A program made the translations under genes and the position numbers. A model generated the notes under the pieces. The model was not told the origin of the DNA and did not search any database. It saw only the letters and a list, made by a program, of their open reading frames with translations. From assembly GCF_000526995.1 (NCBI RefSeq), contig NZ_AZUI01000001.1, forward strand, positions 558,001 through 622,000: a DNA stretch of 64,000 bases, given 5' to 3'. Positions 1 through 64,000 of this stretch are shown one piece after another; position 1 is the stretch's first letter; each line of letters begins with the position of its first letter. The stretch is from Lacrimispora indolis DSM 755 (GTDB taxonomy: Bacteria; Bacillota; Clostridia; Lachnospirales; Lachnospiraceae).

Positions 1-1379
1 GAATTTTCGTCCGCCAATTCCTTTTCAGCATTGATTTCCTTATAGTTTGGATTTACCTGGATCCAGGGGAGGCCTGATGTGAACCCTGCATGGAGTTCAT
101 CATTCCACTGCATGGGAGTCCTTGCATTGTCCCTGCTTTTAAATCTTAAGCAGCTCATCATTTTCTCATGGCTCACCAGCCCTGCGCCCACCAGCTGCTC
201 ATAGATATTTAAGCTTTCTATATCCTTAAACTGAGATATATCCTGGAAAGGAAAATTCGTCATCCCCAGCTCCTCTCCCTGATAAATGTAGGGAGTCCCC
301 TTCAGCAGGTGGAGGCACGTGGCAAGCATCTTGGCCGAAAGTTCCCTGTATTTTTCACTGTCATCTCCAAACTGTGAAACGGCTCTGGGCTGATCGTGAT
401 TATCCCAATACAGGCTGTTCCAGGCACCCTCCTCAAGCCCTGTCTGCCATTTGGAAAAAATCCGTTTTAATTCCAGCAGATCAGGCCTTTTATCCGTCCA
501 CTTCCCGATTTCACCGTTTATTGACACATGCTCAAAATGGAATACCATATTAAGCTCCTGTTCCTTTTCGCCGGAGTATCTTTTTGCTTCCTCAAGGGTA
601 ACGCCAAAGGCCTCCCCAACGGTCATTAAGTCATACTTTGACAATACCCTGCGGTTCATTTCCTTTAAATAAGTATGAACATTGGGACCGCTGGATGCAT
701 ATGGAGAAAAATCACCGTACAGCCCATCCGTTAACTCGCCGTCGGGAAGCCGGGGATCTTTTGATATTAAATTGATCACATCCATTCGGAAGCCGTCAAT
801 GCCTTTCTGACACCACCAGTCCATCATTTCATATATTTCGTCTCTCACCTTGGGATTATCCCAGTTTAAATCCGGCTGCTTCCTGGAAAACAGGTGAAGA
901 TAATACATCTCCGTCTCACTGTCATATTCCCATGCAGGACCGCCGAAGCAGGAGCCCCAGTTGTTAGGACAGCTTCCGTCTTCCTTCCCTTCCCGCCATA
1001 TGTAATAATCCCGGTAAGGATTATCCTTGCCGGTTCTGCTTTCCACGAACCACTTATGCTCATCGGACGTATGGTTTACCACCAGATCCATGATGAGCTT
1101 TATGCCTCTTTGATGGGCCTCCTGAAGCAGTTCATCAAAATCTTTCATGGATCCGAACTCTTCCATAATCTCCTGGTAATCACTGATGTCATATCCATTG
1201 TCATCATTGGGGGACTGGTAGATGGGAGAAAGCCATATCACATCAATTCCTAACAGCTTTAGGTAATCCAGCTTCTCTGTGATCCCCTTTAAATCTCCTA
1301 CTCCATCTCCGTTGCTATCCATAAAGCTTCTGGGATAAATCTGATACACCACTGCTTCCTTCCACCATTTTCGTTCCAT
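1..1379 (-). CDS. GH13 alpha-glucosidase / oligo-1,6-glucosidase, 3' end cut by window edge
   Basis: Retaining glycoside hydrolase of family GH13, expected to cleave terminal alpha-glucosidic bonds of short malto- or isomalto-oligosaccharides in the cytoplasm. About 459 residues are visible, beginning MERKWWKEAVVYQIYPRSF; the gene runs off the left edge before its stop (relatives have about 550 residues). The family motifs are present: VVNHTS, the nucleophile Asp in GFRMDVI, the acid/base Glu in TVGEAFG, and the third catalytic Asp in DNHDQPR. It is last in a LacI-associated operon, 27 bp after the MalG-type permease. Preference for alpha-1,6 or alpha-1,4 bonds cannot be read from the sequence. 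Trehalose-6-phosphate hydrolase is an alternative, but no PTS gene is nearby. Confidence 0.92.
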   Translation of the reverse strand, partial: MERKWWKEAVVYQIYPRSFMDSNGDGVGDLKGITEKLDYLKLLGIDVIWLSPIYQSPNDDNGYDISDYQEIMEEFGSMKDFDELLQEAHQRGIKLIMDLVVNHTSDEHKWFVESRTGKDNPYRDYYIWREGKEDGSCPNNWGSCFGGPAWEYDSETEMYYLHLFSRKQPDLNWDNPKVRDEIYEMMDWWCQKGIDGFRMDVINLISKDPRLPDGELTDGLYGDFSPYASSGPNVHTYLKEMNRRVLSKYDLMTVGEAFGVTLEEAKRYSGEKEQELNMVFHFEHVSINGEIGKWTDKRPDLLELKRIFSKWQTGLEEGAWNSLYWDNHDQPRAVSQFGDDSEKYRELSAKMLATCLHLLKGTPYIYQGEELGMTNFPFQDISQFKDIESLNIYEQLVGAGLVSHEKMMSCLRFKSRDNARTPMQWNDELHAGFTSGLPWIQVNPNYKEINAEKELADEN

Positions 1380-1406
1380 TTTACTATTCTGTCCTTTCTT
1401 AGTGAT

Positions 1407-2261
1407 TTATTTGATTGCACCTTCTACCATGCCCTGAATGATCTGTTTCTGTGCCAGCAGGAAGAGAATGATAACCGGTATCATAGCCAGAAAGGCGGCA
1501 GCCAGTATTAAATCCCACTGTTTTACGTAAGAACCTACAAAGCTGCTCACCGCCACCGGCAGCGTCTTGATCCTGCCGTTTAATCCAAGCATGAGTGAAG
1601 GCAGAAGATAATCGTTCCATATCCAGATTCCATTTAATATGAGAACCGTCATCTGAACCGGCTTTAAAAGAGGGAATACGACCCTGAAAAAGGTTCCCTC
1701 CGGGCTGCAGCCGTCAATCCATGCAGCCTCTTCCAGTTCCCTTGGAACCCCTTTTATAAAGCCATGAAGGATAAAGACGGACATGGAACCGCCAAAGCCT
1801 AAGTAAGCGATGATAATTCCCGTATAGCTGCTGAGAAGCCGGATTCCGGTAAAGGCAGACAGCTCCCGGAATGTAGATAAGAGAGGGAGCATGACCACCT
1901 GAAAGGGAATTACCATGGCCGCAACAAATGTCATGAAAATAACACTGGACCACTTCGTCTTATTTCGGACCAATACCCAGGCTGCCATACTGGAGAAGAG
2001 GGTTAAAAGCCCCAGGCTGACAACGGTTATGAACAAGGAACTGAAAAAAGATTTCCAATAACTGAAATTCTGGTTATGGATCACGTTCTGCAGGTTAATA
2101 AACATCTGCCCCCAGTTTTCAGGCGGCGCAATGGGGCTTATGACAATAGCCGCGCTTTTCTTGGCTGCATTGAATACCACCAGGACAAAGGGGGATAAAA
2201 CCAGAAGAGATAAAACAAGGGCGGTCAGTTCAACGATGGTTCCTCTTAATTTTCTGCTCAC
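1407..2261 (-). CDS. Sugar ABC transporter permease, MalG type
   Basis: Inner-membrane permease of a carbohydrate ABC importer (CUT1 family), 284 residues with about six hydrophobic segments. The cytoplasmic coupling loop EEAAWIDGCS followed by a downstream PLLKP is the EAA motif that contacts the ATPase. The start is GTG, overlapping the stop of the upstream permease by 4 bp, with an AGGAGGGAG ribosome site 8 bases before it; this suggests translational coupling. No ATPase gene lies in the operon, as is usual in Clostridia, where a shared MsmK-type ATPase encoded elsewhere energises several CUT1 importers. The substrate is inferred to be an alpha-glucoside from the adjoining GH13 enzyme. Confidence 0.93.
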   Translation of the reverse strand: MSRKLRGTIVELTALVLSLLVLSPFVLVVFNAAKKSAAIVISPIAPPENWGQMFINLQNVIHNQNFSYWKSFFSSLFITVVSLGLLTLFSSMAAWVLVRNKTKWSSVIFMTFVAAMVIPFQVVMLPLLSTFRELSAFTGIRLLSSYTGIIIAYLGFGGSMSVFILHGFIKGVPRELEEAAWIDGCSPEGTFFRVVFPLLKPVQMTVLILNGIWIWNDYLLPSLMLGLNGRIKTLPVAVSSFVGSYVKQWDLILAAAFLAMIPVIILFLLAQKQIIQGMVEGAIK

Positions 2262-3298
2262 AGTTCAATCTCCCTCCTTTTGCTGATGGTCACCTGGGTC
2301 AGAGACACGATTGCCAAAATGATGAAGAACACAACCGCTTTTGTCTGTCCCTGGGCATACTGGTTCTTTGCAATGGCCGTATTATAAATGTTAAGGGCCA
2401 AAAACTCGGTGGAGGCAATGGCCTTTGCCCCCAAGATCCTGCTGGGCGCTCCGTTTGTAATGGCAAAGTTTAAATCAAACTGCTTAAAGGAATTAACCAG
2501 AGTGAGGAAAATGCAAACCGTAAAGGTATTGGCTATCATTGGCAGCTTAATATGAAACAGGGTCTTTAAAGCGTTTGCTCCGTCAACACCTGAGGCTTCC
2601 AGCACATCCCTTGGAACTGATTGTAGCCCCGTCACATAGATCATCATAATATAACCGGCATACTGCCAGGTGCTGACGATCAGTATGGCCAAAAAAGCCA
2701 GATTGGGATCCGTCAGCATGGAAAGGCTACCTTCAAAAAGAGCGGGGAACACTTTATTAAAAATAAACTGCCATACATATCCCAGAACAATGCCTCCGAT
2801 CAGGTTTGGAAGGAAAAATGACGCCCGGTAAAAGTTTCTTCCTCTTGCCCCTGAGGTACACAAAAGCGCCAGAGCAAACGCCGTGAAATTTACGAAGATC
2901 ATATTGATCACGGTAAATAAGAAGGTGATCGCAAGAGAATATAAGTAGTCAGGAGACCGGAACATATCCACGTAATTTGCCAGCCCCACAACCTTTGTAA
3001 ACCCGATCCCATTCCAATTTGTAAAGGAATAAAAGATGCCGAATAAAAAGGGAATCATGACTGTTATTCCAAAAGCGCCCAGAAGGGGCAGCAAAAATAA
3101 TCCGTTTACGATCATCCGGTGCCTCTTCCCTGGAATAAAGTACAATCCGGCAATGATCATAAGAAGTCCAAGGACCAGAAGAAATCCCCTGATCGCCATA
3201 TCCCTGTGGAACAAATCTAAATAAAGTGTGTAAATTACCGTCAGCACACCAAGCAGTACCGGCAAAATGAATACAAGCTTTTTTGTATTTCCATCCAT
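2258..3298 (-). CDS. Sugar ABC transporter permease, MalF type
   Basis: Partner permease of the same CUT1 importer. At 346 residues it is longer than the usual 290-310 because of an N-terminal extension with extra hydrophobic segments (around residues 8-27, 35-53 and 62-90), as in MalF proteins. The EAA-type loop is VLEASGVDGA followed by KLPMIANTFTV. It follows the binding-protein gene after an 89-bp gap that contains a GC-rich hairpin, and it overlaps the next permease by 4 bp, so the two permeases should be made in equal amounts. Confidence 0.92.
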   Translation of the reverse strand: MDGNTKKLVFILPVLLGVLTVIYTLYLDLFHRDMAIRGFLLVLGLLMIIAGLYFIPGKRHRMIVNGLFLLPLLGAFGITVMIPFLFGIFYSFTNWNGIGFTKVVGLANYVDMFRSPDYLYSLAITFLFTVINMIFVNFTAFALALLCTSGARGRNFYRASFFLPNLIGGIVLGYVWQFIFNKVFPALFEGSLSMLTDPNLAFLAILIVSTWQYAGYIMMIYVTGLQSVPRDVLEASGVDGANALKTLFHIKLPMIANTFTVCIFLTLVNSFKQFDLNFAITNGAPSRILGAKAIASTEFLALNIYNTAIAKNQYAQGQTKAVVFFIILAIVSLTQVTISKRREIEL

Positions 3299-3353
3299 AT
3301 ATACTCTCCTTACCTCTTCCTCTGTCTTCCGCAGCGGCAGCCCCTAACAGTTA

Positions 3354-3375
3354 AGGCGGCTTATAAAAGCCGCCT
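3354..3375 (-). terminator. Intercistronic hairpin after the binding-protein gene
   Basis: A 9-bp perfect stem (AGGCGGCTT / AAGCCGCCT) with a 4-base loop lies just after the stop of the binding-protein gene and before the permeases. It has no T-run on the minus strand, so it is more likely a 3'-end-protecting or partial-termination structure. Such hairpins commonly leave more binding-protein mRNA than permease mRNA. Confidence 0.6.
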
Positions 3376-3387
3376 CATCCCTAACTA

Positions 3388-4701
3388 CTATTTCACATAA
3401 TCGGCAATCGCGGTTTCCATCATGGTAACAAACGTATCTCTGTCGATCTCTCCTTTTGCATATAATTCAAAAACAGCTCCCGTGGCATTCATTGCCATTC
3501 CTTCCGGCATCTTCGTCCATTCCCAGGAATAAGTGTTGCCTGCATCCACATATGTTTTTAAGCTCTTGGCAAGAGGTGTCTCAGGGCTTACCGTACAGGT
3601 GGTATAGGGAGAAATCATTCCGCAGTCGGTCACAAGACTTTTCTGGCCGTCAGCTGAGGTTGCAAGCTCTTTTAAAAATGCTTTTGCTGCGTCAATGTTA
3701 TTTCCTTTGTTGTAAACGGACCACCAGGATGGGCAATCGGCAAGCACGCCCTTCATTTCCTCTTTGGTAAAGGCCAGAGGAGCTATTCCGCAGCCAAACG
3801 TCACCTGATAATCAGGAAGAGAGGGATCAATCCAGTTTCCCTGAGTTATGAATGCAGTCTTTCCCTGAGCCCACAAAGCCAGCTGGTCATCGTAGGTTCC
3901 TGAAATCAGAGTGCTTTTATCGGAATAATCAAAAAGCAGTTTCATGAAATCTGCAAACTGTCCCAGACGTTCCTTGTCCACTGTGCCGGCTTTTAACATA
4001 TCAATGTATTTAGCATCTCCTCTTTTTAAACCGCCGGATAAGTAATAACCAAACAAGTGATTTCCTGTTGACCAGTACATTTGCCCGGATTCCGCAGCTA
4101 CAGAGCAAACCGCAGTGATTCCCAGCTCTTCCTTCTTGCCGTCAATGGTCTCAAACGCCTTTTTAAACCCATCATAGTTTGTCAGGGAAGCAGGATCAAT
4201 TCCGGCAGCGTCCAGAATGTCCTTGTTATATGTAATTCCATATCCTTCCACCGCATATGGGAAACCAACGGTTTTATCATCAGCCGACTTAAAGCCGAAA
4301 TCAGTCTGGGAAGCCCATTCTTCTCCGCTTAAATCCACCATGTAATCCTTCCATGTCTGATAATCCCCTTCTCCTCCGAATACGAAAATATCAGGCATAT
4401 TTCCTGCTGCCAGATAATTCTTTAAAGCGCCGTTAATATCCACGCCGCCGCCCAGGGATTCGATTACCACTTCCTGTCCGGTCTTTTCCTGATACTGTTT
4501 TGCAAAGGCTTTTAAGGGACCGTCAATTTCGATCTTTCCGTTTACAAGACGAATTGCCTCTCCGTTCTTGCCGGTTGCAGCTTCTGACTTTCCTTCACTG
4601 GAAGCTGTGCTGTCTGCATTGCCGGCACTGCTTCCGCATCCCGTCATTGTTCCCAAAACCATTGCTCCTGCTAATGCCATAGCCAGTAGTTTCTTCTTCA
4701 T
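3388..4701 (-). CDS. Extracellular sugar-binding lipoprotein (CUT1, family 1)
   Basis: Lipid-anchored solute-binding protein that would deliver a sugar to the two permeases downstream. The N-terminus MKKKLLAMALAGAMVLGTMT followed by GCGSS is a type II signal peptide with lipobox. The mature part of about 415 residues has the family 1 binding-protein fold, with phrases such as PDIFVFGGEGD and TFGCGIAPL. I place the start at the ATG at 4701, because a GGAGGGAG site lies a few bases before it and the signal peptide begins there; an in-frame extension to 4758 has no such site. It is the first gene of the operon and is preceded by a palindromic operator. Confidence 0.93.
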   Translation of the reverse strand: MKKKLLAMALAGAMVLGTMTGCGSSAGNADSTASSEGKSEAATGKNGEAIRLVNGKIEIDGPLKAFAKQYQEKTGQEVVIESLGGGVDINGALKNYLAAGNMPDIFVFGGEGDYQTWKDYMVDLSGEEWASQTDFGFKSADDKTVGFPYAVEGYGITYNKDILDAAGIDPASLTNYDGFKKAFETIDGKKEELGITAVCSVAAESGQMYWSTGNHLFGYYLSGGLKRGDAKYIDMLKAGTVDKERLGQFADFMKLLFDYSDKSTLISGTYDDQLALWAQGKTAFITQGNWIDPSLPDYQVTFGCGIAPLAFTKEEMKGVLADCPSWWSVYNKGNNIDAAKAFLKELATSADGQKSLVTDCGMISPYTTCTVSPETPLAKSLKTYVDAGNTYSWEWTKMPEGMAMNATGAVFELYAKGEIDRDTFVTMMETAIADYVK

Positions 4702-4760
4702 AATACTCCCTCCATATATTAATTTTACTATTAATATGTAAATACTATCCCTTGTCATTG

Positions 4761-4780
4761 TAACTTATGCGCATAAGTTA
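4761..4780. promoter_or_regulatory. Perfect 20-bp LacI-family operator
   Basis: TAACTTATGCGCATAAGTTA is a perfect palindrome with the central CG typical of LacI/GalR operators. It lies 60 bp upstream of the sugar-binding-protein start, between that operon and the LacI-type gene. The natural inference is that the adjacent regulator binds it. Confidence 0.8.
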
Positions 4781-4901
4781 TTCGTACATTATATTATCAT
4801 CCTACAGCCGCTCTAGCAAGTGTTTTTTTATTTTTTTTCATGAAATATAGAGTTTTTTCATGTTTCACAAGCTAATATTTGTGGATCAGGCGGCCCTTCA
4901 C

Positions 4902-4917
4902 AACTTATGCGTTTAAG
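4902..4917. promoter_or_regulatory. Second, degenerate LacI-family operator
   Basis: AACTTATGCGTTTAAG repeats the left half of the perfect operator exactly and the right half loosely. It lies about 140 bp from the perfect site, so looping between two bound dimers is possible. Inference from sequence similarity only. Confidence 0.5.
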
Positions 4918-4924
4918 GCAATAT

Positions 4925-4967
4925 AAAAAAAGGCGCCTTGACCGGTCTGTAACAACCGTTTCAAGGC
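4925..4967 (-). terminator. Rho-independent terminator of the LacI-type gene
   Basis: On the minus strand a stem GCCTTGA...TCAAGGC, with further pairing inside (ACGG/CCGG region), is followed by a run of seven Ts. It lies just after the stop of the regulator and insulates the sugar operon from it. Confidence 0.75.
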
Positions 4968-4986
4968 ATCCTTTCATATTATGGTG

Positions 4987-6003
4987 CTATTTTATTTCCT
5001 TTACTGAGTTTCTTTCCACAAGATAAACAGTAAGCTGCTCAAACTTGTCTCCATAATCCTCCTTACGGATCATATGAAACAGCTTTTCAACCGCAATCCC
5101 GCTTTTCTGTGTGACATCCTGGTGAACCGTAGTCAGCGCCGGCCTCACCATATTGCTGTAAATATTGTCATCGAATCCCACCACAGATAAATCCTCCGGT
5201 ACCCTTATCCCATGATCCTGTAAATAATTTATGATGTTGGCCGCATAAAAATCAGAGGCACATACAAAAGCAGTAAAATCTCCTGCTCTGCGGTACACAT
5301 TGGATAAAAGCGAAGGCATATCCGGACTGCCCGGCTCCAGCATGATAAAATTTTCCTCCTCATAAGGGATCCCTGCCTCTGCCATCGCAGCCCGATACCC
5401 TTTGAACCGATGGTAGTCTACTCCTAAACAGTTATCTGCAAGAAAGGCGATTTTCCGGTGGCCTTTCTGAATCAGATAATCTGTTATTTCATAGCTGCCC
5501 TTCTGATCTTCGATCCCTACATTGACATATTCAAAAAATGAATCCCCAAAATAGCTGTCCACAAAAACCATGGGTTTTTTTACCTTTTGTTTCAGAAGAA
5601 TGGCATCCTCTGTCTGCATTCCCATCAATATAAGGCCGTCTGCATTCCAGCTGGCAACGGAATTTATGATCTCCGTAATATCGGAGGAGATGTACAGCAT
5701 GGTAAAGTATCCCTTTGCCCGGACAAAGCTTTCAACAGCACCGGTCAGTTCCCCAGCAAAGGGATCCGTCATAAAATTATCGTACTTCTCACGAATTGTC
5801 TTCATGGCAAGTCCGATGATTCCTGATTTGTTTCTGGCAAGATTCCTGGCATTGATGTTGGGAACATAATCATATTCCTCTATCAGCCGCTTTACCTTTT
5901 CCACCATGGCAGGAGAAACCTCACCTGTCTTTCCATGAATGACATTTGATACCGTAGTGGTGCTGGTTCCAAGCATTTCTGCCATTTTCTTAATTGTAAT
6001 CAT
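4987..6003 (-). CDS. LacI-family transcriptional regulator
   Basis: Sugar-responsive repressor of 338 residues. The N-terminal helix-turn-helix reads ITIKKMAEMLGTSTTTVSNV, followed by the hinge sequence YDYVPNINARNLARNKS, then a periplasmic-binding-protein-like effector domain (residues 60-335) ending in SVVGFDDN...PALTTV phrases typical of the family. I use the ATG at 6003, which has AGGAGAA just upstream and puts the HTH at the normal distance; an upstream in-frame ATG at 6048 adds 15 unlikely residues. It sits upstream of, and in the same direction as, the alpha-glucoside operon, separated by a terminator and two operator-like palindromes. It is the likely local repressor of that operon. 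Confidence 0.93.
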   Translation of the reverse strand: MITIKKMAEMLGTSTTTVSNVIHGKTGEVSPAMVEKVKRLIEEYDYVPNINARNLARNKSGIIGLAMKTIREKYDNFMTDPFAGELTGAVESFVRAKGYFTMLYISSDITEIINSVASWNADGLILMGMQTEDAILLKQKVKKPMVFVDSYFGDSFFEYVNVGIEDQKGSYEITDYLIQKGHRKIAFLADNCLGVDYHRFKGYRAAMAEAGIPYEEENFIMLEPGSPDMPSLLSNVYRRAGDFTAFVCASDFYAANIINYLQDHGIRVPEDLSVVGFDDNIYSNMVRPALTTVHQDVTQKSGIAVEKLFHMIRKEDYGDKFEQLTVYLVERNSVKEIK

Positions 6004-6157
6004 ACCATTCTCCTTAAATTTACAGTAATGGCCATGACCAGATACCATTACGAATTCCTCTAAACTATTTTATTACTACTTTTTTAATTATGCAAGTTAT
6101 AAACATGATCCTTATCAGTTTTATATATTGGTGGGGTTTTATTGATGCTTTATAAAC

Positions 6158-6187
6158 AAAAAAAGAAAAGGCAGTTTCCTGCCTTCT
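6158..6187 (-). terminator. Terminator after the toxin-antitoxin pair
   Basis: On the minus strand, AAGGCAG-GAAA-CTGCCTT is followed by TTCTTTTTTT immediately downstream of the toxin stop codon. Confidence 0.75.
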
Positions 6188-6190
6188 CCT

Positions 6191-6454
6191 TTAATCCTCA
6201 TAGTGCCCCATACAGGATACGATTTCTATGACTTCGCTGCTTATCCGGTAAACAAGCCTGTTTGCATGATCAATGCGGCGGCTCCAGAATCCGCTTAAGT
6301 CACCTTTAAGGGGCTCTGGCTTCCCAATGCCCTCAAAGCCGCCTCCTCTCTCAATATCCTTCAGTATGGAATTAATTCGCTTTAATATCTTTTTGTCCTG
6401 GGCCTGCCAGTAGATATAATCTTTCCACGCTTCTTCAAACCACACTTTTCTCAT
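6191..6454 (-). CDS. Type II toxin, Txe/YoeB family mRNA interferase
   Basis: Ribosome-dependent endoribonuclease toxin of 87 residues, the usual YoeB size. Family signatures are visible: SRRIDHANRLVYRI in the middle and the C-terminal GHYED, in which the HY pair forms part of the YoeB active site. The gene overlaps the stop of the antitoxin gene by 4 bp, so its translation is coupled. In this family the toxin cleaves mRNA in the A site of the ribosome when the antitoxin is degraded. All recognised active-site positions are present, so I see no sign of inactivation. Confidence 0.9.
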   Translation of the reverse strand: MRKVWFEEAWKDYIYWQAQDKKILKRINSILKDIERGGGFEGIGKPEPLKGDLSGFWSRRIDHANRLVYRISSEVIEIVSCMGHYED

Positions 6455-6714
6455 TCGTCCCCTGCCTCGATTATATCATGCTCCACGCCTTTTCCAGCGT
6501 TTAAAGCTTCCACGCCCCGCCGCAAATGCGCCATGTTACTGTCAGAGAAAAAAGGGTCGATCGATACATCAAAAGGTATTCTTTTTTCGCGGCTCATCTT
6601 CTTTGCAAAAATAGTGAAAGCCGTCGTCATATTTATTCCCAATTCAGAGCAAATCTGTTCCATACTCTTTTTGAGTTCTTCATCCATGCGTATACTCACA
6701 AGTGTCTGTGCCAT
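6451..6714 (-). CDS. Type II antitoxin, RelB/DinJ family
   Basis: Antitoxin of 87 residues with an N-terminal ribbon-helix-helix domain (AQTLVSIRMDEELKKSMEQI, then GINMTTAFTIFAKKM), the DinJ pattern. The C-terminal third would wrap around the toxin. DinJ-type antitoxins usually pair with YafQ, while YoeB usually pairs with YefM/Axe; a DinJ-type antitoxin with a YoeB-type toxin is seen in Firmicutes but is a mixed pair. A small palindrome lies 50 bp upstream and is probably its own operator. Confidence 0.88.
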   Translation of the reverse strand: MAQTLVSIRMDEELKKSMEQICSELGINMTTAFTIFAKKMSREKRIPFDVSIDPFFSDSNMAHLRRGVEALNAGKGVEHDIIEAGDE

Positions 6715-6763
6715 AATTTCACTCTCCCTTCACTATTATTATATGAAAATAGCAATACATTGT

Positions 6764-6778
6764 CAATACATTGTATTG
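6764..6778. promoter_or_regulatory. Palindromic operator of the toxin-antitoxin operon
   Basis: CAATACA-T-TGTATTG is a perfect 7+1+7 inverted repeat, and its left arm is part of an 11-bp direct repeat (CAATACATTGT at 6753 and 6764). It lies about 50 bp before the antitoxin start, where DinJ-type ribbon-helix-helix proteins bind to repress their own operon. Confidence 0.65.
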
Positions 6779-7096
6779 TCATAGTATATGTTTTTTATCA
6801 CAAATTATCGACTAACTTTTTAGGTTTCTGTTTTTCCCAGAAAAATATTGTTTATATAAAATTCATTTATTGTTACAGTGAATGTGAGCTGCAAACTTTT
6901 TCCACTGTATTAAAATATGATAATTACGAATTTTATCTTTTTATACATTATGTTTATAATCTATCATTCTATCCCCAGCTGCAATTCATTTTAAATCAAT
7001 GCAGGGTAAAAAAACAGCACTACGCCCCAAAGACAATAGAAACCTGCCCCAAGGTATGATATGATAACCACAAATATGAATGAGGAGGTAATCATT
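6779..7096. other. AT-rich intergenic region
   Basis: About 320 bp of strongly AT-rich sequence between the toxin-antitoxin operator and the cyclase gene. Open frames run across it but have no ribosome site or recognisable product. It must contain the cyclase promoter; I cannot place it with confidence. GAGGAGGT at 7083-7090 is the cyclase ribosome site. Confidence 0.6.
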
Positions 7097-7657
7097 ATGC
7101 TGATCGATATTACTTTAAAAATCACTCCTGACATGATCGCTGATGCCCAGGGAAACGAAAGAAAATCATTGTCAGGACATTTGGGAACCCACTTTGATGT
7201 GATGAATAAAGAATTTCCCCTGGATTATACAGAACGGAAAGGAATTGTTTTTGATGTGAGCGGCGTAAGCGGACGCGATATTGAAGCCTCTGACATTGAT
7301 ATGAATGAAGTGGAAACAGATATGTTCGTAGCCTTTTACACAGGATTTATGGAAAAAAACGGATATGGCGGAAAGGTCTATTTTACCCAGCATCCCCAGC
7401 TGTCCCATGAACTGATTGACAGGCTTTTAGAAAAGGGAATCTCCATAATCGGAATTGATTTTGCAGGCATCCGCAGAGGAGCCGAACACACACCAAAGGA
7501 CCAGTATTGTGCTGACAGGGGAGTTTTCATCATTGAGAATTTGTGCAATTTAAAAAAGGTGATCCAGCATAACACCCGTTTTATCGCCTGTACCTACCCT
7601 TTGAACTATGCGGAAATGACAGGGCTTCCCTGCCGGGTCGTTGCAAAGTTCCGGTAA
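7097..7657 (+). CDS. Cyclase family protein (kynurenine formamidase-like hydrolase)
   Basis: Small metal-dependent hydrolase of the PF04199 cyclase family, 186 residues. The family metal-binding motif HxGTHxD appears as HLGTHFD near residue 36, and further family phrases are GIDFAGIR and ENLCNL. Members include bacterial kynurenine formamidase and polyketide cyclase-like enzymes, so the substrate is an amide, ester or lactone that cannot be named here. The ATG at 7097 is chosen because it has a strong GAGGAGGT site; an in-frame start at 7061 lacks one. Single gene on the plus strand, flanked by minus-strand operons; no tryptophan catabolism genes are near. Confidence 0.85.
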   Translation: MLIDITLKITPDMIADAQGNERKSLSGHLGTHFDVMNKEFPLDYTERKGIVFDVSGVSGRDIEASDIDMNEVETDMFVAFYTGFMEKNGYGGKVYFTQHPQLSHELIDRLLEKGISIIGIDFAGIRRGAEHTPKDQYCADRGVFIIENLCNLKKVIQHNTRFIACTYPLNYAEMTGLPCRVVAKFR

Positions 7658-7743
7658 AATTTGATTGAGATTTTATGTTTTTCAAAAATGGAAGCACTTC
7701 ATTCGATCTCTGATACCGGATCACCATGGGGCATGGGAATCGC

Positions 7744-7774
7744 AAAAAGGGCGAAGTCTGAAAAGACTTCGCCC
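7744..7774 (-). terminator. Terminator of the sugar-phosphate operon
   Basis: Perfect 11-bp stem GGGCGAAGTCT / AGACTTCGCCC with a 4-base loop, followed on the minus strand by TTTTT. It lies just past the aldolase stop. It could also weakly serve the convergent cyclase gene. Confidence 0.85.
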
Positions 7775-7785
7775 AAAACAACTGA

Positions 7786-8439
7786 TTACTCACCGAATAC
7801 CGCTTTATAATCTGCCTTGAATTTCTCGATTCCCTGGTCGGTCAGCGGGTGTTTTGTCATCTGCACCAGCACACCGTACGGCACTGTAGCGATATCAGCC
7901 CCTGCCTTTGCGCAGTCGATCACATGGACCGGGTTGCGGACGCTTGCAGCAATGATTTCCGTTTCAATTCCATGTTCTTTAAAAATATCCATGATATCAC
8001 AAATCAGATCAATGCCGGGCATGGAGATATCATCCAGACGGCCTAAAAACGGAGAAACATAGGAAGCGCCTGCGCGGGCGGCCAAAAGCGCCTGGGCAGC
8101 TGAAAACACCAGCGTCACATTGGTCTTGATTCCTTCTCCGGTCAATACCTTAACGGCTTTCAGTCCTTCCACGGTCATGGGGATCTTTACAACCATATTG
8201 GGATGGATCGCTGCGATTTCACGGCCTTCTGCGATCATGCCTTCCGCATCCACTGTGGTTGCCTTTACTTCCCCGCTGATGGGTCCGTCTACGATGGAAG
8301 TGATTTCCTTGATGACCTGGGCAAAGTCACGGCCTTCCTTTGCGATCAGGGAAGGATTGGTGGTAACGCCGCAGATGATGCCCATGTCGTTTGCTTTCTT
8401 TATTTCTTCCGTATTTGCTGTATCGATAAAAAATCTCAT
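7786..8439 (-). CDS. Transaldolase / fructose-6-phosphate aldolase (FSA/TalC type)
   Basis: Class I aldolase of the small transaldolase subfamily, 217 residues (FSA and TalC are 210-220). The Schiff-base lysine is Lys85 in VVKIPMT, and the N-terminus [16 protein letters not shown] is characteristic. Family members either transfer dihydroxyacetone between sugar phosphates or cleave fructose 6-phosphate; sequence alone does not separate these. It is the last gene of an operon with a split transketolase and an RpiB-like isomerase, so it probably finishes conversion of an imported sugar to glycolytic intermediates. Confidence 0.9.
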
Positions 8440-8472
8440 GGCAATTCTCCTTAAAATTTTATTTATTCAAAA

Positions 8473-8847
8473 TTAGCCAACTTTGCAAAATTCAATCTTT
8501 TCCCCATTAGGACCCTGAAAAAGAAAGAAACGGTTGGTGAGAGGTGCAAACATCTGGTTGGATTCTATTCCGTCCGACAAAAGCTTATGTCCCTGAGCTG
8601 AGATTTCCTCATATGCTTCATCCAGATTTTCGCAGGTTAAGGCAATGTGATCGATGTTTCCGATGGGCTTTGCGTCCTGGCGTCTGGGGTAGTATTCAAT
8701 GACACAGGTTCCACACTTCAGCATTCCCCTGATTCCTCCATCCACCAGTCTGGTAAAGCCCAGACTCTCATAAAAAGCTACGGTTGCTTCCGGTTCATCT
8801 GTGGGAATTGCCACATGGGCAACTCCCGATGGTTTATGTTTCAGCAT
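8473..8847 (-). CDS. VOC family protein (glyoxalase/bleomycin resistance fold)
   Basis: Single-domain vicinal-oxygen-chelate protein of 124 residues. It starts with VAHVAIPTDEPEATVAFYES and contains IDHIALTCENLDEA and a C-terminal QGPNGEKIEFCKV; the His and Glu positions could bind a divalent metal. The fold supports glyoxalase, epimerase and dioxygenase chemistry. Its place in the operon, between an RpiB-like isomerase and an aldolase, suggests epimerisation or isomerisation of a sugar-derived keto compound, or methylglyoxal detoxification. The exact reaction is not inferable. Confidence 0.85.
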   Translation of the reverse strand: MLKHKPSGVAHVAIPTDEPEATVAFYESLGFTRLVDGGIRGMLKCGTCVIEYYPRRQDAKPIGNIDHIALTCENLDEAYEEISAQGHKLLSDGIESNQMFAPLTNRFFLFQGPNGEKIEFCKVG

Positions 8848-8857
8848 AAGGAACCTC

Positions 8858-9496
8858 CTATGCCAGCAGGCCCTTTACGTATTCTGCAATGGCTTCATCC
8901 TTGCAGTTTGCAAAGAACAGCTCTCCAAACTTCTCGCCGCCCACGGCGCCCTTTACCAGTTCCTGGTCAAGTCCCTTTAAGCAGGTAAGGATGTCTTTTA
9001 AGTTATTCTCTCTTACCACATCTAAGATCTTTTTATTTCTCTGCTCCGGAACGGCCCTCTCCCTTGGGTAGCCCTGTCCGCTTGCTTCGGAGAATAACTT
9101 TTCAAATGTATATTCCAGATTCAGCTCTGCTCCCCAGCCAAAGCCCTTTGCAAATGGCATTGCAATAGCATTGCCGTCATTGATCTGCGCAAACATGTAG
9201 CCGTCGCTTGGATCGCACACATGGCCGCAGATCACGCCGGGGAAGCTGTTTAATGCCAGCATGGCGCCTTCGCCGGTTCCGCATCCGGTAACCACATAAT
9301 CCGCTGCACCGGAATTTAACAGGATAGCCGCCAGGATTCCGTTCTGTACATAAGTCAGGGAATTGCTGTCCTCTGCAGAATACATGCCATAGTTGTCCAC
9401 CTCATAGCCCTTTGTATCCGCAACCTTCTTTAAGCTGTTGTAAATCAATCCGTTCTTAGCCGCCTGGCTGTTCTCATTAATCAATGCGATTCTCAT
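8858..9496 (-). CDS. RpiB/LacA/LacB-family sugar-phosphate isomerase
   Basis: Cytoplasmic aldose-ketose isomerase, 212 residues. The RpiB core (residues 1-150) includes GCGTGEGAMLALNSFPGV, in which the Cys is the usual catalytic base. A C-terminal extension of about 60 residues makes it longer than ribose-5-phosphate isomerase B (about 150). The family includes isomerases for ribose 5-phosphate, galactose 6-phosphate and tetrulose phosphates. Its stop-proximal neighbours and a 4-bp overlap with the upstream transketolase gene place it firmly in this operon. With no kinase gene in the operon, the phosphorylated substrate must be made elsewhere or the importer brings in a phosphorylated sugar. 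Confidence 0.85.
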   Translation of the reverse strand: MRIALINENSQAAKNGLIYNSLKKVADTKGYEVDNYGMYSAEDSNSLTYVQNGILAAILLNSGAADYVVTGCGTGEGAMLALNSFPGVICGHVCDPSDGYMFAQINDGNAIAMPFAKGFGWGAELNLEYTFEKLFSEASGQGYPRERAVPEQRNKKILDVVRENNLKDILTCLKGLDQELVKGAVGGEKFGELFFANCKDEAIAEYVKGLLA

Positions 9497-10428
9497 GCTT
9501 CCAACACTCCTTTTATTTGATTATATACCTGTTTCTCACTCAGTCCGTATTCCTCCAGAAGCTCTTCCGGCTTTCCGGACTGGCCGAATCGGTCCTGTAC
9601 ACCGATCTTCTTAAAAGTTACGTTACACTTGTTTTCCAGAAGAACTTCGCCAACGGCATCTCCAAGACCGCCGATAATGCTGTGTTCCTCCACTGTGATC
9701 ACATTGCTGCACTTAACAGCATATTTTAAAATGCACTCCCTGTCAATAGGCTTAATGGTATGCATATTGACAACCGTAACAGATTTTCCTTCTGCCTCAA
9801 GCTTTTTTGCACATTCCAGCACAGTAGATACCATGATGCCGCAGGCAAATACCACTGCATCCGTACCTTCTTTTAATACGTTTGCCTTTCCGATCACAAA
9901 CGGCATATCCTCTTCAAATACCGGGCTTGGAAGTCTTGCCAGACGAAGATAAGCCGGTCCTTTCATATCTGCAACAGCCTTTACGGCGCGGTGCGTTTCC
10001 CTGGCATCACAGGGAACCACAACGGTCATACCGGGAATTACCCGCATAAGAGCCATATCTTCAATGGCCTGATGGCTTCCCCCGTCTTCCCCAAGGGTGA
10101 TGCCGGAATGGGTCATGCCAAGCTTTACATTGAAATTTGGATAAGCTACGCCGTTTCTTACCTGCTCATAAGCCCGCCCTGCCCCGAATATGGCAAAGGT
10201 GCTGCAAAAAGGGATATATCCCATGGTAGAAAGGCCTGCACTCATATCAACCATATTCGCTTCTGCTATGCCCGCATTAAAAAACCGTTTCGGGAACTTT
10301 TCTGCAAAGGTGGCAGTCATGGTGGCATGGGCCAGATCCGCATCCATTACAACAACCTTTTCATTTGCCTCGCCAAGTTCAGCCAATGCCTCACCGTATG
10401 CCACTCTAATTGCTTTCATTTCACTCAT
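9493..10428 (-). CDS. Transketolase, C-terminal subunit
   Basis: The pyrimidine-binding and C-terminal domains of a split transketolase (311 residues). Recognisable features are the Glu-containing GIAEANMVDMSAGLS, which activates thiamine diphosphate, and SHQAIEDMALMR near residue 120. With the N-terminal subunit directly upstream (4-bp gap) it forms an active enzyme moving two-carbon units between sugar phosphates. Split transketolases are common in catabolic operons, for example D-apulose-4-phosphate transketolase, so the true substrate may not be xylulose 5-phosphate. Confidence 0.92.
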   Translation of the reverse strand: MSEMKAIRVAYGEALAELGEANEKVVVMDADLAHATMTATFAEKFPKRFFNAGIAEANMVDMSAGLSTMGYIPFCSTFAIFGAGRAYEQVRNGVAYPNFNVKLGMTHSGITLGEDGGSHQAIEDMALMRVIPGMTVVVPCDARETHRAVKAVADMKGPAYLRLARLPSPVFEEDMPFVIGKANVLKEGTDAVVFACGIMVSTVLECAKKLEAEGKSVTVVNMHTIKPIDRECILKYAVKCSNVITVEEHSIIGGLGDAVGEVLLENKCNVTFKKIGVQDRFGQSGKPEELLEEYGLSEKQVYNQIKGVLEA

Positions 10429-10432
10429 GTCA

Positions 10433-11248
10433 TCAATCCTCCAGTTCCTTTAATGCCTGCTGTCTTTCTGCTTCGCTTGGTGCCTTACCGTGCCAGCCTA
10501 CCTGGTTTTCCATAAAGGAAACACCTTTTCCTTTAACAGTGTGTGCCAGGATGCACTTGGGCCTTCCTTCCATGGTGCTGATGGAGTAAGCTGCCAGCAC
10601 TTCTTCTAAATTGTTGCCGTCCGGCAGTTCCAGTACATTGAATCCAAATGCTTTGAATTTGGAGGATAAATCACCGAGAGACATAACCTGATCATTGGCT
10701 CCGTCGATCTGGAGGCCGTTGTTGTCAATGATAATGGTGAGATTGTCCAGGTGATAGTTGGCCGCTGCCATGCACGCCTCCCAAACCTGTCCTTCCTGCA
10801 GTTCTCCGTCACCAAGAAGGGTAAATACTTTTGTATCCTTGTTCTGAGCCTTTGCTCCAAGTGCCATGCCAACTGCAATTGAGATTCCCTGTCCTAAAGA
10901 ACCGGTGGAAGCATCGATTCCCGGAACCTTCTTTGCATCCGGATGCCCCTGAAGAATGCTGTGGAGCTGGCGGAAGTTTTTGAATTCCCCCTTATCGAAA
11001 AAGCCCATCTCACCTAATACCGCATAATAGCAGGGAGCTGCATGTCCCTTGCTCAGTACGAAACGATCCCTGTCCTCGTTGTCCGGATCCTTTGGATCCA
11101 CCCGCATCTGTGTATAAAACAGCGCCGCCATCAGCTCTACTGCTGATAAAGAACCGCCTGGATGGCCGCTGGCTGCATCCGCTGTCATATTAATAATATC
11201 CTTGCGGATATCATTGCATTTCTTTTTTAATTCCACAATGTCCATCAT
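10433..11248 (-). CDS. Transketolase, N-terminal subunit
   Basis: Thiamine-diphosphate-binding subunit of the split transketolase, 271 residues. The cofactor motif GDGELQEGQVWEA...IIDNNGLQIDG (GDG to NN) is intact, as are the His residues in SGHPGGSLSAVE and SKGHAAPCYYAV. Two ATGs are adjacent at the start (MMDIVELKK). It is the first metabolic gene downstream of the ribose-type importer genes and reads in the same direction, so import and catabolism look like one transcription unit. Confidence 0.93.
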   Translation of the reverse strand: MMDIVELKKKCNDIRKDIINMTADAASGHPGGSLSAVELMAALFYTQMRVDPKDPDNEDRDRFVLSKGHAAPCYYAVLGEMGFFDKGEFKNFRQLHSILQGHPDAKKVPGIDASTGSLGQGISIAVGMALGAKAQNKDTKVFTLLGDGELQEGQVWEACMAAANYHLDNLTIIIDNNGLQIDGANDQVMSLGDLSSKFKAFGFNVLELPDGNNLEEVLAAYSISTMEGRPKCILAHTVKGKGVSFMENQVGWHGKAPSEAERQQALKELED

Positions 11249-11279
11249 GTTCTTATGCCTCCGTCTTAATTATGTAATA

Positions 11280-12287
11280 TTACTTTTTCAGGGAACCTCT
11301 CTTTTTTATGTAATCCACGTATACGGCCCCAAGGATTACGCATCCCTTTACTACAAACTGCCAATAGCTGTTTATCTTAAGCAGGTTCATACCGTTGTTA
11401 AGAACACCGATGATCAGAACACCGATAACGGTTCCTCCCATTGTACCGATACCGCCGTTAAAGCTTGTACCGCCAAGTACGGAAGCTGCGATTGCATCAC
11501 GCTCAAAGCCTTCTCCTACCGATGGCTGACCGGAATAAAGTCTTGCTGCCAGAACCACACCGGCTAAGGCTGCCATTACACCGCTGATGATGAATACCCT
11601 TACCTGGATCCATTTGGTATCAACACCTGCGTATTTGGCTGCTTCCTTGTTTCCTCCGGTGGCATAGACGTGACGTCCAAAGGAGGTACGGTTCATAATG
11701 AAATAAAGGATTACAAATGCCACGATTACAAATACAACCGGAATGGGAATTCCCAGGAAGCTTCCTACACCCATGTTGTTAAATGCTTCGTTATTGGACT
11801 GTGCCGGCTGACCGCCTGTTAATATGTAGCTGACACCGCGGACGATGATCTGCATGGATAAGGTTACGATAAATGGCGGCAGAGTTGTGTGGGAAATAAC
11901 ATATCCATTGAAAAGGCCAATGACCGCACCAAATAACAGGGGGATCAGAAAGCAAAGGGTGACCGGCAGTCCCGCATTGCCGCAGCGCACGGCAATTACG
12001 CCGGCAGCCGCTACAACGGAGCCTACGGACAAATCAATGCCGCCGCAGATCAATACGCATGTAATGCCAAATGCAATGAAACCATTTACGCATACCTGGC
12101 GCAATACGCTGAGCAGGTTATTTTTAACAAGAAACGTATCGGTTGTAATTGATAAAACAATACACAGGAATACCAGTGCGATCATGGCCGCCATATTGCG
12201 TTTCAGCCAGATCATAAAGGGATTGGTGTTCCAGAGGCTTGGTGCTTGTATCTTAAATGTCTCTGATTGATTTTTCTTGCTTAACAT
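11280..12287 (-). CDS. Ribose-type ABC transporter permease (RbsC-like)
   Basis: Permease of a CUT2 sugar importer, 335 residues with 8-10 hydrophobic segments. CUT2 signatures are GGIDLSVGSVVAAAGVIAV in the first half and the coupling loop GGNKEAAKYAGVDTKW. CUT2 systems use one permease gene as a homodimer, consistent with only one here. It overlaps the ATPase gene by 7 bp. The substrate is a pentose, tetrose or similar; the enzymes downstream point to a sugar entering the pentose phosphate pathway. Confidence 0.93.
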   Translation of the reverse strand: MLSKKNQSETFKIQAPSLWNTNPFMIWLKRNMAAMIALVFLCIVLSITTDTFLVKNNLLSVLRQVCVNGFIAFGITCVLICGGIDLSVGSVVAAAGVIAVRCGNAGLPVTLCFLIPLLFGAVIGLFNGYVISHTTLPPFIVTLSMQIIVRGVSYILTGGQPAQSNNEAFNNMGVGSFLGIPIPVVFVIVAFVILYFIMNRTSFGRHVYATGGNKEAAKYAGVDTKWIQVRVFIISGVMAALAGVVLAARLYSGQPSVGEGFERDAIAASVLGGTSFNGGIGTMGGTVIGVLIIGVLNNGMNLLKINSYWQFVVKGCVILGAVYVDYIKKRGSLKK

Positions 12288-13789
12288 GTTGTATGTTCTC
12301 CTCCCACTGCAAATGACATGATCTTTTCCTGTGAAGCTTCTGTTTCCTGCTGGTCCAGAATTCCGGCCAGGCGTCCTTCACGCATGATGGCAATCCGGCT
12401 GGAGTTGTTGATGATTTCAGGAAGCTCTGAAGAAATCATGATTATGGAAACGCCTTCACCGGCAAGGCTGTGCATCAGCTTATATATTTCTGCCTTTGCG
12501 CCTACATCGATCCCTCTTGTCGGCTCATCCAAAATAAGTACCTTTGGCTTTGCTGCCAGCCATTTGGATATTACGATCTTCTGCTGATTGCCTCCGGAAA
12601 GCTCTCCTGCCGACTGTTCAATGGAGGCCATTTTAATAGAAAGCTTCTGCTTGAACTCGTCCACGATCCTGGATTCCTTTTTCTTGTCCACTTGTAACTG
12701 ATGTATAAATTCAGAAAGCACCTGGAATGTCAGATTGGTTGCAATGCTGTGACCAAGGAAAAGCCCCTGTTCCTTACGCTCTTCCGGCACCAGTGCTATG
12801 CCTGCGTTTATTGCATCCTTTGGCCTGCTGATGGCAAGTTTTTTCCCTTCCAGCCAGATCTCTCCTGACTGGACGGTGTCAATGCCGAATATTGCCAGTG
12901 CCAGCTCGGTACGCCCCGCCCCTACCAATCCTGAGAATCCAAGTATTTCCCCTTTTCTCAATGTAAAACTGATATCGGATACCTTGTCGGTTGTTAAATG
13001 TTTCACTTCCATGATGACGTCCCCGCCGATGACACGTTTGTTACCATACATGTTGTTAAATTCACGGCCTACCATCATGCTGATCAATTCATTTTCTGTT
13101 GTTTCCTTTGTATCTCTGGTTCCTATAAACTTACCGTCACGGAGTACCGTTACCGAATCGCAGACCTTAAAGGTCTCTTCCATACGATGAGAGATGTAGA
13201 TCATCGCAACTCCGGCTTTTTTTAAACGGTCGATCTGTGCAAACAGATTGTCTGTCTCGCTTTTTGACAAAGATGCTGTGGGTTCGTCCAGAATCAGGAT
13301 TTTTGCCCCCTCATTAACCGCTCGTGCAATTTCTATCATCTGCTGCTGTGCCACGGATAACCCCCGTATCAGCATTCCAGCATCCAGATCCAGCCCCAGT
13401 GCATCAAGAGCTTTCTGCGCCTCGTGCTTCATTTTCCGGTAATCCACCATTTTCAAACAGTTTTTCGGTTCCCGGCCAAGAAAAATATTTTCTGCAATCA
13501 TCATCTCAGGAATGTTGGTGATTTCCTGATGAATAAAACTGACACCATACCTGCGGGCATCGTCTACAGTTTTTATGGAAGCTTCCTTTCCGTCCATGTA
13601 GATGGTACCCGAATCAGCGCTGAAAATGCCGCCCAGGATCTTCATCAGGGTGGATTTTCCCGCACCATTCTCCCCCATAAGAGCCCGGACTTCTCCGGGC
13701 TTTATGGAAATACTGACTCCGTCAAGTACAACGTTGCGACCAAACGCTTTGGTAATATCTTTCATTTCAAAAACATATTCATTTGACAT
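12281..13789 (-). CDS. Ribose-type ABC transporter ATPase (RbsA-like)
   Basis: Double ATPase of a CUT2 importer, 502 residues, two fused nucleotide-binding domains. The first has Walker A GENGAGKST and Walker B ILILDEPTASL. The second has the degenerate Walker A GLVGAGRTE normal for RbsA/MglA, plus signature LSGGNQQK and Walker B VLILDEPTRGID. I choose the ATG at 13789, preceded by AGGAGTG at good spacing, over an in-frame extension to 13813. It lies between binding-protein and permease genes, the standard rbs order. Confidence 0.95.
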   Translation of the reverse strand: MSNEYVFEMKDITKAFGRNVVLDGVSISIKPGEVRALMGENGAGKSTLMKILGGIFSADSGTIYMDGKEASIKTVDDARRYGVSFIHQEITNIPEMMIAENIFLGREPKNCLKMVDYRKMKHEAQKALDALGLDLDAGMLIRGLSVAQQQMIEIARAVNEGAKILILDEPTASLSKSETDNLFAQIDRLKKAGVAMIYISHRMEETFKVCDSVTVLRDGKFIGTRDTKETTENELISMMVGREFNNMYGNKRVIGGDVIMEVKHLTTDKVSDISFTLRKGEILGFSGLVGAGRTELALAIFGIDTVQSGEIWLEGKKLAISRPKDAINAGIALVPEERKEQGLFLGHSIATNLTFQVLSEFIHQLQVDKKKESRIVDEFKQKLSIKMASIEQSAGELSGGNQQKIVISKWLAAKPKVLILDEPTRGIDVGAKAEIYKLMHSLAGEGVSIIMISSELPEIINNSSRIAIMREGRLAGILDQQETEASQEKIMSFAVGGEHTTC

Positions 13790-13840
13790 GTTTTTAACAC
13801 TCCTGTTCTGCATTCTTCGCTGCGGTCAGCACTTTGCGGA

Positions 13841-14830
13841 TTACTGATCTACGTTCTCCTTTGTAATGATAGACATTGGTACAACGACCTTTTCTTCAAT
13901 GGTCTGTCCGGAAAGAAGGCGGTAAGCAGTTTCGATACAGGTTGTGCCGATTCCTGCCGGATCCTGTGCTGCGGATGCTACCATTTCATCGGCGCGGATA
14001 AAGCCTTTTCCTTCGTCAGAACCGTCTACGGAAACAACCTTGGTGGCATCTAAGCGGCCGGCTTCCTTCAGGGCTGCGATGGCGCCGCGGGCTGTTGGAT
14101 CATTGATGGTAAATACTCCGTCGATTACCGGGTTTGCGTTGATAAAGTCTACCATGATCGGCTGGGAATAATCGGACTTTGGCTTCTCCACGTCCTTGGT
14201 CTGGATGATCTCAATGTCAGGATACTTCTTTAATTCCTCTTCAAAACCTAACTGACGGTCATAGCAAACCTCTGTGGTACTATATGTAATCTCTACTACT
14301 TTTCCTTTTCCGCCTAAAGAGTCTGCCAGAGCCTGGGCACACAGCTTTCCGGCTTCCTTATTATCAGAAACAACGGTACATTGAACCAGTTCCGGATTCT
14401 TAACCGATGTGTTGAATGCGATGACTGGTATGTCAGCTTCCTTACATGCTTCCAGAGTGGCACGTACTCCTTCTGAGTTGATTGCAGAGATACAAATTAC
14501 ATCAACGCCCTGATTGATCATATCAGCTACGTCATTCATCTGCTTATTCTGGTCGCCCCCTGCATCCTGAATGATCAGTTCATCTTCCGGTCCGGTCAAG
14601 GCCGCCTGCATCGCATCCTTGATCTGGATGAAGAACACATTGGTCAAATCCGGTGCAGAAACGCCGATTTTAATCGGTTCTTTTGTATCCTCTGTTTTCC
14701 CCGCGGTTGTTTCAACTCCTGCAACGGCTGATGTGGTTTCCACTGCAGTAGTTTCCTTTGCAGAAGAACCGCAAGCGCTTAAAGACAATGCCATCATGGC
14801 TGATAATACAATTGCAGTAACTTTTCTCAT
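13841..14830 (-). CDS. Ribose-type sugar-binding lipoprotein (RbsB-like)
   Basis: Lipid-anchored binding protein of the CUT2 importer, 329 residues. The signal peptide MRKVTAIVLSAMMALSLSAC ends in a lipobox Cys, followed by a Thr/Ala-rich linker (about residues 21-50) and a type I periplasmic-binding fold (IKIGVSAPDLTNVFFIQIK to the C-terminus). It is the first gene of the operon; the region before it contains GntR-type half sites. Confidence 0.93.
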   Translation of the reverse strand: MRKVTAIVLSAMMALSLSACGSSAKETTAVETTSAVAGVETTAGKTEDTKEPIKIGVSAPDLTNVFFIQIKDAMQAALTGPEDELIIQDAGGDQNKQMNDVADMINQGVDVICISAINSEGVRATLEACKEADIPVIAFNTSVKNPELVQCTVVSDNKEAGKLCAQALADSLGGKGKVVEITYSTTEVCYDRQLGFEEELKKYPDIEIIQTKDVEKPKSDYSQPIMVDFINANPVIDGVFTINDPTARGAIAALKEAGRLDATKVVSVDGSDEGKGFIRADEMVASAAQDPAGIGTTCIETAYRLLSGQTIEEKVVVPMSIITKENVDQ

Positions 14831-14928
14831 AATAATCCACCTCTCAACATTTTTTCATTCTTTTGTAGCATACTTTTGAATTTGTTTCTGTTTTTATACC
14901 CTAGTTTTTGTTACAAATGTTTAAACCA

Positions 14929-14989
14929 TTGTATGATATCATTCTTATTTGCCTTCCCGGGTTTGCATTTTTGTCTGCTGTCATACAAT
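14929..14989. promoter_or_regulatory. Candidate GntR-regulator sites upstream of the ribose-type operon
   Basis: TTGTATGATATC (14929-14940) and TCATACAAT (14981-14989) are inverted copies of the same TTGTATGA / TCATACAA motif that forms the palindrome before the GntR gene. They lie 100-160 bp upstream of the binding-protein start, where a repressor would act. Confidence 0.6.
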
Positions 14990-15129
14990 ATCGCAACTAA
15001 ATAATACATTTTTTATCGAATTTTGTCAATAGAATTTTTAAAATTATGCAAATTTAACAAAAGACTGTCCTACACACCCCTTTCAAAATTGTATTACCAC
15101 TCTTCTATTTTCCAGCTTTTCCAATCAAA

Positions 15130-15176
15130 AGAGCAGCAGCAGAACGATCTCCTTCCTTTCGTTCTGCTGCTGCTCT
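15130..15176 (-). terminator. Terminator of the GntR gene
   Basis: Long perfect 18-bp stem, built on GAGCAGCAGCAGAACGA and its complement, with an 11-base loop, followed on the minus strand by TTTTG. It lies 10 bp after the regulator stop. Confidence 0.85.
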
Positions 15177-15185
15177 TTCGATTGC

Positions 15186-15881
15186 CTACCGCTTAATGAT
15201 CACATCCAGATCCGTGTTGATCAGAGAGATATGTCTCTTTGCATAAAGCTCTGACACCTCTTCGTCCCGTGCTTTTAAAGCTTCTACAATATTGTTATGG
15301 GCTTTTATGGCGTTCCGGGCATTCTGGGGCACCTGGAACGTTTTTAACCGGAAATCCCGGATGCATTCGTCGATCTTTTTGCTCATAAAAATCAGCATCT
15401 TGTTTTTGCTGGCTTCCACGATCTGCCGATGCAGCTTTTCATCGTATTTTGCCATTCCGGCAATGTCCTCTTCCTCTACTGCCCGGATAAACCGGAAATG
15501 GATCCGTTCAATCTGTTCAAGCTCCCCGTCAGTGGCCCGCTTTGCCACGATCCTGGCGCATAAAGGCTCTACGGCACTCCGGACCTCAATATAATCCTTT
15601 AATTCCACTTCATTTTTAAGGAACCATTCCGCCAGTTCTTCCTGTCCAAGCTCTTTTTTACTGACCAGGAATGCCCCCCGTCCAGGTTTGATCTCCACCA
15701 GTCCCCGGGCCTCTAAAATGCGGAAAGCTTCTCTGACCGTACCGCGTCCCACAGTCAGCTTCTCACACCATTCTTTTTCCGTAGGTAATTTTTGTCCAAC
15801 ATCTATTCCGTCTGCTGCAAGATATTCCTTCATACTGTTTACCACCTGCTGCACGATAGGAATCCTGGAAACCTCTCCCAT
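15186..15881 (-). CDS. GntR-family transcriptional regulator (FadR subfamily)
   Basis: DNA-binding regulator of 231 residues: an N-terminal winged helix (LPTEKEWCEKLTVGRGTVRE, then AFRILEARGLVEIKPGRGAF) and an all-helical FCD effector domain (residues 95-225) with the His/Asp positions that bind a metal in this family. FCD-type regulators respond to small acids or sugar derivatives. The ATG at 15881 has a GAGGGAG site 8 bases upstream; a GTG at 15890 is less likely. Matching palindromic sites before this gene and before the sugar operon suggest that it represses both. Confidence 0.92.
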   Translation of the reverse strand: MGEVSRIPIVQQVVNSMKEYLAADGIDVGQKLPTEKEWCEKLTVGRGTVREAFRILEARGLVEIKPGRGAFLVSKKELGQEELAEWFLKNEVELKDYIEVRSAVEPLCARIVAKRATDGELEQIERIHFRFIRAVEEEDIAGMAKYDEKLHRQIVEASKNKMLIFMSKKIDECIRDFRLKTFQVPQNARNAIKAHNNIVEALKARDEEVSELYAKRHISLINTDLDVIIKR

Positions 15882-15934
15882 ATGTCTCACTCCCTCTTCT
15901 TCATATTCATCTTTCGCATTAATATTTCATGATG

Positions 15935-15953
15935 TCATACAATCATTGTATCA
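15935..15953. promoter_or_regulatory. GntR autoregulatory operator
   Basis: TCATACAAT-C-ATTGTATCA contains a 7+1+7 palindrome (ATACAAT/ATTGTAT) 54 bp before the GntR start. The half site recurs twice upstream of the ribose-type operon. Confidence 0.65.
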
Positions 15954-16037
15954 CATTTGAAGAAAACTGCAAACATAAACATGATTTTTTCTATTTTTTT
16001 CATACCCATCAGACAATCCGTCAACAAGAATTTATTG

Positions 16038-16082
16038 AAAAAGGCTAAAGCAGAGACTTGAAAAAGTCTGCTGCTTCAGCCT
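16038..16082 (-). terminator. Terminator of the alpha-mannoside operon
   Basis: On the minus strand an approximately 18-bp stem (AGGCTGAAGCAG...CTGCTTTAGCCT, with one or two mismatches) is followed by TTTTTC. It lies just after the GH38 stop. Confidence 0.8.
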
Positions 16083-16090
16083 GAAAAAGA

Positions 16091-19000
16091 TTACCGGAAC
16101 GTAACCTTCCATGTTTTGATCTCATAAGGGTGAATCACAAAAGAAGCTGTTCTGTCCTGACAATCCACCTGGTTTTCATCCTCCTCCAGCATGCTGCATT
16201 CCGTAATTCTCTGAATGTCCATGCCAAAGGTCATATACCCGCTGGTACGCCGGTTGTTTGTCTCATAAAAGCGAAGAATCATTTCATTCCCTTTTCGGGA
16301 CTGCTTCACAACCTCAATGACAACGTTGCCGGCATCCGCTTTTACCAGAGAAAATTCTCCGGGCAGCTGCCCTCCCTCTGTCTCTTTCAAAAGAGCTGTC
16401 ATAGGGTTGTTTAAGTGATAGGCCTTTTGAATTGTCTTTGCCTTTTTCCAGTCGCCCTTATGGGGATAGATGGAAAATACAAAGCTGTGGTGTTCCTTGT
16501 CAGCATCCGGGTTTGGATAGGTCGCTGACTTTAGCATGGAGATGCCCATTTCTCCGTTATGGACGTGGCAGCCGTACTTGCAGTCATTCATCATGCTGAC
16601 TCCGTAATCATCCTCGGAAACATCGATCCACTTATGCATGCATACCTCGAATTTTGCATAATCCCACATGGTATTGTAATGGGTTTTCCTCTTTACATTT
16701 CCATATTGGATCTCAAAGGTGGCTTCGTCCGTATGGATATCCACCGGGAAAATGGACTTTAAGAAGATGTGGTTTTCCTTCCAGTCGATTTCATTACGTA
16801 TAATGATTTCAGGGCTGTTGTATAACAGGGAGATATACTGTTCAATGGTGGAATCCAGATATTTTCTCTTTACACATAAAGTAGCGCGGACCGGGCCGTT
16901 TTCCACAAGTTCCATAGCGCTTACATCGGTGATCTCCCAGGATTTTTCCACATAATAATTGTTCACATCCCAGGCATCATAGTTATGAGGTCTGTCTTCA
17001 TAAGTCATAAGCACGTTGGCGCACTTGTTTTCTTTCAGCACTTCCCGTTCATTCTGCTTATCATAAATAGAAGAAATCTGTCCATTCTCATGGAAGGTTA
17101 CACGGATCAGCTCATTTTCCAGATGTCTCTCATCTGCCTTTAAGCCCGTATCACATCGCCCTTCCCGCAGTTCAAAGGTCTTGTAGCCCTTAGAAGGAAT
17201 CTGGGAAGCACAAAACAGCCAGGAACCATCATCCGCCTTTTGTGCAGGCAGCATAAGCTCTCCAGACATTACCGCCAGGTTTTCCATATGCTCCGGAGCC
17301 TTAAAGGATACGGCTCCTTCCCCTTCAAAGCTGTTGGGGTTAAATACCACAAGGCTCTCTTTATGGGCTGCAATACGTTCCGCCACATTGGAAAGTGCAT
17401 TGCCAACCAATTCTGTTCCGACCGCTCCAATTGCTTCATATTCCTTTTTGGAGTCCTCATAGACCTCCTTAATGGAAGATCCGGGAAGGATATCATGGAA
17501 CTGGTTTCTTAAGATCACTTCCCATGCCTCCTCAATTGCCTCGACCGGATAGGGATTCTGGTTTAATACGCCGTCAAGCATGGAGTAAAATTCTGCATTC
17601 TCAAATAAAAACTCTGATTTCCGGTTGTACTTCTTATTTCTTGCCATGGAGGTATAAGTGCCCCTGTGGTATTCCAAGTACAATTCTCCCACCCAGGAAG
17701 GCAGGTATTTTTTCCCTCTCACCTCTTGATCCAGTTTTTCAAAAAATGCTCTGGAAGTGGTCATCTGGGTCCTTGGGCAGCCTGGAATCCCCTTTTCCAG
17801 CCTCCGCTGGTTTTCCAGCATGTCTTTGGTTGGTCCGCCTCCGCCGTCTCCGTAGCCAAAGGACATTAAGACCTCATCATTTAAATACTTCTGGCTGTAT
17901 CTGGCCCAGGCGCCTTTTACTTGGGAGGGGTTTATGTATGCGTTATAGGTGGTGAAATGCTCGGTCTCCGTACCCCCTTCTTCAGCCGCCTTATTATAGT
18001 CACGGCTCGGGCTGAAATGAGTCAGGATCCTGGTCCCGTCAATTCCTTCCCATTCAAAGGTATCATAGGGCATTTTGTTGAATTCATTCCAGCTGATCTT
18101 TGTTGTCATAAAATATTTGATGCCGCATTTTTTCATGATCTGGGGAAGGGCTGCGGAATATCCGAATACATCGGGAAGCCACAAAATCTCATTGTCTTTC
18201 CCGAATTCTTCCCTGAAAAATTCCTTGCCGTGAAGGAACTGGCGCACAAGAGATTCTCCTGAAGATAAATTGCAGTCCGCTTCCACAAACATGCCGCCTT
18301 CCGTCTCCCATCTTCCTTCCGCGACCCGCTGCCGGATCTCCTCATAAATTTCAGGAGCATGTTTCTTTACATACTTATAAAGCTGGGGCTGGCTTGACAT
18401 GAAAAGGTATTCCGGGTAACGCTTCATCAGCTCCAGCACCGTGGAAAAGCTTCTTACAGCCTTATCCTCCGTAACCGCAAGGGTCCACAGCCAGGCCACG
18501 TCAATATGGGTATGGCCTACGCAGTAAACCGTTTCCCCCTCATTCCCGCAGTATTTGTCATAAAATTCTTCTCTCATGTACTTCCCGGCCCTTTTCAGGC
18601 TTTCATAATATTCCTGAGAATACTCCTTTCTTAAATCCAGGAGGTTTAAGGATTCATTGACCGCGTGAATGATGGAAAGATAAGCGCTGTCACTGTCAGG
18701 AAGGAGTCTGGCCACCTGATAGGGAACGGAAATATCATAATAATACTGCTCCGTTTCCCGGTCCAGCACCTTGATCATGGAATCCATAACGAGCTTAAAA
18801 TTCTGATCCCCGGTAAATGCGGATAAAACGATTTGATATGATTCTCCTGCCGCTGCCTTTTCCGTCAATATGATCTCTCTGTGATTCACATCAAGCCCCT
18901 GCCGTCTCACACCGTTGACATAAATGGTAAACTGGGGATTGGTGGCATCCCACAGCCCTTCTCTACCTGTTTTCAACTCATATACCACACATTCATCCTG

Positions 19001-19231
19001 AAACTCCCCTGGAATGGTAATGACTGTTTCAAACCAGAAATATTCCCTGTGCCCGCCCCACAGCTCTGTGTTGGTAAGCTCTTCCCAGCCATGGGCAGGA
19101 AGGTCCTGGAGACTTAAAAAGCGTTCCCCTGATTTTAACATCCGGTAGCTTGTGACGGGTACTTTCCTGGCATAGATCAAACCTTTTAAGTCCTCCACCA
19201 GTTTTCCAATCCGTTCTTTGATCAGTATCAT
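16091..19231 (-). CDS. GH38 alpha-mannosidase
   Basis: Zinc-dependent retaining alpha-mannosidase, 1046 residues, cytoplasmic (no signal peptide). The catalytic domain has HTHIDVAWLW (zinc His and Asp) near residue 240 and WLPDVFGYSAALPQIMKKCG near residue 350, which contains the nucleophile Asp. Middle-domain and C-terminal beta-domain sequences (KTHYNTMWDYAKFEVCMHKW, HPYEIKTWKV) are typical. It is last in an operon with a CUT1 importer, so it most likely trims imported alpha-mannosides, such as fragments of host or yeast glycans. Linkage preference (1,2/1,3/1,6) is not readable. Confidence 0.95.
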   Translation of the reverse strand: MILIKERIGKLVEDLKGLIYARKVPVTSYRMLKSGERFLSLQDLPAHGWEELTNTELWGGHREYFWFETVITIPGEFQDECVVYELKTGREGLWDATNPQFTIYVNGVRRQGLDVNHREIILTEKAAAGESYQIVLSAFTGDQNFKLVMDSMIKVLDRETEQYYYDISVPYQVARLLPDSDSAYLSIIHAVNESLNLLDLRKEYSQEYYESLKRAGKYMREEFYDKYCGNEGETVYCVGHTHIDVAWLWTLAVTEDKAVRSFSTVLELMKRYPEYLFMSSQPQLYKYVKKHAPEIYEEIRQRVAEGRWETEGGMFVEADCNLSSGESLVRQFLHGKEFFREEFGKDNEILWLPDVFGYSAALPQIMKKCGIKYFMTTKISWNEFNKMPYDTFEWEGIDGTRILTHFSPSRDYNKAAEEGGTETEHFTTYNAYINPSQVKGAWARYSQKYLNDEVLMSFGYGDGGGGPTKDMLENQRRLEKGIPGCPRTQMTTSRAFFEKLDQEVRGKKYLPSWVGELYLEYHRGTYTSMARNKKYNRKSEFLFENAEFYSMLDGVLNQNPYPVEAIEEAWEVILRNQFHDILPGSSIKEVYEDSKKEYEAIGAVGTELVGNALSNVAERIAAHKESLVVFNPNSFEGEGAVSFKAPEHMENLAVMSGELMLPAQKADDGSWLFCASQIPSKGYKTFELREGRCDTGLKADERHLENELIRVTFHENGQISSIYDKQNEREVLKENKCANVLMTYEDRPHNYDAWDVNNYYVEKSWEITDVSAMELVENGPVRATLCVKRKYLDSTIEQYISLLYNSPEIIIRNEIDWKENHIFLKSIFPVDIHTDEATFEIQYGNVKRKTHYNTMWDYAKFEVCMHKWIDVSEDDYGVSMMNDCKYGCHVHNGEMGISMLKSATYPNPDADKEHHSFVFSIYPHKGDWKKAKTIQKAYHLNNPMTALLKETEGGQLPGEFSLVKADAGNVVIEVVKQSRKGNEMILRFYETNNRRTSGYMTFGMDIQRITECSMLEEDENQVDCQDRTASFVIHPYEIKTWKVTFR

Positions 19232-19251
19232 TGTAATCTCCTCCTTTTGTG

Positions 19252-20073
19252 TCAGCCTTTGGCTGCACCGGCCATATTAAAGCCCTTTGACATATAGTTT
19301 TGCGATAAAATATAAAGTAAAATGGAAGGAATGGCATAGACAGCAGAGTATGCGGCTAACTGTCCGTATATTATCATACCATGCTGACCGAAAAATTGGT
19401 ATAGGGTAACGGAAGCCGGTAATTTATTCAGTGTCTGCAGCAGGATATATGGTATGAAAAAATTGCCCCAGCTTCCTGAAAAGGTAAAGATGAACACCAC
19501 ACAGATTCCCGGAAACATTAAGGGAGCGATGATTTTCCGGATGCTGTCTAAGGTGGAGGCACCGTCTACCCAGGCTGCCTCTTCTAATTCAATAGGGACA
19601 TTGTCCATAAAATTTTTCATGAGCCAGATCCCATAAGGCATGGAAGTGGCCGTTAAAAACAAAATAAGCCCCAGAGTCTTGTCGTACAGGCCGATGGTTA
19701 AAAACATCTTATACACCGGAACCATGACCGCCGTAATGGGAAGGGAGGTCATAAATAAAATCGTATATAAAAACAGGCTTTTATAACGAAGCTCATATCT
19801 TGATAAAGGATAAGCCGCCAGACCTGCAAGGAACACCACCAGAAGGGACTGTCCGAAAGAAATAAACAATCCGTTGGCAAATGCCCGCTGGTTGGTCCGG
19901 CTGGACAGGATTTCCCTGTAGTTTTTTAAGGTCCACTGGGCAGGCACCTTAACCGCCTGGGAGGCATTGCCGTCAAAGGAGGCAAGCACGATCCAGAGCA
20001 GCGGAAGAACAAAAATAATGGCAAGTATGGTCAGTACCCCATAGGGCACCGTTTTTCTGAATTTCCAATACAT
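19252..20073 (-). CDS. Sugar ABC transporter permease, MalG type
   Basis: CUT1 permease of 273 residues with six hydrophobic segments; the EAA loop is ELEEAAWVDGASTLDSIRKI and the C-terminus ends MSKGFNMAGAAKG, a normal MalG-type ending. It is 12 bp after the MalF-type gene and 20 bp before the mannosidase, so the three should be co-transcribed. No ATPase is encoded here. Confidence 0.93.
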   Translation of the reverse strand: MYWKFRKTVPYGVLTILAIIFVLPLLWIVLASFDGNASQAVKVPAQWTLKNYREILSSRTNQRAFANGLFISFGQSLLVVFLAGLAAYPLSRYELRYKSLFLYTILFMTSLPITAVMVPVYKMFLTIGLYDKTLGLILFLTATSMPYGIWLMKNFMDNVPIELEEAAWVDGASTLDSIRKIIAPLMFPGICVVFIFTFSGSWGNFFIPYILLQTLNKLPASVTLYQFFGQHGMIIYGQLAAYSAVYAIPSILLYILSQNYMSKGFNMAGAAKG

Positions 20074-20085
20074 GAAGCACCTCCT

Positions 20086-20964
20086 CTAATCCTTTCTCAT
20101 GACTCTTGTATAGAAAACACTGAGCACGATCCCGATCACAAGCAGGATCATGGAAATAGCCGTTCCGTACCCCAGCTGCTGGGAAATAAATGCCTGCCGG
20201 TACATGAAAATAGGCAGGGTCAGGGTTTTTGTTCCAGGCCCTCCTCCTGTCATCATATAGATCAGGCCGAATACGCCAAGGGTGGAAAGGGTATTCAGCA
20301 TGGTATTTGTGGCAATGGTATTTTTGATACAGGGAAGGATGATCCGGAGCATGGTCTGGGCAGGGCCGGCCCCATCCACTCTTGCAGCTTCCTCAATATC
20401 CGCCGGAACCCCATCTAAGGCCGACTGAAAGTTCATCATGGAAAATGCGGTTCCATGCCATATATTTGCCAGAATTACCGTTGCCATGGGGATGGCAAAC
20501 AGAAATTCCACGGTGGGCAGATGGAAAAAAGAAAAGATCTGGTTTAAGGTGCCTTCATCTCCGAAAAAGGTGCTGCAGCACAAGGCCACCACCACCTCCG
20601 GCATGATCCAGCCTGCCAGAAAAATAGGGCCTGTGATCCCCCGGAAAATCCTGTTTCTGTTCCTCATGTTAAGGGCGATGAAAAATCCCAGCACCTGCTG
20701 CCCGACCAGGCTTCCAAGGAGAAAAACAAGGGTATTTGCAATGCTGATCCGCACGGTACGGTCTTTGAACATGCTGACATAATTGGACAGGCCGATGAAT
20801 TTAAGCTGCTTTGCATTTTCCCCTGACAAGGCCAGGTTTGTAAAGGAATAATAAATGGTCAATAAAATCGGCGTCACAAAAAACACCAGCAAAAGGACCA
20901 TAGAGGGCAGGATCAATACCGATTTCTTTGCTTCCGCAAACAACCGGCTGTTTTTTTTATTCAT
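20086..20964 (-). CDS. Sugar ABC transporter permease, MalF type
   Basis: CUT1 permease of 292 residues, six hydrophobic segments, EAA loop DIEEAARVDGAGPAQTMLRI. The frame is open back to 21081, but the ATG at 20964 has a strong GGAGGAG site upstream and gives the usual length, while the extra 39 residues would overlap the end of the binding-protein gene. It pairs with the MalG-type permease to import the ligand delivered by the binding protein encoded upstream. Confidence 0.92.
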   Translation of the reverse strand: MNKKNSRLFAEAKKSVLILPSMVLLLVFFVTPILLTIYYSFTNLALSGENAKQLKFIGLSNYVSMFKDRTVRISIANTLVFLLGSLVGQQVLGFFIALNMRNRNRIFRGITGPIFLAGWIMPEVVVALCCSTFFGDEGTLNQIFSFFHLPTVEFLFAIPMATVILANIWHGTAFSMMNFQSALDGVPADIEEAARVDGAGPAQTMLRIILPCIKNTIATNTMLNTLSTLGVFGLIYMMTGGGPGTKTLTLPIFMYRQAFISQQLGYGTAISMILLVIGIVLSVFYTRVMRKD

Positions 20965-21052
20965 GGTCTTTATCTCCTCCTTTAGGATAGAATCAGGGAG
21001 GGCCAGGTGCTTTGCTGTTGCACGTTTGCCCTCCCCTTTAAATCCTGAATGT

Positions 21053-22474
21053 TTATTTTTCCACGGTATTTTCTGCACCAACGCTGTTGGTCACGTCTGA
21101 TTTATATTGTGCCATTGCATCCTCCGGGCTGTTTCCTGATACAACCGATTCTACCATGGTCTGGATATGTGTGGTGACCGTGGAATACTGGCTGTTTCTC
21201 GGCCGGTAAAAGGCTCCTGACAGGAAGCCGGTGCACTTTTCCATGAATGGCTGGGAGGCGTAGGTGGAATCTTTCGCAATATCGGTCCTGGTTGCAATAT
21301 TACCCTGGGCAATGATGGTATCTAAGTACACATCATAGCTCATGCAGTGCTTGATAAAGTCCATGGCAGCATCCTTCTGATCAGAAAGCTGGGGAATGGA
21401 TAAGGCCCAGCCGCCTGACATGGTAACGCTTCCCGGTTCCTGTCCCTCGGAGGTGGGCATGGCTGCAATGCCCAGCTTCTCCTCGTATTCCGGCCATGGA
21501 GCGGCCCCTGTATCCTTGTAGTTTCCGGTCATCCAATATCCGTCTAGGGAGATGGCAAGCTTGCCTCCTGGTAAGTACTCTCTGGAAGCGATGTTTCCTG
21601 CTTCTCCGTTTAATACCTTGGATAAGGAAGGCCCGTATCCCTCTTTATAAATGGTGCTGATAAAGTTTAAGGACTTTAAAATATTTTCACTGGATACGAT
21701 CCATTTGTCATTCTCATCCAAAAGCTGCTCACCGGTTCCGTAAAGAAGCATTTCATAAGTCTGCATGGAAGTGGCTTCTCCGGTGGCTACTCCTGAGTTG
21801 CACCAGAAGGGTACCACATCCGGGCATTTCTCCTTGATGATCTTACAGGTGTCTAAGACCTCCTGCCATGTTTTCGGCTGCCACTGCGTATCCAAACCGG
21901 CTGCCTGAAATACTTCCTTGTTGTACCAAAGCCCCCGGGTATCCGTACAATAGGGAACTCCGTAAACACTTCCGTCAGCATATGTAACACCATCCACCAA
22001 AGGCCCGTAGAAGGTTCCGTCACTCCATTCCTTATAATCCTTTAAGTAAGAAGAAAGATCCGTAAGATAACCGGCCGCCACGTCCGAAGGAAGCTGGAAC
22101 GTATCTTCGCAGACAATGTCAGGAGCCGTATCCGCCGACTGGAGCGCCAGGGCCACCTTTGCAAAGTAATCTCCTTCCGAGGCAGTGATCGGGGCAATGT
22201 CAAGTTCAATGGAATCCTTTTTATCGTAAGTCTCATATGCGTTTTCAAACCAGTTCTTTAACGTATCGCTTCCCCCATCCCGGAAGGTAATGGAAATTTT
22301 CGTCTTTCCGCCTGCCCCCTGGGTGTCTGCTGTTTTTCCGGTTTCCCCGGAAGCTGTTTCTGTCTTGTCCGGGGCCGCTGTTTCCGTATTTGTCCCGGAA
22401 CCCTGACACGCTGCCAGGGAAAGAGCCATGGCCGACGCAAGCGCTGCCAACGTGAGTTTCTTCATTCTCTTCAT
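21053..22474 (-). CDS. Extracellular sugar-binding lipoprotein (alpha-mannoside importer)
   Basis: Lipoprotein of about 473 residues: signal peptide MKRMKKLTLAALASAMALSL ending in the lipobox AAC, a Thr/Glu/Ala-rich linker, then a family 1 solute-binding fold (ITFRDGGSDTLKNWFENAYE onward, AAPWPEYEEKLGIAAMP, AMDFIKHCM). The start at 22474 follows GGGAGG closely; an ATG at 22486 overlaps that site. A copy of the ~51-bp repeat lies about 38 bp upstream. Substrate inferred from the mannosidase downstream. Confidence 0.92.
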   Translation of the reverse strand: MKRMKKLTLAALASAMALSLAACQGSGTNTETAAPDKTETASGETGKTADTQGAGGKTKISITFRDGGSDTLKNWFENAYETYDKKDSIELDIAPITASEGDYFAKVALALQSADTAPDIVCEDTFQLPSDVAAGYLTDLSSYLKDYKEWSDGTFYGPLVDGVTYADGSVYGVPYCTDTRGLWYNKEVFQAAGLDTQWQPKTWQEVLDTCKIIKEKCPDVVPFWCNSGVATGEATSMQTYEMLLYGTGEQLLDENDKWIVSSENILKSLNFISTIYKEGYGPSLSKVLNGEAGNIASREYLPGGKLAISLDGYWMTGNYKDTGAAPWPEYEEKLGIAAMPTSEGQEPGSVTMSGGWALSIPQLSDQKDAAMDFIKHCMSYDVYLDTIIAQGNIATRTDIAKDSTYASQPFMEKCTGFLSGAFYRPRNSQYSTVTTHIQTMVESVVSGNSPEDAMAQYKSDVTNSVGAENTVEK

Positions 22475-22511
22475 AAAACCTCCCATCTCCTATTCACTTC
22501 CCGGTCTTCCC

Positions 22512-22545
22512 GGGAATAAAGGTATACCTGTAAGGTATTTTTACT
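22512..22545 (-). repeat. Dispersed 5'-leader repeat, copy 1 (partial)
   Basis: The core ATAAAGGTATACCTGTAAGG (22516-22535 as written on the plus strand) is shared with copies at 58083, 58134 and 63751. It is preceded by a small hairpin, CCCGG/CCGGG. On the mRNA strand of the sugar-binding-protein gene it lies about 38 bases upstream of the start codon. Confidence 0.7.
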
Positions 22546-22624
22546 GTTAAGCAGATGATAGCATAAGTCGGTTTCACGGAGTATTCCAAAATTTTAGAAA
22601 AGGGGTATAATTTTAATCTTTCGT

Positions 22625-23881
22625 TTATCTTTCCATAATGGCATTCCTGATGTCCACTGAAAGCCTTTTGGCAACCTCCTCCGGCGAAATGGTCTTATCC
22701 CCGAAAAAATCCGTTAAGTTCCCTGCAATCCCGTCTGATATGATAAACCATGTGGAGTAGGCATTCTTTAAAATGCTCTGGTTCCTCTCTCTTTCCACAA
22801 ACTCATCCGTAAGACCTTTTTCCAGTCCCGGATTCACCGTTAAATCGGTCCTCACGGAAAGACAGAAGGTGTTTTCGTAATAGCTTTTTATGACCTCCCT
22901 GGAAGTTAAGTAATCCAGAAGCTTTATGGACTCGTTCCAGTCCGCTGTGGCAGTGATTCCTATGTTGTCTCCCTGGAGCAAATAGGTCTGTTTCTGGATA
23001 TAGGGAATCTCCGCGATCCTGTACGGGCTCTTTTTATCTGAATTCTCCAGTATGGACATGGAGCTTAACTCTGCTATGGCGATTTTCACATATCCCCTTG
23101 AAAACGCCTTCATTAAGTCCTTCTGGTTCCAGTTGATCACATCCTGGGCCATGATGCCCTCATCCCTCATATTTCCCAGCATCTCGTAGAGCTGCATGCA
23201 GTTTTCCGTATCCAGGCTCCGTAAAGTCCCTCCGGCGGAATAGATCATCTGTAAAAAGCTGGAAGTAATGTCCTCTTTATTTTTCATGGCAATGCCGAAA
23301 TTATAGGTGCCAAGGGTATTGGTTTCCCTGCACAGCTTATAAAACCCTTCCATATCTTCAGGTATGGAAGCGCCGTACTTTTTCAAATGATCCTCATTAT
23401 AAAATACCACATAGGGGTTGCTGGTAAAGGGAACCGCATAGCAGACGCCGTTTACCACCGTACTGCTGTAAGCATTCTTTAAATACAGGGTTGTCCTGTC
23501 TGCTGTCATATAGCCGGATAAATCTCTGAGTATGCCCATGGATTCCAGGGCAGGGGTCATGACGTTTTCGCAGATGATCAGATCGGGAAGGGTATTCTGA
23601 TCCTTATCAAGACAAAGCTGCTTTTGAAAGCCGGATTGGGAAACATACTGGATCCTGACTTCCGGGTTTCCCGGCATTTGGGAATATTCATCCACAAGCT
23701 CTTTTAAGTATTTCCCGCTTTCGTCTTCCTCGCAGACGGCCATGATCACAAGCTGGTCCCTTTTCTCCTCCGCCGCTGCCGTCTCGTTGGATTCCCTGTA
23801 ATACTTGACGATCACACTGATGAGTAAACAGGAAACCAGCAGCCATAAACCGATCAGAAGTCTTTGTACGGTCCTGTTCAT
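22625..23881 (-). CDS. Membrane-anchored family 1 binding protein, next to YesMN
   Basis: Extracellular binding-protein-like protein of 418 residues. Residues 8-27 (LLIGLWLLVSCLLISVIVKY) form an uncleaved-looking membrane anchor; there is no clear lipobox. The rest has the family 1 fold (NPEVRIQYVSQSGFQKQL, PDLIICENVMTPALE, AVPFTSNPYVVFYNEDHLKKYG). It starts 3 bp after the response regulator gene. Binding proteins encoded inside YesM/YesN operons are candidates for presenting the sugar to the sensor kinase rather than to the importer, which has its own binding protein downstream. That role is inference. Confidence 0.82.
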   Translation of the reverse strand: MNRTVQRLLIGLWLLVSCLLISVIVKYYRESNETAAAEEKRDQLVIMAVCEEDESGKYLKELVDEYSQMPGNPEVRIQYVSQSGFQKQLCLDKDQNTLPDLIICENVMTPALESMGILRDLSGYMTADRTTLYLKNAYSSTVVNGVCYAVPFTSNPYVVFYNEDHLKKYGASIPEDMEGFYKLCRETNTLGTYNFGIAMKNKEDITSSFLQMIYSAGGTLRSLDTENCMQLYEMLGNMRDEGIMAQDVINWNQKDLMKAFSRGYVKIAIAELSSMSILENSDKKSPYRIAEIPYIQKQTYLLQGDNIGITATADWNESIKLLDYLTSREVIKSYYENTFCLSVRTDLTVNPGLEKGLTDEFVERERNQSILKNAYSTWFIISDGIAGNLTDFFGDKTISPEEVAKRLSVDIRNAIMER

Positions 23882-23884
23882 AAT

Positions 23885-25396
23885 CTAAAACACCTTTCTG
23901 TAGTCTGAGGGAGACACTCCCATAATGGAACGAAATACCTTGTTGAAATACTTGGTATCCCGGTACCCCACCATTTCAGCTACCTCGTGGATCTTATAAT
24001 TGCCGGTTGCCAGAAGCTTTTTTGCAATGCTGATACGGAATTCCCCTAAAAAGGTGCAGAAGTTGATTCCCATTTCCCTGGTGAACAGCTTGCTTAAATA
24101 TTCCGGTGTAATGCCCACCAGATCAGCCGCATCGGAAAGGGAAATTTCTTTATCATAATTCTGCCTGATGAATTCTATGACATTTAAAATCATGCCATTG
24201 CCGGTCAAAGCAGCCGTTTCCTTGTCATCTGCCACCATATCCATCATCTTCCAGTAGTTATTTAAAAAGTTTTCCCTGATGCTGGTTTTCATCATATCGT
24301 TTAACAAGTATTGGTAAAGGGCCTCAATGTCTTTGTTTTTCATTAAATCCCTTGCAGTGTTTAAGGCCGCCATGACAAAACGGACGGTATGGTTCTTGAC
24401 CACACTTGGCTCTTCCCTGCTTTCAATGACAGCCTCCTCAAATTTCCTGGCGTTTCTTTTAATCCCTTCCTTATTTCCGTTTCTGATGTCCCTTTTTATC
24501 CCCCGTTCCAAATACTCCGGATACTCCACCTTTTCAAAGGACAAATCCTGGATCAGCTGGCCGTCGATGATGCAGCTGTCGGGAAACACAAAGGCATAGG
24601 AAAGGTATTCCTGCATCTGCTTTAAGGTATCTTTCAGCATGGAGAGACTTTTCAGTTCCCCGTAGCTGATGAGAAATTCCCCTTTCTTTTTCAGTTCCTT
24701 TAAAATCTGGGTTTTAAATATGGACTTTAAATACTTAACGTTCTGGCCGTCGGAGATCATGACCAGGATCTGCTTCTCATAGGGAAGCTTGAAGATAAAA
24801 AAGCCTGTGAGGCAGATGGCATCAAGGCTGTCCTTAAGGACTTCTGCCATCTGTGCCGTCGTATCCTCCAGTATGCTTTCCGACTGGATCAGGAACATGG
24901 AAATGACCTGGTCCTTTTGATTCCTTATCCTTTCGGCCAATTGCCTTTGAACCATTTCCTGATCATTTTCATCCCCTGTCAGAAGGGAAAATAAAAGCTG
25001 TTCCGCCGATACCTTTTCCACCTTGTTCTTTGAGATCCTCTCTTCTACGGTCCCAAGGACCTCCATAATATCCTCCACATCCAAAGGCTTCAGCAAATAT
25101 TCCATAACCGACAGCTGTATGGCCCGCTGGGCATATTCAAACTCCGAATACCCTGTAAGCAGGATTGCCGCTGTTAAACTTCCCGCTTCCCGGATCTTAT
25201 TGACCATGGTCAGCCCGTCCATCTTTGGCATATTGATATCCGTTATAACAACATCAGGCCGTAAGGATAGTACCGTTTCAAGGCCCGCCTCTCCATCGCT
25301 TTCCCCTGCAACCACTTCATGGGGTGTGTACTTTTCAATGATCTTTATGATCCCGTTTCTGGTGTTTGGCTCATCTTCCACAATTACAACTCTCAT
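23885..25396 (-). CDS. Response regulator, YesN/AraC type
   Basis: Two-component response regulator of 503 residues. The receiver domain (1-120) has the acidic pocket VEDE and phosphoacceptor Asp53 in VVITDINMPKMDG, with Lys in YLLKPLD. A long middle region (130-390) has no recognised fold. The C-terminal 100 residues are an AraC-type double helix-turn-helix (ISLSDAADLVGITPEYLSKL, then KIHEVAEMVGYRDTKYFNKV). It would be phosphorylated by the kinase encoded directly upstream and activate the alpha-mannoside operon. Confidence 0.95.
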   Translation of the reverse strand: MRVVIVEDEPNTRNGIIKIIEKYTPHEVVAGESDGEAGLETVLSLRPDVVITDINMPKMDGLTMVNKIREAGSLTAAILLTGYSEFEYAQRAIQLSVMEYLLKPLDVEDIMEVLGTVEERISKNKVEKVSAEQLLFSLLTGDENDQEMVQRQLAERIRNQKDQVISMFLIQSESILEDTTAQMAEVLKDSLDAICLTGFFIFKLPYEKQILVMISDGQNVKYLKSIFKTQILKELKKKGEFLISYGELKSLSMLKDTLKQMQEYLSYAFVFPDSCIIDGQLIQDLSFEKVEYPEYLERGIKRDIRNGNKEGIKRNARKFEEAVIESREEPSVVKNHTVRFVMAALNTARDLMKNKDIEALYQYLLNDMMKTSIRENFLNNYWKMMDMVADDKETAALTGNGMILNVIEFIRQNYDKEISLSDAADLVGITPEYLSKLFTREMGINFCTFLGEFRISIAKKLLATGNYKIHEVAEMVGYRDTKYFNKVFRSIMGVSPSDYRKVF

Positions 25397-25418
25397 ACCG
25401 CTTTATAAATCCCCCTGT

Positions 25419-27245
25419 CTATTCTTCAAATAAAATCTCTGCCGTTATTTTCGTTCCCCTGTCATCTGATTCAATGAAGAAATGCCCCTCCTCCCCATAA
25501 TAATATTTGATCCTCATGATCACATTCCGCACTCCGATGCTCCCTTCCATGGTTCCGCTTAAATAATCATAGTGGTTCAGTTCCCTGACAAGCTCCTCAT
25601 CCATGCCCTTCCCATTATCCTCCACACAGACCACCAGATGCTTATCTCCCTTTTTTCTGATGGAAATGGTGATCTCATCCTGCCCTGTATTGCCTGGAAA
25701 TCCGTGAATGATGGCATTTTCAATCAAAGGCTGGAACAAAAGCTTGTGCATTTTTAAATCCAGAACCTCTTCATCCACATCCATGATGCAGTGAAAGGAA
25801 AAGGAAAACCTTTGCTGCTGAAGAAAAATATACTGCTTTAAATATTCCATCTCGCTTCTCACACTGACCACACCATTGCTTTTATGTACGCTGTAACGCA
25901 GGATGGTGGCAAGGTTTTTAAGCATTTTACTGATGAGGAACTGTTCATTTTCTATGGCGATCCAGTTGATGGCATCTAAGGTATTGTATAAGAAATGCGG
26001 GTTGATCTGAGCTTCCAAAGCCTTTAATTCCGCGTTTTTCTCACGAAGCAGGGCTTCCTTTTCTATCTTTCCCGACTGGTCGATCTTTTGTACCATGTGA
26101 TTAAAATGCTTTGCGATCTTTCCAAACTCGTCCTGCCAGGTATGCCGGATCTGAACCGTATAATCTCCCTTATAAGCCCTGTCCATGGCAGAGGTTATCT
26201 TTTCCACGCAGACCTGTAGAGAGCCTGCAAACTGGATCATAATAAGAACGCTGGTAATGATAATCAGAATGGTAAGCAGGATGATCACTTCAAAGATGTA
26301 TTTAAAATCCTTCAAAGGCTCCTTGTTATCCCGGATGCTGACCAGCACAAACTGATCTTTCATCACAGGCTTTGTGTAAATGCTGTAAGACTTACTTTTC
26401 ATGATCTGACGGGCTTCCACAGCCTGACGGATCTTTGCGTCCGTCTGGGAAAACAGCTCCCCTTTGCTGCCATCCAATCCATCAAAAATGCCCGTTCCGA
26501 TCAAGTCTGCCCTGGTGCTGGAAATGATGTTTCCGCCGCCGTCACAGAGGAAGGAAACATTGACCTCGTTTTCATTTTCCTGGGAATAGGTTTCCCGTAT
26601 ATTGGTCTCGTCAAGGCAGATCAAAATACTTCCAACAGTCCCCTGTCTGTAATTGTTGATATCCGCGATCCGGTGCCCCAGATACAAGATGTTTCTTTTT
26701 TTGCCGCCCGCCTCTTCCCGGCTTATGACACCGGAATAAACGGTCCGGGTATTGTGAAAGGTCTCATCAGTCAAATTCAGCCAGCTCTTGTCCTTTTCCG
26801 GAAAGCAGTAGCTGTCCATGGTGCTGTTTGTGATGGAATCATATAGGATGCATTCCTTTTTCAGGGTCACCACCGCGATCCCCAATATTTCCGGGTGGAG
26901 ATAAGAGATGTTTTCCAGATCATCCTCCAGCTGCTTTTTCAGCAGATAATAATTCCTGGAATCCCACACATTCAGCTTTTCCAGCTTTACGGCGTATTCA
27001 TTTTCCGTATAAATGGACATGATGATGCTGTCATATTCGGAAAAGAAATCCTCCAGCCCTTTCTGGGATAATTTCATATTGCTTTCCACCAGAATATCCA
27101 TCTGCTTTTTTAAGGTGTTTGCCGCAATGACACAGGTTATGATTTCAATTACCATGACAGGGACAATGGAGACAAAAAGCAGGATGATCAGTGTCTTTTT
27201 TGCAATTCCCCAGCTCCGGTATCTGTTTACCAAATATTTGATCAA
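25419..27245 (-). CDS. Sensor histidine kinase, YesM type
   Basis: Membrane sensor kinase of 608 residues. A membrane segment at about residues 15-38 and another near 325-345 flank an extracellular dCache-like sensor domain; a HAMP linker follows (to about 395), then the His_kinase domain with phosphoacceptor His417 in QINPHFLYNTLDAI, and an ATPase domain with ENAIIHG and DNGKGM. The start codon is TTG (27243-27245) with AAGGGGGGAA about 8 bases before it. It is the first gene of the regulatory unit and has its own promoter-like sequence upstream. Confidence 0.94.
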   Translation of the reverse strand: MIKYLVNRYRSWGIAKKTLIILLFVSIVPVMVIEIITCVIAANTLKKQMDILVESNMKLSQKGLEDFFSEYDSIIMSIYTENEYAVKLEKLNVWDSRNYYLLKKQLEDDLENISYLHPEILGIAVVTLKKECILYDSITNSTMDSYCFPEKDKSWLNLTDETFHNTRTVYSGVISREEAGGKKRNILYLGHRIADINNYRQGTVGSILICLDETNIRETYSQENENEVNVSFLCDGGGNIISSTRADLIGTGIFDGLDGSKGELFSQTDAKIRQAVEARQIMKSKSYSIYTKPVMKDQFVLVSIRDNKEPLKDFKYIFEVIILLTILIIITSVLIMIQFAGSLQVCVEKITSAMDRAYKGDYTVQIRHTWQDEFGKIAKHFNHMVQKIDQSGKIEKEALLREKNAELKALEAQINPHFLYNTLDAINWIAIENEQFLISKMLKNLATILRYSVHKSNGVVSVRSEMEYLKQYIFLQQQRFSFSFHCIMDVDEEVLDLKMHKLLFQPLIENAIIHGFPGNTGQDEITISIRKKGDKHLVVCVEDNGKGMDEELVRELNHYDYLSGTMEGSIGVRNVIMRIKYYYGEEGHFFIESDDRGTKITAEILFEE

Positions 27246-27333
27246 GCCTATTCCCCCCCTTGGTCAAGCGGATATTTCCAATCCATCTTTTACTTGATTC
27301 GGTAAATTCTTCCAATTTTATTCTCATTTTTGT

Positions 27334-27362
27334 ATTATAACATAATTTATAAATAAGGATAA
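27334..27362 (-). promoter_or_regulatory. Candidate sigma-A promoter of the YesMN/mannoside unit
   Basis: On the minus strand, TTATCC and TATAAT are spaced 17 bp apart, about 90 bp before the kinase start. The -10 is perfect and the -35 is weak. Confidence 0.55.
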
Positions 27363-27383
27363 GATTTTCAGTCAGCCCGGTAC

Positions 27384-27417
27384 AAAAAGAAGGCCCCGGC
27401 AAAATTGCCGGGGCCTT
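27384..27417 (-). terminator. Terminator of the nitrogenase-like/importer operon
   Basis: Perfect 13-bp stem (AAGGCCCCGGCAA and its complement) with a 2-base loop, followed on the minus strand by TCTTTTT. It lies about 55 bp after the ABC ATPase stop and closes the operon that starts at the NifH-like gene. Confidence 0.88.
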
Positions 27418-27471
27418 GGTCTGATTTGTGCGGGGATTTTTCAAGGAAAAGCCCGCGCCCACCTCAGCTGC

Positions 27472-28266
27472 TTACGTTAACGCCAGGGCTGTTACGGATT
27501 TAAAGCGGTGGCCTTCCTCTTCTATTTCACTGATCAGGACTTTTACGCCAAATGCCTCTTCCATATGTTCCTTTGTCACCACATCATCCACTTTGCCGAA
27601 TATGCTTTTCCCGCTGCGGTTCAAAATCAGCGCCTTATCAGAGATCTTCAGCGCATGTGCCGGATAATGGGTATTAAAAATACAGGATATGTTCTTTTCA
27701 TCCGCCAGCCGCCGGATGGTATCCAGAATAATCAGCTGGTTTTTAAAGTCCAGATTGCTTTCCGGCTCATCCAGCACCAGCATCCGGGGCTTGGCAGTTA
27801 AGGCCCTGGCAATTAAAACCATCTGCAGCTCTCCGCCGCTGATCCGGCTCACCAGCTTTCCTCTTAAATAATCAATTCCCACACTCCGGATCGCCTCGTC
27901 GGCAATTTCCACATCCGCCTTTTTAGGGCGGCTGAAGTTCCCGATGTGGGCACTGCGCCCCAGTAAAACCATCTCTTCCACCGTATAGGAAAAAAGGGAT
28001 GCTTTTGCCTGAGGGACATATGCAATGGTCTGCCAGATATCTTTTACAGGCATATTTGCCAGACATGTTCCATCCAGATAGCTTCCCCCTGATTTCCATT
28101 TCAGCAGACCCATCATATTTCGAAGCAGTGTGGTTTTTCCCACACCGTTAGGCCCCAGGACTGCCAGAACCTCTCCATCCTGAAGCCGGAATGTAATTTC
28201 TTTTAATATTTCTTCCCCCGCCTTATATCCAAAGCATCCTTTCTTCACTTCAAAAATCACAGCCAT
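27472..28266 (-). CDS. FecE/BtuD-type ABC transporter ATPase
   Basis: ATPase of a type II (BtuCD-like) importer, 264 residues. Walker A is GPNGVGKTT, the Q-loop is near YVPQAKAS, the signature is ISGGELQMV, Walker B is RMLVLDEPESNLD, and the switch His is in NTHYP. The order permease-ATPase and a 10-bp overlap with the permease gene show it belongs to the FecBCD-like set. It is the last gene of the operon beginning with the NifH-like gene. Substrate class: iron chelates, haem, corrinoids, or molybdate/tungstate (MolBCA has this fold). Confidence 0.93.
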   Translation of the reverse strand: MAVIFEVKKGCFGYKAGEEILKEITFRLQDGEVLAVLGPNGVGKTTLLRNMMGLLKWKSGGSYLDGTCLANMPVKDIWQTIAYVPQAKASLFSYTVEEMVLLGRSAHIGNFSRPKKADVEIADEAIRSVGIDYLRGKLVSRISGGELQMVLIARALTAKPRMLVLDEPESNLDFKNQLIILDTIRRLADEKNISCIFNTHYPAHALKISDKALILNRSGKSIFGKVDDVVTKEHMEEAFGVKVLISEIEEEGHRFKSVTALALT

Positions 28267-29273
28267 CCTCCTCCTGTCTTTCTCAGCAATAGAATAAATA
28301 CCGGCGCTCCGATGACTGCTGTCAGGATTGACAAGGGAATTTCAGCAGTGGTCGCAGCCCTGGCAGTGGTATCCATAACCAGCATAAATACTGCGCCCAG
28401 GCTGATGCTGGCCGGAATGACCCGTTCATTATTGCTTCCAAACAGCATCCGGACCCCATGGGGAATTAACAGTCCCACCCACTCAATCCGTCCGCACATG
28501 GAGGCACAGGAAGCCGTAATCAATGCCGCTGCCAGAATAATGATGATGCGAAGCTTTTTTAAGTCAATTCCCATGGATCTTGCCTCATCCTCAGACATTG
28601 ACAGAATATTCAGCCGCCAGCGCAGCAGATAGATCATCAATATCCCGCCGCAGATCAGGGGACCGCCAATGGCCAGACTCTTGTAGGTAATTCCGGCCAT
28701 ACTTCCCAGCAGCCAGTAGGTAATTGTCGGCAGCTGAGACTCCGGATCAGCCACGTATTTAACCAGCGATACCAGAGAAGTAAAAAGAGAAGAAACCGCA
28801 ATTCCCGCCAGAATGATCATAAATGTGGAAGATTGACCTTTGACCTTGCTGATGGAATAAGTGAGCATAATGGCAATCAGGCCAAATACCAGGGCCACCA
28901 GCTGAACCCATAAAAGGCTGTCTGAAAATAAAAGGGCCATTGCCGCACCGAAACATGCTCCCTGTGCCACACCCAGGGTGTCGGGAGTCGCCAGCGCATT
29001 GGAAAATAAGGGCTGAAATGCCGCTCCTGAGACAGCCAGGCCCGCTCCGCAAAGAACCGCCAGAATGATCCTCGGCAGCCGGATATTGAATACAACACTG
29101 TATGCCTGGGGCTCAATTGTCTCCTTTCCGGAAACAGCATAGGTATATAACAGCTTACAAATGTCAATCAGGTTAAAAGAATAGCGTCCGATGCCCAGAC
29201 AGATCAGGGCCGTTAATACCGGAGCCAGGATCAGTAAGATCCTGATTCCGGCTCCATATCGTTTCATCAACAT
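28257..29273 (-). CDS. FecCD/BtuC-type ABC transporter permease
   Basis: Permease with about ten hydrophobic segments, 338 residues. Family landmarks are RLPRIILAVLCGAGLAVSGA near residue 70, GVAQGACFGAAMALLF, and the C-terminal coupling helix region GRIEWVGLLIPHGVRMLFGS. Such permeases act as homodimers with the ATPase encoded next to it and take up large or chelated metal compounds. It starts 2 bp after the binding-protein stop, so the importer genes are tightly linked to the nitrogenase-like genes. Confidence 0.94.
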   Translation of the reverse strand: MLMKRYGAGIRILLILAPVLTALICLGIGRYSFNLIDICKLLYTYAVSGKETIEPQAYSVVFNIRLPRIILAVLCGAGLAVSGAAFQPLFSNALATPDTLGVAQGACFGAAMALLFSDSLLWVQLVALVFGLIAIMLTYSISKVKGQSSTFMIILAGIAVSSLFTSLVSLVKYVADPESQLPTITYWLLGSMAGITYKSLAIGGPLICGGILMIYLLRWRLNILSMSEDEARSMGIDLKKLRIIIILAAALITASCASMCGRIEWVGLLIPHGVRMLFGSNNERVIPASISLGAVFMLVMDTTARAATTAEIPLSILTAVIGAPVFILLLRKTGGGWL

Positions 29274-29275
29274 GC

Positions 29276-30463
29276 TTATACTCCGTCCGCTGCTTCACGG
29301 GGAGGATTGAACATGCCTTCCACCTCTTCATCCGTCAGCTCCACATTATAAAACTTCAGATAAAAATCTTTAATTGTCTGGTTCAAATCAAGATCTGCAA
29401 AAGCTTCCGGGTGATTTTTCTGGGCCATCCAGTAAAGGCACAAGGAAGAGTCAGAGGACGGCGGGAACCAGCGGTACATTCCCAGAGGGAATTTATAAAC
29501 CTTGTGTTCCCGTACGGCCTTAACCGGACTCCAGTCAAACCCTTCAATGCTGTTGTCATAGAAATCCTGAGGCAGGTATGGGCTGAAGTTTGTTACGTAG
29601 ATAATATCCGGATCCCACTCATAGATCTGCTCCATGGTTAAATCCACGCCTGATCCTGGAATATCCTTTGATACGCTGACCGCTCCTGTGGCATCGCACC
29701 AGTACTGTCCGAAGAACTGGTTGCCGGAGGTCTGGAACACCCCGTCTTTATAATGATAGATCATCATCACCTTGGGCTTGTCTTCCTCTTTTACGTCTTT
29801 TAATCGCTTTTCAATATCAGCGGCCACTTCACGTCCGTATTCCGTAATACCAGCCACTTTATCCGGCTCATCAAATACTTCTCCCAGCAGCTCAACCCAT
29901 TTGTTTACAGTTTCCACCGTATTAAACCCGGCTATGGAAGTGCTGAAGCCAACCACCGGAATACCGGTCTTTAACAGCACGTCCCTTTCTTTTGCATTGT
30001 TGGCGTTGCAAAAGATCACATCCGGCTTCAGTTTAATGAGTTCTTCCACATTGATCTCGCCGCCCTGAACAAAGGAAGTATCCACATCCTTTAACTCCGG
30101 AGCCACCTTCATTAAAAGAGAATGTTCTGCCGCACTTTTAGAAGCCGGATGCATGCCCACCAGCTTGGCTCCTGAACCCTGATACAATACATAAACCGAT
30201 GGCAGCGGCCACAAGGATGCAATTGCCACACGTTCAATATCAGCAGGTATCACCACTTCGTTGCCGCCATGGTCAATGATCGTTTTGGTCTCTCCGGCTG
30301 CCGGTGTGGTTTCCTCTTCTTTCCCTGCCTCGGGTGCGGTTTCTGCTGCGGCCGCCTCTGTGCCTGGTGCCGTAGTCTCTGTGGAAGCCGTCTTGGCCGT
30401 GCAGCCGGATAATACGGCCATACACAGAACCAGGCTTAATACACGCGTTACTGTCTTTTTCAT
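29276..30463 (-). CDS. Metal-chelate-type substrate-binding lipoprotein (FecB/BtuF fold)
   Basis: Lipid-anchored binding protein of 395 residues for the BtuCD-type importer. The signal peptide MKKTVTRVLSLVLCMAVLSG ends in a lipobox Cys; a Thr/Glu/Ala linker follows (to about residue 60), then a helical-backbone type III binding fold (IDHGGNEVVIPADIERVAIA, INVEELIKLKPDVIFCNANN, FGQYWCDATGAVSVSKDIPG, YRWFPPSSDSSLCLYWMAQK). The start at 30463 has AGGGAGAA upstream; an in-frame extension to 30490 is less likely. The aromatic PxxYRWFPP segment may shape the ligand site. Ligand unknown: iron chelate, corrinoid/tetrapyrrole or oxyanion. Confidence 0.92.
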   Translation of the reverse strand: MKKTVTRVLSLVLCMAVLSGCTAKTASTETTAPGTEAAAAETAPEAGKEEETTPAAGETKTIIDHGGNEVVIPADIERVAIASLWPLPSVYVLYQGSGAKLVGMHPASKSAAEHSLLMKVAPELKDVDTSFVQGGEINVEELIKLKPDVIFCNANNAKERDVLLKTGIPVVGFSTSIAGFNTVETVNKWVELLGEVFDEPDKVAGITEYGREVAADIEKRLKDVKEEDKPKVMMIYHYKDGVFQTSGNQFFGQYWCDATGAVSVSKDIPGSGVDLTMEQIYEWDPDIIYVTNFSPYLPQDFYDNSIEGFDWSPVKAVREHKVYKFPLGMYRWFPPSSDSSLCLYWMAQKNHPEAFADLDLNQTIKDFYLKFYNVELTDEEVEGMFNPPREAADGV

Positions 30464-30514
30464 TTTTTCAATTCTCCCTTCTTGTATCATGAACCTGTGG
30501 TTCCTGCTTGGAAT

Positions 30515-31690
30515 TCAACCTTCGAGCCCATGAGCAAATGAGCTTTCAGTCAATCGTCCTCCCATCAGCTGCGGCACATGGTCCCAGCATACCTTGCTGG
30601 AAACCGCCACATGAGGCAGATCCATGAATTGTATCTTTTCTTTTTCCCGGATCAGCTGCCAGATCAGCGGATCAGCTATAATGGTATGGTATTTTCCGCT
30701 GTTCACCAGTTTCCGGATATCGCTTTCGCTGTTTAATGCAAGGCTGTCCTGCCGGTACACTCCCTGTGTCCTACCAAATAAAACAGCCGGCTGAATTCCC
30801 CTTATTCCCCTCTCTTCTCGGAAATAAAACGCCAGTGACCGGATCAACACCTCTTCACCGATCATCAGAACCTGACTTGTTTCTTCTCCATCCGTTTCCA
30901 GTGCCCGCTCCCGTTTGTCTGCAATTGTTTCTTTCAGCATTCCGGCCAGACGGTCAGCTCCTGATTCCCCAACAGGCACTCCCGCCACGTAAGGAATCTG
31001 ATACCGTTTTTTCATATATTCTGCCAGGCCCAGCCCGCTTTTTGACACCACCAGGTTTACACCGGCAGACGGTGCCTGGCAAACCTTATGGAAATCAGAT
31101 ATCATGGAAAAATCAGCCTGAATGGTAAGACCCCGTTTCTCCAGCTCGCCGATTAAGTCAGCCGCATTGCTGTTGTTGGAAAAATCAAGGGGTGTCAGTC
31201 CCAGAATATTGACACGGTTCCCGGACGGGCAAGCTGCCTGGGGCGGCGGAAAGAACTTTTTCCCAAAAGCTATGTAAGCATCAGAAATCCCTTTATCATA
31301 GTAATGCAAACCGGTTGTGGCAAGTCCCATGGAAGGAATCCCCGTACGTTCTTCCAGCTCTGCCGCAATTCCTTCTAAATCAGTACCAATGACCATGGGA
31401 GCAGGGCTTCCCAGAAAGCAAATAAAATTCGGCTTTAAATCATTTGCGGCATTTTCTATCTTTTGTATAAATTTTTCATCATTGCCAAGGATCGCATCCA
31501 TTTCCCTGAGTCCTGAACAGTACACCAGACTGCGTGAATCATACCATCTCGGTTCATCATAGCCGGTATAATTTCCTGTACAGCCGGAAGCATCATGAAT
31601 CACCAGTAAGCCGCCAAGGGCAAACAGTGCGGAACATACACCGGAATAATCAGGAGCAAAGGGAGGCAGTTGTATCGAAAGTTTATGCAT
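30515..31690 (-). CDS. Nitrogenase component 1-like subunit (NifK/NifE-like), 391 residues
   Basis: Member of the nitrogenase component 1 family (PF00148), one of two in the operon. Residues lining the P-cluster position can be followed: Cys19 (GVCSALFALGG), Cys37 (HDASGCTGNY), and SPAPMVIGTD at 95-104 where NifD has CPxxLIGDD, so the third Cys is Ser95. Further Cys are at 58 and 91. At 391 residues it is shorter than NifD/NifK (about 490-520) and close to the dark-operative reductase and CfbD-type proteins. No clear equivalent of the FeMo-cofactor Cys/His pair is seen. It overlaps the companion gene by one base (TAATG). Likely half of an Fe-S reductase that accepts electrons from the NifH-like protein; substrate unknown. 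Confidence 0.85.
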   Translation of the reverse strand: MHKLSIQLPPFAPDYSGVCSALFALGGLLVIHDASGCTGNYTGYDEPRWYDSRSLVYCSGLREMDAILGNDEKFIQKIENAANDLKPNFICFLGSPAPMVIGTDLEGIAAELEERTGIPSMGLATTGLHYYDKGISDAYIAFGKKFFPPPQAACPSGNRVNILGLTPLDFSNNSNAADLIGELEKRGLTIQADFSMISDFHKVCQAPSAGVNLVVSKSGLGLAEYMKKRYQIPYVAGVPVGESGADRLAGMLKETIADKRERALETDGEETSQVLMIGEEVLIRSLAFYFREERGIRGIQPAVLFGRTQGVYRQDSLALNSESDIRKLVNSGKYHTIIADPLIWQLIREKEKIQFMDLPHVAVSSKVCWDHVPQLMGGRLTESSFAHGLEG

Positions 31691-32949
31691 TATATCACCA
31701 ACCCATAATTTTTTATCAGCGTTTCTAGATCTTCTTCCCTTTGAACCCCATGGACGATTCCTTCCATCAACCGGACCAAACCGTCAAATCCAAAGTTCCC
31801 TTCATTGTTTACCAGACCATACACATGGCGGGCACGGGTAATATAGGCTGCTTCAAAGCCAATGGCAAGGCTGTCCTTTGGAAATGTGCCGATCTTAGTG
31901 GGAATATCATGTGCAATGGGATTTAAAACCTGAATTTCCGGCATATGTTCATGGATCCAGTCTGCATGTTCCTTTTCTGCTCCCTGGGCTGTCTGGGCAA
32001 AAATGCCGGCAACATAGAATCCTGCCTCACACAATGCCCTGGCTGCTGCAAAAGGAAAAACCACAGCCGTGTAATCAATAAAAACCGGTCTGTCCCCCAC
32101 TGCCTCTCTCGCTTCCCTGACAGCCTGCCTTGCCTTCCTTTGGTATTGTTCCAGATCAAACTTGACCTCCTCTTTGTCAGCCAGCTTTTCCATCAGCCGT
32201 TTATAGGTGTTCAGAATATCTTCTTCCCGATAGTTAGTGTAGACTAACTCAAAATCAATATTCAGCCGGGCTTTCATGTCCATGGCCGCTTTCACTGCCG
32301 GAGGGGCTACCACCAGGTTCCATTTTGCAGCCGCCATATGCTGGTATGCTTCAAAGGTTTCAAACTGTGCAATATGGTTGACTTGTTCCACTCCCAGGGC
32401 CTGTAAAAACCCAAACAATTCGGATTCCGGCCTGATCTGCACCGGATTTCCAATGAGGTTTACCTGGCTTTTTTTACTTTCCCGCGGTTCCAGGAGGCCG
32501 TACATTTTCCGGCGGATATTGACCGGCGGCGGATTATCCGTATCCAGGGTGATGGGATTCATATGGCAGAAAGTAAACCGGACATCTTCGTGCTGTTCCC
32601 TCAGCACCTCCAGTATGGACTCATGGTCTGTTCCCAGTAAGTCATCCAGGCAGCTGACAAAGATCATCAGAACCTTAGGCCGTTTCTCCAGAGTATCTAA
32701 AAGCTCTGCCACCGCTTCCGGAATCAGATCCTCGTATCCTCCCGATACAATGTCACTTTCATCAATGTATAAATAGGAAAGGCGGTCTTTTAAACCATGG
32801 CCGATTGCTCCCAGGGCCCCATGCCTTCCACAGGCAAAAGGGCAGACAAACAGCTGGTAACTTTCCGGAACCAGCATCCCCAGACGGACTACTCCCCACC
32901 CGCCGTGGGCAGGCGATGTATAATGAAGCGTACTGCAATCAATTTTCAT
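31690..32949 (-). CDS. Nitrogenase component 1-like subunit (NifD-like), 419 residues
   Basis: Second component 1-like subunit. I start it at the ATG at 32949, which has GGAGGTG upstream and overlaps the NifH-like gene by 11 bp; the frame is open to 33141 but the extra 64 residues only shadow that gene. Candidate cluster ligands are Cys36 and Cys40 ([12 protein letters not shown]) and Cys100 in [11 protein letters not shown], which matches the third P-cluster Cys of NifD (CPxxLIGDD). Cys5 is a further candidate. So this subunit keeps the third Cys that its partner has lost, suggesting an asymmetric interface cluster held by both chains, as in the protochlorophyllide and chlorophyllide reductases. 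No FeMo-cofactor pocket is recognised. Downstream genes import an unknown compound. Confidence 0.85.
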
Positions 32950-33700
32950 GACCACACACCTCCAGAATGGATTTGGCCAGGGAACGGTATTCTCCTGCCA
33001 TGGCACTGTGGGGAAATGCTTCCACCACTGTTTTTTTCTGGTTCTCTGCCTCCTGTACCACTCCATCCCTGGGCAGAATCCGCACGATCTTCCCGCCGCT
33101 TTCCTCTGCAAATTCTGATACCAGTTCCTGCTCTTTTTCAATATTCCTTGAGTTTAAAATGATACCTGAATACCGGGCATATCCCCTCTTTGAAAACTGT
33201 CCCACAGCACTGACAATATTGGCAGCCGCATAAAGGGACATCTTCTCACCCGAAGTAACGACAAATACATGCTCCGCATAGCCGCCGCGAATGGGCATGG
33301 CGAAGCCTCCGCATACCACATCGCCAAGAACATCATAAAGTACGATATCCGGCTTGTATATCTCATAAGCATTCAGCGCTTCCAACCGCTCAAAAGCGGT
33401 AATAATCCCCCGCCCGGCACAGCCTATTCCTGGAGTCGGGCCTCCGGCTTCCACACATAACACCCCGTTGTAGCCGGGAAATACAATATCCGAAAGCTCC
33501 ACATGATCAGACTTTTCCTTAATCGCATCCAAAACCGTCTTTACCGGCTTTCCCAATGTGAGATTCTGTGTGGAGTCTGCTTTCGGGTCACATCCGATCT
33601 GCATCACCCGGTATCCCATGTCAGACAATGCTGCTGCCAGGTTTGAGGTGGTCGTGCTCTTGCCAATTCCTCCCTTCCCGTATACCGCTATTTTTAACAT
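32939..33700 (-). CDS. NifH/BchL/CfbC-like ATP-dependent reductase (Fe protein)
   Basis: Homodimeric Fe protein that couples ATP hydrolysis to low-potential electron transfer into the component 1-like partner. At 253 residues it is a little shorter than NifH (about 275-295). Walker A is GKGGIGKST (8-16), switch I is CDPKADST (37-44), and the two cluster ligands are Cys94 in PGIGCAGRG and Cys130 in [16 protein letters not shown], so the bridging [4Fe-4S] site is complete. Arg97 matches the Arg that is ADP-ribosylated in NifH. First gene of the operon with both component 1-like subunits and the importer. All functional residues look intact, so the system should be active. Confidence 0.93.
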
Positions 33701-33723
33701 ATATAACTCTCCTTAGGTCGCTT

Positions 33724-33741
33724 TTAGTTAGTATCAACTAA
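33724..33741. promoter_or_regulatory. Candidate Crp/Fnr-type operator before the NifH-like gene
   Basis: TTAGTTAGTATCAACTAA is a perfect 6+6+6 inverted repeat (TTAGTT/AACTAA), 24 bp upstream of the NifH-like start and directly after the Crp/Fnr gene. Its layout resembles Crp/Fnr family sites. Binding by the adjacent regulator is inference. Confidence 0.55.
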
Positions 33742-33751
33742 CCTCTGCATA

Positions 33752-34438
33752 CTAACATGAAGCTGCCTGGGAGTCAAGATGATGCCTGGAAAACTGTCTC
33801 AAATGAGATACATCCCTGATCACAATCTTCTGATCCGTATACTCAATGGCTTTTGAAAGCCGGAAGCTGTCCAGCTCCCGATACAGGGTTGCACGGCTGA
33901 TTCCCAGGCTGGAGCACAACCCGGTCTTGCCTGTGCGCAGGAAAATCACCCCATTGCTGTTGGCGTGACTCACTAAATAATCTGCCAGGCGGGCCTTTGC
34001 AGAGGTGGTATTAAGCATTTCGATTTTCTTCTGCAGAAACAGGATTTTTTTGTTAAAGATCGTCATGATATGAAGCATCAGCTCCGGATCCCTTTTAAAC
34101 ACCTTCAAAAGTTCGCTTTTCTTTATGTACAGTACGGTTGTGTGGCACATGCACTGGAGTGTGTTGGGCATCTCGGCATGAGTAAAAATCGTGCAGATGC
34201 CGAAACAGTCTTTGGGATAAATCCGTTTCATGGTTAATTCCTTCCCGTCCTGAGTAACCGATGAAACAGCGATCTCGCCTGTTACCACAATGCCGATGGA
34301 TTTCTCTCCCATGTAGCGGTTGCTCACAAGGCTGCCTTTTTTTAAGCTGCACATACCAAACTCCATGTCCCCCACATTCATTCCCCGGAATAATTCTGTG
34401 GTTTTTAAAAATTCCAGGTCCTTTTCCCGTTGTGTCAC
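33752..34438 (-). CDS. Crp/Fnr-family transcriptional regulator
   Basis: Regulator of 228 residues: an N-terminal cyclic-nucleotide-type beta domain (residues 10-110), dimer helix, and C-terminal winged helix (TGLCSSLGISRATLYRELDS). The start is taken as GTG at 34438 because AAGGAGG lies 8 bases before it; upstream ATGs at 34459 and 34489 would put that site inside the gene. The sensor domain is unusually rich in Cys/His: Cys78-x3-Cys82, His87, then Cys96-x-Cys98-His99. These could bind a metal, Fe-S cluster or haem. The N-terminal Cys set of true FNR is absent. Position between the NifH-like operon and the divergent GTPase cassette, plus a palindrome at the NifH-like promoter, makes it the likely local controller. 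Confidence 0.88.
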   Translation of the reverse strand: MTQREKDLEFLKTTELFRGMNVGDMEFGMCSLKKGSLVSNRYMGEKSIGIVVTGEIAVSSVTQDGKELTMKRIYPKDCFGICTIFTHAEMPNTLQCMCHTTVLYIKKSELLKVFKRDPELMLHIMTIFNKKILFLQKKIEMLNTTSAKARLADYLVSHANSNGVIFLRTGKTGLCSSLGISRATLYRELDSFRLSKAIEYTDQKIVIRDVSHLRQFSRHHLDSQAASC

Positions 34439-34512
34439 ATGAGACACCTCCTTCTTCATCAGTCTGCTATAATACGTTGGAAATACCATTATTATACAAG
34501 GAGACGGAAAAA
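34439..34512. promoter_or_regulatory. Divergent promoter region of regulator and GTPase cassette
   Basis: Only 74 bp separate the Crp/Fnr gene and the GTPase gene, so both promoters must lie here or overlap the regulator start. TATTAT-like -10 sequences are present on both strands; -35 elements are weak. AAGGAGAC at 34498-34505 is the GTPase ribosome site. Confidence 0.45.
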
Positions 34513-35223
34513 ATGAAAAGTAAAATAATTCTCATTAGCGGCGGCTCTGCCTCCGGCAAAACCCTGGCCGCCACAAATCTGATCCGGCATATTCAGTCCG
34601 CCGGCAAGCGCTCCTCTGTCTGCAAGATCGACTGTCTGCATTCCGATGATCCGGCTGCCTATGAGGCTCTGGGTGTTCCGTTTATACTTGGTCTGTCCGG
34701 TGACATATGCCCGGATCATTTCCTGGTTTCAAATCTGGAGGAAATGATCGCCTGGAATGAACTGCAGGAAACGGAATATTTAATCATCGAAACTGCCGGA
34801 CTTTGTAACCGCTGTTCCCCTGCCACCGTTCACACGGTCAGCATCTGCGTGACAGATTGTACCAGCAGCCTGCGTTCCCCTAAAAAGCTTGGGCCAATGC
34901 TGACAACCGCCGATATCATTCTCATGACCAAAATCGATATGGTTTCCCAGGCAGAAAAAGAAATTATCCATTATAATATCAGCTCCTTAAATCCAACTGC
35001 TCATATCTTTCCTGTAGACGGATTATCCGGTTACGGCAGCGGACTTCTCTTTCAGTATTTAGAAAGCCTTCCTGAAACGGGCTGGAACAGCAATGATACC
35101 CTGCGTCACACCATGCCTGCCGGTGTCTGCTCTTACTGTGTGGGAGAAAAGCGGATCGGCACCATGTATCAGCATGGCGTTGTGGAAAAAATGGATTTTA
35201 AGGAGGTGCCCCGTGTTTCATGA
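34513..35223 (+). CDS. HypB/UreG/CobW-like metallochaperone GTPase
   Basis: Predicted P-loop GTPase of 236 residues with metal-binding Cys pairs. P-loop GGSASGKT (10-17); IIETAGLCNRCS (91-102), a switch II/Walker B-like segment that includes Cys98-x2-Cys101; MTKID (138-142) as the NKxD-type base-recognition motif; and a C-terminal Cys206-x2-Cys209 (GVCSYCVGEKRIG). HypB and UreG deliver nickel using comparable motifs, and CobW-type proteins handle zinc or cobalt. It is first in a divergent three-gene set between the nitrogenase-like operon and the CooS gene, so it may deliver metal to one of these. The precise family is not certain. Confidence 0.75.
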   Translation: MKSKIILISGGSASGKTLAATNLIRHIQSAGKRSSVCKIDCLHSDDPAAYEALGVPFILGLSGDICPDHFLVSNLEEMIAWNELQETEYLIIETAGLCNRCSPATVHTVSICVTDCTSSLRSPKKLGPMLTTADIILMTKIDMVSQAEKEIIHYNISSLNPTAHIFPVDGLSGYGSGLLFQYLESLPETGWNSNDTLRHTMPAGVCSYCVGEKRIGTMYQHGVVEKMDFKEVPRVS

Positions 35224-35968
35224 ACTGACAATTATACCCGGCAGCAATAAAAACGGACAGCCGGAAGCTTCTTTTCCCTTAACCATGAAGCCTGGACAGC
35301 TGTACGCAGTGGTAGGCCATACCGGTTCAGGAAAAAGCCGGCTGATTCAGGATTTGGAACAGCTGGCCTGCGGCGACACGGTCACCGGACGGCATGTATG
35401 GATCAACGGAAAACTGCCGGAAAGACAAGACCGCTTTCACACATCCAGGCAGCTGATCGCCCATTTAAGCCAGAATATGCGCTTCGTACTGGATGTGACG
35501 GTAGAGGAATTTATCCGAATGCACTGCACCTGCAGGCAGCGGGACTGGCATAGGGTTCTTCCGGAAGTCATTGACCATGCCAATACCATTACTCCGGAAC
35601 ATTTACATAAAGAAGACAGCTTAAATCTTTTAAGCGGAGGCCAAAGCCGCGCCCTGATGATCGCTGATGTGGCCGTTTTGTGCGAAAGTCCCATTGTTCT
35701 GATTGACGAAGTGGAAAATGCCGGCATTCACAAAGAGAAAGCCTTGCATCTGCTGTTAAAAAAGCAGAAACTGGTACTGATCGCCACACACGATCCCCAC
35801 ACAGCCTTAATGAGTGACTGCCGGATCTGTATGAAAAACGGCGGAATACAGTCGGTGATCCAACGAAATGAAAAAGAACAGGAAACCTGGGAACGCCTGC
35901 ATACATACCAGCAATATATTGCAGAAATGCAAAGAAAGATGAGAATCGGTGAATTATGCGTAAAATAA
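35213..35968 (+). CDS. ABC-type ATPase without a permease gene
   Basis: Soluble ATPase of the ABC superfamily, 251 residues. Walker A GHTGSGKS (35-42), signature LSGGQ (140-144), Walker B IVLIDE (161-166) and switch His193 in ATHDP are all present. The start is GTG at 35213, with AGGAGG 6 bases upstream and an 11-bp overlap with the GTPase gene. No membrane permease is encoded in this three-gene unit. It may pair with a permease elsewhere, or act as a soluble ABC protein in cofactor assembly. Two neighbouring Cys (HCTCRQR, about 104-106) could be functional. Confidence 0.82.
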   Translation: MFHELTIIPGSNKNGQPEASFPLTMKPGQLYAVVGHTGSGKSRLIQDLEQLACGDTVTGRHVWINGKLPERQDRFHTSRQLIAHLSQNMRFVLDVTVEEFIRMHCTCRQRDWHRVLPEVIDHANTITPEHLHKEDSLNLLSGGQSRALMIADVAVLCESPIVLIDEVENAGIHKEKALHLLLKKQKLVLIATHDPHTALMSDCRICMKNGGIQSVIQRNEKEQETWERLHTYQQYIAEMQRKMRIGELCVK

Positions 35969-36825
35969 GTATGTACTGGAATAATATCTGTGTCCTCCAC
36001 CGGTATGAAAAGAAACATATAGAAGAAGTGACAGCCCTTCTGAAAGAACAGGATATCCAGCTGGAAACAGAATATTTTGGTCTGGGATATCCGAAAAAGC
36101 TGTCAGAAGAGGTAAAAAACACCGGGATCGCACCGGACATCATAGTCTCCACTGATTTAGAGGTGTTTGAGGATCCGGAAATCTATGGTTTGTTTAAAAA
36201 AGAACTGCTGAAAATACAGGACTTATTTCCATTAAAAAAGGAGATCAAAAACACCAATCTCTGTCAGGACAAGCGCCTTCTTCCTTTTTTAGTGATCCCC
36301 CTTGTTATGGTATTCAACAAACAGTTATTGGCCGGTCAGCCTTTGCCTGAGGCCCTTAAAGAGCTGGCCCTATATCCCAAGGCGTTTGGAGGAAAGGCAA
36401 ACTCAGCCGGACGGGGTGTGATAAAGCAGCTCACCTGGCTGTACGGCAAAGAGTTTACGGACTTGTTTTTGGAGAATGCCGCGATCCTGGATATGCCGGT
36501 TCAGTCTCTTCTAAGTGTCCAAAAAGGGCTCACTCCTGCGGCAATCACCCCCTCCATCTTCGCTTTCCGGGCAGATGAAACACTGCTTTCACTCCGGTAT
36601 CCGAAAGAGGGGGCCTTAACCGTTCCTTCTTTTATCGCTGTAAAAAACACATTGTCAGCCGATCTTGCCGGATATATACTTTCAAAGCTGTTTACCGTGA
36701 ACTTTTGTAATTACTTTGCTGAACAAGGGGAAATACAGCCCTGTTTCCAGCAGACCAAGGATGTGAACATGGTGGCTGAACATCAATTCCGCTTTGTTTA
36801 TCCGGACTTTTCTAAAATCACTTAA
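35956..36825 (+). CDS. Periplasmic-binding-protein-like protein without signal peptide
   Basis: Protein of 289 residues resembling type 2 solute-binding proteins of the iron/molybdate kind (PDIIVSTDLEVFEDPEIYGL, FLVIPLVMVFNKQLLAGQPL, LRYPKEGALTVPSFIAVKN), but starting MRKISMYWNNICVLHRYEKK, with no hydrophobic signal and no lipobox. It therefore looks cytoplasmic. It overlaps the ATPase gene by 13 bp. A cytoplasmic binding-protein fold beside a metallochaperone-like GTPase and an orphan ABC ATPase could store or hand over a metal oxyanion or cofactor. No family could be named with confidence. Confidence 0.7.
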   Translation: MRKISMYWNNICVLHRYEKKHIEEVTALLKEQDIQLETEYFGLGYPKKLSEEVKNTGIAPDIIVSTDLEVFEDPEIYGLFKKELLKIQDLFPLKKEIKNTNLCQDKRLLPFLVIPLVMVFNKQLLAGQPLPEALKELALYPKAFGGKANSAGRGVIKQLTWLYGKEFTDLFLENAAILDMPVQSLLSVQKGLTPAAITPSIFAFRADETLLSLRYPKEGALTVPSFIAVKNTLSADLAGYILSKLFTVNFCNYFAEQGEIQPCFQQTKDVNMVAEHQFRFVYPDFSKIT

Positions 36826-36839
36826 AGGGTATCCGCAGC

Positions 36840-36876
36840 AAAAGAAGGCTTCGGCAAAATCCGCCGGGCCTTCTTT
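36840..36876. terminator. Bidirectional terminator between binding-like gene and CooS
   Basis: AAAGAAGGC...GCCTTCTTT with inner pairing of CGGC/GCCG, an A-run on the left and a T-run on the right, between convergent genes. Works on paper in both directions. Confidence 0.75.
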
Positions 36877-36928
36877 CCTCAAAGCCTGACCTTTTATCTT
36901 CCAGGGCATTTCTTTTCCTGCCGGAAAT

Positions 36929-38842
36929 CTAACTCAGACCCATTTTCTTTCTCTTTTTCATGATATGATCTTCAATATCCTTTGCCACCTGCACCGGGTC
37001 ATCTCCCAAAGCCACTTTTCCTCCGGTTAAGCCCTCCACATCCTCTGTGAATAATTTCACAAGTTCTGGCGCGCCGGTGATAAAGGGTGTTGGGGACAGA
37101 TGGGTATAAGCTCCATATGCTACTGCAAACAAGCCGTCTATGGTCGCCTTTTGTTCCATCCATTCCGGCGCTGTTACCGCAATCGGCAGATCGGAAATGT
37201 CAGCATCTAAATGATCAGCCAGGGCCGTTACAAGCATTGACATCCTTCCTGTATCCGTACAGGTTCCAAAGCTTAACACCGGGGGGATCCCAAGTGCTCT
37301 GCACACTCCCTGCAAGCCTTCTCCTGCCTGATCAATGGCATCTAAATTGCACATTCCAGCAACTTCCAGCCCATGGTTTCCACAGCCTCCTGCCACCACC
37401 AGGATGTCCTTTTTAATCAGTTCCTTTGCTAAATTCACCGTATTCCAATCCTGGGGTCCGTTTCTTAATGTGGAGCAGTTAGCTAAGGCCACAATTCCCT
37501 TTAACTGGCCTTTTGCAATCACATCCACCAGATTATTTAAATCATTTCCTATAGCGCCCAGCACCGCTTCCGTGGAAAATCCGGCTATGGCCTTTTGTTT
37601 GTATTTTGGCACCATTGGCTTGATTTGCTTATGCCGTTTCTTAAAATTATCAATGGCAATGTGGATGCATTTTTCCGCCATCTCTTCTGCCTTCTTGGGA
37701 TAATAAGGCATTTTGTGTTCTGTACCTGGAACTCCGATGATCGTGCTGACACTCACCAGGGCAACCTGGTATTTTTCCGCATACTGGTCAATGGCCGGCG
37801 GAGAACAGTTCTCCTCCATGACAAATGCGTCCACAGTCCCTGTTGCCAAAAACGGCTCAATGGCCAGCCAGTTTCCCATAAGGCCTACAAATACATCATC
37901 CACTTCAAATCTCTGGAGCATTTCCTGCCCTGTTTCAATGGACCCCACAATATGGATCCCCTTTGCCCCGGCCTGTTTGGCCAGATCCTGAAACTGCTGC
38001 TTCCTTGCCATCTGTAAAGCGGCGACTCCGATCCATGGCTGATGTCCGTTAAATGCTATATTTACATAATCAGGGTCCATGATTCCCAAATCCACATCCA
38101 CTTCATGAGGCATGGGCGTTCCGAATAAAATATCCTGGGTCATTTCCAGACCGATTTGAGCGGTGTAGATTGTGGACAAACCTAAGCGCAGGGCTTTTGT
38201 TGCCAGGGAAACGTAATCACCGTCTACGTTAGTCAGACAGCTTGCAATGCTGTTCTGAACTTCATGCTCCACACCGGAGGGGTAAATGTGTAAATCTTCC
38301 CAAACCTTTTTCCGTTTCTTCGGAGAAAAGACCTTCACCATGACGCTTTCCTCATCAGGGCCTAATTTCATTTCCTGATCAAGAAACTCTGCAAGGCAGA
38401 CAGCCATCTGATTCACATCCTGATTTGTGTTGATTCCGGTTTTTTCACACATCCATTTCAACTTATCAACATCCTTGATCTGGAAAACCGTATTGCCCTT
38501 CCCTGTTTCCTTTAAGGTCCGGAAGGCTTCATATGCATGGTGGGCATAGGTGGCTGCTCCCATAATATTTCTCATGAGAAGATTTCTCATGGCCATGGCG
38601 TCCGGGCCGATTCCGCAGACACCCTTTTCCGGCCCCTTCTGCCCGTTGAGCCTGCAGGGTCCATTGGTACATAATTGACAGCTTAATCCCTGCAAACAAA
38701 ATTTGCACCGTATCTTTTCCTGCTCATCCCATCTGGAAAATACACTGGATAAGCCGTCATCCCGTATTCTCACCAGCATCTCTTCTACGGAGTCATGATA
38801 GCTTACCCGTCCTTCTGTTTTTTCTAAAACCGTCTCTGGCAT
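36929..38842 (-). CDS. cooS: CooS-type anaerobic CO dehydrogenase with altered C- and D-cluster ligands
   Basis: Ni,Fe-CO dehydrogenase family protein of 637 residues (start at 38842, GGAGG just upstream). B-cluster ligands Cys55-x2-Cys58-x4-Cys63-x12-Cys76 are intact. For the D cluster the classic second Cys (directly before Cys55) is Ser54, and a CysXXCys pair, Cys46 and Cys49, is found instead. C-cluster positions: His267 (FNGHQPW), Cys346 (MEENCSPP), Cys456 (ANCSTLR), Cys487 (AGGCGNH) and Cys528 (FGTCTD) match the family, and Lys565 is kept. The usual CysCys-Thr-Gly-Asn-Glu segment reads SIETGQE (301-307), so one C-cluster Cys is missing. Activity as a CO dehydrogenase is therefore uncertain. 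No cooC, cooF or acetyl-CoA synthase gene is adjacent. Confidence 0.9.
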   Translation of the reverse strand: MPETVLEKTEGRVSYHDSVEEMLVRIRDDGLSSVFSRWDEQEKIRCKFCLQGLSCQLCTNGPCRLNGQKGPEKGVCGIGPDAMAMRNLLMRNIMGAATYAHHAYEAFRTLKETGKGNTVFQIKDVDKLKWMCEKTGINTNQDVNQMAVCLAEFLDQEMKLGPDEESVMVKVFSPKKRKKVWEDLHIYPSGVEHEVQNSIASCLTNVDGDYVSLATKALRLGLSTIYTAQIGLEMTQDILFGTPMPHEVDVDLGIMDPDYVNIAFNGHQPWIGVAALQMARKQQFQDLAKQAGAKGIHIVGSIETGQEMLQRFEVDDVFVGLMGNWLAIEPFLATGTVDAFVMEENCSPPAIDQYAEKYQVALVSVSTIIGVPGTEHKMPYYPKKAEEMAEKCIHIAIDNFKKRHKQIKPMVPKYKQKAIAGFSTEAVLGAIGNDLNNLVDVIAKGQLKGIVALANCSTLRNGPQDWNTVNLAKELIKKDILVVAGGCGNHGLEVAGMCNLDAIDQAGEGLQGVCRALGIPPVLSFGTCTDTGRMSMLVTALADHLDADISDLPIAVTAPEWMEQKATIDGLFAVAYGAYTHLSPTPFITGAPELVKLFTEDVEGLTGGKVALGDDPVQVAKDIEDHIMKKRKKMGLS

Positions 38843-38943
38843 AATTACCTCCATTAAAATATGATTCAGTCAGTAGTATGCCAAATTTTAGAAATACCTA
38901 TTCTATTTTGATACAATATTCAGCAATCCTTAGGCCTGTCCTC

Positions 38944-39567
38944 TCACCCTCCCAGGGTCACATCCTGCCTGGAATACCATTCAATGGCATCATATACGTG
39001 CTGGGGCGTGAAATCCGGCCAAAAATCATCAACAACATACATATCCGAATAAACGGACTGCACCGGCAAAAAACCGGACAGCCTCCTGCGCCCTCCCCAC
39101 CGGATCACCAGATCGATCCTGGATACATCGGCGGTTTTTAAAGCAGGGCCTATGGCCCCGTCATGAAGTCCCAAATCCCATTCCCAGCTGTAATTCACCA
39201 GAAAATTGATTTTTATCCCGCCGCTTCCGAACTGGTGTCTGCTGGTATAAGGCTTCAGCTCCTCCGGAAACATGGCAGATGTGGTCTTTCCCAAAACCAG
39301 CAATTCCGCATCTTCTTTTGCCAGCTCCTCCACTGCCTTTACACATGCCTTTGAAAAAGCCTCTCTCTGAATGGAAGGGCGCTTTGTATTATCCACCGTA
39401 AACCCATAAAAAGTCATTTCCTTTATTCCCAGCTTCCTGCAAAGATGGTAAAGAGTCATTCCAGGTGATATTCCCCTGTCATACCCGTCCTCTTTTTCCA
39501 TTCCCTTTCCAACGGCCCAGCGGCGGTTTCCGTCTGGTATAATTCCGATGTGCTTTGGAATTCTCAT
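38944..39567 (-). CDS. Cis-prenyltransferase (UppS) paralogue, short and divergent
   Basis: Member of the undecaprenyl diphosphate synthase family, 207 residues against 240-255 for housekeeping UppS. The N-terminal IIPDGNRRWAVGKG keeps the catalytic Asp of DGN. The middle FYGFTVDNTKRPS corresponds to FSTENWxRP. The C-terminal IRWGGRRRLSGFLPVQSVYS corresponds to RxxGExRxSNFLLWQxxY, but the Glu that helps bind magnesium is replaced by Arg. It is separate from the usual uppS-cdsA-dxr setting and follows 100 bp upstream of CooS in the same direction. It may make a shorter or different isoprenoid, or be a non-essential paralogue. Confidence 0.82.
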   Translation of the reverse strand: MRIPKHIGIIPDGNRRWAVGKGMEKEDGYDRGISPGMTLYHLCRKLGIKEMTFYGFTVDNTKRPSIQREAFSKACVKAVEELAKEDAELLVLGKTTSAMFPEELKPYTSRHQFGSGGIKINFLVNYSWEWDLGLHDGAIGPALKTADVSRIDLVIRWGGRRRLSGFLPVQSVYSDMYVVDDFWPDFTPQHVYDAIEWYSRQDVTLGG

Positions 39568-39667
39568 ACACGTTTCCTCCGTTTTTTCTTCTTAATTTAA
39601 ATCATATAAAAAGTATTGCCATTTTTTCCCGTTCCATAATTCCACCTCAGGCAAATATACCGGGTTG

Positions 39668-40582
39668 TCAGTACAGGCCGTTATATTTAGGAATCGGAAA
39701 GTCCAGCTCATAGTTTTTACACAAATCAATAAATCCGCGGGCCGACTGTGTTAAAAATTTATTTTTGTGATATACAATGGAAAACTTCCGCTGAAGATTT
39801 ATCCCATCCACATCAAAAGCATGGATCAATCCATGTTTCAGCGGTCCCAATATCATTCTCCGCGGAAGAACGGCAATGCCCAAACCATGAATGACCGCAT
39901 TTACCAGCGCAGTAGTACTGGTGGATTCCCATACAGGAAAAACCGAAAATCCCTCAGCCTGCGTCGCGCTGTCAAATTCCTCCCGGGTGCCGCTGCCTTT
40001 TTCACGCAATAAAAACCTCTGCTTTTTAAACTGTTCAATGGATACCTTCTGGCCGGGGGAGAATGGCCCATTTACAGAACATATGGCTGTTAAGGAGTCC
40101 TCCATATATTCCTCACAAATCAAATTGGGGGTATGAACTGCCCCCTCTATAAATGCAAAATCCAGCTTGTTGGACTGCAGCTGACCTTCTAACAAATCTG
40201 ACGAGCTGATGCAGACCCTCACATCGATTCCCGGATGCAGAACGCCATAAGCACTTATGTAGCTTGGCATGAACTGTGACCCGATGGTAATGCTGGCCCC
40301 GACCCGCAATATTCCGATTGAATCCCAATCCCGCAATCCTTTTTCCATATTATCAAACAATGACAGGATATGGGTAGCATATTCCCGCATCTGGTTCCCC
40401 GCCTCCGTGATAAAGAGCTGCCTTGACATTCTCTCAAACAGAAGAACGCCATAATAATTTTCCAGTTCTTTCAGCGCCAGGCTTACGGCAGGCTGGGTCA
40501 TAAATAAGACCTCCGCCGCTCTGGTGACACTGTTCCCATTCTCACAAACTGCAAGAAATATTTTAATGTGACGAAGTGTCAT
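39668..40582 (-). CDS. LysR-family transcriptional regulator
   Basis: 304-residue regulator with N-terminal winged helix (MTLRHIKIFLAVCENGNSVT, then AAEVLFMTQPAVSLALKELE) and a C-terminal two-lobed effector domain (LRVGASITIGSQFMPSYISA onward). It is transcribed divergently from the chromate-type transporter genes across a 105-bp AT-rich gap, the standard arrangement for a LysR regulator and its target. The sequence resembles CysB/CysL-like activators, so the effector may be a sulfur-containing or small acid ligand, but that is a guess. Confidence 0.92.
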   Translation of the reverse strand: MTLRHIKIFLAVCENGNSVTRAAEVLFMTQPAVSLALKELENYYGVLLFERMSRQLFITEAGNQMREYATHILSLFDNMEKGLRDWDSIGILRVGASITIGSQFMPSYISAYGVLHPGIDVRVCISSSDLLEGQLQSNKLDFAFIEGAVHTPNLICEEYMEDSLTAICSVNGPFSPGQKVSIEQFKKQRFLLREKGSGTREEFDSATQAEGFSVFPVWESTSTTALVNAVIHGLGIAVLPRRMILGPLKHGLIHAFDVDGINLQRKFSIVYHKNKFLTQSARGFIDLCKNYELDFPIPKYNGLY

Positions 40583-40687
40583 GGCCGTACCTCCGATTCA
40601 TATTCTATTACTTATGATTATGATAAAATAATACTATTTTTAATATAAATCTGCAAGTGATATACTGAAGCCACAGGAGGAAGTACA

Positions 40688-41260
40688 ATGAAAAAAAGCA
40701 AAATATACTGGCAATTATTTGCCTCAACATTTCAATTAAGTTCATTTACATTCGGCGGCGGCTTTGTAATCATCCCGCTTATGCGAAAAAAATTTGTGGA
40801 GAAGCTCCATTGGCTGGAGGAAGATGAAATGATGGATCTTACGGCCATCGCCCAGTCCGCTCCCGGCGCAATTGCCGTAAATGCCTCCATTTTGGTAGGC
40901 TATCGCGTTGCCGGAATATTAGGAGCACTTGTAACCGTACTCGGTACGGTATTGCCTCCCTTGATTATATTGTCAATCATCTCATACTTTTATGTGGCCT
41001 TTCGCAATAATCATATAGTAAACCTTGTTATGAAAGGTATGGCTGCAGGCGTGGTTGCCGTTATTTTCGATGTGGTGTTCACCATGGCACGTTCCGTATT
41101 ACAGGAAAAACGTCTTTTATTGCTGGCAGTGCTTTTAGGCGCCTTTGCCGCAGCCTGCATCTTCAAGGTGAATGTGATTCCAATTATATTAATCTGCGGA
41201 ATTGCAGGGGCATTGGATACCTTGCATAGAGAACGGCATACAAGGAGGCAGGGAGAATGA
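40688..41260 (+). CDS. chrA: Chromate transporter family protein, first half (CHR)
   Basis: Single CHR domain protein of 190 residues with 5-6 hydrophobic segments. The family motif FGGGFVIIPLMRKKFVEKLH is near residue 20, and AQSAPGAIAVNASILVGY near residue 60. Short-chain CHR proteins work in pairs of opposite topology, as the next gene suggests. The family exports chromate and may move related oxyanions. Start ATG has AGGAGG directly upstream. The LysR gene is divergent. Confidence 0.92.
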   Translation: MKKSKIYWQLFASTFQLSSFTFGGGFVIIPLMRKKFVEKLHWLEEDEMMDLTAIAQSAPGAIAVNASILVGYRVAGILGALVTVLGTVLPPLIILSIISYFYVAFRNNHIVNLVMKGMAAGVVAVIFDVVFTMARSVLQEKRLLLLAVLLGAFAAACIFKVNVIPIILICGIAGALDTLHRERHTRRQGE

Positions 41261-41832
41261 TCTATTTAGAGTTATTCTGGAGTTTTTTTCAAATCGGATT
41301 GTTCAGCATTGGCGGCGGCTATGCTGCTATGCCCCTTATTGAACATCAGGTGGTTGAGGTCCATCCCTGGCTGACAATGACCCAGTTCAGCGACATCATC
41401 ACGATTTCCCAAATGACCCCCGGTCCCATTGCAATCAACTCAGCAACTTTTGTGGGGATCCAGGTAGGCGGTATTGGGGGCGCAGTGGTTGCGACCCTTG
41501 GGTGTGTGTTCCCTTCCTGTGTGATTGTTATGCTTTTGGCCTTTGTCTATTATAAATACCGGACACTTACTATTATTCAGGGAGTCCTTTCCGGGCTGCG
41601 GCCTGCTGTGGTGGCTATGATTGCCAGCGCCGGAGTGTCCCTGCTCCTTTCATCCTTTTGGGGTAATGACGGGGTAATATCCATTTCAATGACTGACTGG
41701 ATAGCCGTGTTAATCTTTTTAACCGCATTGGTCACATTACGGAAGTGGAAACCAAATCCCATAGTTGTTATGGTATGTTCCGGCATATTAGGTCTGATCT
41801 GTTACCAGTTTTTTCCAGGAGGCGCCATATGA
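41257..41832 (+). CDS. Chromate transporter family protein, second half (CHR)
   Basis: Second single-domain CHR protein, 191 residues, with motifs SIGGGYAAMPLIEHQVVEVH and ISQMTPGPIAINSATFVGIQ. It overlaps the first half by 4 bp (ATGA), so the two should be made together and form a heterodimer. Substrate oxyanion unproven; chromate is unlikely to be the natural one for a gut or sediment anaerobe. Confidence 0.92.
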   Translation: MIYLELFWSFFQIGLFSIGGGYAAMPLIEHQVVEVHPWLTMTQFSDIITISQMTPGPIAINSATFVGIQVGGIGGAVVATLGCVFPSCVIVMLLAFVYYKYRTLTIIQGVLSGLRPAVVAMIASAGVSLLLSSFWGNDGVISISMTDWIAVLIFLTALVTLRKWKPNPIVVMVCSGILGLICYQFFPGGAI

Positions 41833-42365
41833 AGAAATATCTTTTAAAATCAGGAATTCTTTACAAAAGGGAACAGGAAACCATTGGCCCTGCCCTGGCA
41901 AACATTAAAAATCGTTTATGTGGTCTGGAAAGACAGATTTTTGTGGAAGAACAGCAATTTCTTACAGGCATCCAGACAGACTTAAAACCAACGGAACATG
42001 TTAAGGGGGCCTGCCCTAAAAAGTATTTTTTGAAAAACCACAATGGTGAAATACTCATGTCCGGTTTTCCCAAATATGCCAAAGGCCAGGATCCTGCTGA
42101 TACAGGCTGGCCTGTTTACAGAATGCCCCGTATAGATTCTGTCGACCTTTTGCTGCAGGATCATTACGGCTCCCTGCAAATGATAAACAGTCAGAACTAT
42201 CTGCTGTCCGACACGTCCGGTCAGGGTACCCTTAATGTTTTCCACCGTGGCGTCATTGGCGGCTGGAATATTGAAGCGCCGGAAGAATTCAGCCCTGAGA
42301 TCATATGCGGTATTTTTGTATTCTGCCGCTACTTAGAGCAGGAGAATGAACTGATCGTTGTATAG
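41829..42365 (+). CDS. Uncharacterised protein in the chromate-transporter operon
   Basis: I do not recognise this 178-residue protein. It starts at ATG 41829 with AGGAGG upstream and overlaps the transporter gene by 4 bp, so it is a genuine third operon gene. The N-terminus is charged (MKKYLLKSGILYKREQETIG), no membrane segment is evident, and the C-terminal half is beta-rich (VDLLLQDHYGSLQMINSQNY, GVIGGWNIEAPEEFSPEIIC). Its layout of short hydrophobic strands recalls the LURP1/tubby-like scaffold fold, but that is a weak impression. Cytoplasmic; possibly an accessory to the transporter. Confidence 0.75.
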   Translation: MKKYLLKSGILYKREQETIGPALANIKNRLCGLERQIFVEEQQFLTGIQTDLKPTEHVKGACPKKYFLKNHNGEILMSGFPKYAKGQDPADTGWPVYRMPRIDSVDLLLQDHYGSLQMINSQNYLLSDTSGQGTLNVFHRGVIGGWNIEAPEEFSPEIICGIFVFCRYLEQENELIVV

Positions 42366-42397
42366 TAAATTTTTATGCTGCCGCTATCCGGAACAAA

Positions 42398-42434
42398 CAG
42401 AGGGGTCCATCAGCTATGCTGATGGACCCCTCTG
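42398..42434. terminator. 17-bp perfect hairpin between convergent genes
   Basis: Perfect stem from 42398 to 42414 and 42418 to 42434 with a 3-base loop (core GAGGGGTCCATCAGC). Strong enough to end transcription of the chromate operon and of ppdK; T-runs are poor on both sides. Confidence 0.7.
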
Positions 42435-42499
42435 CGCTTAAAACCATTGATTCTAAGCCTTTATTTCATTCCTTTTCCTGATTAAATCCGATTTAAAGA

Positions 42500-45127
42500 T
42501 TATTTCTCGTTCAGTGCTGCCTGTGCTGCTGCCAGCTTAGCGATGGGCACACGGAATGGAGAACAGGATACATAATCCAGACCGATCTTATGGCAGAACT
42601 CTACGGAAGAAGGATCTCCGCCGTGCTCACCGCAGATACCAACATGCATTTCCGGACGAACAGCCTTACCTAACTTAATTGCAGTTTCCATAAGCTTGCC
42701 CACACCGGTCTGATCCAGTTTTGCAAATGGATCATTCTCAAAGATCTTGGTATCATAGTAAGCATCTAAGAACTTGCCTGCATCATCACGGGAGAAGCCG
42801 TAGGTCATCTGAGTCAAGTCATTGGTTCCGAAGCAGAAGAATTCAGCCTCTTTTGCAATGTCATCAGCGGTCAGGCATGCTCTTGGAATCTCGATCATGG
42901 TTCCTACTTCATATTTTAAGCTGCTTCCTGCTGCAGCAATTTCTGCATCAGCAGTCTCAACAACAATCTTCTTAACGAACTTTAATTCCTTCTCATCGCA
43001 GATCAGGGGGATCATGATCTCCGGGCAAACGTTCCAGTCTGCATGTGCCTTCTGTACGTTGATCGCTGCACGGATCACTGCCTTTGTCTGCATTTTTGCA
43101 ATCTCAGGATAGGTGACTGTCAGACGGCAGCCCCGATGGCCCATCATTGGGTTGAACTCGTGTAAAGAATCGATGATGCTCTTGATCTGAGCAACGGTCT
43201 TGCCCTGTGCATCTGCCAGCTTCTTAATGTCATCTTCCTCTGTTGGAACGAACTCATGAAGAGGCGGATCTAAGAAACGGATGGTAACAGGATTTCCTTC
43301 CAGAGCCTCATAAAGTGCCTCAAAGTCGCCCTGCTGTACAGGAAGGATCTTTTCCAGAGCAGCTTCTCTCGCTTCAACGGTATCGGAGCAGATCATCTCA
43401 CGGAATGCGTCGATTCTGTCTCCTTCAAAGAACATATGCTCAGTACGGCAAAGACCGATTCCTTCTGCGCCCAGTTCTCTGGCTTTTCTTGCATCAGCAG
43501 GTGTATCAGCATTGGTTCTTACTTTCAGCCTTCTATACTTGTCCGCCCATGCCATGATTCTTCCGAATTCACCGATAATGGCTGCGTCTACTGTAGGAAT
43601 AATTCCGTCATAGATTTTTCCGGTAGAACCATCAAGGGATAAGAAGTCTCCTTCATGATATTCCTTGCCTCCAAGAACGAATTTCTTGTTCTCTTCATCC
43701 ATAACGATTTCAGAACAGCCGGATACACAGCATGTACCCATACCGCGTGCAACAACGGCTGCATGGGAGGTCATACCGCCACGTACGGTTAAGATACCCT
43801 GAGCGGCCTTCATTCCTTCAATATCTTCCGGAGAGGTCTCAAGACGAACCAAAACAACCTTCTCTCCTCTTTCATGCCATGCTTTTGCTTCGTCAGCTGT
43901 AAATACGATCTTACCGCATGCAGCTCCCGGAGATGCTGCCAGAGCCTTTCCAATGGGTTCTGTCTTCTTTAATGCTTCCGTATCAAACTGAGGATGGAGT
44001 AAGGTATCCAAGTTTCTCGGATCGATCATCTTAACTGCCTTTTCCTCTGAGATCATGCCTTCATCAACCAGGTTGCATGCAATGGTTAAAGCAGCCTTTG
44101 CTGTTCTCTTGCCGTTACGGGTCTGAAGCATGTAAAGCTTTTTATCTTCAATGGTAAATTCCATATCCTGCATATCTCTGTAGTGGTCTTCCAGCTTGTT
44201 GCAGATTCCTACAAACTGCTCATAGACTTCCGGCATAACATCCTTTAACTGGTCGATCTTCTGCGGAGTGCGGATACCGGCAACTACGTCCTCACCCTGT
44301 GCGTTCATTAAGAACTCACCCATGAGGTGCTTTTCACCGGTTGCTGGGTCACGTGTAAATGCAACGCCGGTACCGGAGGTCTCGCCCATGTTTCCGAAAG
44401 CCATCATCTGAACGTTTACAGCAGTACCCCAGGAATAAGGGATATCGTTGTCACGGCGGTATACGTTTGCTCTTGGGTTATTCCAGGAACGGAAAACAGC
44501 CTTGATGGCTTCCATCAGCTGTACCTTTGGATCTGTGGGGAATTCTGCACCGATCTTTTCCTTGTACTCATCCTGGAACTGTTTTGCAAGCTCCTTTAAA
44601 TCCTCAGCCGTTAACTCTACGTCCTCTGTAATGCCCTTTTCTTCCTTCATCTTATCGATGAGCTCTTCAAAATACTTTTTACCAACCTCCATAACTACAT
44701 CGGAGAACATCTGGATAAATCTGCGGTAGCAGTCATATGCCCAGCGTGGATTGCCTGATTTTTCAGCCAGAACTTCCACTACTTCTTCATTTAAACCAAG
44801 GTTTAAGATGGTATCCATCATACCAGGCATGGATGCTCTGGCACCGGAACGAACAGAAACCAGAAGAGGATTTTCCTTATCACCGAATTTCTTTCCGGTG
44901 ATCTCTTCCATCTTTGTAATGTGCTCCATGATCTGGCCCATGATCTCATCATTGATCTTTTCGCCGTCTTCATAGTACTGAGTACAAGCCTCTGTTGTTA
45001 TGGTAAATCCCTGGGGAACAGGAAGACCTAAATTTGTCATCTCTGCCAAATTGGCGCCTTTTCCACCTAACAGGTTTTTCATGCTTGTATTACCTTCGGT
45101 AAACAAATAAACCCATTTTCTTGCCAT
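42500..45127 (-). CDS. ppdK: Pyruvate, phosphate dikinase
   Basis: Interconverts ATP, phosphate and pyruvate with AMP, pyrophosphate and phosphoenolpyruvate; common in anaerobic Firmicutes glycolysis. 875 residues, full length. The nucleotide-binding domain starts RKWVYLFTEGNTSMKNLLGG; the swivelling phospho-His domain has GGMTSHAAVVARGMGTCCVS; the C-terminal PEP-binding domain has GLCRTEHMFF and the catalytic Cys in GICGEHGGDP. Monocistronic, with a good promoter upstream and a strong hairpin downstream. The usual ppdK regulatory protein gene is not adjacent. Confidence 0.97.
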   Translation of the reverse strand: MARKWVYLFTEGNTSMKNLLGGKGANLAEMTNLGLPVPQGFTITTEACTQYYEDGEKINDEIMGQIMEHITKMEEITGKKFGDKENPLLVSVRSGARASMPGMMDTILNLGLNEEVVEVLAEKSGNPRWAYDCYRRFIQMFSDVVMEVGKKYFEELIDKMKEEKGITEDVELTAEDLKELAKQFQDEYKEKIGAEFPTDPKVQLMEAIKAVFRSWNNPRANVYRRDNDIPYSWGTAVNVQMMAFGNMGETSGTGVAFTRDPATGEKHLMGEFLMNAQGEDVVAGIRTPQKIDQLKDVMPEVYEQFVGICNKLEDHYRDMQDMEFTIEDKKLYMLQTRNGKRTAKAALTIACNLVDEGMISEEKAVKMIDPRNLDTLLHPQFDTEALKKTEPIGKALAASPGAACGKIVFTADEAKAWHERGEKVVLVRLETSPEDIEGMKAAQGILTVRGGMTSHAAVVARGMGTCCVSGCSEIVMDEENKKFVLGGKEYHEGDFLSLDGSTGKIYDGIIPTVDAAIIGEFGRIMAWADKYRRLKVRTNADTPADARKARELGAEGIGLCRTEHMFFEGDRIDAFREMICSDTVEAREAALEKILPVQQGDFEALYEALEGNPVTIRFLDPPLHEFVPTEEDDIKKLADAQGKTVAQIKSIIDSLHEFNPMMGHRGCRLTVTYPEIAKMQTKAVIRAAINVQKAHADWNVCPEIMIPLICDEKELKFVKKIVVETADAEIAAAGSSLKYEVGTMIEIPRACLTADDIAKEAEFFCFGTNDLTQMTYGFSRDDAGKFLDAYYDTKIFENDPFAKLDQTGVGKLMETAIKLGKAVRPEMHVGICGEHGGDPSSVEFCHKIGLDYVSCSPFRVPIAKLAAAQAALNEK

Positions 45128-45203
45128 AAGTATATTTCCTCCTCAAAATGTGTTGGTTATTCAGCTCCTCTGCCGGTTTCATCTGCAAAAAAGCCCTGCA
45201 GAT

Positions 45204-45231
45204 ATTATAGCATAATTCAAACGCTAGTAAA
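45204..45231 (-). promoter_or_regulatory. Candidate sigma-A promoter of ppdK
   Basis: On the minus strand TTTACT and TATAAT are 16 bp apart, about 77 bp before the ppdK start. Confidence 0.6.
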
Positions 45232-45239
45232 GGGGGTTT

Positions 45240-45700
45240 CTTTAATTATTACCAAAAATTAGCTCTTTTTTCAATACAATTACTCTGAAAGTGCTTCCAT
45301 AGTCTGTCATTTTCTGATATGCGATTTTAATTCGTATATACGAATTTTATGTCAAAAAAACTGCTAGAATGTGTCTGAAAACTGCTTGTTCCAAGATGTG
45401 TGTGACTCTTTGTGGGAGATTTGTTCCAGATGAAGGGGCGTAGTGGGCTGCAAGCTGAATCTGGAGCAAATATGCAGCAAAGTGGGGCGTGCAGATTGGG
45501 CAATGAGTTTTCAGAAAATTGAAAAGCATGAGACACCTTAAAAATAATTTCTTCAACTGCTCTTCTGGCAAGTTTCATTTCTTCACAGACAGCCTCTATT
45601 TTTTAGGTCATTTTTCAGCTAAACCTTATTTTCTTAAATCACAGGTAAAGCCAGGAAAGATCTGCCCTTCCCACAGGATTGACTAATATATTTCATAAAA
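45240..45700. other. Gene-free region with a GC-richer block
   Basis: Between ppdK and the BMP gene there are nearly 700 bp without a convincing gene. A block at about 45360-45600 is richer in G and stands out from AT-rich flanks. An open frame on the minus strand (45327-45578) has no ribosome site. The block could be a dispersed intergenic repeat or a non-coding RNA; nothing in this window is a second copy. Confidence 0.4.
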
Positions 45701-45703
45701 TGC

Positions 45704-45733
45704 TTGATTGTTTTTTGATTTTTTCTGTAAAAT
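45704..45733 (+). promoter_or_regulatory. Candidate promoter of the BMP/ABC operon
   Basis: TTGATT and TAAAAT are 18 bp apart, about 90 bp before the BMP start. Confidence 0.5.
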
Positions 45734-45823
45734 AACACCAAATATGATTGTTTCTGGAAGGAAAATGTGGTACATTAATGGTATCTCTGAAAATTAATCA
45801 ATAACAGGAGGAAAAACAAGATT

Positions 45824-46993
45824 ATGAAAAAGAGAGCATTAGCATTAGCTATGGCAGTCATGATGGCTGCAGCCTTAAGCGGCTGCGGTTCTTCCACACC
45901 AGACAACAACGCTACAACAGCCGCACCTGCGGAAACCACAACTGCCGCCGAGAAAACGGCAGAGACAACCGCTGCAGCCTCAGAAAAGTCTGAGAACGGG
46001 TACGAGCTTGCACTGGTTACAGACTTAGGAACCATTGATGATAAGTCCTTTAACCAGGGTGCATGGGAAGGCATGAAAAAGTATGCGGAGGAAAACAAGA
46101 TTTCCTACAAGTACTACCAGCCGCAGGAAGGTACTACAGATTCCTATCTTGAGACCATCGGCCTTGCCATCGAAGGCGGCGCCAAATTGGTTGTTTGCCC
46201 CGGATTCTTATTTGAAGAGCCTGTATTTCTTGCCCAGGAGCAGTACAAGGACGTACATTTCATCCTTCTGGATGGGGAACCTCACAATGCCGATTATTCA
46301 GAATTCAAGACAGAAGCTAACGTAATGCCTATCCTGTTCCAGGAAGACGAGCCTGGTTTCTTAGCCGGCTATGCAGCAGTAAAAGACGGCTATACAAAGC
46401 TTGGTTTCTTAGGCGGTATGGCAGTTCCTGCAGTTATCCGTTATGGCTACGGATTTGCAGAAGGTGCTGACTATGCGGCAAAGGAAATGGGAATCGACGG
46501 CATAGAAATCATGTACAACTACACAGGCGCATTTGCTGCCACACCGGAAGCACAGTCCATGGCAGCTTCCTGGTACCAGAACGGAACCGAAGTGATCTTC
46601 GGATGCGGCGGCGCGGTTGGTAACTCCGTTATGGCTGCTGCGGAAGAGAAGAACGCAAAGGTGATCGGCGTTGACGTTGACCAGAGCTTCGAGTCCAATA
46701 CGGTTATCACCTCTGCTATGAAAGAGCTGTCTGTTTCCGTTTACGACGGAGTAAAGGCATTTTATGACAATGCTTTCCCAGGCGGAAAAACCAGCATCTT
46801 CTCTGCTAAGAACGACGGTATCGGACTTCCAATGGAAACTTCCAAATTCACCAAGTTCACACAGCAGGATTATGATACGGTCTTTACCCAGTTAAAAGAC
46901 GGTAAGATCGAGCTGGTACAGCCTTCCCAGGATAACAATAATCCTACGGTTGACTTAAAGCTTGAAAAGACAAAAATCACCTTTGTAGAATAA
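45824..46993 (+). CDS. BMP-family nucleoside-binding lipoprotein
   Basis: Lipid-anchored binding protein of the BMP/PnrA family, 389 residues; members bind purine nucleosides. Signal peptide MKKRALALAMAVMMAAALSG ends at a lipobox Cys; a Thr/Ala/Glu-rich linker follows to about residue 60. The BMP signature DLGTIDDKSFNQGAWEGMKK and the later VIFGCGGAVGNSV, VIGVDVDQSFES are clear. GGAGG lies upstream of the start. It is followed by a hairpin and then the ATPase and two permeases of the same importer. Confidence 0.95.
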   Translation: MKKRALALAMAVMMAAALSGCGSSTPDNNATTAAPAETTTAAEKTAETTAAASEKSENGYELALVTDLGTIDDKSFNQGAWEGMKKYAEENKISYKYYQPQEGTTDSYLETIGLAIEGGAKLVVCPGFLFEEPVFLAQEQYKDVHFILLDGEPHNADYSEFKTEANVMPILFQEDEPGFLAGYAAVKDGYTKLGFLGGMAVPAVIRYGYGFAEGADYAAKEMGIDGIEIMYNYTGAFAATPEAQSMAASWYQNGTEVIFGCGGAVGNSVMAAAEEKNAKVIGVDVDQSFESNTVITSAMKELSVSVYDGVKAFYDNAFPGGKTSIFSAKNDGIGLPMETSKFTKFTQQDYDTVFTQLKDGKIELVQPSQDNNNPTVDLKLEKTKITFVE

Positions 46994-47041
46994 CCTGCAA
47001 AAGTAACGCGCCCGAAACCCATGGGCAATAAAAGAGGAAAG

Positions 47042-47100
47042 GAGATGCCGTTTGATTCACCAGTCAGAACAGATCTGGTCTCTTACGGCATCTCTTTTTT
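47042..47100 (+). terminator. Terminator-like hairpin between BMP and ATPase genes
   Basis: GAGATGCCGT...ACGGCATCTC followed by TTTTTT. It should end most transcripts after the binding-protein gene, so that more binding protein than transporter is made; read-through or a second promoter feeds the downstream genes. Confidence 0.8.
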
Positions 47101-47182
47101 ATTTTCTATAAAAGCAGGAATATACCAAGGCATATTTTATTAACCAGGTCCCATGGATAGGTACCGAATTAAGGGGGATTTT

Positions 47183-48718
47183 ATGGATTACATTATTGAG
47201 ATGCTTCACATCACAAAAGAATTTCCTGGTATCATCGCCAATGATGACATCACTCTTCAATTAAAGAAAGGCGAAATACACGCTCTGCTTGGAGAAAACG
47301 GTGCAGGGAAATCCACGCTTATGAGCGTCTTATTCGGTCTGTACCAGCCGGAAAAAGGCGTGATCAGGGTAAGAGGCAAAGACGAAAAAATCACCGGTCC
47401 TTTAGATGCCAATGCTTTGGGTATTGGCATGGTTCACCAGCATTTTAAGCTGGTAGAGAATTTTACTGTACTCCAGAATATTGTTCTGGGCATTGAAACA
47501 ACAAAGCACGGGTTTCTAAAAATGGATGACGCCCGTAAAAAGGTTATGGATTTAAGCGAGAAATACAAATTGTTCGTGGACCCTGATGCGGTTATATCAG
47601 ATATCACCGTGGGCATGCAGCAAAGGGTTGAAATTTTAAAAATGCTTTATCGAGACAACGAAATCATGATTTTTGATGAACCCACTGCGGTTCTTACTCC
47701 CCAGGAAATTGATGAACTGATGCAGATCATGAGAGACCTGGTAAAGGAAGGAAAATCCATCCTGTTCATTACCCATAAGCTCAATGAAATCAAGGCGGTT
47801 GCGGACCGCTGTTCTGTCCTGCGCCGCGGTAAATATATTGGAACGGTAGATGTGGCAGATACAACGCCTGAAGAAATGTCCGAGATGATGGTTGGCCGAA
47901 AGGTAAACTTAACCGTTGAAAAGAATCCTTCCAAGCCGGGAGAAGTTGTGCTGGAGGTAAAAGAGCTTTCCGTGGAAGCCAAAAGGGAAGGCCAGACAAA
48001 GAAGCTGGTGCATGATGTTTCTTTTAAGGTGAGAAGAGGCGAAATCGTCTGTATCGCCGGCATTGACGGCAACGGCCAGACAGAGCTCATTCATGCCATC
48101 ACCGGTATTTCCGACATGAGCACCGGTACCGTTACCATCAATGGGGAAGACATGACCAAAAAGAGCATTCGCTACAAAAACACTCATGGATTATCCCATA
48201 TACCGGAAGACCGGCACAAGCACGGCCTTGTCCTGGATTATAACCTGGCTTATAACCTGGTCCTTCAGCAGTATTTTGAAAAGGATTTCCAAAGCGGCAC
48301 ATTTTTAAAAAATGACAAGATTTATGAATATGCGGAAAAGCTGATCCAGGATTATGACATCAGAAGCAGTGAAGGTCCCTTTACCACTACCCGCAGCATG
48401 TCGGGGGGCAATCAGCAAAAAGCCATCGTAGCACGGGAAATCTCAAAAACTCCGGATATTCTTCTGGCCGTTCAGCCCACCAGAGGCTTAGACGTAGGGG
48501 CCATTGAATACATCCACAGGCAGCTGGTTAAGCAAAGAGATGCGGGAGCAGCTATCCTCCTGGTATCTCTGGAATTAGATGAAGTCATGAATTTAAGCGA
48601 CCGGATTCTGGTCATATTTGAAGGCGGAATCGCAGCCGACTTAGATCCCAAGGCCGTCACGGTTCAGGAATTGGGTCTTTATATGGCAGGCGCAAAGAAA
48701 GAAGGTGGCAAGTCATGA
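47183..48718 (+). CDS. Nucleoside ABC transporter ATPase (NupA/YufO-like)
   Basis: Double ATPase of the BMP-type importer, 511 residues. First domain: Walker A GENGAGKST, Walker B IMIFDEPTAVLTP. Second domain: GIDGNGQTE in place of Walker A, signature MSGGNQQKA, and LLAVQPTRGLDVG, where the usual LDEP is replaced, as is normal in this subfamily. The ATG at 47183 (after AAGGGGG) gives the usual N-terminus; the frame is open from 47153. The stop overlaps the first permease by 4 bp. Confidence 0.94.
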   Translation: MDYIIEMLHITKEFPGIIANDDITLQLKKGEIHALLGENGAGKSTLMSVLFGLYQPEKGVIRVRGKDEKITGPLDANALGIGMVHQHFKLVENFTVLQNIVLGIETTKHGFLKMDDARKKVMDLSEKYKLFVDPDAVISDITVGMQQRVEILKMLYRDNEIMIFDEPTAVLTPQEIDELMQIMRDLVKEGKSILFITHKLNEIKAVADRCSVLRRGKYIGTVDVADTTPEEMSEMMVGRKVNLTVEKNPSKPGEVVLEVKELSVEAKREGQTKKLVHDVSFKVRRGEIVCIAGIDGNGQTELIHAITGISDMSTGTVTINGEDMTKKSIRYKNTHGLSHIPEDRHKHGLVLDYNLAYNLVLQQYFEKDFQSGTFLKNDKIYEYAEKLIQDYDIRSSEGPFTTTRSMSGGNQQKAIVAREISKTPDILLAVQPTRGLDVGAIEYIHRQLVKQRDAGAAILLVSLELDEVMNLSDRILVIFEGGIAADLDPKAVTVQELGLYMAGAKKEGGKS

Positions 48719-49824
48719 AACCAAAACAGATCAAAGACCATACAGGCATTCTCTCTTCTGTCTTTGCCATTGTGCTTGGATTAATCGTAGGCCTGATCAT
48801 TCTGTTCCTCTGCAATCCCAAGCAGGCCCTTCCAGGATTTGCGACAATTTTAACAGGCGCATTTACCCATGGAGCTAAGGGTGTGGGACAGGTATTTTAT
48901 TATGCAACGCCCATCATCCTGACCGGTCTTTCCGTGGGATTTGCTTTTAAAACAGGGCTTTTCAACATCGGGACTCCCGGCCAGTTCATTATGGGCGGAT
49001 TTGGCGCCGTCTATGTGGGGATCCTTTGGACCTCTCTGGGACCGGCCCACTGGATGGCGGCCCTTCTTGCAAGCGTTATTATGGGTGCGGTATGGGGTCT
49101 GGTTCCGGGACTTTTGAAGGCTTATTTTAACGTCAATGAAGTAATTGCCTCCATTATGATGAACTACATTGGCATGTATCTGGTAAACTGGATCGTAAAA
49201 AGCTATAAACCCTTATTCAATAACCTGCGCAATGAATCCCGGAATGTGGCCGCAACTGCCAATATTCCGAAAATGGGCCTTGATAAGATATTTCCAGGCT
49301 CCAGCGTAAACGGAGGAATCCTCATTGCAATCATTGCGGTAATCCTGATCTGGATCCTTTTAAACAAGACCACCTTTGGTTATGAGTTAAAGGCAGTTGG
49401 CTTTAACCGGGATGCCAGCAAATACGCCGGCATCAACGAAAAAAAGAGCATCATCCTGTCCATGATGATCGCAGGAGCCATTGCCGGTCTTGCAGGAGGA
49501 CTTTTGTATCTGGCAGGTACCGGAAAGCACATTGAAATCAAGGACGTACTGGCATCAGAAGGCTTTACAGGTATTTCCGTTGCTTTGCTGGGCTTAAGCA
49601 ATCCCATTGGAGTTCTTTTCTCCGGCATCTTTATCGCCTATTTGACAGCCGGTGGTTTTTACTTGCAGCTGCTGGAATTTTCAACGGAAATCATCGATAT
49701 CATCGTTGCTGTTATCATCTATTTCAGCGCCTTTGCTCTTATGGTTAAAATCATTATTTCCAAGATCCAGAAGCAAAAAGGTGCAAAAGCAGAAGAAGCC
49801 AAGGAAGGAGGAACGAAATCATGA
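48715..49824 (+). CDS. Nucleoside ABC transporter permease 1 (NupB/YufP-like)
   Basis: Permease of 369 residues with about ten hydrophobic segments. Subfamily marks are FKTGLFNIGTPGQFIMGGF near residue 78 and the coupling loop VGFNRDASKYAGINEKKSII. It overlaps neighbours by 4 bp on both sides. It forms the membrane channel with the second permease. Confidence 0.94.
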   Translation: MKPKQIKDHTGILSSVFAIVLGLIVGLIILFLCNPKQALPGFATILTGAFTHGAKGVGQVFYYATPIILTGLSVGFAFKTGLFNIGTPGQFIMGGFGAVYVGILWTSLGPAHWMAALLASVIMGAVWGLVPGLLKAYFNVNEVIASIMMNYIGMYLVNWIVKSYKPLFNNLRNESRNVAATANIPKMGLDKIFPGSSVNGGILIAIIAVILIWILLNKTTFGYELKAVGFNRDASKYAGINEKKSIILSMMIAGAIAGLAGGLLYLAGTGKHIEIKDVLASEGFTGISVALLGLSNPIGVLFSGIFIAYLTAGGFYLQLLEFSTEIIDIIVAVIIYFSAFALMVKIIISKIQKQKGAKAEEAKEGGTKS

Positions 49825-50774
49825 ATGTAGTTTATTTCATTTTTCAGCAGACCATGTATTTCATGATTCCTCTCATGATCGTAGCTTTAGGAGCCATGTT
49901 CTCCGAACGAAGCGGTATCATCAACATTGCTTTGGAAGGAATCATGACCATGGGAGCCTTTACCGGGGTCCTGTTCATCCATTTTACAGGCAGCACCATG
50001 AGCGGGCAGCTTCAGCTCATCATTGCAGTGCTGATCTCCATGGCCACTGGCATGGTGTTTTCCCTGTTCCACGCCTACGCTTCCATTAACATGAAGTCCA
50101 ATCAGGTAATCAGCGGTACGGCATTAAACATGTTTGCTCCCGCCTTTGCCATTTTCGTGGCCCGCGTTATCCAGAACGTGCAGCAGGTGCAGTTCAGCAA
50201 CACCTTCCGCATTTCATCTGTTCCGGTATTGGGAAAGATCCCGTTCTTCGGCCCTCTCCTGTTCCAGAACGCTTATATCACTACTTACATCGGCATTGCG
50301 ATCTTTGTGCTCTCAGCCGTTGTTCTTTATAAAACCCGGTTTGGTTTAAGGCTTCAGGCCTGCGGCGAGCATCCACAGGCAGCCGATTCCGCCGGTATTA
50401 ATGTGTACCACATGCAGTATGCAGGCGTTCTGATCTCCGGTGCTCTTGGAGGACTTGGCGGACTGGTATTTGTGGTTCCCACCTCCACCAACTTTAACGC
50501 AGACGTAGCCGGATACGGATTCCTGGCTCTGGCCGTTTTGATCTTTGGCCAGTGGAAGCCGGTGAACATCATGCTTGCCTCTCTGTTCTTCGGGCTGATG
50601 AAGGCTATTGCATCCGCTTATTCCGGAATCCCGTTCTTAAACGCAATAGGCATTCCAAGCTATTTCTACAAGATGGTGCCTTATATCATCACACTGATCG
50701 TGCTGATCTTCACCTCCAGAAACTCTCAGGCTCCAAAGGCAGAGGGTATTCCTTACGATAAGGGACAGAGGTAG
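49821..50774 (+). CDS. Nucleoside ABC transporter permease 2 (NupC/YufQ-like)
   Basis: Permease of 317 residues, partner of permease 1. Marks: SERSGIINIALEGIMTMGAF near residue 28 and the coupling loop CGEHPQAADSAGINVYHMQY. Last gene of the operon; the adjacent sequence leads into an AT-rich insert. Confidence 0.94.
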   Translation: MNVVYFIFQQTMYFMIPLMIVALGAMFSERSGIINIALEGIMTMGAFTGVLFIHFTGSTMSGQLQLIIAVLISMATGMVFSLFHAYASINMKSNQVISGTALNMFAPAFAIFVARVIQNVQQVQFSNTFRISSVPVLGKIPFFGPLLFQNAYITTYIGIAIFVLSAVVLYKTRFGLRLQACGEHPQAADSAGINVYHMQYAGVLISGALGGLGGLVFVVPTSTNFNADVAGYGFLALAVLIFGQWKPVNIMLASLFFGLMKAIASAYSGIPFLNAIGIPSYFYKMVPYIITLIVLIFTSRNSQAPKAEGIPYDKGQR

Positions 50775-50877
50775 AAACAAAGGAAGGCAGCCGCAAAAAA
50801 GAGAATCCATAAGGCAATCCGTCATAAGACAGTATGAAAACTTAAACTGTTAATGGGCGTCTGCCAAGTGAAATGTC

Positions 50878-50922
50878 AAAAACAAGTGTATCGTTCTTTG
50901 TGGACGATATACTTGTTTTTTT
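50878..50922 (+). terminator. Hairpin with T-run before mobC
   Basis: A 17-bp stem with one mismatch (AAAAACAAG...CTTGTTTTT), followed by Ts. It may end the nucleoside-importer transcript, or be the leader hairpin of the mobilisation module. Confidence 0.7.
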
Positions 50923-50974
50923 GTTTTGTGTCCTTATAAGTAGAGAGAAATATTTGAATTGGAGGGCAAATATC

Positions 50975-51316
50975 ATGCCGAAAAGAGAACGCAATTTGCG
51001 GCTTCATATCATGGTAACACATGAAGAATTAGCCGCCATACGGAAACGCATGGCAGAGGTGAACAGTCAAAATCGGAGTGCGTTTCTCCGAAAGATGATG
51101 ATTGATGGATATATCGTAAATGTTGACCTTGCGCCTGTAAAGGAACTCCTATCCTTACAACGCCGAAGTGTAAATAACCTTTCCCAAATTGCTAAGTATG
51201 CAACGGCCCCAAATGCCTATCAATCTGAAATTACGGAACTGCAAAAAGGCTATGACGAACTATGGAAACAGTATACAAAACTATTGGAACACCTTGCAAA
51301 GCTGGTTGCACTTTAG
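50975..51316 (+). CDS. mobC: MobC-family mobilisation accessory protein
   Basis: Relaxosome accessory protein of 113 residues: MPKRERNLRLHIMVTHEELA, SAFLRKMMIDGYIVNVD, and a C-terminal helical part with NLSQIAKYATAPNAYQ. The N-terminal half is a ribbon-helix-helix DNA-binding domain that helps the relaxase open oriT. The ATG at 50975 has GGAGGG 8 bases upstream. In Tn1549-like elements a relaxase gene follows; here the next genes are a TetR regulator and a beta-repeat protein, so the mobilisation module is incomplete. Confidence 0.85.
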   Translation: MPKRERNLRLHIMVTHEELAAIRKRMAEVNSQNRSAFLRKMMIDGYIVNVDLAPVKELLSLQRRSVNNLSQIAKYATAPNAYQSEITELQKGYDELWKQYTKLLEHLAKLVAL

Positions 51317-51490
51317 GACTTCGGGCCAACTTGGCCCGAAGTCAAATAAGGAATGAGCGACAGCGAAATGACGCAACAAAAGCCGGGTTTGGGGTGGCTA
51401 CCCTAACAAGCAATTTTGAGATTTGACCGTAAGGGAAAATACTCAAAATTGGCAAGTGTGTGTACACTTGCCCTGCTTGCCATTTAGCAA
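51317..51490. other. oriT-like region after mobC
   Basis: Directly after the mobC stop there are three palindromes: a 13+1+13 (GACTTCGGGCCAA and complement, 51317-51343), GGGTGGCTACCC, and GGCAAGTGT/ACACTTGCC (51451-51472). Clusters of such inverted repeats next to mobC are typical of the transfer origins of Tn1549-type elements. No nick site was identified. Confidence 0.5.
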
Positions 51491-51574
51491 AAATAAGAAA
51501 AAAGCTTATAAGATTTTATTGACTTTTATTCAAGCGTGTGATATCCTTGATCAAAAATGAACAGGTGATTACTA

Positions 51575-52189
51575 ATGCAAGTTTTAAAAAAAGATATAAA
51601 GGATACATTAATACTAGCTGCGTTACATGAATTTCAACAGCAGGGATTTGAAAAAGCATCCATGAGAAACATTGCCAAAGCATCCAACATGACAATTGGT
51701 AATATCTATCGTTACTATCCAAATAAGCAGGCGCTATTTGAATTTATAGTTGAGCCTGCATTTTCAGAGTACCAAAATTCTATTAATATCATTAAAAACA
51801 AACTTTCGATAAGAGATGACACAGAAGATGGGCCTTCTATCGAATATTTTGATGGCGTTGAAAGCACCATCATTCACTTAATAAAAAGTTTTACTCCACA
51901 AATGTCTTTACTTTTTACTGGATCAACAGGTTCCGCTTATCAATGTGTGAAACAAGAATTGGTTTTCTTGTCTTACATGGTTACTAAAAGCATTTTTTCA
52001 AATGCCATTGCGGATATGATTAATGAAAACTCTTACTATGACAGACTTGCTCATATTATTGCTCAAACTCTGATTGACAGTATTTGTACAATATTGAAAA
52101 CCGATTGTGATAATAAAGAGCATTTTGATAAATTGATTGACCATATTATCGAAACTTACTCATACAGTATTAAAATCGCTACAAATTAA
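51575..52189 (+). CDS. TetR-family transcriptional regulator
   Basis: 204-residue regulator: N-terminal helix-turn-helix (ILAALHEFQQQGFEKASMRN, then KASNMTIGNIYRYYPNKQAL), then an all-helical ligand domain with no recognised signature. Start ATG at 51575 with a moderate AGGTGA site. AT-rich compared with the chromosomal genes on either side. It is 22 bp upstream of a membrane-anchored beta-repeat protein and most likely regulates it. Confidence 0.9.
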   Translation: MQVLKKDIKDTLILAALHEFQQQGFEKASMRNIAKASNMTIGNIYRYYPNKQALFEFIVEPAFSEYQNSINIIKNKLSIRDDTEDGPSIEYFDGVESTIIHLIKSFTPQMSLLFTGSTGSAYQCVKQELVFLSYMVTKSIFSNAIADMINENSYYDRLAHIIAQTLIDSICTILKTDCDNKEHFDKLIDHIIETYSYSIKIATN

Positions 52190-52211
52190 TTTTAGGAGGA
52201 ATCAAATTTTT

Positions 52212-53000
52212 ATGAACAATAGAATAATTAAAAATGTCGTTATTGCAGTCTCAATTATTGGGTTTATCATTTTAGCCTTGTTTGTTACAACAAATGTGTT
52301 TTTAAAAAAATCTGTCCAGTATCAATTCAATGATATAATTTCTTATGATATCAGTCTTGAAAATGCGGAAATAAAAATGATTGTAGAGAAAGGAAATGAG
52401 AACAAGACTATTATTGGTATTTCTGCAAGTGGGGCGAATAATATTCAAAATATATCTGTGGGTGAACAAAATGGTGTATTGAATATTGAACAACATCCAA
52501 AAGGAAACTTTATACCCAATATCGGAGGAAGTGTAAAAGTAGAAGTTATACTTATTTTTTCGGATAAAGACGATATTGATAGATTTTTACTTGCCACAAA
52601 ATCCGGAGCTATAAAAGTCCAAGGTATAAAGTCTGAACAGATAGAAATAAGTTCTCATTCGGGGAAAATATCATTAATAGATATTATATCTAACGAGTTA
52701 TCGGTAAGCAGTAAATCTGGAGAAATCCAAGCAGAAAACATCATTGCAAAGGAATTTAATAACAGCTCTGAAAGCGGTCAATGCACCGTTTACTTTAGCA
52801 GCGATATCAGCCAACTGAATGCCACCTCAAAAAGCACTTCTGGAGATGTTACCTATATGTTTCAGAATGATATTGGCTTAAATCTTTCGTGGAAAGCTCG
52901 TAATGTGAAATCTGAAATTGAAAGCGATGATGATTCGACAAATACACTGTATTTTGAATCTGAATCGGGCACTGTTAAAATAATGCGCACTAAATCATAA
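52212..53000 (+). CDS. Membrane-anchored DUF4097-like beta-repeat protein
   Basis: 262 residues: an N-terminal membrane anchor (residues 9-27, VVIAVSIIGFIILALFVTT) and an extracytoplasmic parallel-beta repeat domain in which the motif S(x)SG is repeated (LATKSGAIKV, SSHSGKISLI, SSKSGEIQAE, SSESGQCTVY, KSTSGDVTYM, ESESGTVKIM) about every 20 residues, the DUF4097 pattern. Function of the family is poorly known; members often occur with envelope-stress or antimicrobial-peptide-response genes. AGGAGG lies 12 bases before the ATG. Strongly AT-rich, like the TetR gene, so probably acquired with it. Confidence 0.82.
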   Translation: MNNRIIKNVVIAVSIIGFIILALFVTTNVFLKKSVQYQFNDIISYDISLENAEIKMIVEKGNENKTIIGISASGANNIQNISVGEQNGVLNIEQHPKGNFIPNIGGSVKVEVILIFSDKDDIDRFLLATKSGAIKVQGIKSEQIEISSHSGKISLIDIISNELSVSSKSGEIQAENIIAKEFNNSSESGQCTVYFSSDISQLNATSKSTSGDVTYMFQNDIGLNLSWKARNVKSEIESDDDSTNTLYFESESGTVKIMRTKS

Positions 53001-53175
53001 ATAGATCTCCCCGCTTACAGTAAATAAAACCGTGTTTTGGAAATGCAATTTACTGTATTTCATAAAAGACTTCCCACAAAAATCCTCTGTTATCTGTATA
53101 CTTTCTCTCCAATATCTGTCACCTGGAAAAGTCAAAACCATATAATACATTACAATGCATGAAAAGAGTGAGCCT

Positions 53176-53646
53176 ATGATGCCATATAAATACCACACCT
53201 GCCAGTCTAACTGCGTATCGGACAATACTTATCTTACCTGGGATATAAACGACTACGGGCCAGCCCCCCTGGTGCTGAACATTGTCCATGATACGATCCG
53301 AAATCCCACCTTCCGAACGACCCGCTGGACCGGAAACCACATGCAGCTTACTCTCATGAGCATCCCTGTGGGCGGAGATATCGGTATGGAAAATCATTCG
53401 GAGGAGGATCAGTTCATCCGCGTAGAACAGGGAGAAGGGCTGCTGCTCATGGGAGACAGCCCCTATAATTTTTCATTTCAGCAGCCCGTGAATGACAACT
53501 GCGCCGTCCTCATCCCCGCCAATACCTGGCACAATATCGTAAATACCGGTGACGAACCATTAAAGCTTTATTCCCTCTATTCCCCTCCGGAACACTCTTC
53601 CGGAACGGTACATTGGAAACAATCCGATTCAGTGGCAGAGGAATAG
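53176..53646 (+). CDS. Cupin-domain protein
   Basis: Small cupin of 156 residues. Motif 1 is GGDIGMENHSEEDQFIRVEQGEG and motif 2 is PANTWHNIVNTGDEPLKLYS, giving a possible metal site of His, Glu and His. Such proteins may be sugar isomerases, dioxygenases or storage proteins; the reaction is unknown. The start could be the ATG at 53155, 53176 or 53179; none has a strong ribosome site. It stands alone, ending in a terminator shared with glyQS. Confidence 0.82.
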   Translation: MMPYKYHTCQSNCVSDNTYLTWDINDYGPAPLVLNIVHDTIRNPTFRTTRWTGNHMQLTLMSIPVGGDIGMENHSEEDQFIRVEQGEGLLLMGDSPYNFSFQQPVNDNCAVLIPANTWHNIVNTGDEPLKLYSLYSPPEHSSGTVHWKQSDSVAEE

Positions 53647-53657
53647 CTGTGAAAAAA

Positions 53658-53707
53658 TAAAAAGGTGCAGGAATGAGGCAATCTGCCTCACATCCTGTAC
53701 CTTTTTT
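53658..53707. terminator. Bidirectional terminator between cupin and glyQS
   Basis: Stem with core TGAGGCA/TGCCTCA extending into AGGTGCAGGA/TCCTGTACCT, A-run on the left and T-run on the right. Serves both convergent genes. Confidence 0.85.
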
Positions 53708-53751
53708 AAGAAATTCCATGGATCGCTGCCTGTTATAGGGCAGCAATGATC

Positions 53752-55140
53752 CTAGAAACGGAACTTATCCTCAAAATAGCTTTTCAGCTCTGCAATAGGA
53801 ACTCTCACCTGATCCATGGTATCGCGGTCACGCACAGTCACGGCAAAGTCCTCTTCTGAATCAAAATCATAGGTAACACAGAATGGGGTACCGATCTCAT
53901 CCTGTCTTCTGTAGCGCTTTCCAATATTGCCTCTGTCATCAAATTCACAGTTATAATATTTACAGAGCTCTTCATACACCTTTTCTGCTCCTTCATTCAG
54001 CTTTTTGGAAAGAGGCAGCACGCCGATCTTAACAGGGGCTATGGCAGGATGGAAGTGAAGCACTGTACGCACATCTCCTTCTGCGATTTCCTCCTCGTCA
54101 TATGCGGCGCAAAGGAATGCAAGGGTTACGCGGTCAGCTCCAAGAGACGGCTCCACAACATAAGGAATGTACCGCTCCTTCTTTTCGTCGTCAAAATATG
54201 TCAGATCCTGTCCGGAGGTGTTCTGGTGCTGGGTTAAGTCGTAATCTGTTCTGTCAGCAATTCCCCATAACTCACCCCAGCCGAATGGGAACAGGAATTC
54301 AATATCAGAGGTTGCCTTGCTGTAGAAGGAAAGCTCTTCCTTCTCATGATCCCTGACGCGCATCTCGTCATCCTTGATTCCCAGAGTCTTCAGCCAATTG
54401 ATGCAGAATTCTTTCCAATATGCAAACCATTCCAGATCCGTATCCGGCTCACAGAAAAATTCCAGCTCCATCTGCTCAAACTCCCTGGTGCGAAAGGTGA
54501 AGTTTCCAGGAGTGATTTCGTTACGGAAGGACTTGCCGACCTGTGCGATTCCAAATGGAATTTTCTTGCGGGAGGTTCTCTGGACGTTTTTAAAGTTTAC
54601 GAAAATACCCTGTGCTGTCTCAGGTCTTAAGTATACAGTATTCTTGGCATCTTCTGTAACTCCCTGGAATGTCTTAAACATCAGGTTAAACTGACGGATA
54701 TCTGTAAAATCATGCTTTCCGCAGCTTGGGCAGCAGATGTTCTTCTCATCGATGTAGTTCTTCATCTCTTCCTGAGACCAGGCATCCACAGATCCTTCGA
54801 TAGTAATGTTGTTCTCAGCCATATAATCTTCAATCAGCTTATCCGCACGGAAACGCTCTTTACATGCTTTACAGTCCATCAGAGGATCGGAAAAGCCGCC
54901 TAAATGCCCGGAAGCGACCCAGGTCTGGGAATTCATTAAAATAGCGCAGTCAACGCCCACATTATAGGGACTCTCCTGAACAAATTTCTGCCACCATGCT
55001 TTTTTTACATTATTTTTCAGTTCCACGCCTAAGTTGCCGTAATCCCAGGTGTTGGCAAGGCCTCCGTAAATTTCGGAGCCAGGATATACAAATCCCCTTG
55101 ATTTTGCAAGTCCCACAATCTTTTCCATTGTCTTTTCCAT
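53752..55140 (-). CDS. glyQS: Glycyl-tRNA synthetase, single-chain dimeric type
   Basis: Class II synthetase that charges tRNA-Gly, 462 residues, the bacterial-archaeal alpha2 type. Class II motifs: [20 protein letters not shown] (motif 2) and [12 protein letters not shown] (motif 3). A zinc-binding insert has CKACKE and CCPSCG. The N-terminus [20 protein letters not shown] is normal. It is 14 bp after a lipoprotein gene. No glycine T-box was found directly upstream. Confidence 0.97.
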
Positions 55141-55154
55141 GATCTTAACCTCTC

Positions 55155-55781
55155 TTATTTAAAAATGATGTAATTCTTTCCTTGCGCTGTCTGAACGGTA
55201 TAGCGATCCTTTATGACTACATTGTTGGAGACAAATAAAAGCTTACCCTGAGTCTGTACCGTTACCGGCTGGTCTGCCTCCACAACGATTGCAAAGCATT
55301 CTCCTTTGCTGGATAAGGCCTTTTTTTCTGCCGGTTTTCCGTCGGCCTTTACAAAGGCTACTCCTTCTGATTCACTCTGGCCTAATACATCCCCCAAAGT
55401 AGTAACAGCAATGGAATTTACCTGATTTTCCTTATCCTCATACTCGGAAACAAAGCTCACCAGGTCATTTCCTGACCCATAGCGGAATACCATGGTGGCA
55501 ATCCCTTTTTCCAGAGTACAGGAATCCAGGGCCACCGCTTCCTGTCCGTGAGTTTCATTGTATTTTAAAGCGGCTTCTTCCAGATAAGCCTTTAATTCAT
55601 CCGCACGATAATAATCCTGTTCCGCATAGGTTTCCACTGTCGCAGTCTGAAATGTTCCTTCCTGCGTTACATAGATTCTGCTGCTCTCCCCGTTTAAGGC
55701 GCCTCCGCCGCTTCTGCCCAAGCAGCCTGTCAGCATTCCGGCAGCCAGGAAAGCCGCCAGAACCGCTTTCTTTTTTTTCAT
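55155..55781 (-). CDS. Uncharacterised lipoprotein upstream of glyQS
   Basis: 208 residues: signal peptide [19 protein letters not shown] with lipobox Cys20, then a mixed alpha/beta extracellular domain with no recognised signature ([40 protein letters not shown]). GGAGGG precedes the start. Lachnospiraceae commonly carry a lipoprotein of this kind beside era-recO-glyQS. A 20-bp tandem array begins 40 bp upstream of its start, so its promoter or leader is probably affected by the array length. Confidence 0.75.
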
Positions 55782-55820
55782 CCATTTCCCTCCTGCTTTG
55801 AAAATCCGCCGTACTGTTGC

Positions 55821-56301
55821 CTATGAGCCTGCTGGGCGGCCGGTGAAACTTACTATGGATCATGAAGTCCGCTGTGTGGACCGTGAGTCCGTTGTGTGGG
55901 CCGTGAGTCCGCTGTGCAGCCAGTGAGTCCGCTGTGCAGCCAGTGAGTCCGCTGTGCAGCCAGTGAGTCCGCTGTGCAGCCAGTGAGTCCGCTGTGCAGC
56001 CCGTGAGTCCGCTGTGCAAGCCAGTGAGTCCGCTGTGCAGCCAGTGAGTCCGCTGTGCAGCCAGTGAGTCCGCTGTGCAGCCAGTGAGTCCGCTGTGCAG
56101 CCAGTGAGTCCGCTGTGCAGCCAGTGAGTCCGCTGTGCAGCCAGTGAGTCCGCTGTGCAGCCAGTGAGTCCGCTGTGCAGCCAGTGAGTCCGCTGTGCAG
56201 CCAGTGAGTCCGCTGTGCAGCCAGTGAGTCCGCTGTGCAGCCAGTGAGTCCGCTGTGCAGCCAGTGAGTCCGCTGTGCAGCCAGTGAGTCCGCTGTGCAG
56301 C
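55821..56301. repeat. 20-bp tandem repeat array, about 24 units
   Basis: Unit CAGTGAGTCCGCTGTGCAGC. Fourteen identical copies run from 56022 to 56301, one 21-bp copy lies at 56001-56021, and nine more at 55821-56000 become increasingly degenerate toward the left. There are no spacers, so it is not a CRISPR array. The last copy is the first 20 bp of the 147-bp structured element that follows. Copy number is likely to vary between strains by slippage. Confidence 0.95.
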
Positions 56302-56430
56302 CAGTGAACCCTGCGTGTTCACTGGCTCACGGGCATTCGCCCTATGAATCAGGTTACGGAAAAGTTTTCTTATGTGCGAGCACAACGAAAACTTTTCCGT
56401 AACCTGATTCGCACTGCTCATAGCATTCTT
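56284..56430. repeat. 147-bp structured dispersed element, copy A
   Basis: Shares its full length of 147 bp, without gaps, with 61121-61267. Hairpins in order: CCAGTGAAC/GTTCACTGG; GGGC-ATTC-GCCC; a perfect 23-bp stem (56346-56368 with 56386-56408, outer end AATCAGG/CCTGATT) around a GTG-CGAG-CAC loop; then the conserved tail GCACTGCTCATAGCATTC. Probably a REP-like element or structured RNA. Confidence 0.85.
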
Positions 56431-56454
56431 GAACATTATACCAAATGCCCCCCC

Positions 56455-57102
56455 TCATTTCAATAGTTTCCCGCCTGTCATGGTTTTTAAAATCTCAAGG
56501 GAGTGGAATTCCCGGTCTACGTAGCGCTTTTTGTTGATTTCTACGCAGCGGCCGAATTCTTCCAGAACCGGGTCCGTCAGGGTGAAGGTATAAAGGTGTT
56601 CTGCCGGGGAGGCGATTACGTATTCCCATGCATAGACCGCCGAGTCACTGACGGAGTGGGGAGGTTTTTCCGTATATTCCCCGTTCAGCACCATGGCTTT
56701 CAGCTCAAAGACCCTCTGGACCAGCTCATTTTTCAAAGCCGGCTTTAAAAGAGCCCGTATGGACTGGTATAAAAGCTTTAAAAGCCCTGTTCCATCCATG
56801 TTCTCCCGGGCGTAATAATCTGCCAGCTCCAGAAAATATGAACCATAACAGGTTCCTTCCATATCCAGGGCCAGCGCTTCAAAATAATTGCTGATCTCTG
56901 CCGACCGAAGAGTATAGGAATCTCTGCCTTCATACAGGGAAAACTGCCCGAAGGCAAAGGGGCGGCTTACCGCCATAAGGGAATTCCCCGGCCTTCTGGC
57001 ACCTCTGGCAAATGCGGTAATTTTCCCTCTTTCCCTTGTGAGTATCACAAGGCGCCTATCCATTTCTCCAACCGGGGACATTCGGATCACCATCCCCATC
57101 AT
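56455..57102 (-). CDS. recO: DNA repair protein RecO
   Basis: Recombination mediator that helps load RecA at gaps with RecF/RecR. 215 residues from the ATG at 57102; the frame is open to a TTG at 57120. An N-terminal OB fold (GMVIRMSPVGEMDRRLVILT, then RGKITAFARGARRPGNSLMA) and a helical C-terminal domain are evident. The zinc Cys set of some RecO proteins is absent; only one Cys is seen. Follows era by 33 bp, the usual Firmicute order. Confidence 0.92.
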   Translation of the reverse strand: MMGMVIRMSPVGEMDRRLVILTRERGKITAFARGARRPGNSLMAVSRPFAFGQFSLYEGRDSYTLRSAEISNYFEALALDMEGTCYGSYFLELADYYARENMDGTGLLKLLYQSIRALLKPALKNELVQRVFELKAMVLNGEYTEKPPHSVSDSAVYAWEYVIASPAEHLYTFTLTDPVLEEFGRCVEINKKRYVDREFHSLEILKTMTGGKLLK

Positions 57103-57135
57103 GGTTTCAACTTCCCTCAATTCCTACCACCACTT

Positions 57136-58041
57136 TTAAATGTCTTTTTCATTGTATCCATAATTCTTCATATACAGCTCGCTGTCACGCCATTCCTTCC
57201 TGACCTTTACCCAAAGCTGTAAATTTACTTTTGTATCCATCAGATCTTCAATTTCCCTGCGGGCAGCACTTCCGATCTTTTTGAGCATGGAACCGCCTTT
57301 TCCAATGATGATCCCCTTATGGGAATCCCTCTCGCAGATAATGTCTGCTTCAATATCCATGATGCCGTTATTCCGCTCTTTCATCTTCTCAATGGTCACA
57401 GCGATCCCATGGGGAATCTCGTCATTTAAAAGACGAAGGGCCTTTTCCCTGATAAGCTCCGCTGATATCTGGCGCATGGGCTGGTCTGTTACCGTATCCT
57501 CATCGTAATACTGAGGTCCGCTTGGAAGATACTTATAGATGAGTTCCAGCATGAGATCCGTATTTTTCTCCTTTAAAGCAGAAACAGGGACAATTTCAGC
57601 AAATTGGCACACATCTTTATAAGCGTTTATAAAGGTCAGGATATCCTCCTGATTTTTCAGGGTATCAATTTTATTGATAGCCAGAATCACAGGAGTTTTG
57701 ACCTGGTTTAACTGCTCTGCAATATGCTGTTCCCCAGCACCGATATAGGTGGTGGGTTCAACCAGCCAGAGTACCACATCCACTTCCCTTAAGGTGCGCT
57801 CTGCAACGCTTACCATATATTCCCCCAGCTTGTTCTTTGCCTTATGGATCCCGGGAGTATCAAGGAAAATGATCTGTCCCCTTTCATCCGTATACACGGT
57901 CTGGATCCTGTTCCTGGTGGTCTGGGGCTTATCGGAAGTGATAGCGATCTTCTGGCCGATGAGATGGTTCATCAAGGTAGATTTTCCAACGTTGGGACGC
58001 CCGATCAGGGTTACAAAGCCTGATTTATAATTGTTTTCCAT
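57136..58041 (-). CDS. era: GTPase Era
   Basis: Essential GTPase in 16S rRNA processing and 30S assembly. 301 residues from ATG 58041. G1 is GRPNVGKST, G3 DTPG, G4 NKID; a C-terminal KH domain contains IIIGKGGSMLKKIG. The frame is open to 58116, but the extra 25 residues are encoded by the ~51-bp repeat and are absent from normal Era, whose N-terminus is right at MENNYKSGFVTLIG. GAGGAAAGGA precedes the start, and part of that purine tract belongs to the repeat unit. Confidence 0.96.
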   Translation of the reverse strand: MENNYKSGFVTLIGRPNVGKSTLMNHLIGQKIAITSDKPQTTRNRIQTVYTDERGQIIFLDTPGIHKAKNKLGEYMVSVAERTLREVDVVLWLVEPTTYIGAGEQHIAEQLNQVKTPVILAINKIDTLKNQEDILTFINAYKDVCQFAEIVPVSALKEKNTDLMLELIYKYLPSGPQYYDEDTVTDQPMRQISAELIREKALRLLNDEIPHGIAVTIEKMKERNNGIMDIEADIICERDSHKGIIIGKGGSMLKKIGSAARREIEDLMDTKVNLQLWVKVRKEWRDSELYMKNYGYNEKDI

Positions 58042-58053
58042 GTGAGTTTTCCT

Positions 58054-58155
58054 TTCCTCTTTCATGTCCATGACTTCTGGACATAAAGGTATGCCTGTAA
58101 GGCGTTCCTCTTTCATGTCCTTGGTTTCTGGACATAAAGGTATATCTGTAAGGCC
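58054..58155 (-). repeat. Dispersed 5'-leader repeat, two tandem 51-bp units
   Basis: Units at 58054-58104 and 58105-58155. Each has TTCCTCTTTC, a hairpin ATGTCC/GGACAT with a 9-base loop, then ATAAAGGTATGCCTGTAAGG or a close variant. Related copies lie at 22512-22545 and 63721-63784. On the era mRNA strand the array ends about 13 bases before the start codon. Confidence 0.85.
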
Positions 58156-58160
58156 TTGTA

Positions 58161-61085
58161 TTATGAGTGGAACAGGTTCTTGGTTTCTCCAAATAGCTCT
58201 TTATCCGCACCGATTTTGTCTTCATTGCCAATGACGCAGAGACTTCCCGTATCCAGAACGGCTTTTACAAGAGGCGCCAGGCTTCTGATATCTTCCTGAC
58301 TGGCATTTAATACCTCTTCCCGCTCTTTTCCCATCATTTCCCGGTCCACACCGGATAAATAGGCGGAAAGGCCCCGGTTTCCCCTGGTGGATGGAGGATA
58401 TGGCACATCCATGTCGCTGACAGTGCCGATCACGTATTTTGTCATATCCCGGTCTGTTGCCTGGAAGTTCTTTAAATAATCCACAATTCCGTCATAGATC
58501 CGGTTTGTTTCAACTACATTAGGATCCCGGTAAGAGGTAAAGTACCCTTCTCCTGAACGGCCGAATCCGCTCATACAGCCATAGGCACCGCCCTTGACCC
58601 TTAGATTGATCCACAGGTAATCATAGCTTAAAATGACCTTTAATATTTTAAGAACCCCGGTATATTCCTGTCCGCTGCCTGCAAAGGTCCCGCATCTTGC
58701 CACATAATTGACCTGGGAAGCCGTGCAGAAGCCTTCGTTTCTGTTTCCTGGAAAAAAAACAAAGGGATAGCGGGTTCCTTCTCCTTCAGGCAGTAATGCG
58801 GTAAGCTTTTCCAAAGCATTGGGAAGCAGTTTATATCCTTCTTCATCGGCCGTATAGCTGACCAGCATGTTTTTCACGGTAAAAATCTTATCCATCACCG
58901 CTTTTAAACGGGCAATGATCTCCTTTTTATGGGAAGGATATTCCTTTTCCAGATTCTCTAAAAATTCATAATACCCGATCCCGCCGGTCAGATCGTTAAA
59001 ATAAGAGGTGGCGGAAAAATAGGAAGTTGCCCTGGCAACTGCAGCCGAATGGCAGGAACCTTCCAGCTTCATTCTGGCCCTTGACCTGGTCTCACTGATT
59101 ATCTCTCCTACCCGCTTTTCATCATCCAAAATAGAACGGGTCAGGATCTCACCGAGTATGGAGAAGCCAAAATCCAGTTTCTCATAAAGCACCCTGGCGC
59201 TTGCCATGAAAAATCCTTTAAACTCTCCCTTATTCCTTAAATCAGGGTAAGAGGTCACGCTGAAGCTGACGCCGCCGCTGTTTAAATGGATCTCACTGGT
59301 CAGATCTCCGTAGGTGAAATTTTCCGTATTCACATAACCCAGCAGGGATTTCAAAAATCCCACATAAGGCAGGTCCTCCACAGGAACTGCGGAGGTATCA
59401 AACATCACTTTTAAATACCCGATTCCGGATGTAAACATCTCATGATGGATGACCTTGACGCCATGGGCCGACTTTTCCTCCCATATGATCTCCTCCGGCT
59501 CTCTGGTGATATCCTCTCTCCGAAGCATGGGTATCAGTTCCAGCACCTCCTGGGAAGATGGAGTTTCCTGGTATTCCCTTAAGGCTCTTGTCTCTTCCGT
59601 CAGCCTAAGAAGCTCTTCCTCTGAGAGAGAAGCTTTGTAAACAGCCAGCTTTTTCGCCACCTTCTCCTCTTCCATTGCCGTTAAGTTCTTTTTGGGACTC
59701 ACGCTTAAGAAGGCTTCAAAAGGATTATCCAGAAGATATTCCCTGATGAGCTGTTCAAAATATCCGTCCTCCACCACTTTCTTTAAATAGGCAAAGGTAT
59801 TCTGATATTCTAAGTGCATCATGGGATCCCCGTCATAAAGCCAGCTGTCCATGCATTGAAGACCATACATCAGGCCCTTTGGCGCTGAACCGTAATCCGC
59901 CTCACGATAGCGGAATTCATAGTAGTTCATTCCGGCCTTCAAGCTCTTTTTATTGATCCCCTCATCAGCAAGCTTTCTTAAAGTCCCTTTTACAACAGCC
60001 AGGAATTCCCCTCTCTGTTCCTTATTTGCATTTTTTGCAATAACGGAGAAATAGGGCTGAAGAATGCCGTTTTCATATCCGCCTAAAATATCCTGGCCGA
60101 TCCCGGCGTCAATTAAGGCCTGCTTTAAGGGCGCCCCAGGAGCATCCAAAAGGGTGTATTCCAGGATCTGAAAGGCTATATAAAGCCTGGGATCCAGCCC
60201 CGTACCAACTGCCGTGCTGATGGAAAGATAGGTAGCATTTTCTTCGGATTCCCCTTCGGTGATGGAGTAGAAAGTCTCCCCTTCCACTGGTTTTAAAAAT
60301 GGCTTCTGCCTTGGAATCCTGGAATCAATGGTTATTTCATCGTAATGACTTAAGTATTTCTCATCGATCCATTCAAGCTTTTCTGCCATATCCATATCTC
60401 CGTAAAGATAAATATAGCTGTTGGAGGGATGATAATATCTCTGATGAAAAGCCAGGAAGTCTTCATAGGTTAAGTCCGGAATAAAGGCAGGATCTCCCCC
60501 TGATTCCTGGCCATAGCAGTTATCCGGGAAAAGAGTTTTCCTGGTGTAACGGTCCAGCACTTCTTCCGGAGAAGAAAATGCTCCCTTCATCTCATTATAT
60601 ACCACTCCATTGTAAATCAGATCAGATTCCAGGCTTTCCAGCTCATAATGCCAGCCTTCCTGCATGAAAATCTTTGGTTCTTTATAAATATTGGGATGAA
60701 ATACTGCATCCAGATACACGTTCATCAAATTCTGAAAATCTTTGTCATTGCAGCTCGCTACCGGGTATACCGTTTTATCGGGATAGGTCATCGCATTTAA
60801 GAAGGTGTTAAGAGAGCCTTTCACCAGCTCCACAAACGGATCTTTCACAGGAAACTGATCGGAACCGCAGAGCACACTGTGCTCCAGAATATGGGCAACT
60901 CCTGTGCTGTCAGACGGCGGGGTACGGAATCCGATGGAAAATACCTTATTCTCATCATCGCAGGACACACAAAAGACTCTGGCCCCGCTTTTTTTATGGC
61001 GGAGCACGCATCCCGATGCGTTGATCTCCTTAATTACTTTTTCTTCCACAACCTCATAGGCTGCAAGGTTTTTAAATTGATTCAT
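58161..61085 (-). CDS. M16C zinc metallopeptidase (insulinase / presequence-protease type)
   Basis: Peptidase of 974 residues, single-chain clam-shell type like PreP/falcilysin. The inverted zinc motif HxxEH is HILEH near residue 66, with the downstream Glu in the NEMKGAFSSPEEVLD region. The M16C-associated domain follows in the second half (RYPFVFFPGNRNEGF, VKGGAYGCMSG). No signal peptide, so cytoplasmic; likely degrades short peptides. It ends about 120 bp upstream of era, in the same direction, with the tandem repeat in between. Confidence 0.94.
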   Translation of the reverse strand: MNQFKNLAAYEVVEEKVIKEINASGCVLRHKKSGARVFCVSCDDENKVFSIGFRTPPSDSTGVAHILEHSVLCGSDQFPVKDPFVELVKGSLNTFLNAMTYPDKTVYPVASCNDKDFQNLMNVYLDAVFHPNIYKEPKIFMQEGWHYELESLESDLIYNGVVYNEMKGAFSSPEEVLDRYTRKTLFPDNCYGQESGGDPAFIPDLTYEDFLAFHQRYYHPSNSYIYLYGDMDMAEKLEWIDEKYLSHYDEITIDSRIPRQKPFLKPVEGETFYSITEGESEENATYLSISTAVGTGLDPRLYIAFQILEYTLLDAPGAPLKQALIDAGIGQDILGGYENGILQPYFSVIAKNANKEQRGEFLAVVKGTLRKLADEGINKKSLKAGMNYYEFRYREADYGSAPKGLMYGLQCMDSWLYDGDPMMHLEYQNTFAYLKKVVEDGYFEQLIREYLLDNPFEAFLSVSPKKNLTAMEEEKVAKKLAVYKASLSEEELLRLTEETRALREYQETPSSQEVLELIPMLRREDITREPEEIIWEEKSAHGVKVIHHEMFTSGIGYLKVMFDTSAVPVEDLPYVGFLKSLLGYVNTENFTYGDLTSEIHLNSGGVSFSVTSYPDLRNKGEFKGFFMASARVLYEKLDFGFSILGEILTRSILDDEKRVGEIISETRSRARMKLEGSCHSAAVARATSYFSATSYFNDLTGGIGYYEFLENLEKEYPSHKKEIIARLKAVMDKIFTVKNMLVSYTADEEGYKLLPNALEKLTALLPEGEGTRYPFVFFPGNRNEGFCTASQVNYVARCGTFAGSGQEYTGVLKILKVILSYDYLWINLRVKGGAYGCMSGFGRSGEGYFTSYRDPNVVETNRIYDGIVDYLKNFQATDRDMTKYVIGTVSDMDVPYPPSTRGNRGLSAYLSGVDREMMGKEREEVLNASQEDIRSLAPLVKAVLDTGSLCVIGNEDKIGADKELFGETKNLFHS

Positions 61086-61120
61086 TCCTTGTTATTTCCT
61101 CCTGCATGTTCATATTATAC

Positions 61121-61267
61121 GTAAGTCAGCAGCGCAGCAAGGGAATCTGTAAGATTCCCTTGCCCACGGGCATTCGCCCTATGAAACAGGCCATGAAAAG
61201 AGTTTTTTATGTGCGGACACAACGTAACTTTTCTCCTGTCCTGTTTCGCACTGCTCATTGCATTCGT
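61121..61267. repeat. 147-bp structured dispersed element, copy B
   Basis: Second copy of the element at 56284-56430. Conserved blocks: ACGGGCATTCGCCCTATGAA, TATGTGCG..CACAACG, TTCGCACTGCTCAT.GCATTC. The first hairpin has a different sequence (AAGGGAATCT/AGATTCCCTT) but keeps its place and pairing, and the outer end of the long stem is AAACAGG/CCTGTTT. It has a single copy of the 20-bp unit, in the form GTAAGTCAGCAGCGCAGCAA. Confidence 0.85.
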
Positions 61268-61271
61268 GTAA

Positions 61272-62096
61272 TTACATGTTGCCCACTAATTTGTCTTTTA
61301 ATATGGCTGCGCACTCTCTGATGCAAAAGTGTACGAAAAGAATGGGGTCTGATTCACAGGATATGCCATAGATATCCGGTATTCCCCACTTTTTTCCAAT
61401 CTGAAGCGCGCGGAACACATGAAAATCACTGGTGAGGACACCAATTTTAATGGGCTTATCCGGCACCTCCTCAAAGGTTCCCGGCTCCATGAAAATCGGC
61501 TGATCTTGCCGGCGTGCTTTCCTTTCCGCCTGGTCCTCTTCAATGGCCACACGGCTGTATGCAATATTCTCAACCGTGCTGGTGGAACGGGTCTCCAAGA
61601 TCAGCTGTTCCTCTCTCACTCCGTTAAAGACCAGATAATCCCGCATGGCTGCTGCTTCGCTGACAGGCTCATCATCACCCTGGCCGCCGGACAGCACCAA
61701 AATCGTGGACGGATTGTCATCCAAGTACTCCATGGCTTGATCCAGCCGATTCTTTAAGGATTTGCTGATTCCTGTTTCCTTTACCCTGGCTCCCAGCACA
61801 ATGACATAGTCCAGATTGGAAGCATCCCTGGCAGCAACTCCCGTAAACACCAGGATCTCCACCACCAGAAATACCAGAATTCCCGTACAGCACATGGTAA
61901 TCACCGACACCGGAATCCATAAGGGAACCTTATCCTTATGCTTCGCATAAGTCTCCCAACCCACCGGCAGCAATATGCATATGCCAGCAAATACAAGCCA
62001 TATAAAAGAAAGAGATGTGGTCAGACCTGAATAAAGAATGATCACAACATAATAAATAATGCAGGAAACGGCTATCAGCCAAAATATTAACGCCAT
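61272..62096 (-). CDS. YdcF-family (DUF218) membrane protein
   Basis: 274 residues with three to four N-terminal membrane segments (within residues 1-90) and a DUF218 domain: YVIVLGARVKETGISKSLKN, ILVLSGGQGDDEPVSEAAAM, LILETRSTSTVENIAYSR, VGVLTSDFHVFRA-like KIGVLTSDFHVFRALQIGKK. Relatives SanA and ElyC act in envelope integrity and undecaprenyl phosphate metabolism, but the activity of this subgroup is not established. Ends next to repeat copy B. Confidence 0.9.
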   Translation of the reverse strand: MALIFWLIAVSCIIYYVVIILYSGLTTSLSFIWLVFAGICILLPVGWETYAKHKDKVPLWIPVSVITMCCTGILVFLVVEILVFTGVAARDASNLDYVIVLGARVKETGISKSLKNRLDQAMEYLDDNPSTILVLSGGQGDDEPVSEAAAMRDYLVFNGVREEQLILETRSTSTVENIAYSRVAIEEDQAERKARRQDQPIFMEPGTFEEVPDKPIKIGVLTSDFHVFRALQIGKKWGIPDIYGISCESDPILFVHFCIRECAAILKDKLVGNM

Positions 62097-62245
62097 ATGC
62101 CAGCCTCCATTCTACACGTTTTAAAATCAGGTAAATTCTGGGCATAATTCTTTTATAGCATACCACAATATAGGAATTTCTACAACTGTCACTGAAATTA
62201 TAGGAAAATCAGGTATGGATGCACCTGATACTCTTATAATGAAGC

Positions 62246-62299
62246 AGAAAAGGCGGCTTGCAGAAGAAAACCAGTACCTGTTTTCTTTTGCAAGCCGCC
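62246..62299 (-). terminator. Terminator of trpB
   Basis: GGCGGCTTGCA/TGCAAGCCGCC stem with further pairing of GAAGAAAAC/TTTTCTT inside, followed on the minus strand by TTTTC. Lies 24 bp after the trpB stop. Confidence 0.8.
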
Positions 62300-62322
62300 C
62301 TTGTTCCTCATAAAAGGTGTTT

Positions 62323-63708
62323 CTATTCCATATTACCCGGGAATCTTGGAATTCCGTCAAATCCGACCTTCAGATCATCATCGGCGGGGATATAGTCTGT
62401 CATCACTCCGTCATGGAACTTCTCATATGCCAACATATCAAAATATCCTGTGCCGGTAAGGCCAAAGAGGATGGTCTTTTCTTCTCCTGTCTCTTTGCAC
62501 TTTAAAGCCTCGTCAATCGCCGCCTTAATCGCATGACTGCTTTCCGGGGCCGGAAGGATTCCTTCTACTCTCGCAAACTGTTCCGCTGCCTCAAATACAG
62601 CTGTCTGTTCTACTGAGCGAGCTTCCATGTATCCGTCATGATAAAGCTGTGACAATGTGGAACTCATCCCATGATACCGCAGGCCACCCGCATGGTTTGC
62701 TGATGGGATAAATCCACTTCCGAGGGTATACATTTTAGCCAGCGGACATACCATTCCGGTATCGCAAAAATCATAAGCAAAAACGCCTCGTGTCAGGCTT
62801 GGGCAGGATGCAGGTTCTACGGCAATAAACCGGTAATCTGCTTCGCCCCTGAGTTTTTCACCCATAAACGGAGATATCAATCCTCCCAGATTGGAGCCGC
62901 CGCCCGCACATCCGATGATAATATCAGGCTTGATTCCGTATTTATCCATGGCAATCTTGGCTTCCACTCCAATCACTGACTGATGAAGCAGCACCTGGTT
63001 TAAAACGCTTCCCAGCACATACCGGTACCCATCTGTATGGGTTGCCACTTCCACCGCCTCAGAAATGGCACATCCCAGACTTCCTGTGGTCCCGGGATGA
63101 TCAGCCAGGATCTTTCTTCCTATCTCTGTTGTCTCAGACGGGGACGGAGTCACGCTTGCCCCATAGGTGCGCATTACTTCTCTGCGGAAGGGCTTTTGTT
63201 CATAAGAACACTTCACCATATACACCTTGCAATCCAGTTCCAGATAAGAGCATGCCATGGAAAGAGCCGTTCCCCACTGCCCTGCCCCGGTCTCAGTGGT
63301 CACTCCCTTTAACCCCTGTTCCTTTGCGTAATAAGCCTGTGCAATAGCGGAATTCAGCTTATGGCTTCCGCTTGTATTATTTCCTTCAAATTTGTAATAA
63401 ATTTTAGCCGGAGTCTGAAGCTTCTCTTCCAGGCAGTATGCTCTTACTAACGGTGCCGGACGGTACATTTTATAAAAGTCACGGATTTTTTCCGGAATTT
63501 CTATAAAACGATTATCATTATCCAGCTCCTGTTTTACCAGTTCTTTACAAAATACAGTTCCAAGTTCTTCCTCTGACATTGGCTGTAAGGTTCCGGGATT
63601 TAAAAGAGGGGCCGGCTTATTCTTCATATCGGCACGAACATTGTACCACTCCTTTGGCATCTCGCTTTCTTCCAGATAAATTTTGTAGGGAATCTTGTTT
63701 TCACTCAT
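62323..63708 (-). CDS. trpB: Tryptophan synthase beta chain-like protein, TrpB2 type
   Basis: PLP enzyme joining indole and serine to give tryptophan, 461 residues; the length and N-terminus (YKIYLEESEMPKEWYNVRAD) mark the TrpB2 subgroup, not the TrpA-partnered TrpB1 (about 400). The PLP lysine is in GSHKLNSA, the glycine-rich phosphate loop is GCAGGGSNLGG, and TGAGQWGTALS is present. No trpA or other trp gene is adjacent. TrpB2 enzymes may work alone, for salvaging free indole. A T-box leader directly upstream fits control by uncharged tRNA, presumably tRNA-Trp. AAAGGAG precedes the start. Confidence 0.94.
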   Translation of the reverse strand: MSENKIPYKIYLEESEMPKEWYNVRADMKNKPAPLLNPGTLQPMSEEELGTVFCKELVKQELDNDNRFIEIPEKIRDFYKMYRPAPLVRAYCLEEKLQTPAKIYYKFEGNNTSGSHKLNSAIAQAYYAKEQGLKGVTTETGAGQWGTALSMACSYLELDCKVYMVKCSYEQKPFRREVMRTYGASVTPSPSETTEIGRKILADHPGTTGSLGCAISEAVEVATHTDGYRYVLGSVLNQVLLHQSVIGVEAKIAMDKYGIKPDIIIGCAGGGSNLGGLISPFMGEKLRGEADYRFIAVEPASCPSLTRGVFAYDFCDTGMVCPLAKMYTLGSGFIPSANHAGGLRYHGMSSTLSQLYHDGYMEARSVEQTAVFEAAEQFARVEGILPAPESSHAIKAAIDEALKCKETGEEKTILFGLTGTGYFDMLAYEKFHDGVMTDYIPADDDLKVGFDGIPRFPGNME

Positions 63709-63720
63709 GCAAAAATCTCC

Positions 63721-63784
63721 TTTCTTCTTTCCCGCCCACGATTTATGGGCATAAAGGTATACCCGTAGGGTGTTTCTTCTTTCC
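63721..63784 (-). repeat. Dispersed 5'-leader repeat, copy upstream of trpB
   Basis: Hairpin GCCCA/TGGGC followed by ATAAAGGTATACCCGTAGGG, bounded by the 12-bp direct repeat TTTCTTCTTTCC at 63721 and 63773 (52-bp period). It lies between the T-box terminator and the trpB ribosome site. Confidence 0.75.
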
Positions 63785-63804
63785 GGGATAAGTAGATTTT
63801 TACA

Positions 63805-64000
63805 ATAAAAAAACTCTTATCCCACACAATAAATTATTGCAGGGACAAGAGTATGAATCGTCATAACTCCTGCGGTGCCACCCGGCTTGATGCATCTGGC
63901 GCATCCTCTCACGCATACTGACATATGCTGACTTTTATAACGGAGTTTACTCTCCGGCTTACCTACTTACCATTCAGTTCGCCCTCAGAAGCCCATTCCC
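63805..64000 (-). promoter_or_regulatory. T-box leader of trpB (5' part beyond the window)
   Basis: On the minus strand the T-box core GGGTGGCACCGCAGG (63869-63883) is followed by a terminator, ACTCTTGTCCC...GGGATAAGAGT with seven Ts (63811-63852). Upstream the sequence AAGTAGGTAAGCCGG also fits T-box leaders. Uncharged tRNA would favour the antiterminator. Stem I with the specifier codon lies outside the window, so tryptophan is inferred from the gene. Confidence 0.92.

Follow-up and report, generated by a model that had tools for sequence, protein, structure and literature searches.

We analysed a stretch of 64,000 nucleotides (the window) from the 6.38-Mb genome of a gut-type bacterium, Lacrimispora indolis DSM 755. 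Seven genes on the minus strand form an operon in the order given in a preliminary description of this DNA, and a terminator-like stem closes it, as had also been noted:

33752-34489, minus strand: Crp/Fnr-type regulator, first gene of the operon (PF00027 and PF13545, cNMP_binding and HTH_Crp_2)
32939-33700, minus strand: NflH, NifH-like Fe protein of 253 aa (PF00142, 316.1 bits; P-loop, Cys94, Cys130)
31690-32949, minus strand: D subunit, component-1-like, 419 aa (PF00148)
30515-31690, minus strand: K subunit, component-1-like, 391 aa (PF00148)
29276-30490, minus strand: substrate-binding protein, SBP (PF01497)
28257-29273, minus strand: FecCD-family permease (PF01032, 280.1 bits)
27472-28266, minus strand: FecE/BtuD-type ATPase (PF00005, 95.7 bits)
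27390-27417, reported on both strands: terminator-like stem of 12 pairs

Each of the seven Pfam assignments scored above its own curated cut-off, and the operon is confirmed as real, with component-1-like subunits of the sizes reported before. Overlaps of 1-13 bp between the genes, as described earlier, occur at three of the six junctions (H/D 11 bp, D/K 1 bp, permease/ATPase 10 bp), but the other three are gaps (Crp/H 51 bp; K/binding protein 24 bp, counted from the first ATG; binding protein/permease 2 bp). Likewise, the nitrogenase-like genes are 'fused' to an importer in the sense that they share its operon, but there is no protein fusion. Crp-type genes also adjoin the cluster in relatives (L012, L013, L017, L023, L026 and L067). 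Neither the window nor the 16 of 80 loci scanned gave an Rfam match at gathering score, so no riboswitch there points to a named cofactor.

The Fe-protein motifs of NflH are complete, as had been claimed: in an alignment of 76 rows, the window included, Cys94 and Cys130 were cysteine in every row and the P-loop was at least 97% conserved. NflH scored below the curated cut-offs for NifH (344.7 of 394.35) and CfbC (341.2 of 402). Against the Nif subunit profiles (cut-offs of at least 486) D and K reached at most 51.3 bits, with 35.2 bits for D and 51.3 bits for K against NifE (cut-off 505.1 bits). The window K scored 36.5 of 490.35 with BchB, 19.9 of 419.95 with BchN and 24.5 of 268.4 bits with CfbD, and D was not listed among the matches to these three profiles. 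The component-1 fold was nearest to BchB, with an identity to Bch chains of ∼12-16% over the fold, and for the D model BchN and an Fe-nitrogenase K chain tied as nearest fold.

DPOR (BchL/BchNB, ChlL/ChlNB) has a component-1 fold with one [4Fe-4S] cluster at the interface, held by three BchN cysteines and one BchB residue. Two of these cysteines and the BchB position align with D/K in sequence, the cluster itself being a prediction. C40 and C100 of D were invariant in 80 rows and C37 of K in 72 rows; the latter aligned to D36 of BchB, so that the window K has Cys where BchB has Asp. C5 of D was cysteine in 70% of the 80 rows, and we take D to have no strictly conserved equivalent of the third BchN cysteine. 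D C40, D C100 and K C37 also correspond to P-cluster positions of nitrogenase. The operon thus has the Fe-protein motifs, the PF00148 fold and these cysteines in common with the nitrogenase MoFe protein and NifEN, from which it differs not only in its profile scores: the cysteine ligand of a FeMo-type cofactor (FeMo-co/L-cluster) was found in none of 50 D rows but was there in NifD and NifE, which were aligned together with them. DPOR differs further in that the window operon carries an importer, and no chlorophyll genes were found among the ten genes scanned (seven of the operon and three divergent ones).

In a tree of component-1-like proteins D and K fell into separate clades of their own, which had been proposed as a sign of a new system. 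This was a quick tree (SH-aLRT only, midpoint root, long Bch branches flagged) built without CfbD and without characterised Mar/Isr sequences; its MarD-like rows, which are the window genome's own, lay outside both clades. We saw neither a position inside the MarDK or CfbD clades (CfbD being judged by profile cut-off only) nor an importer confined to a single genome. We rejected N2 fixation, Mar/Isr and CfbCD in view of the profile scores, the tree and the lack of the cofactor cysteine, with CfbD itself judged by profile only; the earlier statement that the operon does not fit N2 fixation is upheld, and the proteins, forming their own clades, are not Mar-like either. The CfbCD system of coenzyme F430 synthesis offers a likeness in its nitrogenase-like reduction of a metal tetrapyrrole. 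According to PMC12176620 it has no L-cluster, which is a further likeness, and CfbD is a homodimer, whereas the window has D plus K, with K far below the CfbD cut-off and D not listed for that profile.

The window genome has 16 PF00148 matches. In the tree, its proteins encoded at 5.956-5.962 Mb joined NifD, K, E and N (the N-type row being residues 1-440 of an ORF of 906 aa), so the absence of nitrogenase cofactor genes reported earlier holds locally but not genome-wide; these nif-type genes had not been foreseen. For a further PF00148 protein, at 4.24 Mb, the nearest solved structure was methylthio-alkane reductase (9fmg_A, 233.2 bits).

PF01497, PF01032 and PF00005, all over cut-off in one operon, make up the set of a FecBCD/BtuFCD-class importer, and the window set differs from such importers in sharing its operon with a two-component reductase. 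The SBP, which contains LSGC, is a probable lipoprotein by sequence. Its closest solved chain was 4ovk, a periplasmic binding protein with no ligand stated (211.7 bits), followed by HI_1472 (66.5 bits), which we take to be the molybdate/tungstate protein MolA; it also resembled a nickel-binding protein at a low score, and among the solved chains no single ligand was singled out. The expected linkage was nearly constant: of the 80 loci, 66 had at least 5.5 kb downstream and were counted, and 62 of these had the importer beside the cluster. Fewer than 80 genomes are represented, as L017/L057 and L083/L086, at least, lie on shared contigs.

Three divergent genes at 34.5-36.8 kb, unforeseen in the preliminary description, are probable partners of the operon:

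34513-35223, plus strand: HypBl, HypB/CobW-like GTPase (PF02492, 38.6 bits, cut-off 20.7, on a longer ORF; start read from the sequence)
35093-35968, plus strand: ABC ATPase with no adjoining permease gene (PF00005, 54.3 bits; true start probably further downstream)
35956-36825, plus strand: SBP_bac_6-like protein (PF13343, 44.1 bits; no evident signal peptide by eye)

HypBl adjoins the cluster in 9 of 80 loci (L013, L023, L032, L033, L034, L036, L052, L062 and, partially, L073), the ABC ATPase is linked to HypBl in relatives, and the SBP_bac_6-like gene is linked in L013, L023, L034, L052 and L062; in L032, too, a PF13343 protein comes after the ABC gene. The neighbour survey covered 88 of 215 unassigned neighbour ORFs. 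The window also holds a CODH gene at 36929-38854. As a partner it looked promising, given the link between clade-B CODH and NitT-TauT described in PMC6344411 and PMC13056359, but no CODH-like ORF above 60 bits occurred in 98 related loci, so this neighbour may be there by chance.

One Lachnospiraceae branch of the family adjoins hydE/hydF or stands between hypF-hypD-hypE and hydF, a link to [FeFe]-hydrogenase maturation that had not been anticipated. The gene order is hydE-NflH-D-K-SBP-FecC-FecE-hydF-TM1266 in a single run in L122, FecC-FecE-NflHDK-SBP-hydF in L125 and NflHDK-hypF-hypD-hypE-second DK-hydF in L126, L132 and L133. All nine genomes with this branch have HydE, HydF and [FeFe]-hydrogenase genes and lack HydG (the HydE of G091 is a partial match of 278.8 bits, and the HydF of G069 is in two pieces); the nine may represent one recruitment. 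In seven, HypD is present and an importer was not seen at the cluster; the other two have the importer but lack HypD. Importer absence was judged within the stretches covered, and those of L127 and L130 stop at K or shortly beyond it. Importer and HypD were mutually exclusive among the ten family hosts with HydF and no HydG; outside these ten, G000 and G004 have both together, which counts against the hydrogenase link, and both have NiFe-hydrogenase matches. Among HydF-containing genomes, HydG was missing from 10 of 13 with the family versus 6 of 73 without it (Fisher p 5e-7, kinship ignored). Those six (G011, G047, G114, G122, G128 and G142) also speak against the hydrogenase link, and a second profile found no family member in them either; G047 shows a partial HydG match (262.4 bits), and G011 and G128 are 86% and 69% complete.

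Compared with HydEFG maturation, the derived branch likewise lies among hydE, hydF and TM1266 genes but differs in that HydG is absent and NflHDK plus importer or Hyp genes are present. This context suggests a HydG-independent route to the H-cluster. The suggestion does not cover the window copy, because the window genome has HydG (4421788-4423197, 930.1 bits) and 11 of 20 window-type hosts, including Lactococcus and Treponema, show no HydF or HydG above cut-off (HydG in 8, HydF in 9; genome completeness not given). Six Lachnospiraceae hosts (G000, G004, G048, G059, G072 and G143) have an importer-linked D that falls outside the hydrogenase branch, and HydG was present in three of them. On these counts we rejected a universal HydG-replacing role for the window type. 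G004 and G059 have no HydE, HydF or HydG over cut-off, which again speaks against the hydrogenase link. A survey of eight acetogen species that relied on known motifs reports no identifiable hydG in five of them; an atypical HydG is one of the several scenarios it offers (PMC9431212). Within the accessible text of the open-access literature we found no description of the clade or of an NflHDK/Hyp route to the H-cluster.

The best explanation, to which we give an even chance, is a DPOR-like (BchLNB-like) reductase that acts on a metal chelate and is coupled to an importer. The operon is conserved, D and K stand in separate clades, the FeMo-co/L-cluster cysteine is lost, the ligand pattern is BchNB-like and the importer is linked. 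The binding protein and FecCD/FecE would import a metal complex, and NflH would spend ATP to pass electrons singly to a lone [4Fe-4S] cluster between D and K. The imported complex would occupy the cavity equivalent to the FeMo-co site of nitrogenase or the protochlorophyllide site of DPOR and be reduced there, which would either release or convert the metal or yield a low-valent metal unit for cofactor assembly. The importer pairing recurs in many bacteria, the proteins form their own branch and one offshoot lies amid hydrogenase-assembly genes without HydG, so a metal complex, and not nitrogen, is the probable target of the family. Reduction of a tetrapyrrole is predicted from fold and ligand pattern only. 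Against this explanation count the SBP similarities, which single out no ligand, the lack of Rfam matches in the window and the 16 loci, the tie of the D model, the incomplete conservation of C5 and the co-occurrence of importer and HypD in G000 and G004. In the derived branch of Lachnospiraceae such an enzyme may have replaced HydG, with a metal unit that is imported or Hyp-made. The context of this branch points to an iron-CN/CO unit. As that is no tetrapyrrole, the family as a whole may not share a single class of substrate.

Alternatively, NflHDK could be a metallocofactor maturase that builds or activates a metal site and reduces no nutrient: the H-cluster in the derived branch and, in the window branch, perhaps a nickel site, together with HypBl and the neighbouring CODH. 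The importer would supply metal or a ready unit. We regard this as possible, though only tentatively. The hyd/hyp gene runs, the loss of HydG in the branch and among HydF-containing family hosts, and HypBl beside the cluster all speak for it; the window-type hosts lacking HydF and HydG, the HydG of the window genome and the perhaps accidental CODH speak against it. More doubtful is a salvage route in which an imported metal complex, in some hosts a CN/CO iron unit shed by other microbes, would be reduced or trimmed by NflHDK to a synthon. In HydG-less Lachnospiraceae this would feed HydE and HydF for the H-cluster, with the imported unit, or else a HypCDEF-made Fe(CN)2CO unit, as the source, and the window operon would belong to the same import-and-reduce family with a related metal complex. 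If true, this would be a tyrosine- and HydG-independent H-cluster pathway.

The preliminary interpretation, that the operon imports a compound and reduces it or else brings in metal that the reductase requires, is partly supported, the first half being the better supported. Delivery of iron, nickel, molybdate or tungstate for the reductase itself, with the substrate entering otherwise, seems improbable. The SBP similarities to HI_1472 and a nickel-binding protein, at low scores, and MoeA-like genes flanking Acetobacterium relatives would fit it, but no Mo-cofactor ligand is kept, a [4Fe-4S] enzyme needs iron only, and the exclusion of importer and HypD in the ten hosts would go unexplained. 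Mar and Isr resemble NflHDK in being unorthodox nitrogenase-like systems of anaerobes. Both belong to group IV and come with a radical SAM partner (PMC11423573); no gene for such a partner was found in the ten-gene scan of 27.4-36.8 kb, and the window genome's separate MarD-like protein falls elsewhere in the tree than D and K. A reductase of small molecules in the Mar/Isr manner (cyanide, CO2 to CO, methylthio compounds or isethionate) is very unlikely: the fold and Fe protein are nitrogenase-like and a function involving CO or CN would match the hydrogenase-linked branch, but the cofactor cysteine is absent and a chelate-type importer fits such substrates poorly.

Each characterised nitrogenase-like reductase has widened the known scope of low-potential biological reduction. 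For the importer-coupled reductase proposed here, an importer in its own operon makes the substrate findable, and the hydrogenase-linked branch gives a direct way into H-cluster building in bacteria with HydE and HydF and no HydG. Named isolates that bear the family include Treponema saccharophilum, Ruminococcus flavefaciens and Tissierella praeacuta.

Analysis of ORFs and Pfam matches in the window bore out the order and sizes of the seven genes given in the preliminary description. The window, at 558001-622000, belongs to a single-contig genome of 6.38 Mb with 16 PF00148 matches, among which the window pair, the component-1-like subunits D and K, has the lowest scores. The top four matches, at 5.956-5.962 Mb, cluster in our tree with NifD, K, E and N; thus nif-type genes lie elsewhere in this organism, and the window operon is of a different kind. 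D shares 87-89% identity with its closest named homologues, which are labelled nitrogenase component 1 from Lacrimispora, and 98-100% with six further entries. The tree (119 rows, quick method, SH-aLRT support, long Bch branches) placed the family's D rows in one clade (50 rows, support 98) and its K rows in another (49 rows, support 100); NifD/K/E/N, BchN/B, the MarD-like pairs and another two pairs from the window genome fall outside both. The tree contained no characterised CfbD, Mar or Isr sequence, and MarD was represented in it by window-genome rows. One of these, the D protein of L090 (4.234-4.246 Mb), is close to the methylthio-alkane reductase of known structure (9fmg_A, 233.2 bits); a MarD-like protein and nif-type genes occur together in this genome. 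Its two additional H-D-K sets (L092, 0.97 Mb; L093, 3.67 Mb) each form their own branch; in L092, H is preceded by two FecC-like permeases and an ATPase, and K is followed by genes for threonine dehydrogenase and glycine C-acetyltransferase.

A D profile run against the species-genome collection found 83 relatives, of which 80 were retained as loci; the hosts include Bacillota, Spirochaetota, Synergistota and one Sulfuritalea MAG, and in Treponema saccharophilum the set is carried on plasmid pTS1. Sixty-six loci extend 5.5 kb or more beyond D, and 62 of them encode a binding protein, permease and ATPase within 7 kb and in the same orientation; an importer in this genome alone, which the preliminary description named as refuting its reading, was not the outcome. 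The remaining four are L065, in which D is broken off, L074, L079 and L080. In L074 (Lactococcus hodotermopsidis), NflHDK (the Fe protein with D and K) is in a run of genes that also encodes a Nik/Opp-type importer and a methyltransferase. Within the window's bacterial family, the Lachnospiraceae (150 genomes, one per genus; D at E <= 1e-30), D was found in 15 genomes, and the importer is at the cluster in eight of them (the window operon, L117-L122 and L125). The operon is a new variant among nitrogenase-like reductases, and we are highly confident that this system truly exists, is widespread and stands apart from those named nitrogenase-like families that were tested.

The closest match of the binding protein is 4ovk, whose listing gives no ligand, and lower-scoring matches include HI_1472 and a nickel-binding protein. 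A TonB receptor occurs in the context of L068, and a Nik/Opp-type importer adjoins NflHDK in L074, L075, L077, L079 and L087; three of these five also have NicO-like and MinD/CooC-like genes. Acetobacterium loci contain DUF364 and MoeA-like genes, and DUF364 proteins have been tied in print to metal transport and chelation (PMC2954201). This context points to metal chelates generally, without singling out one metal; that the system reduces its own imported compound we consider evenly balanced.

One D sub-clade (support 100), nested within the family and carried by nine Lachnospiraceae genomes, is linked to hydrogenase genes in the following orders:
L122: hydE, NflH, D, K, SBP, FecC, FecE, hydF, TM1266, all in one direction
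L125: FecC, FecE, NflH, D, K, SBP, hydF
L126, L132, L133: NflHDK, hypF, hypD, hypE, second DK (plus H in L126), hydF
L124, L129, L123, L127: portions of the same plan
In L122, L124, L125, L126, L129, L132 and L133, NflHDK is interleaved with hypF/hypD/hypE, hydE, hydF and TM1266 in genomes with no HydG over cut-off. In L129, a single 812-residue ORF (7354-9792) adjoining hypF has a D-like start, is matched by K and is probably a D-K fusion.

HydF and HydE exceeded the cut-off in all nine branch genomes and HydG in none of the nine. Of the HydF-bearing genomes that carry the reductase family, 10 of 13 lack HydG, compared with 6 of 73 HydF-bearing non-carriers. The ten comprise the nine branch genomes and G048, which is importer-linked and outside the branch; seven have HypD, with no importer seen in their fetched NflHDK stretches, and the three without HypD all have the importer. 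Outside the ten, G000 and G004 have HypD, the importer and NiFe-hydrogenase matches. PF00374 (E <= 1e-5) was not found in six of the seven HypD-bearing carriers without HydG; it was found in G069, which carries an additional hypD close to this NiFe match. The [FeFe]-hydrogenase profile PF02906 was over cut-off in all 15 carriers, and the motifs MPCTAKKFE, EIM[AG]CPGGCVNG and TSCSPGW are present in the four hydrogenases read (G134, G025, G071, G059). G059 (L117, L144; reported 99% complete) carries a window-type NflHDK-importer set and five PF02906 matches (best 345.6 bits); none of HydE, HydF and HydG exceeded the cut-off there, and HypD was not found at E <= 1e-20.

In known H-cluster maturation, CO and CN come via HydG, although supplying a synthetic diiron complex can make both HydG and HydE dispensable (PMC11736057). 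The hydrogenase-linked branch probably serves H-cluster maturation; NflHDK would act on an iron unit that is imported or that Hyp proteins make, and an iron-CN/CO unit seems an unlikely cargo. If proved, the H-cluster link would be a more striking discovery than the reductase variant itself. H-cluster maturation as such is not the role of the window copy: HydG, HydF and HydE are all present in the window genome, and among 20 other locus hosts HydG occurs in 8, HydF in 9 and neither in 11, with Lactococcus hodotermopsidis and Treponema in this last group. A wider function must be assumed for the window type, with H-cluster work recruited later. We infer that what unites the family is the reduction of a metal complex, driven by ATP.

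Beside the operon, starting at a distance of 23 bp from the listed Crp ORF, lies a trio of genes (34513-36825), followed by a CODH gene:
Gene 1, plus strand: divergent HypB/CobW-like GTPase
Gene 2, plus strand: ABC ATPase without permease
Gene 3, plus strand: SBP_bac_6 protein, signal peptide not evident
36929-38854: CODH (TIGR01702, 864.3 bits)
The trio, whole or partial, adjoins the cluster in nine relatives (L013, L023, L032, L033, L034, L036, L052, L062, L073) in several orientations, and is therefore a probable but optional partner. The ABC protein of L032 has an extra N-terminal stretch of ~100 residues with no Pfam match there. No CODH-like ORF above 60 bits was found among 98 related loci scanned. 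At 38944-39567, a UppS-like ORF of 207 aa matches TIGR00055 in two stretches (104.2 versus a cut-off of 109.55) and looks internally shortened.
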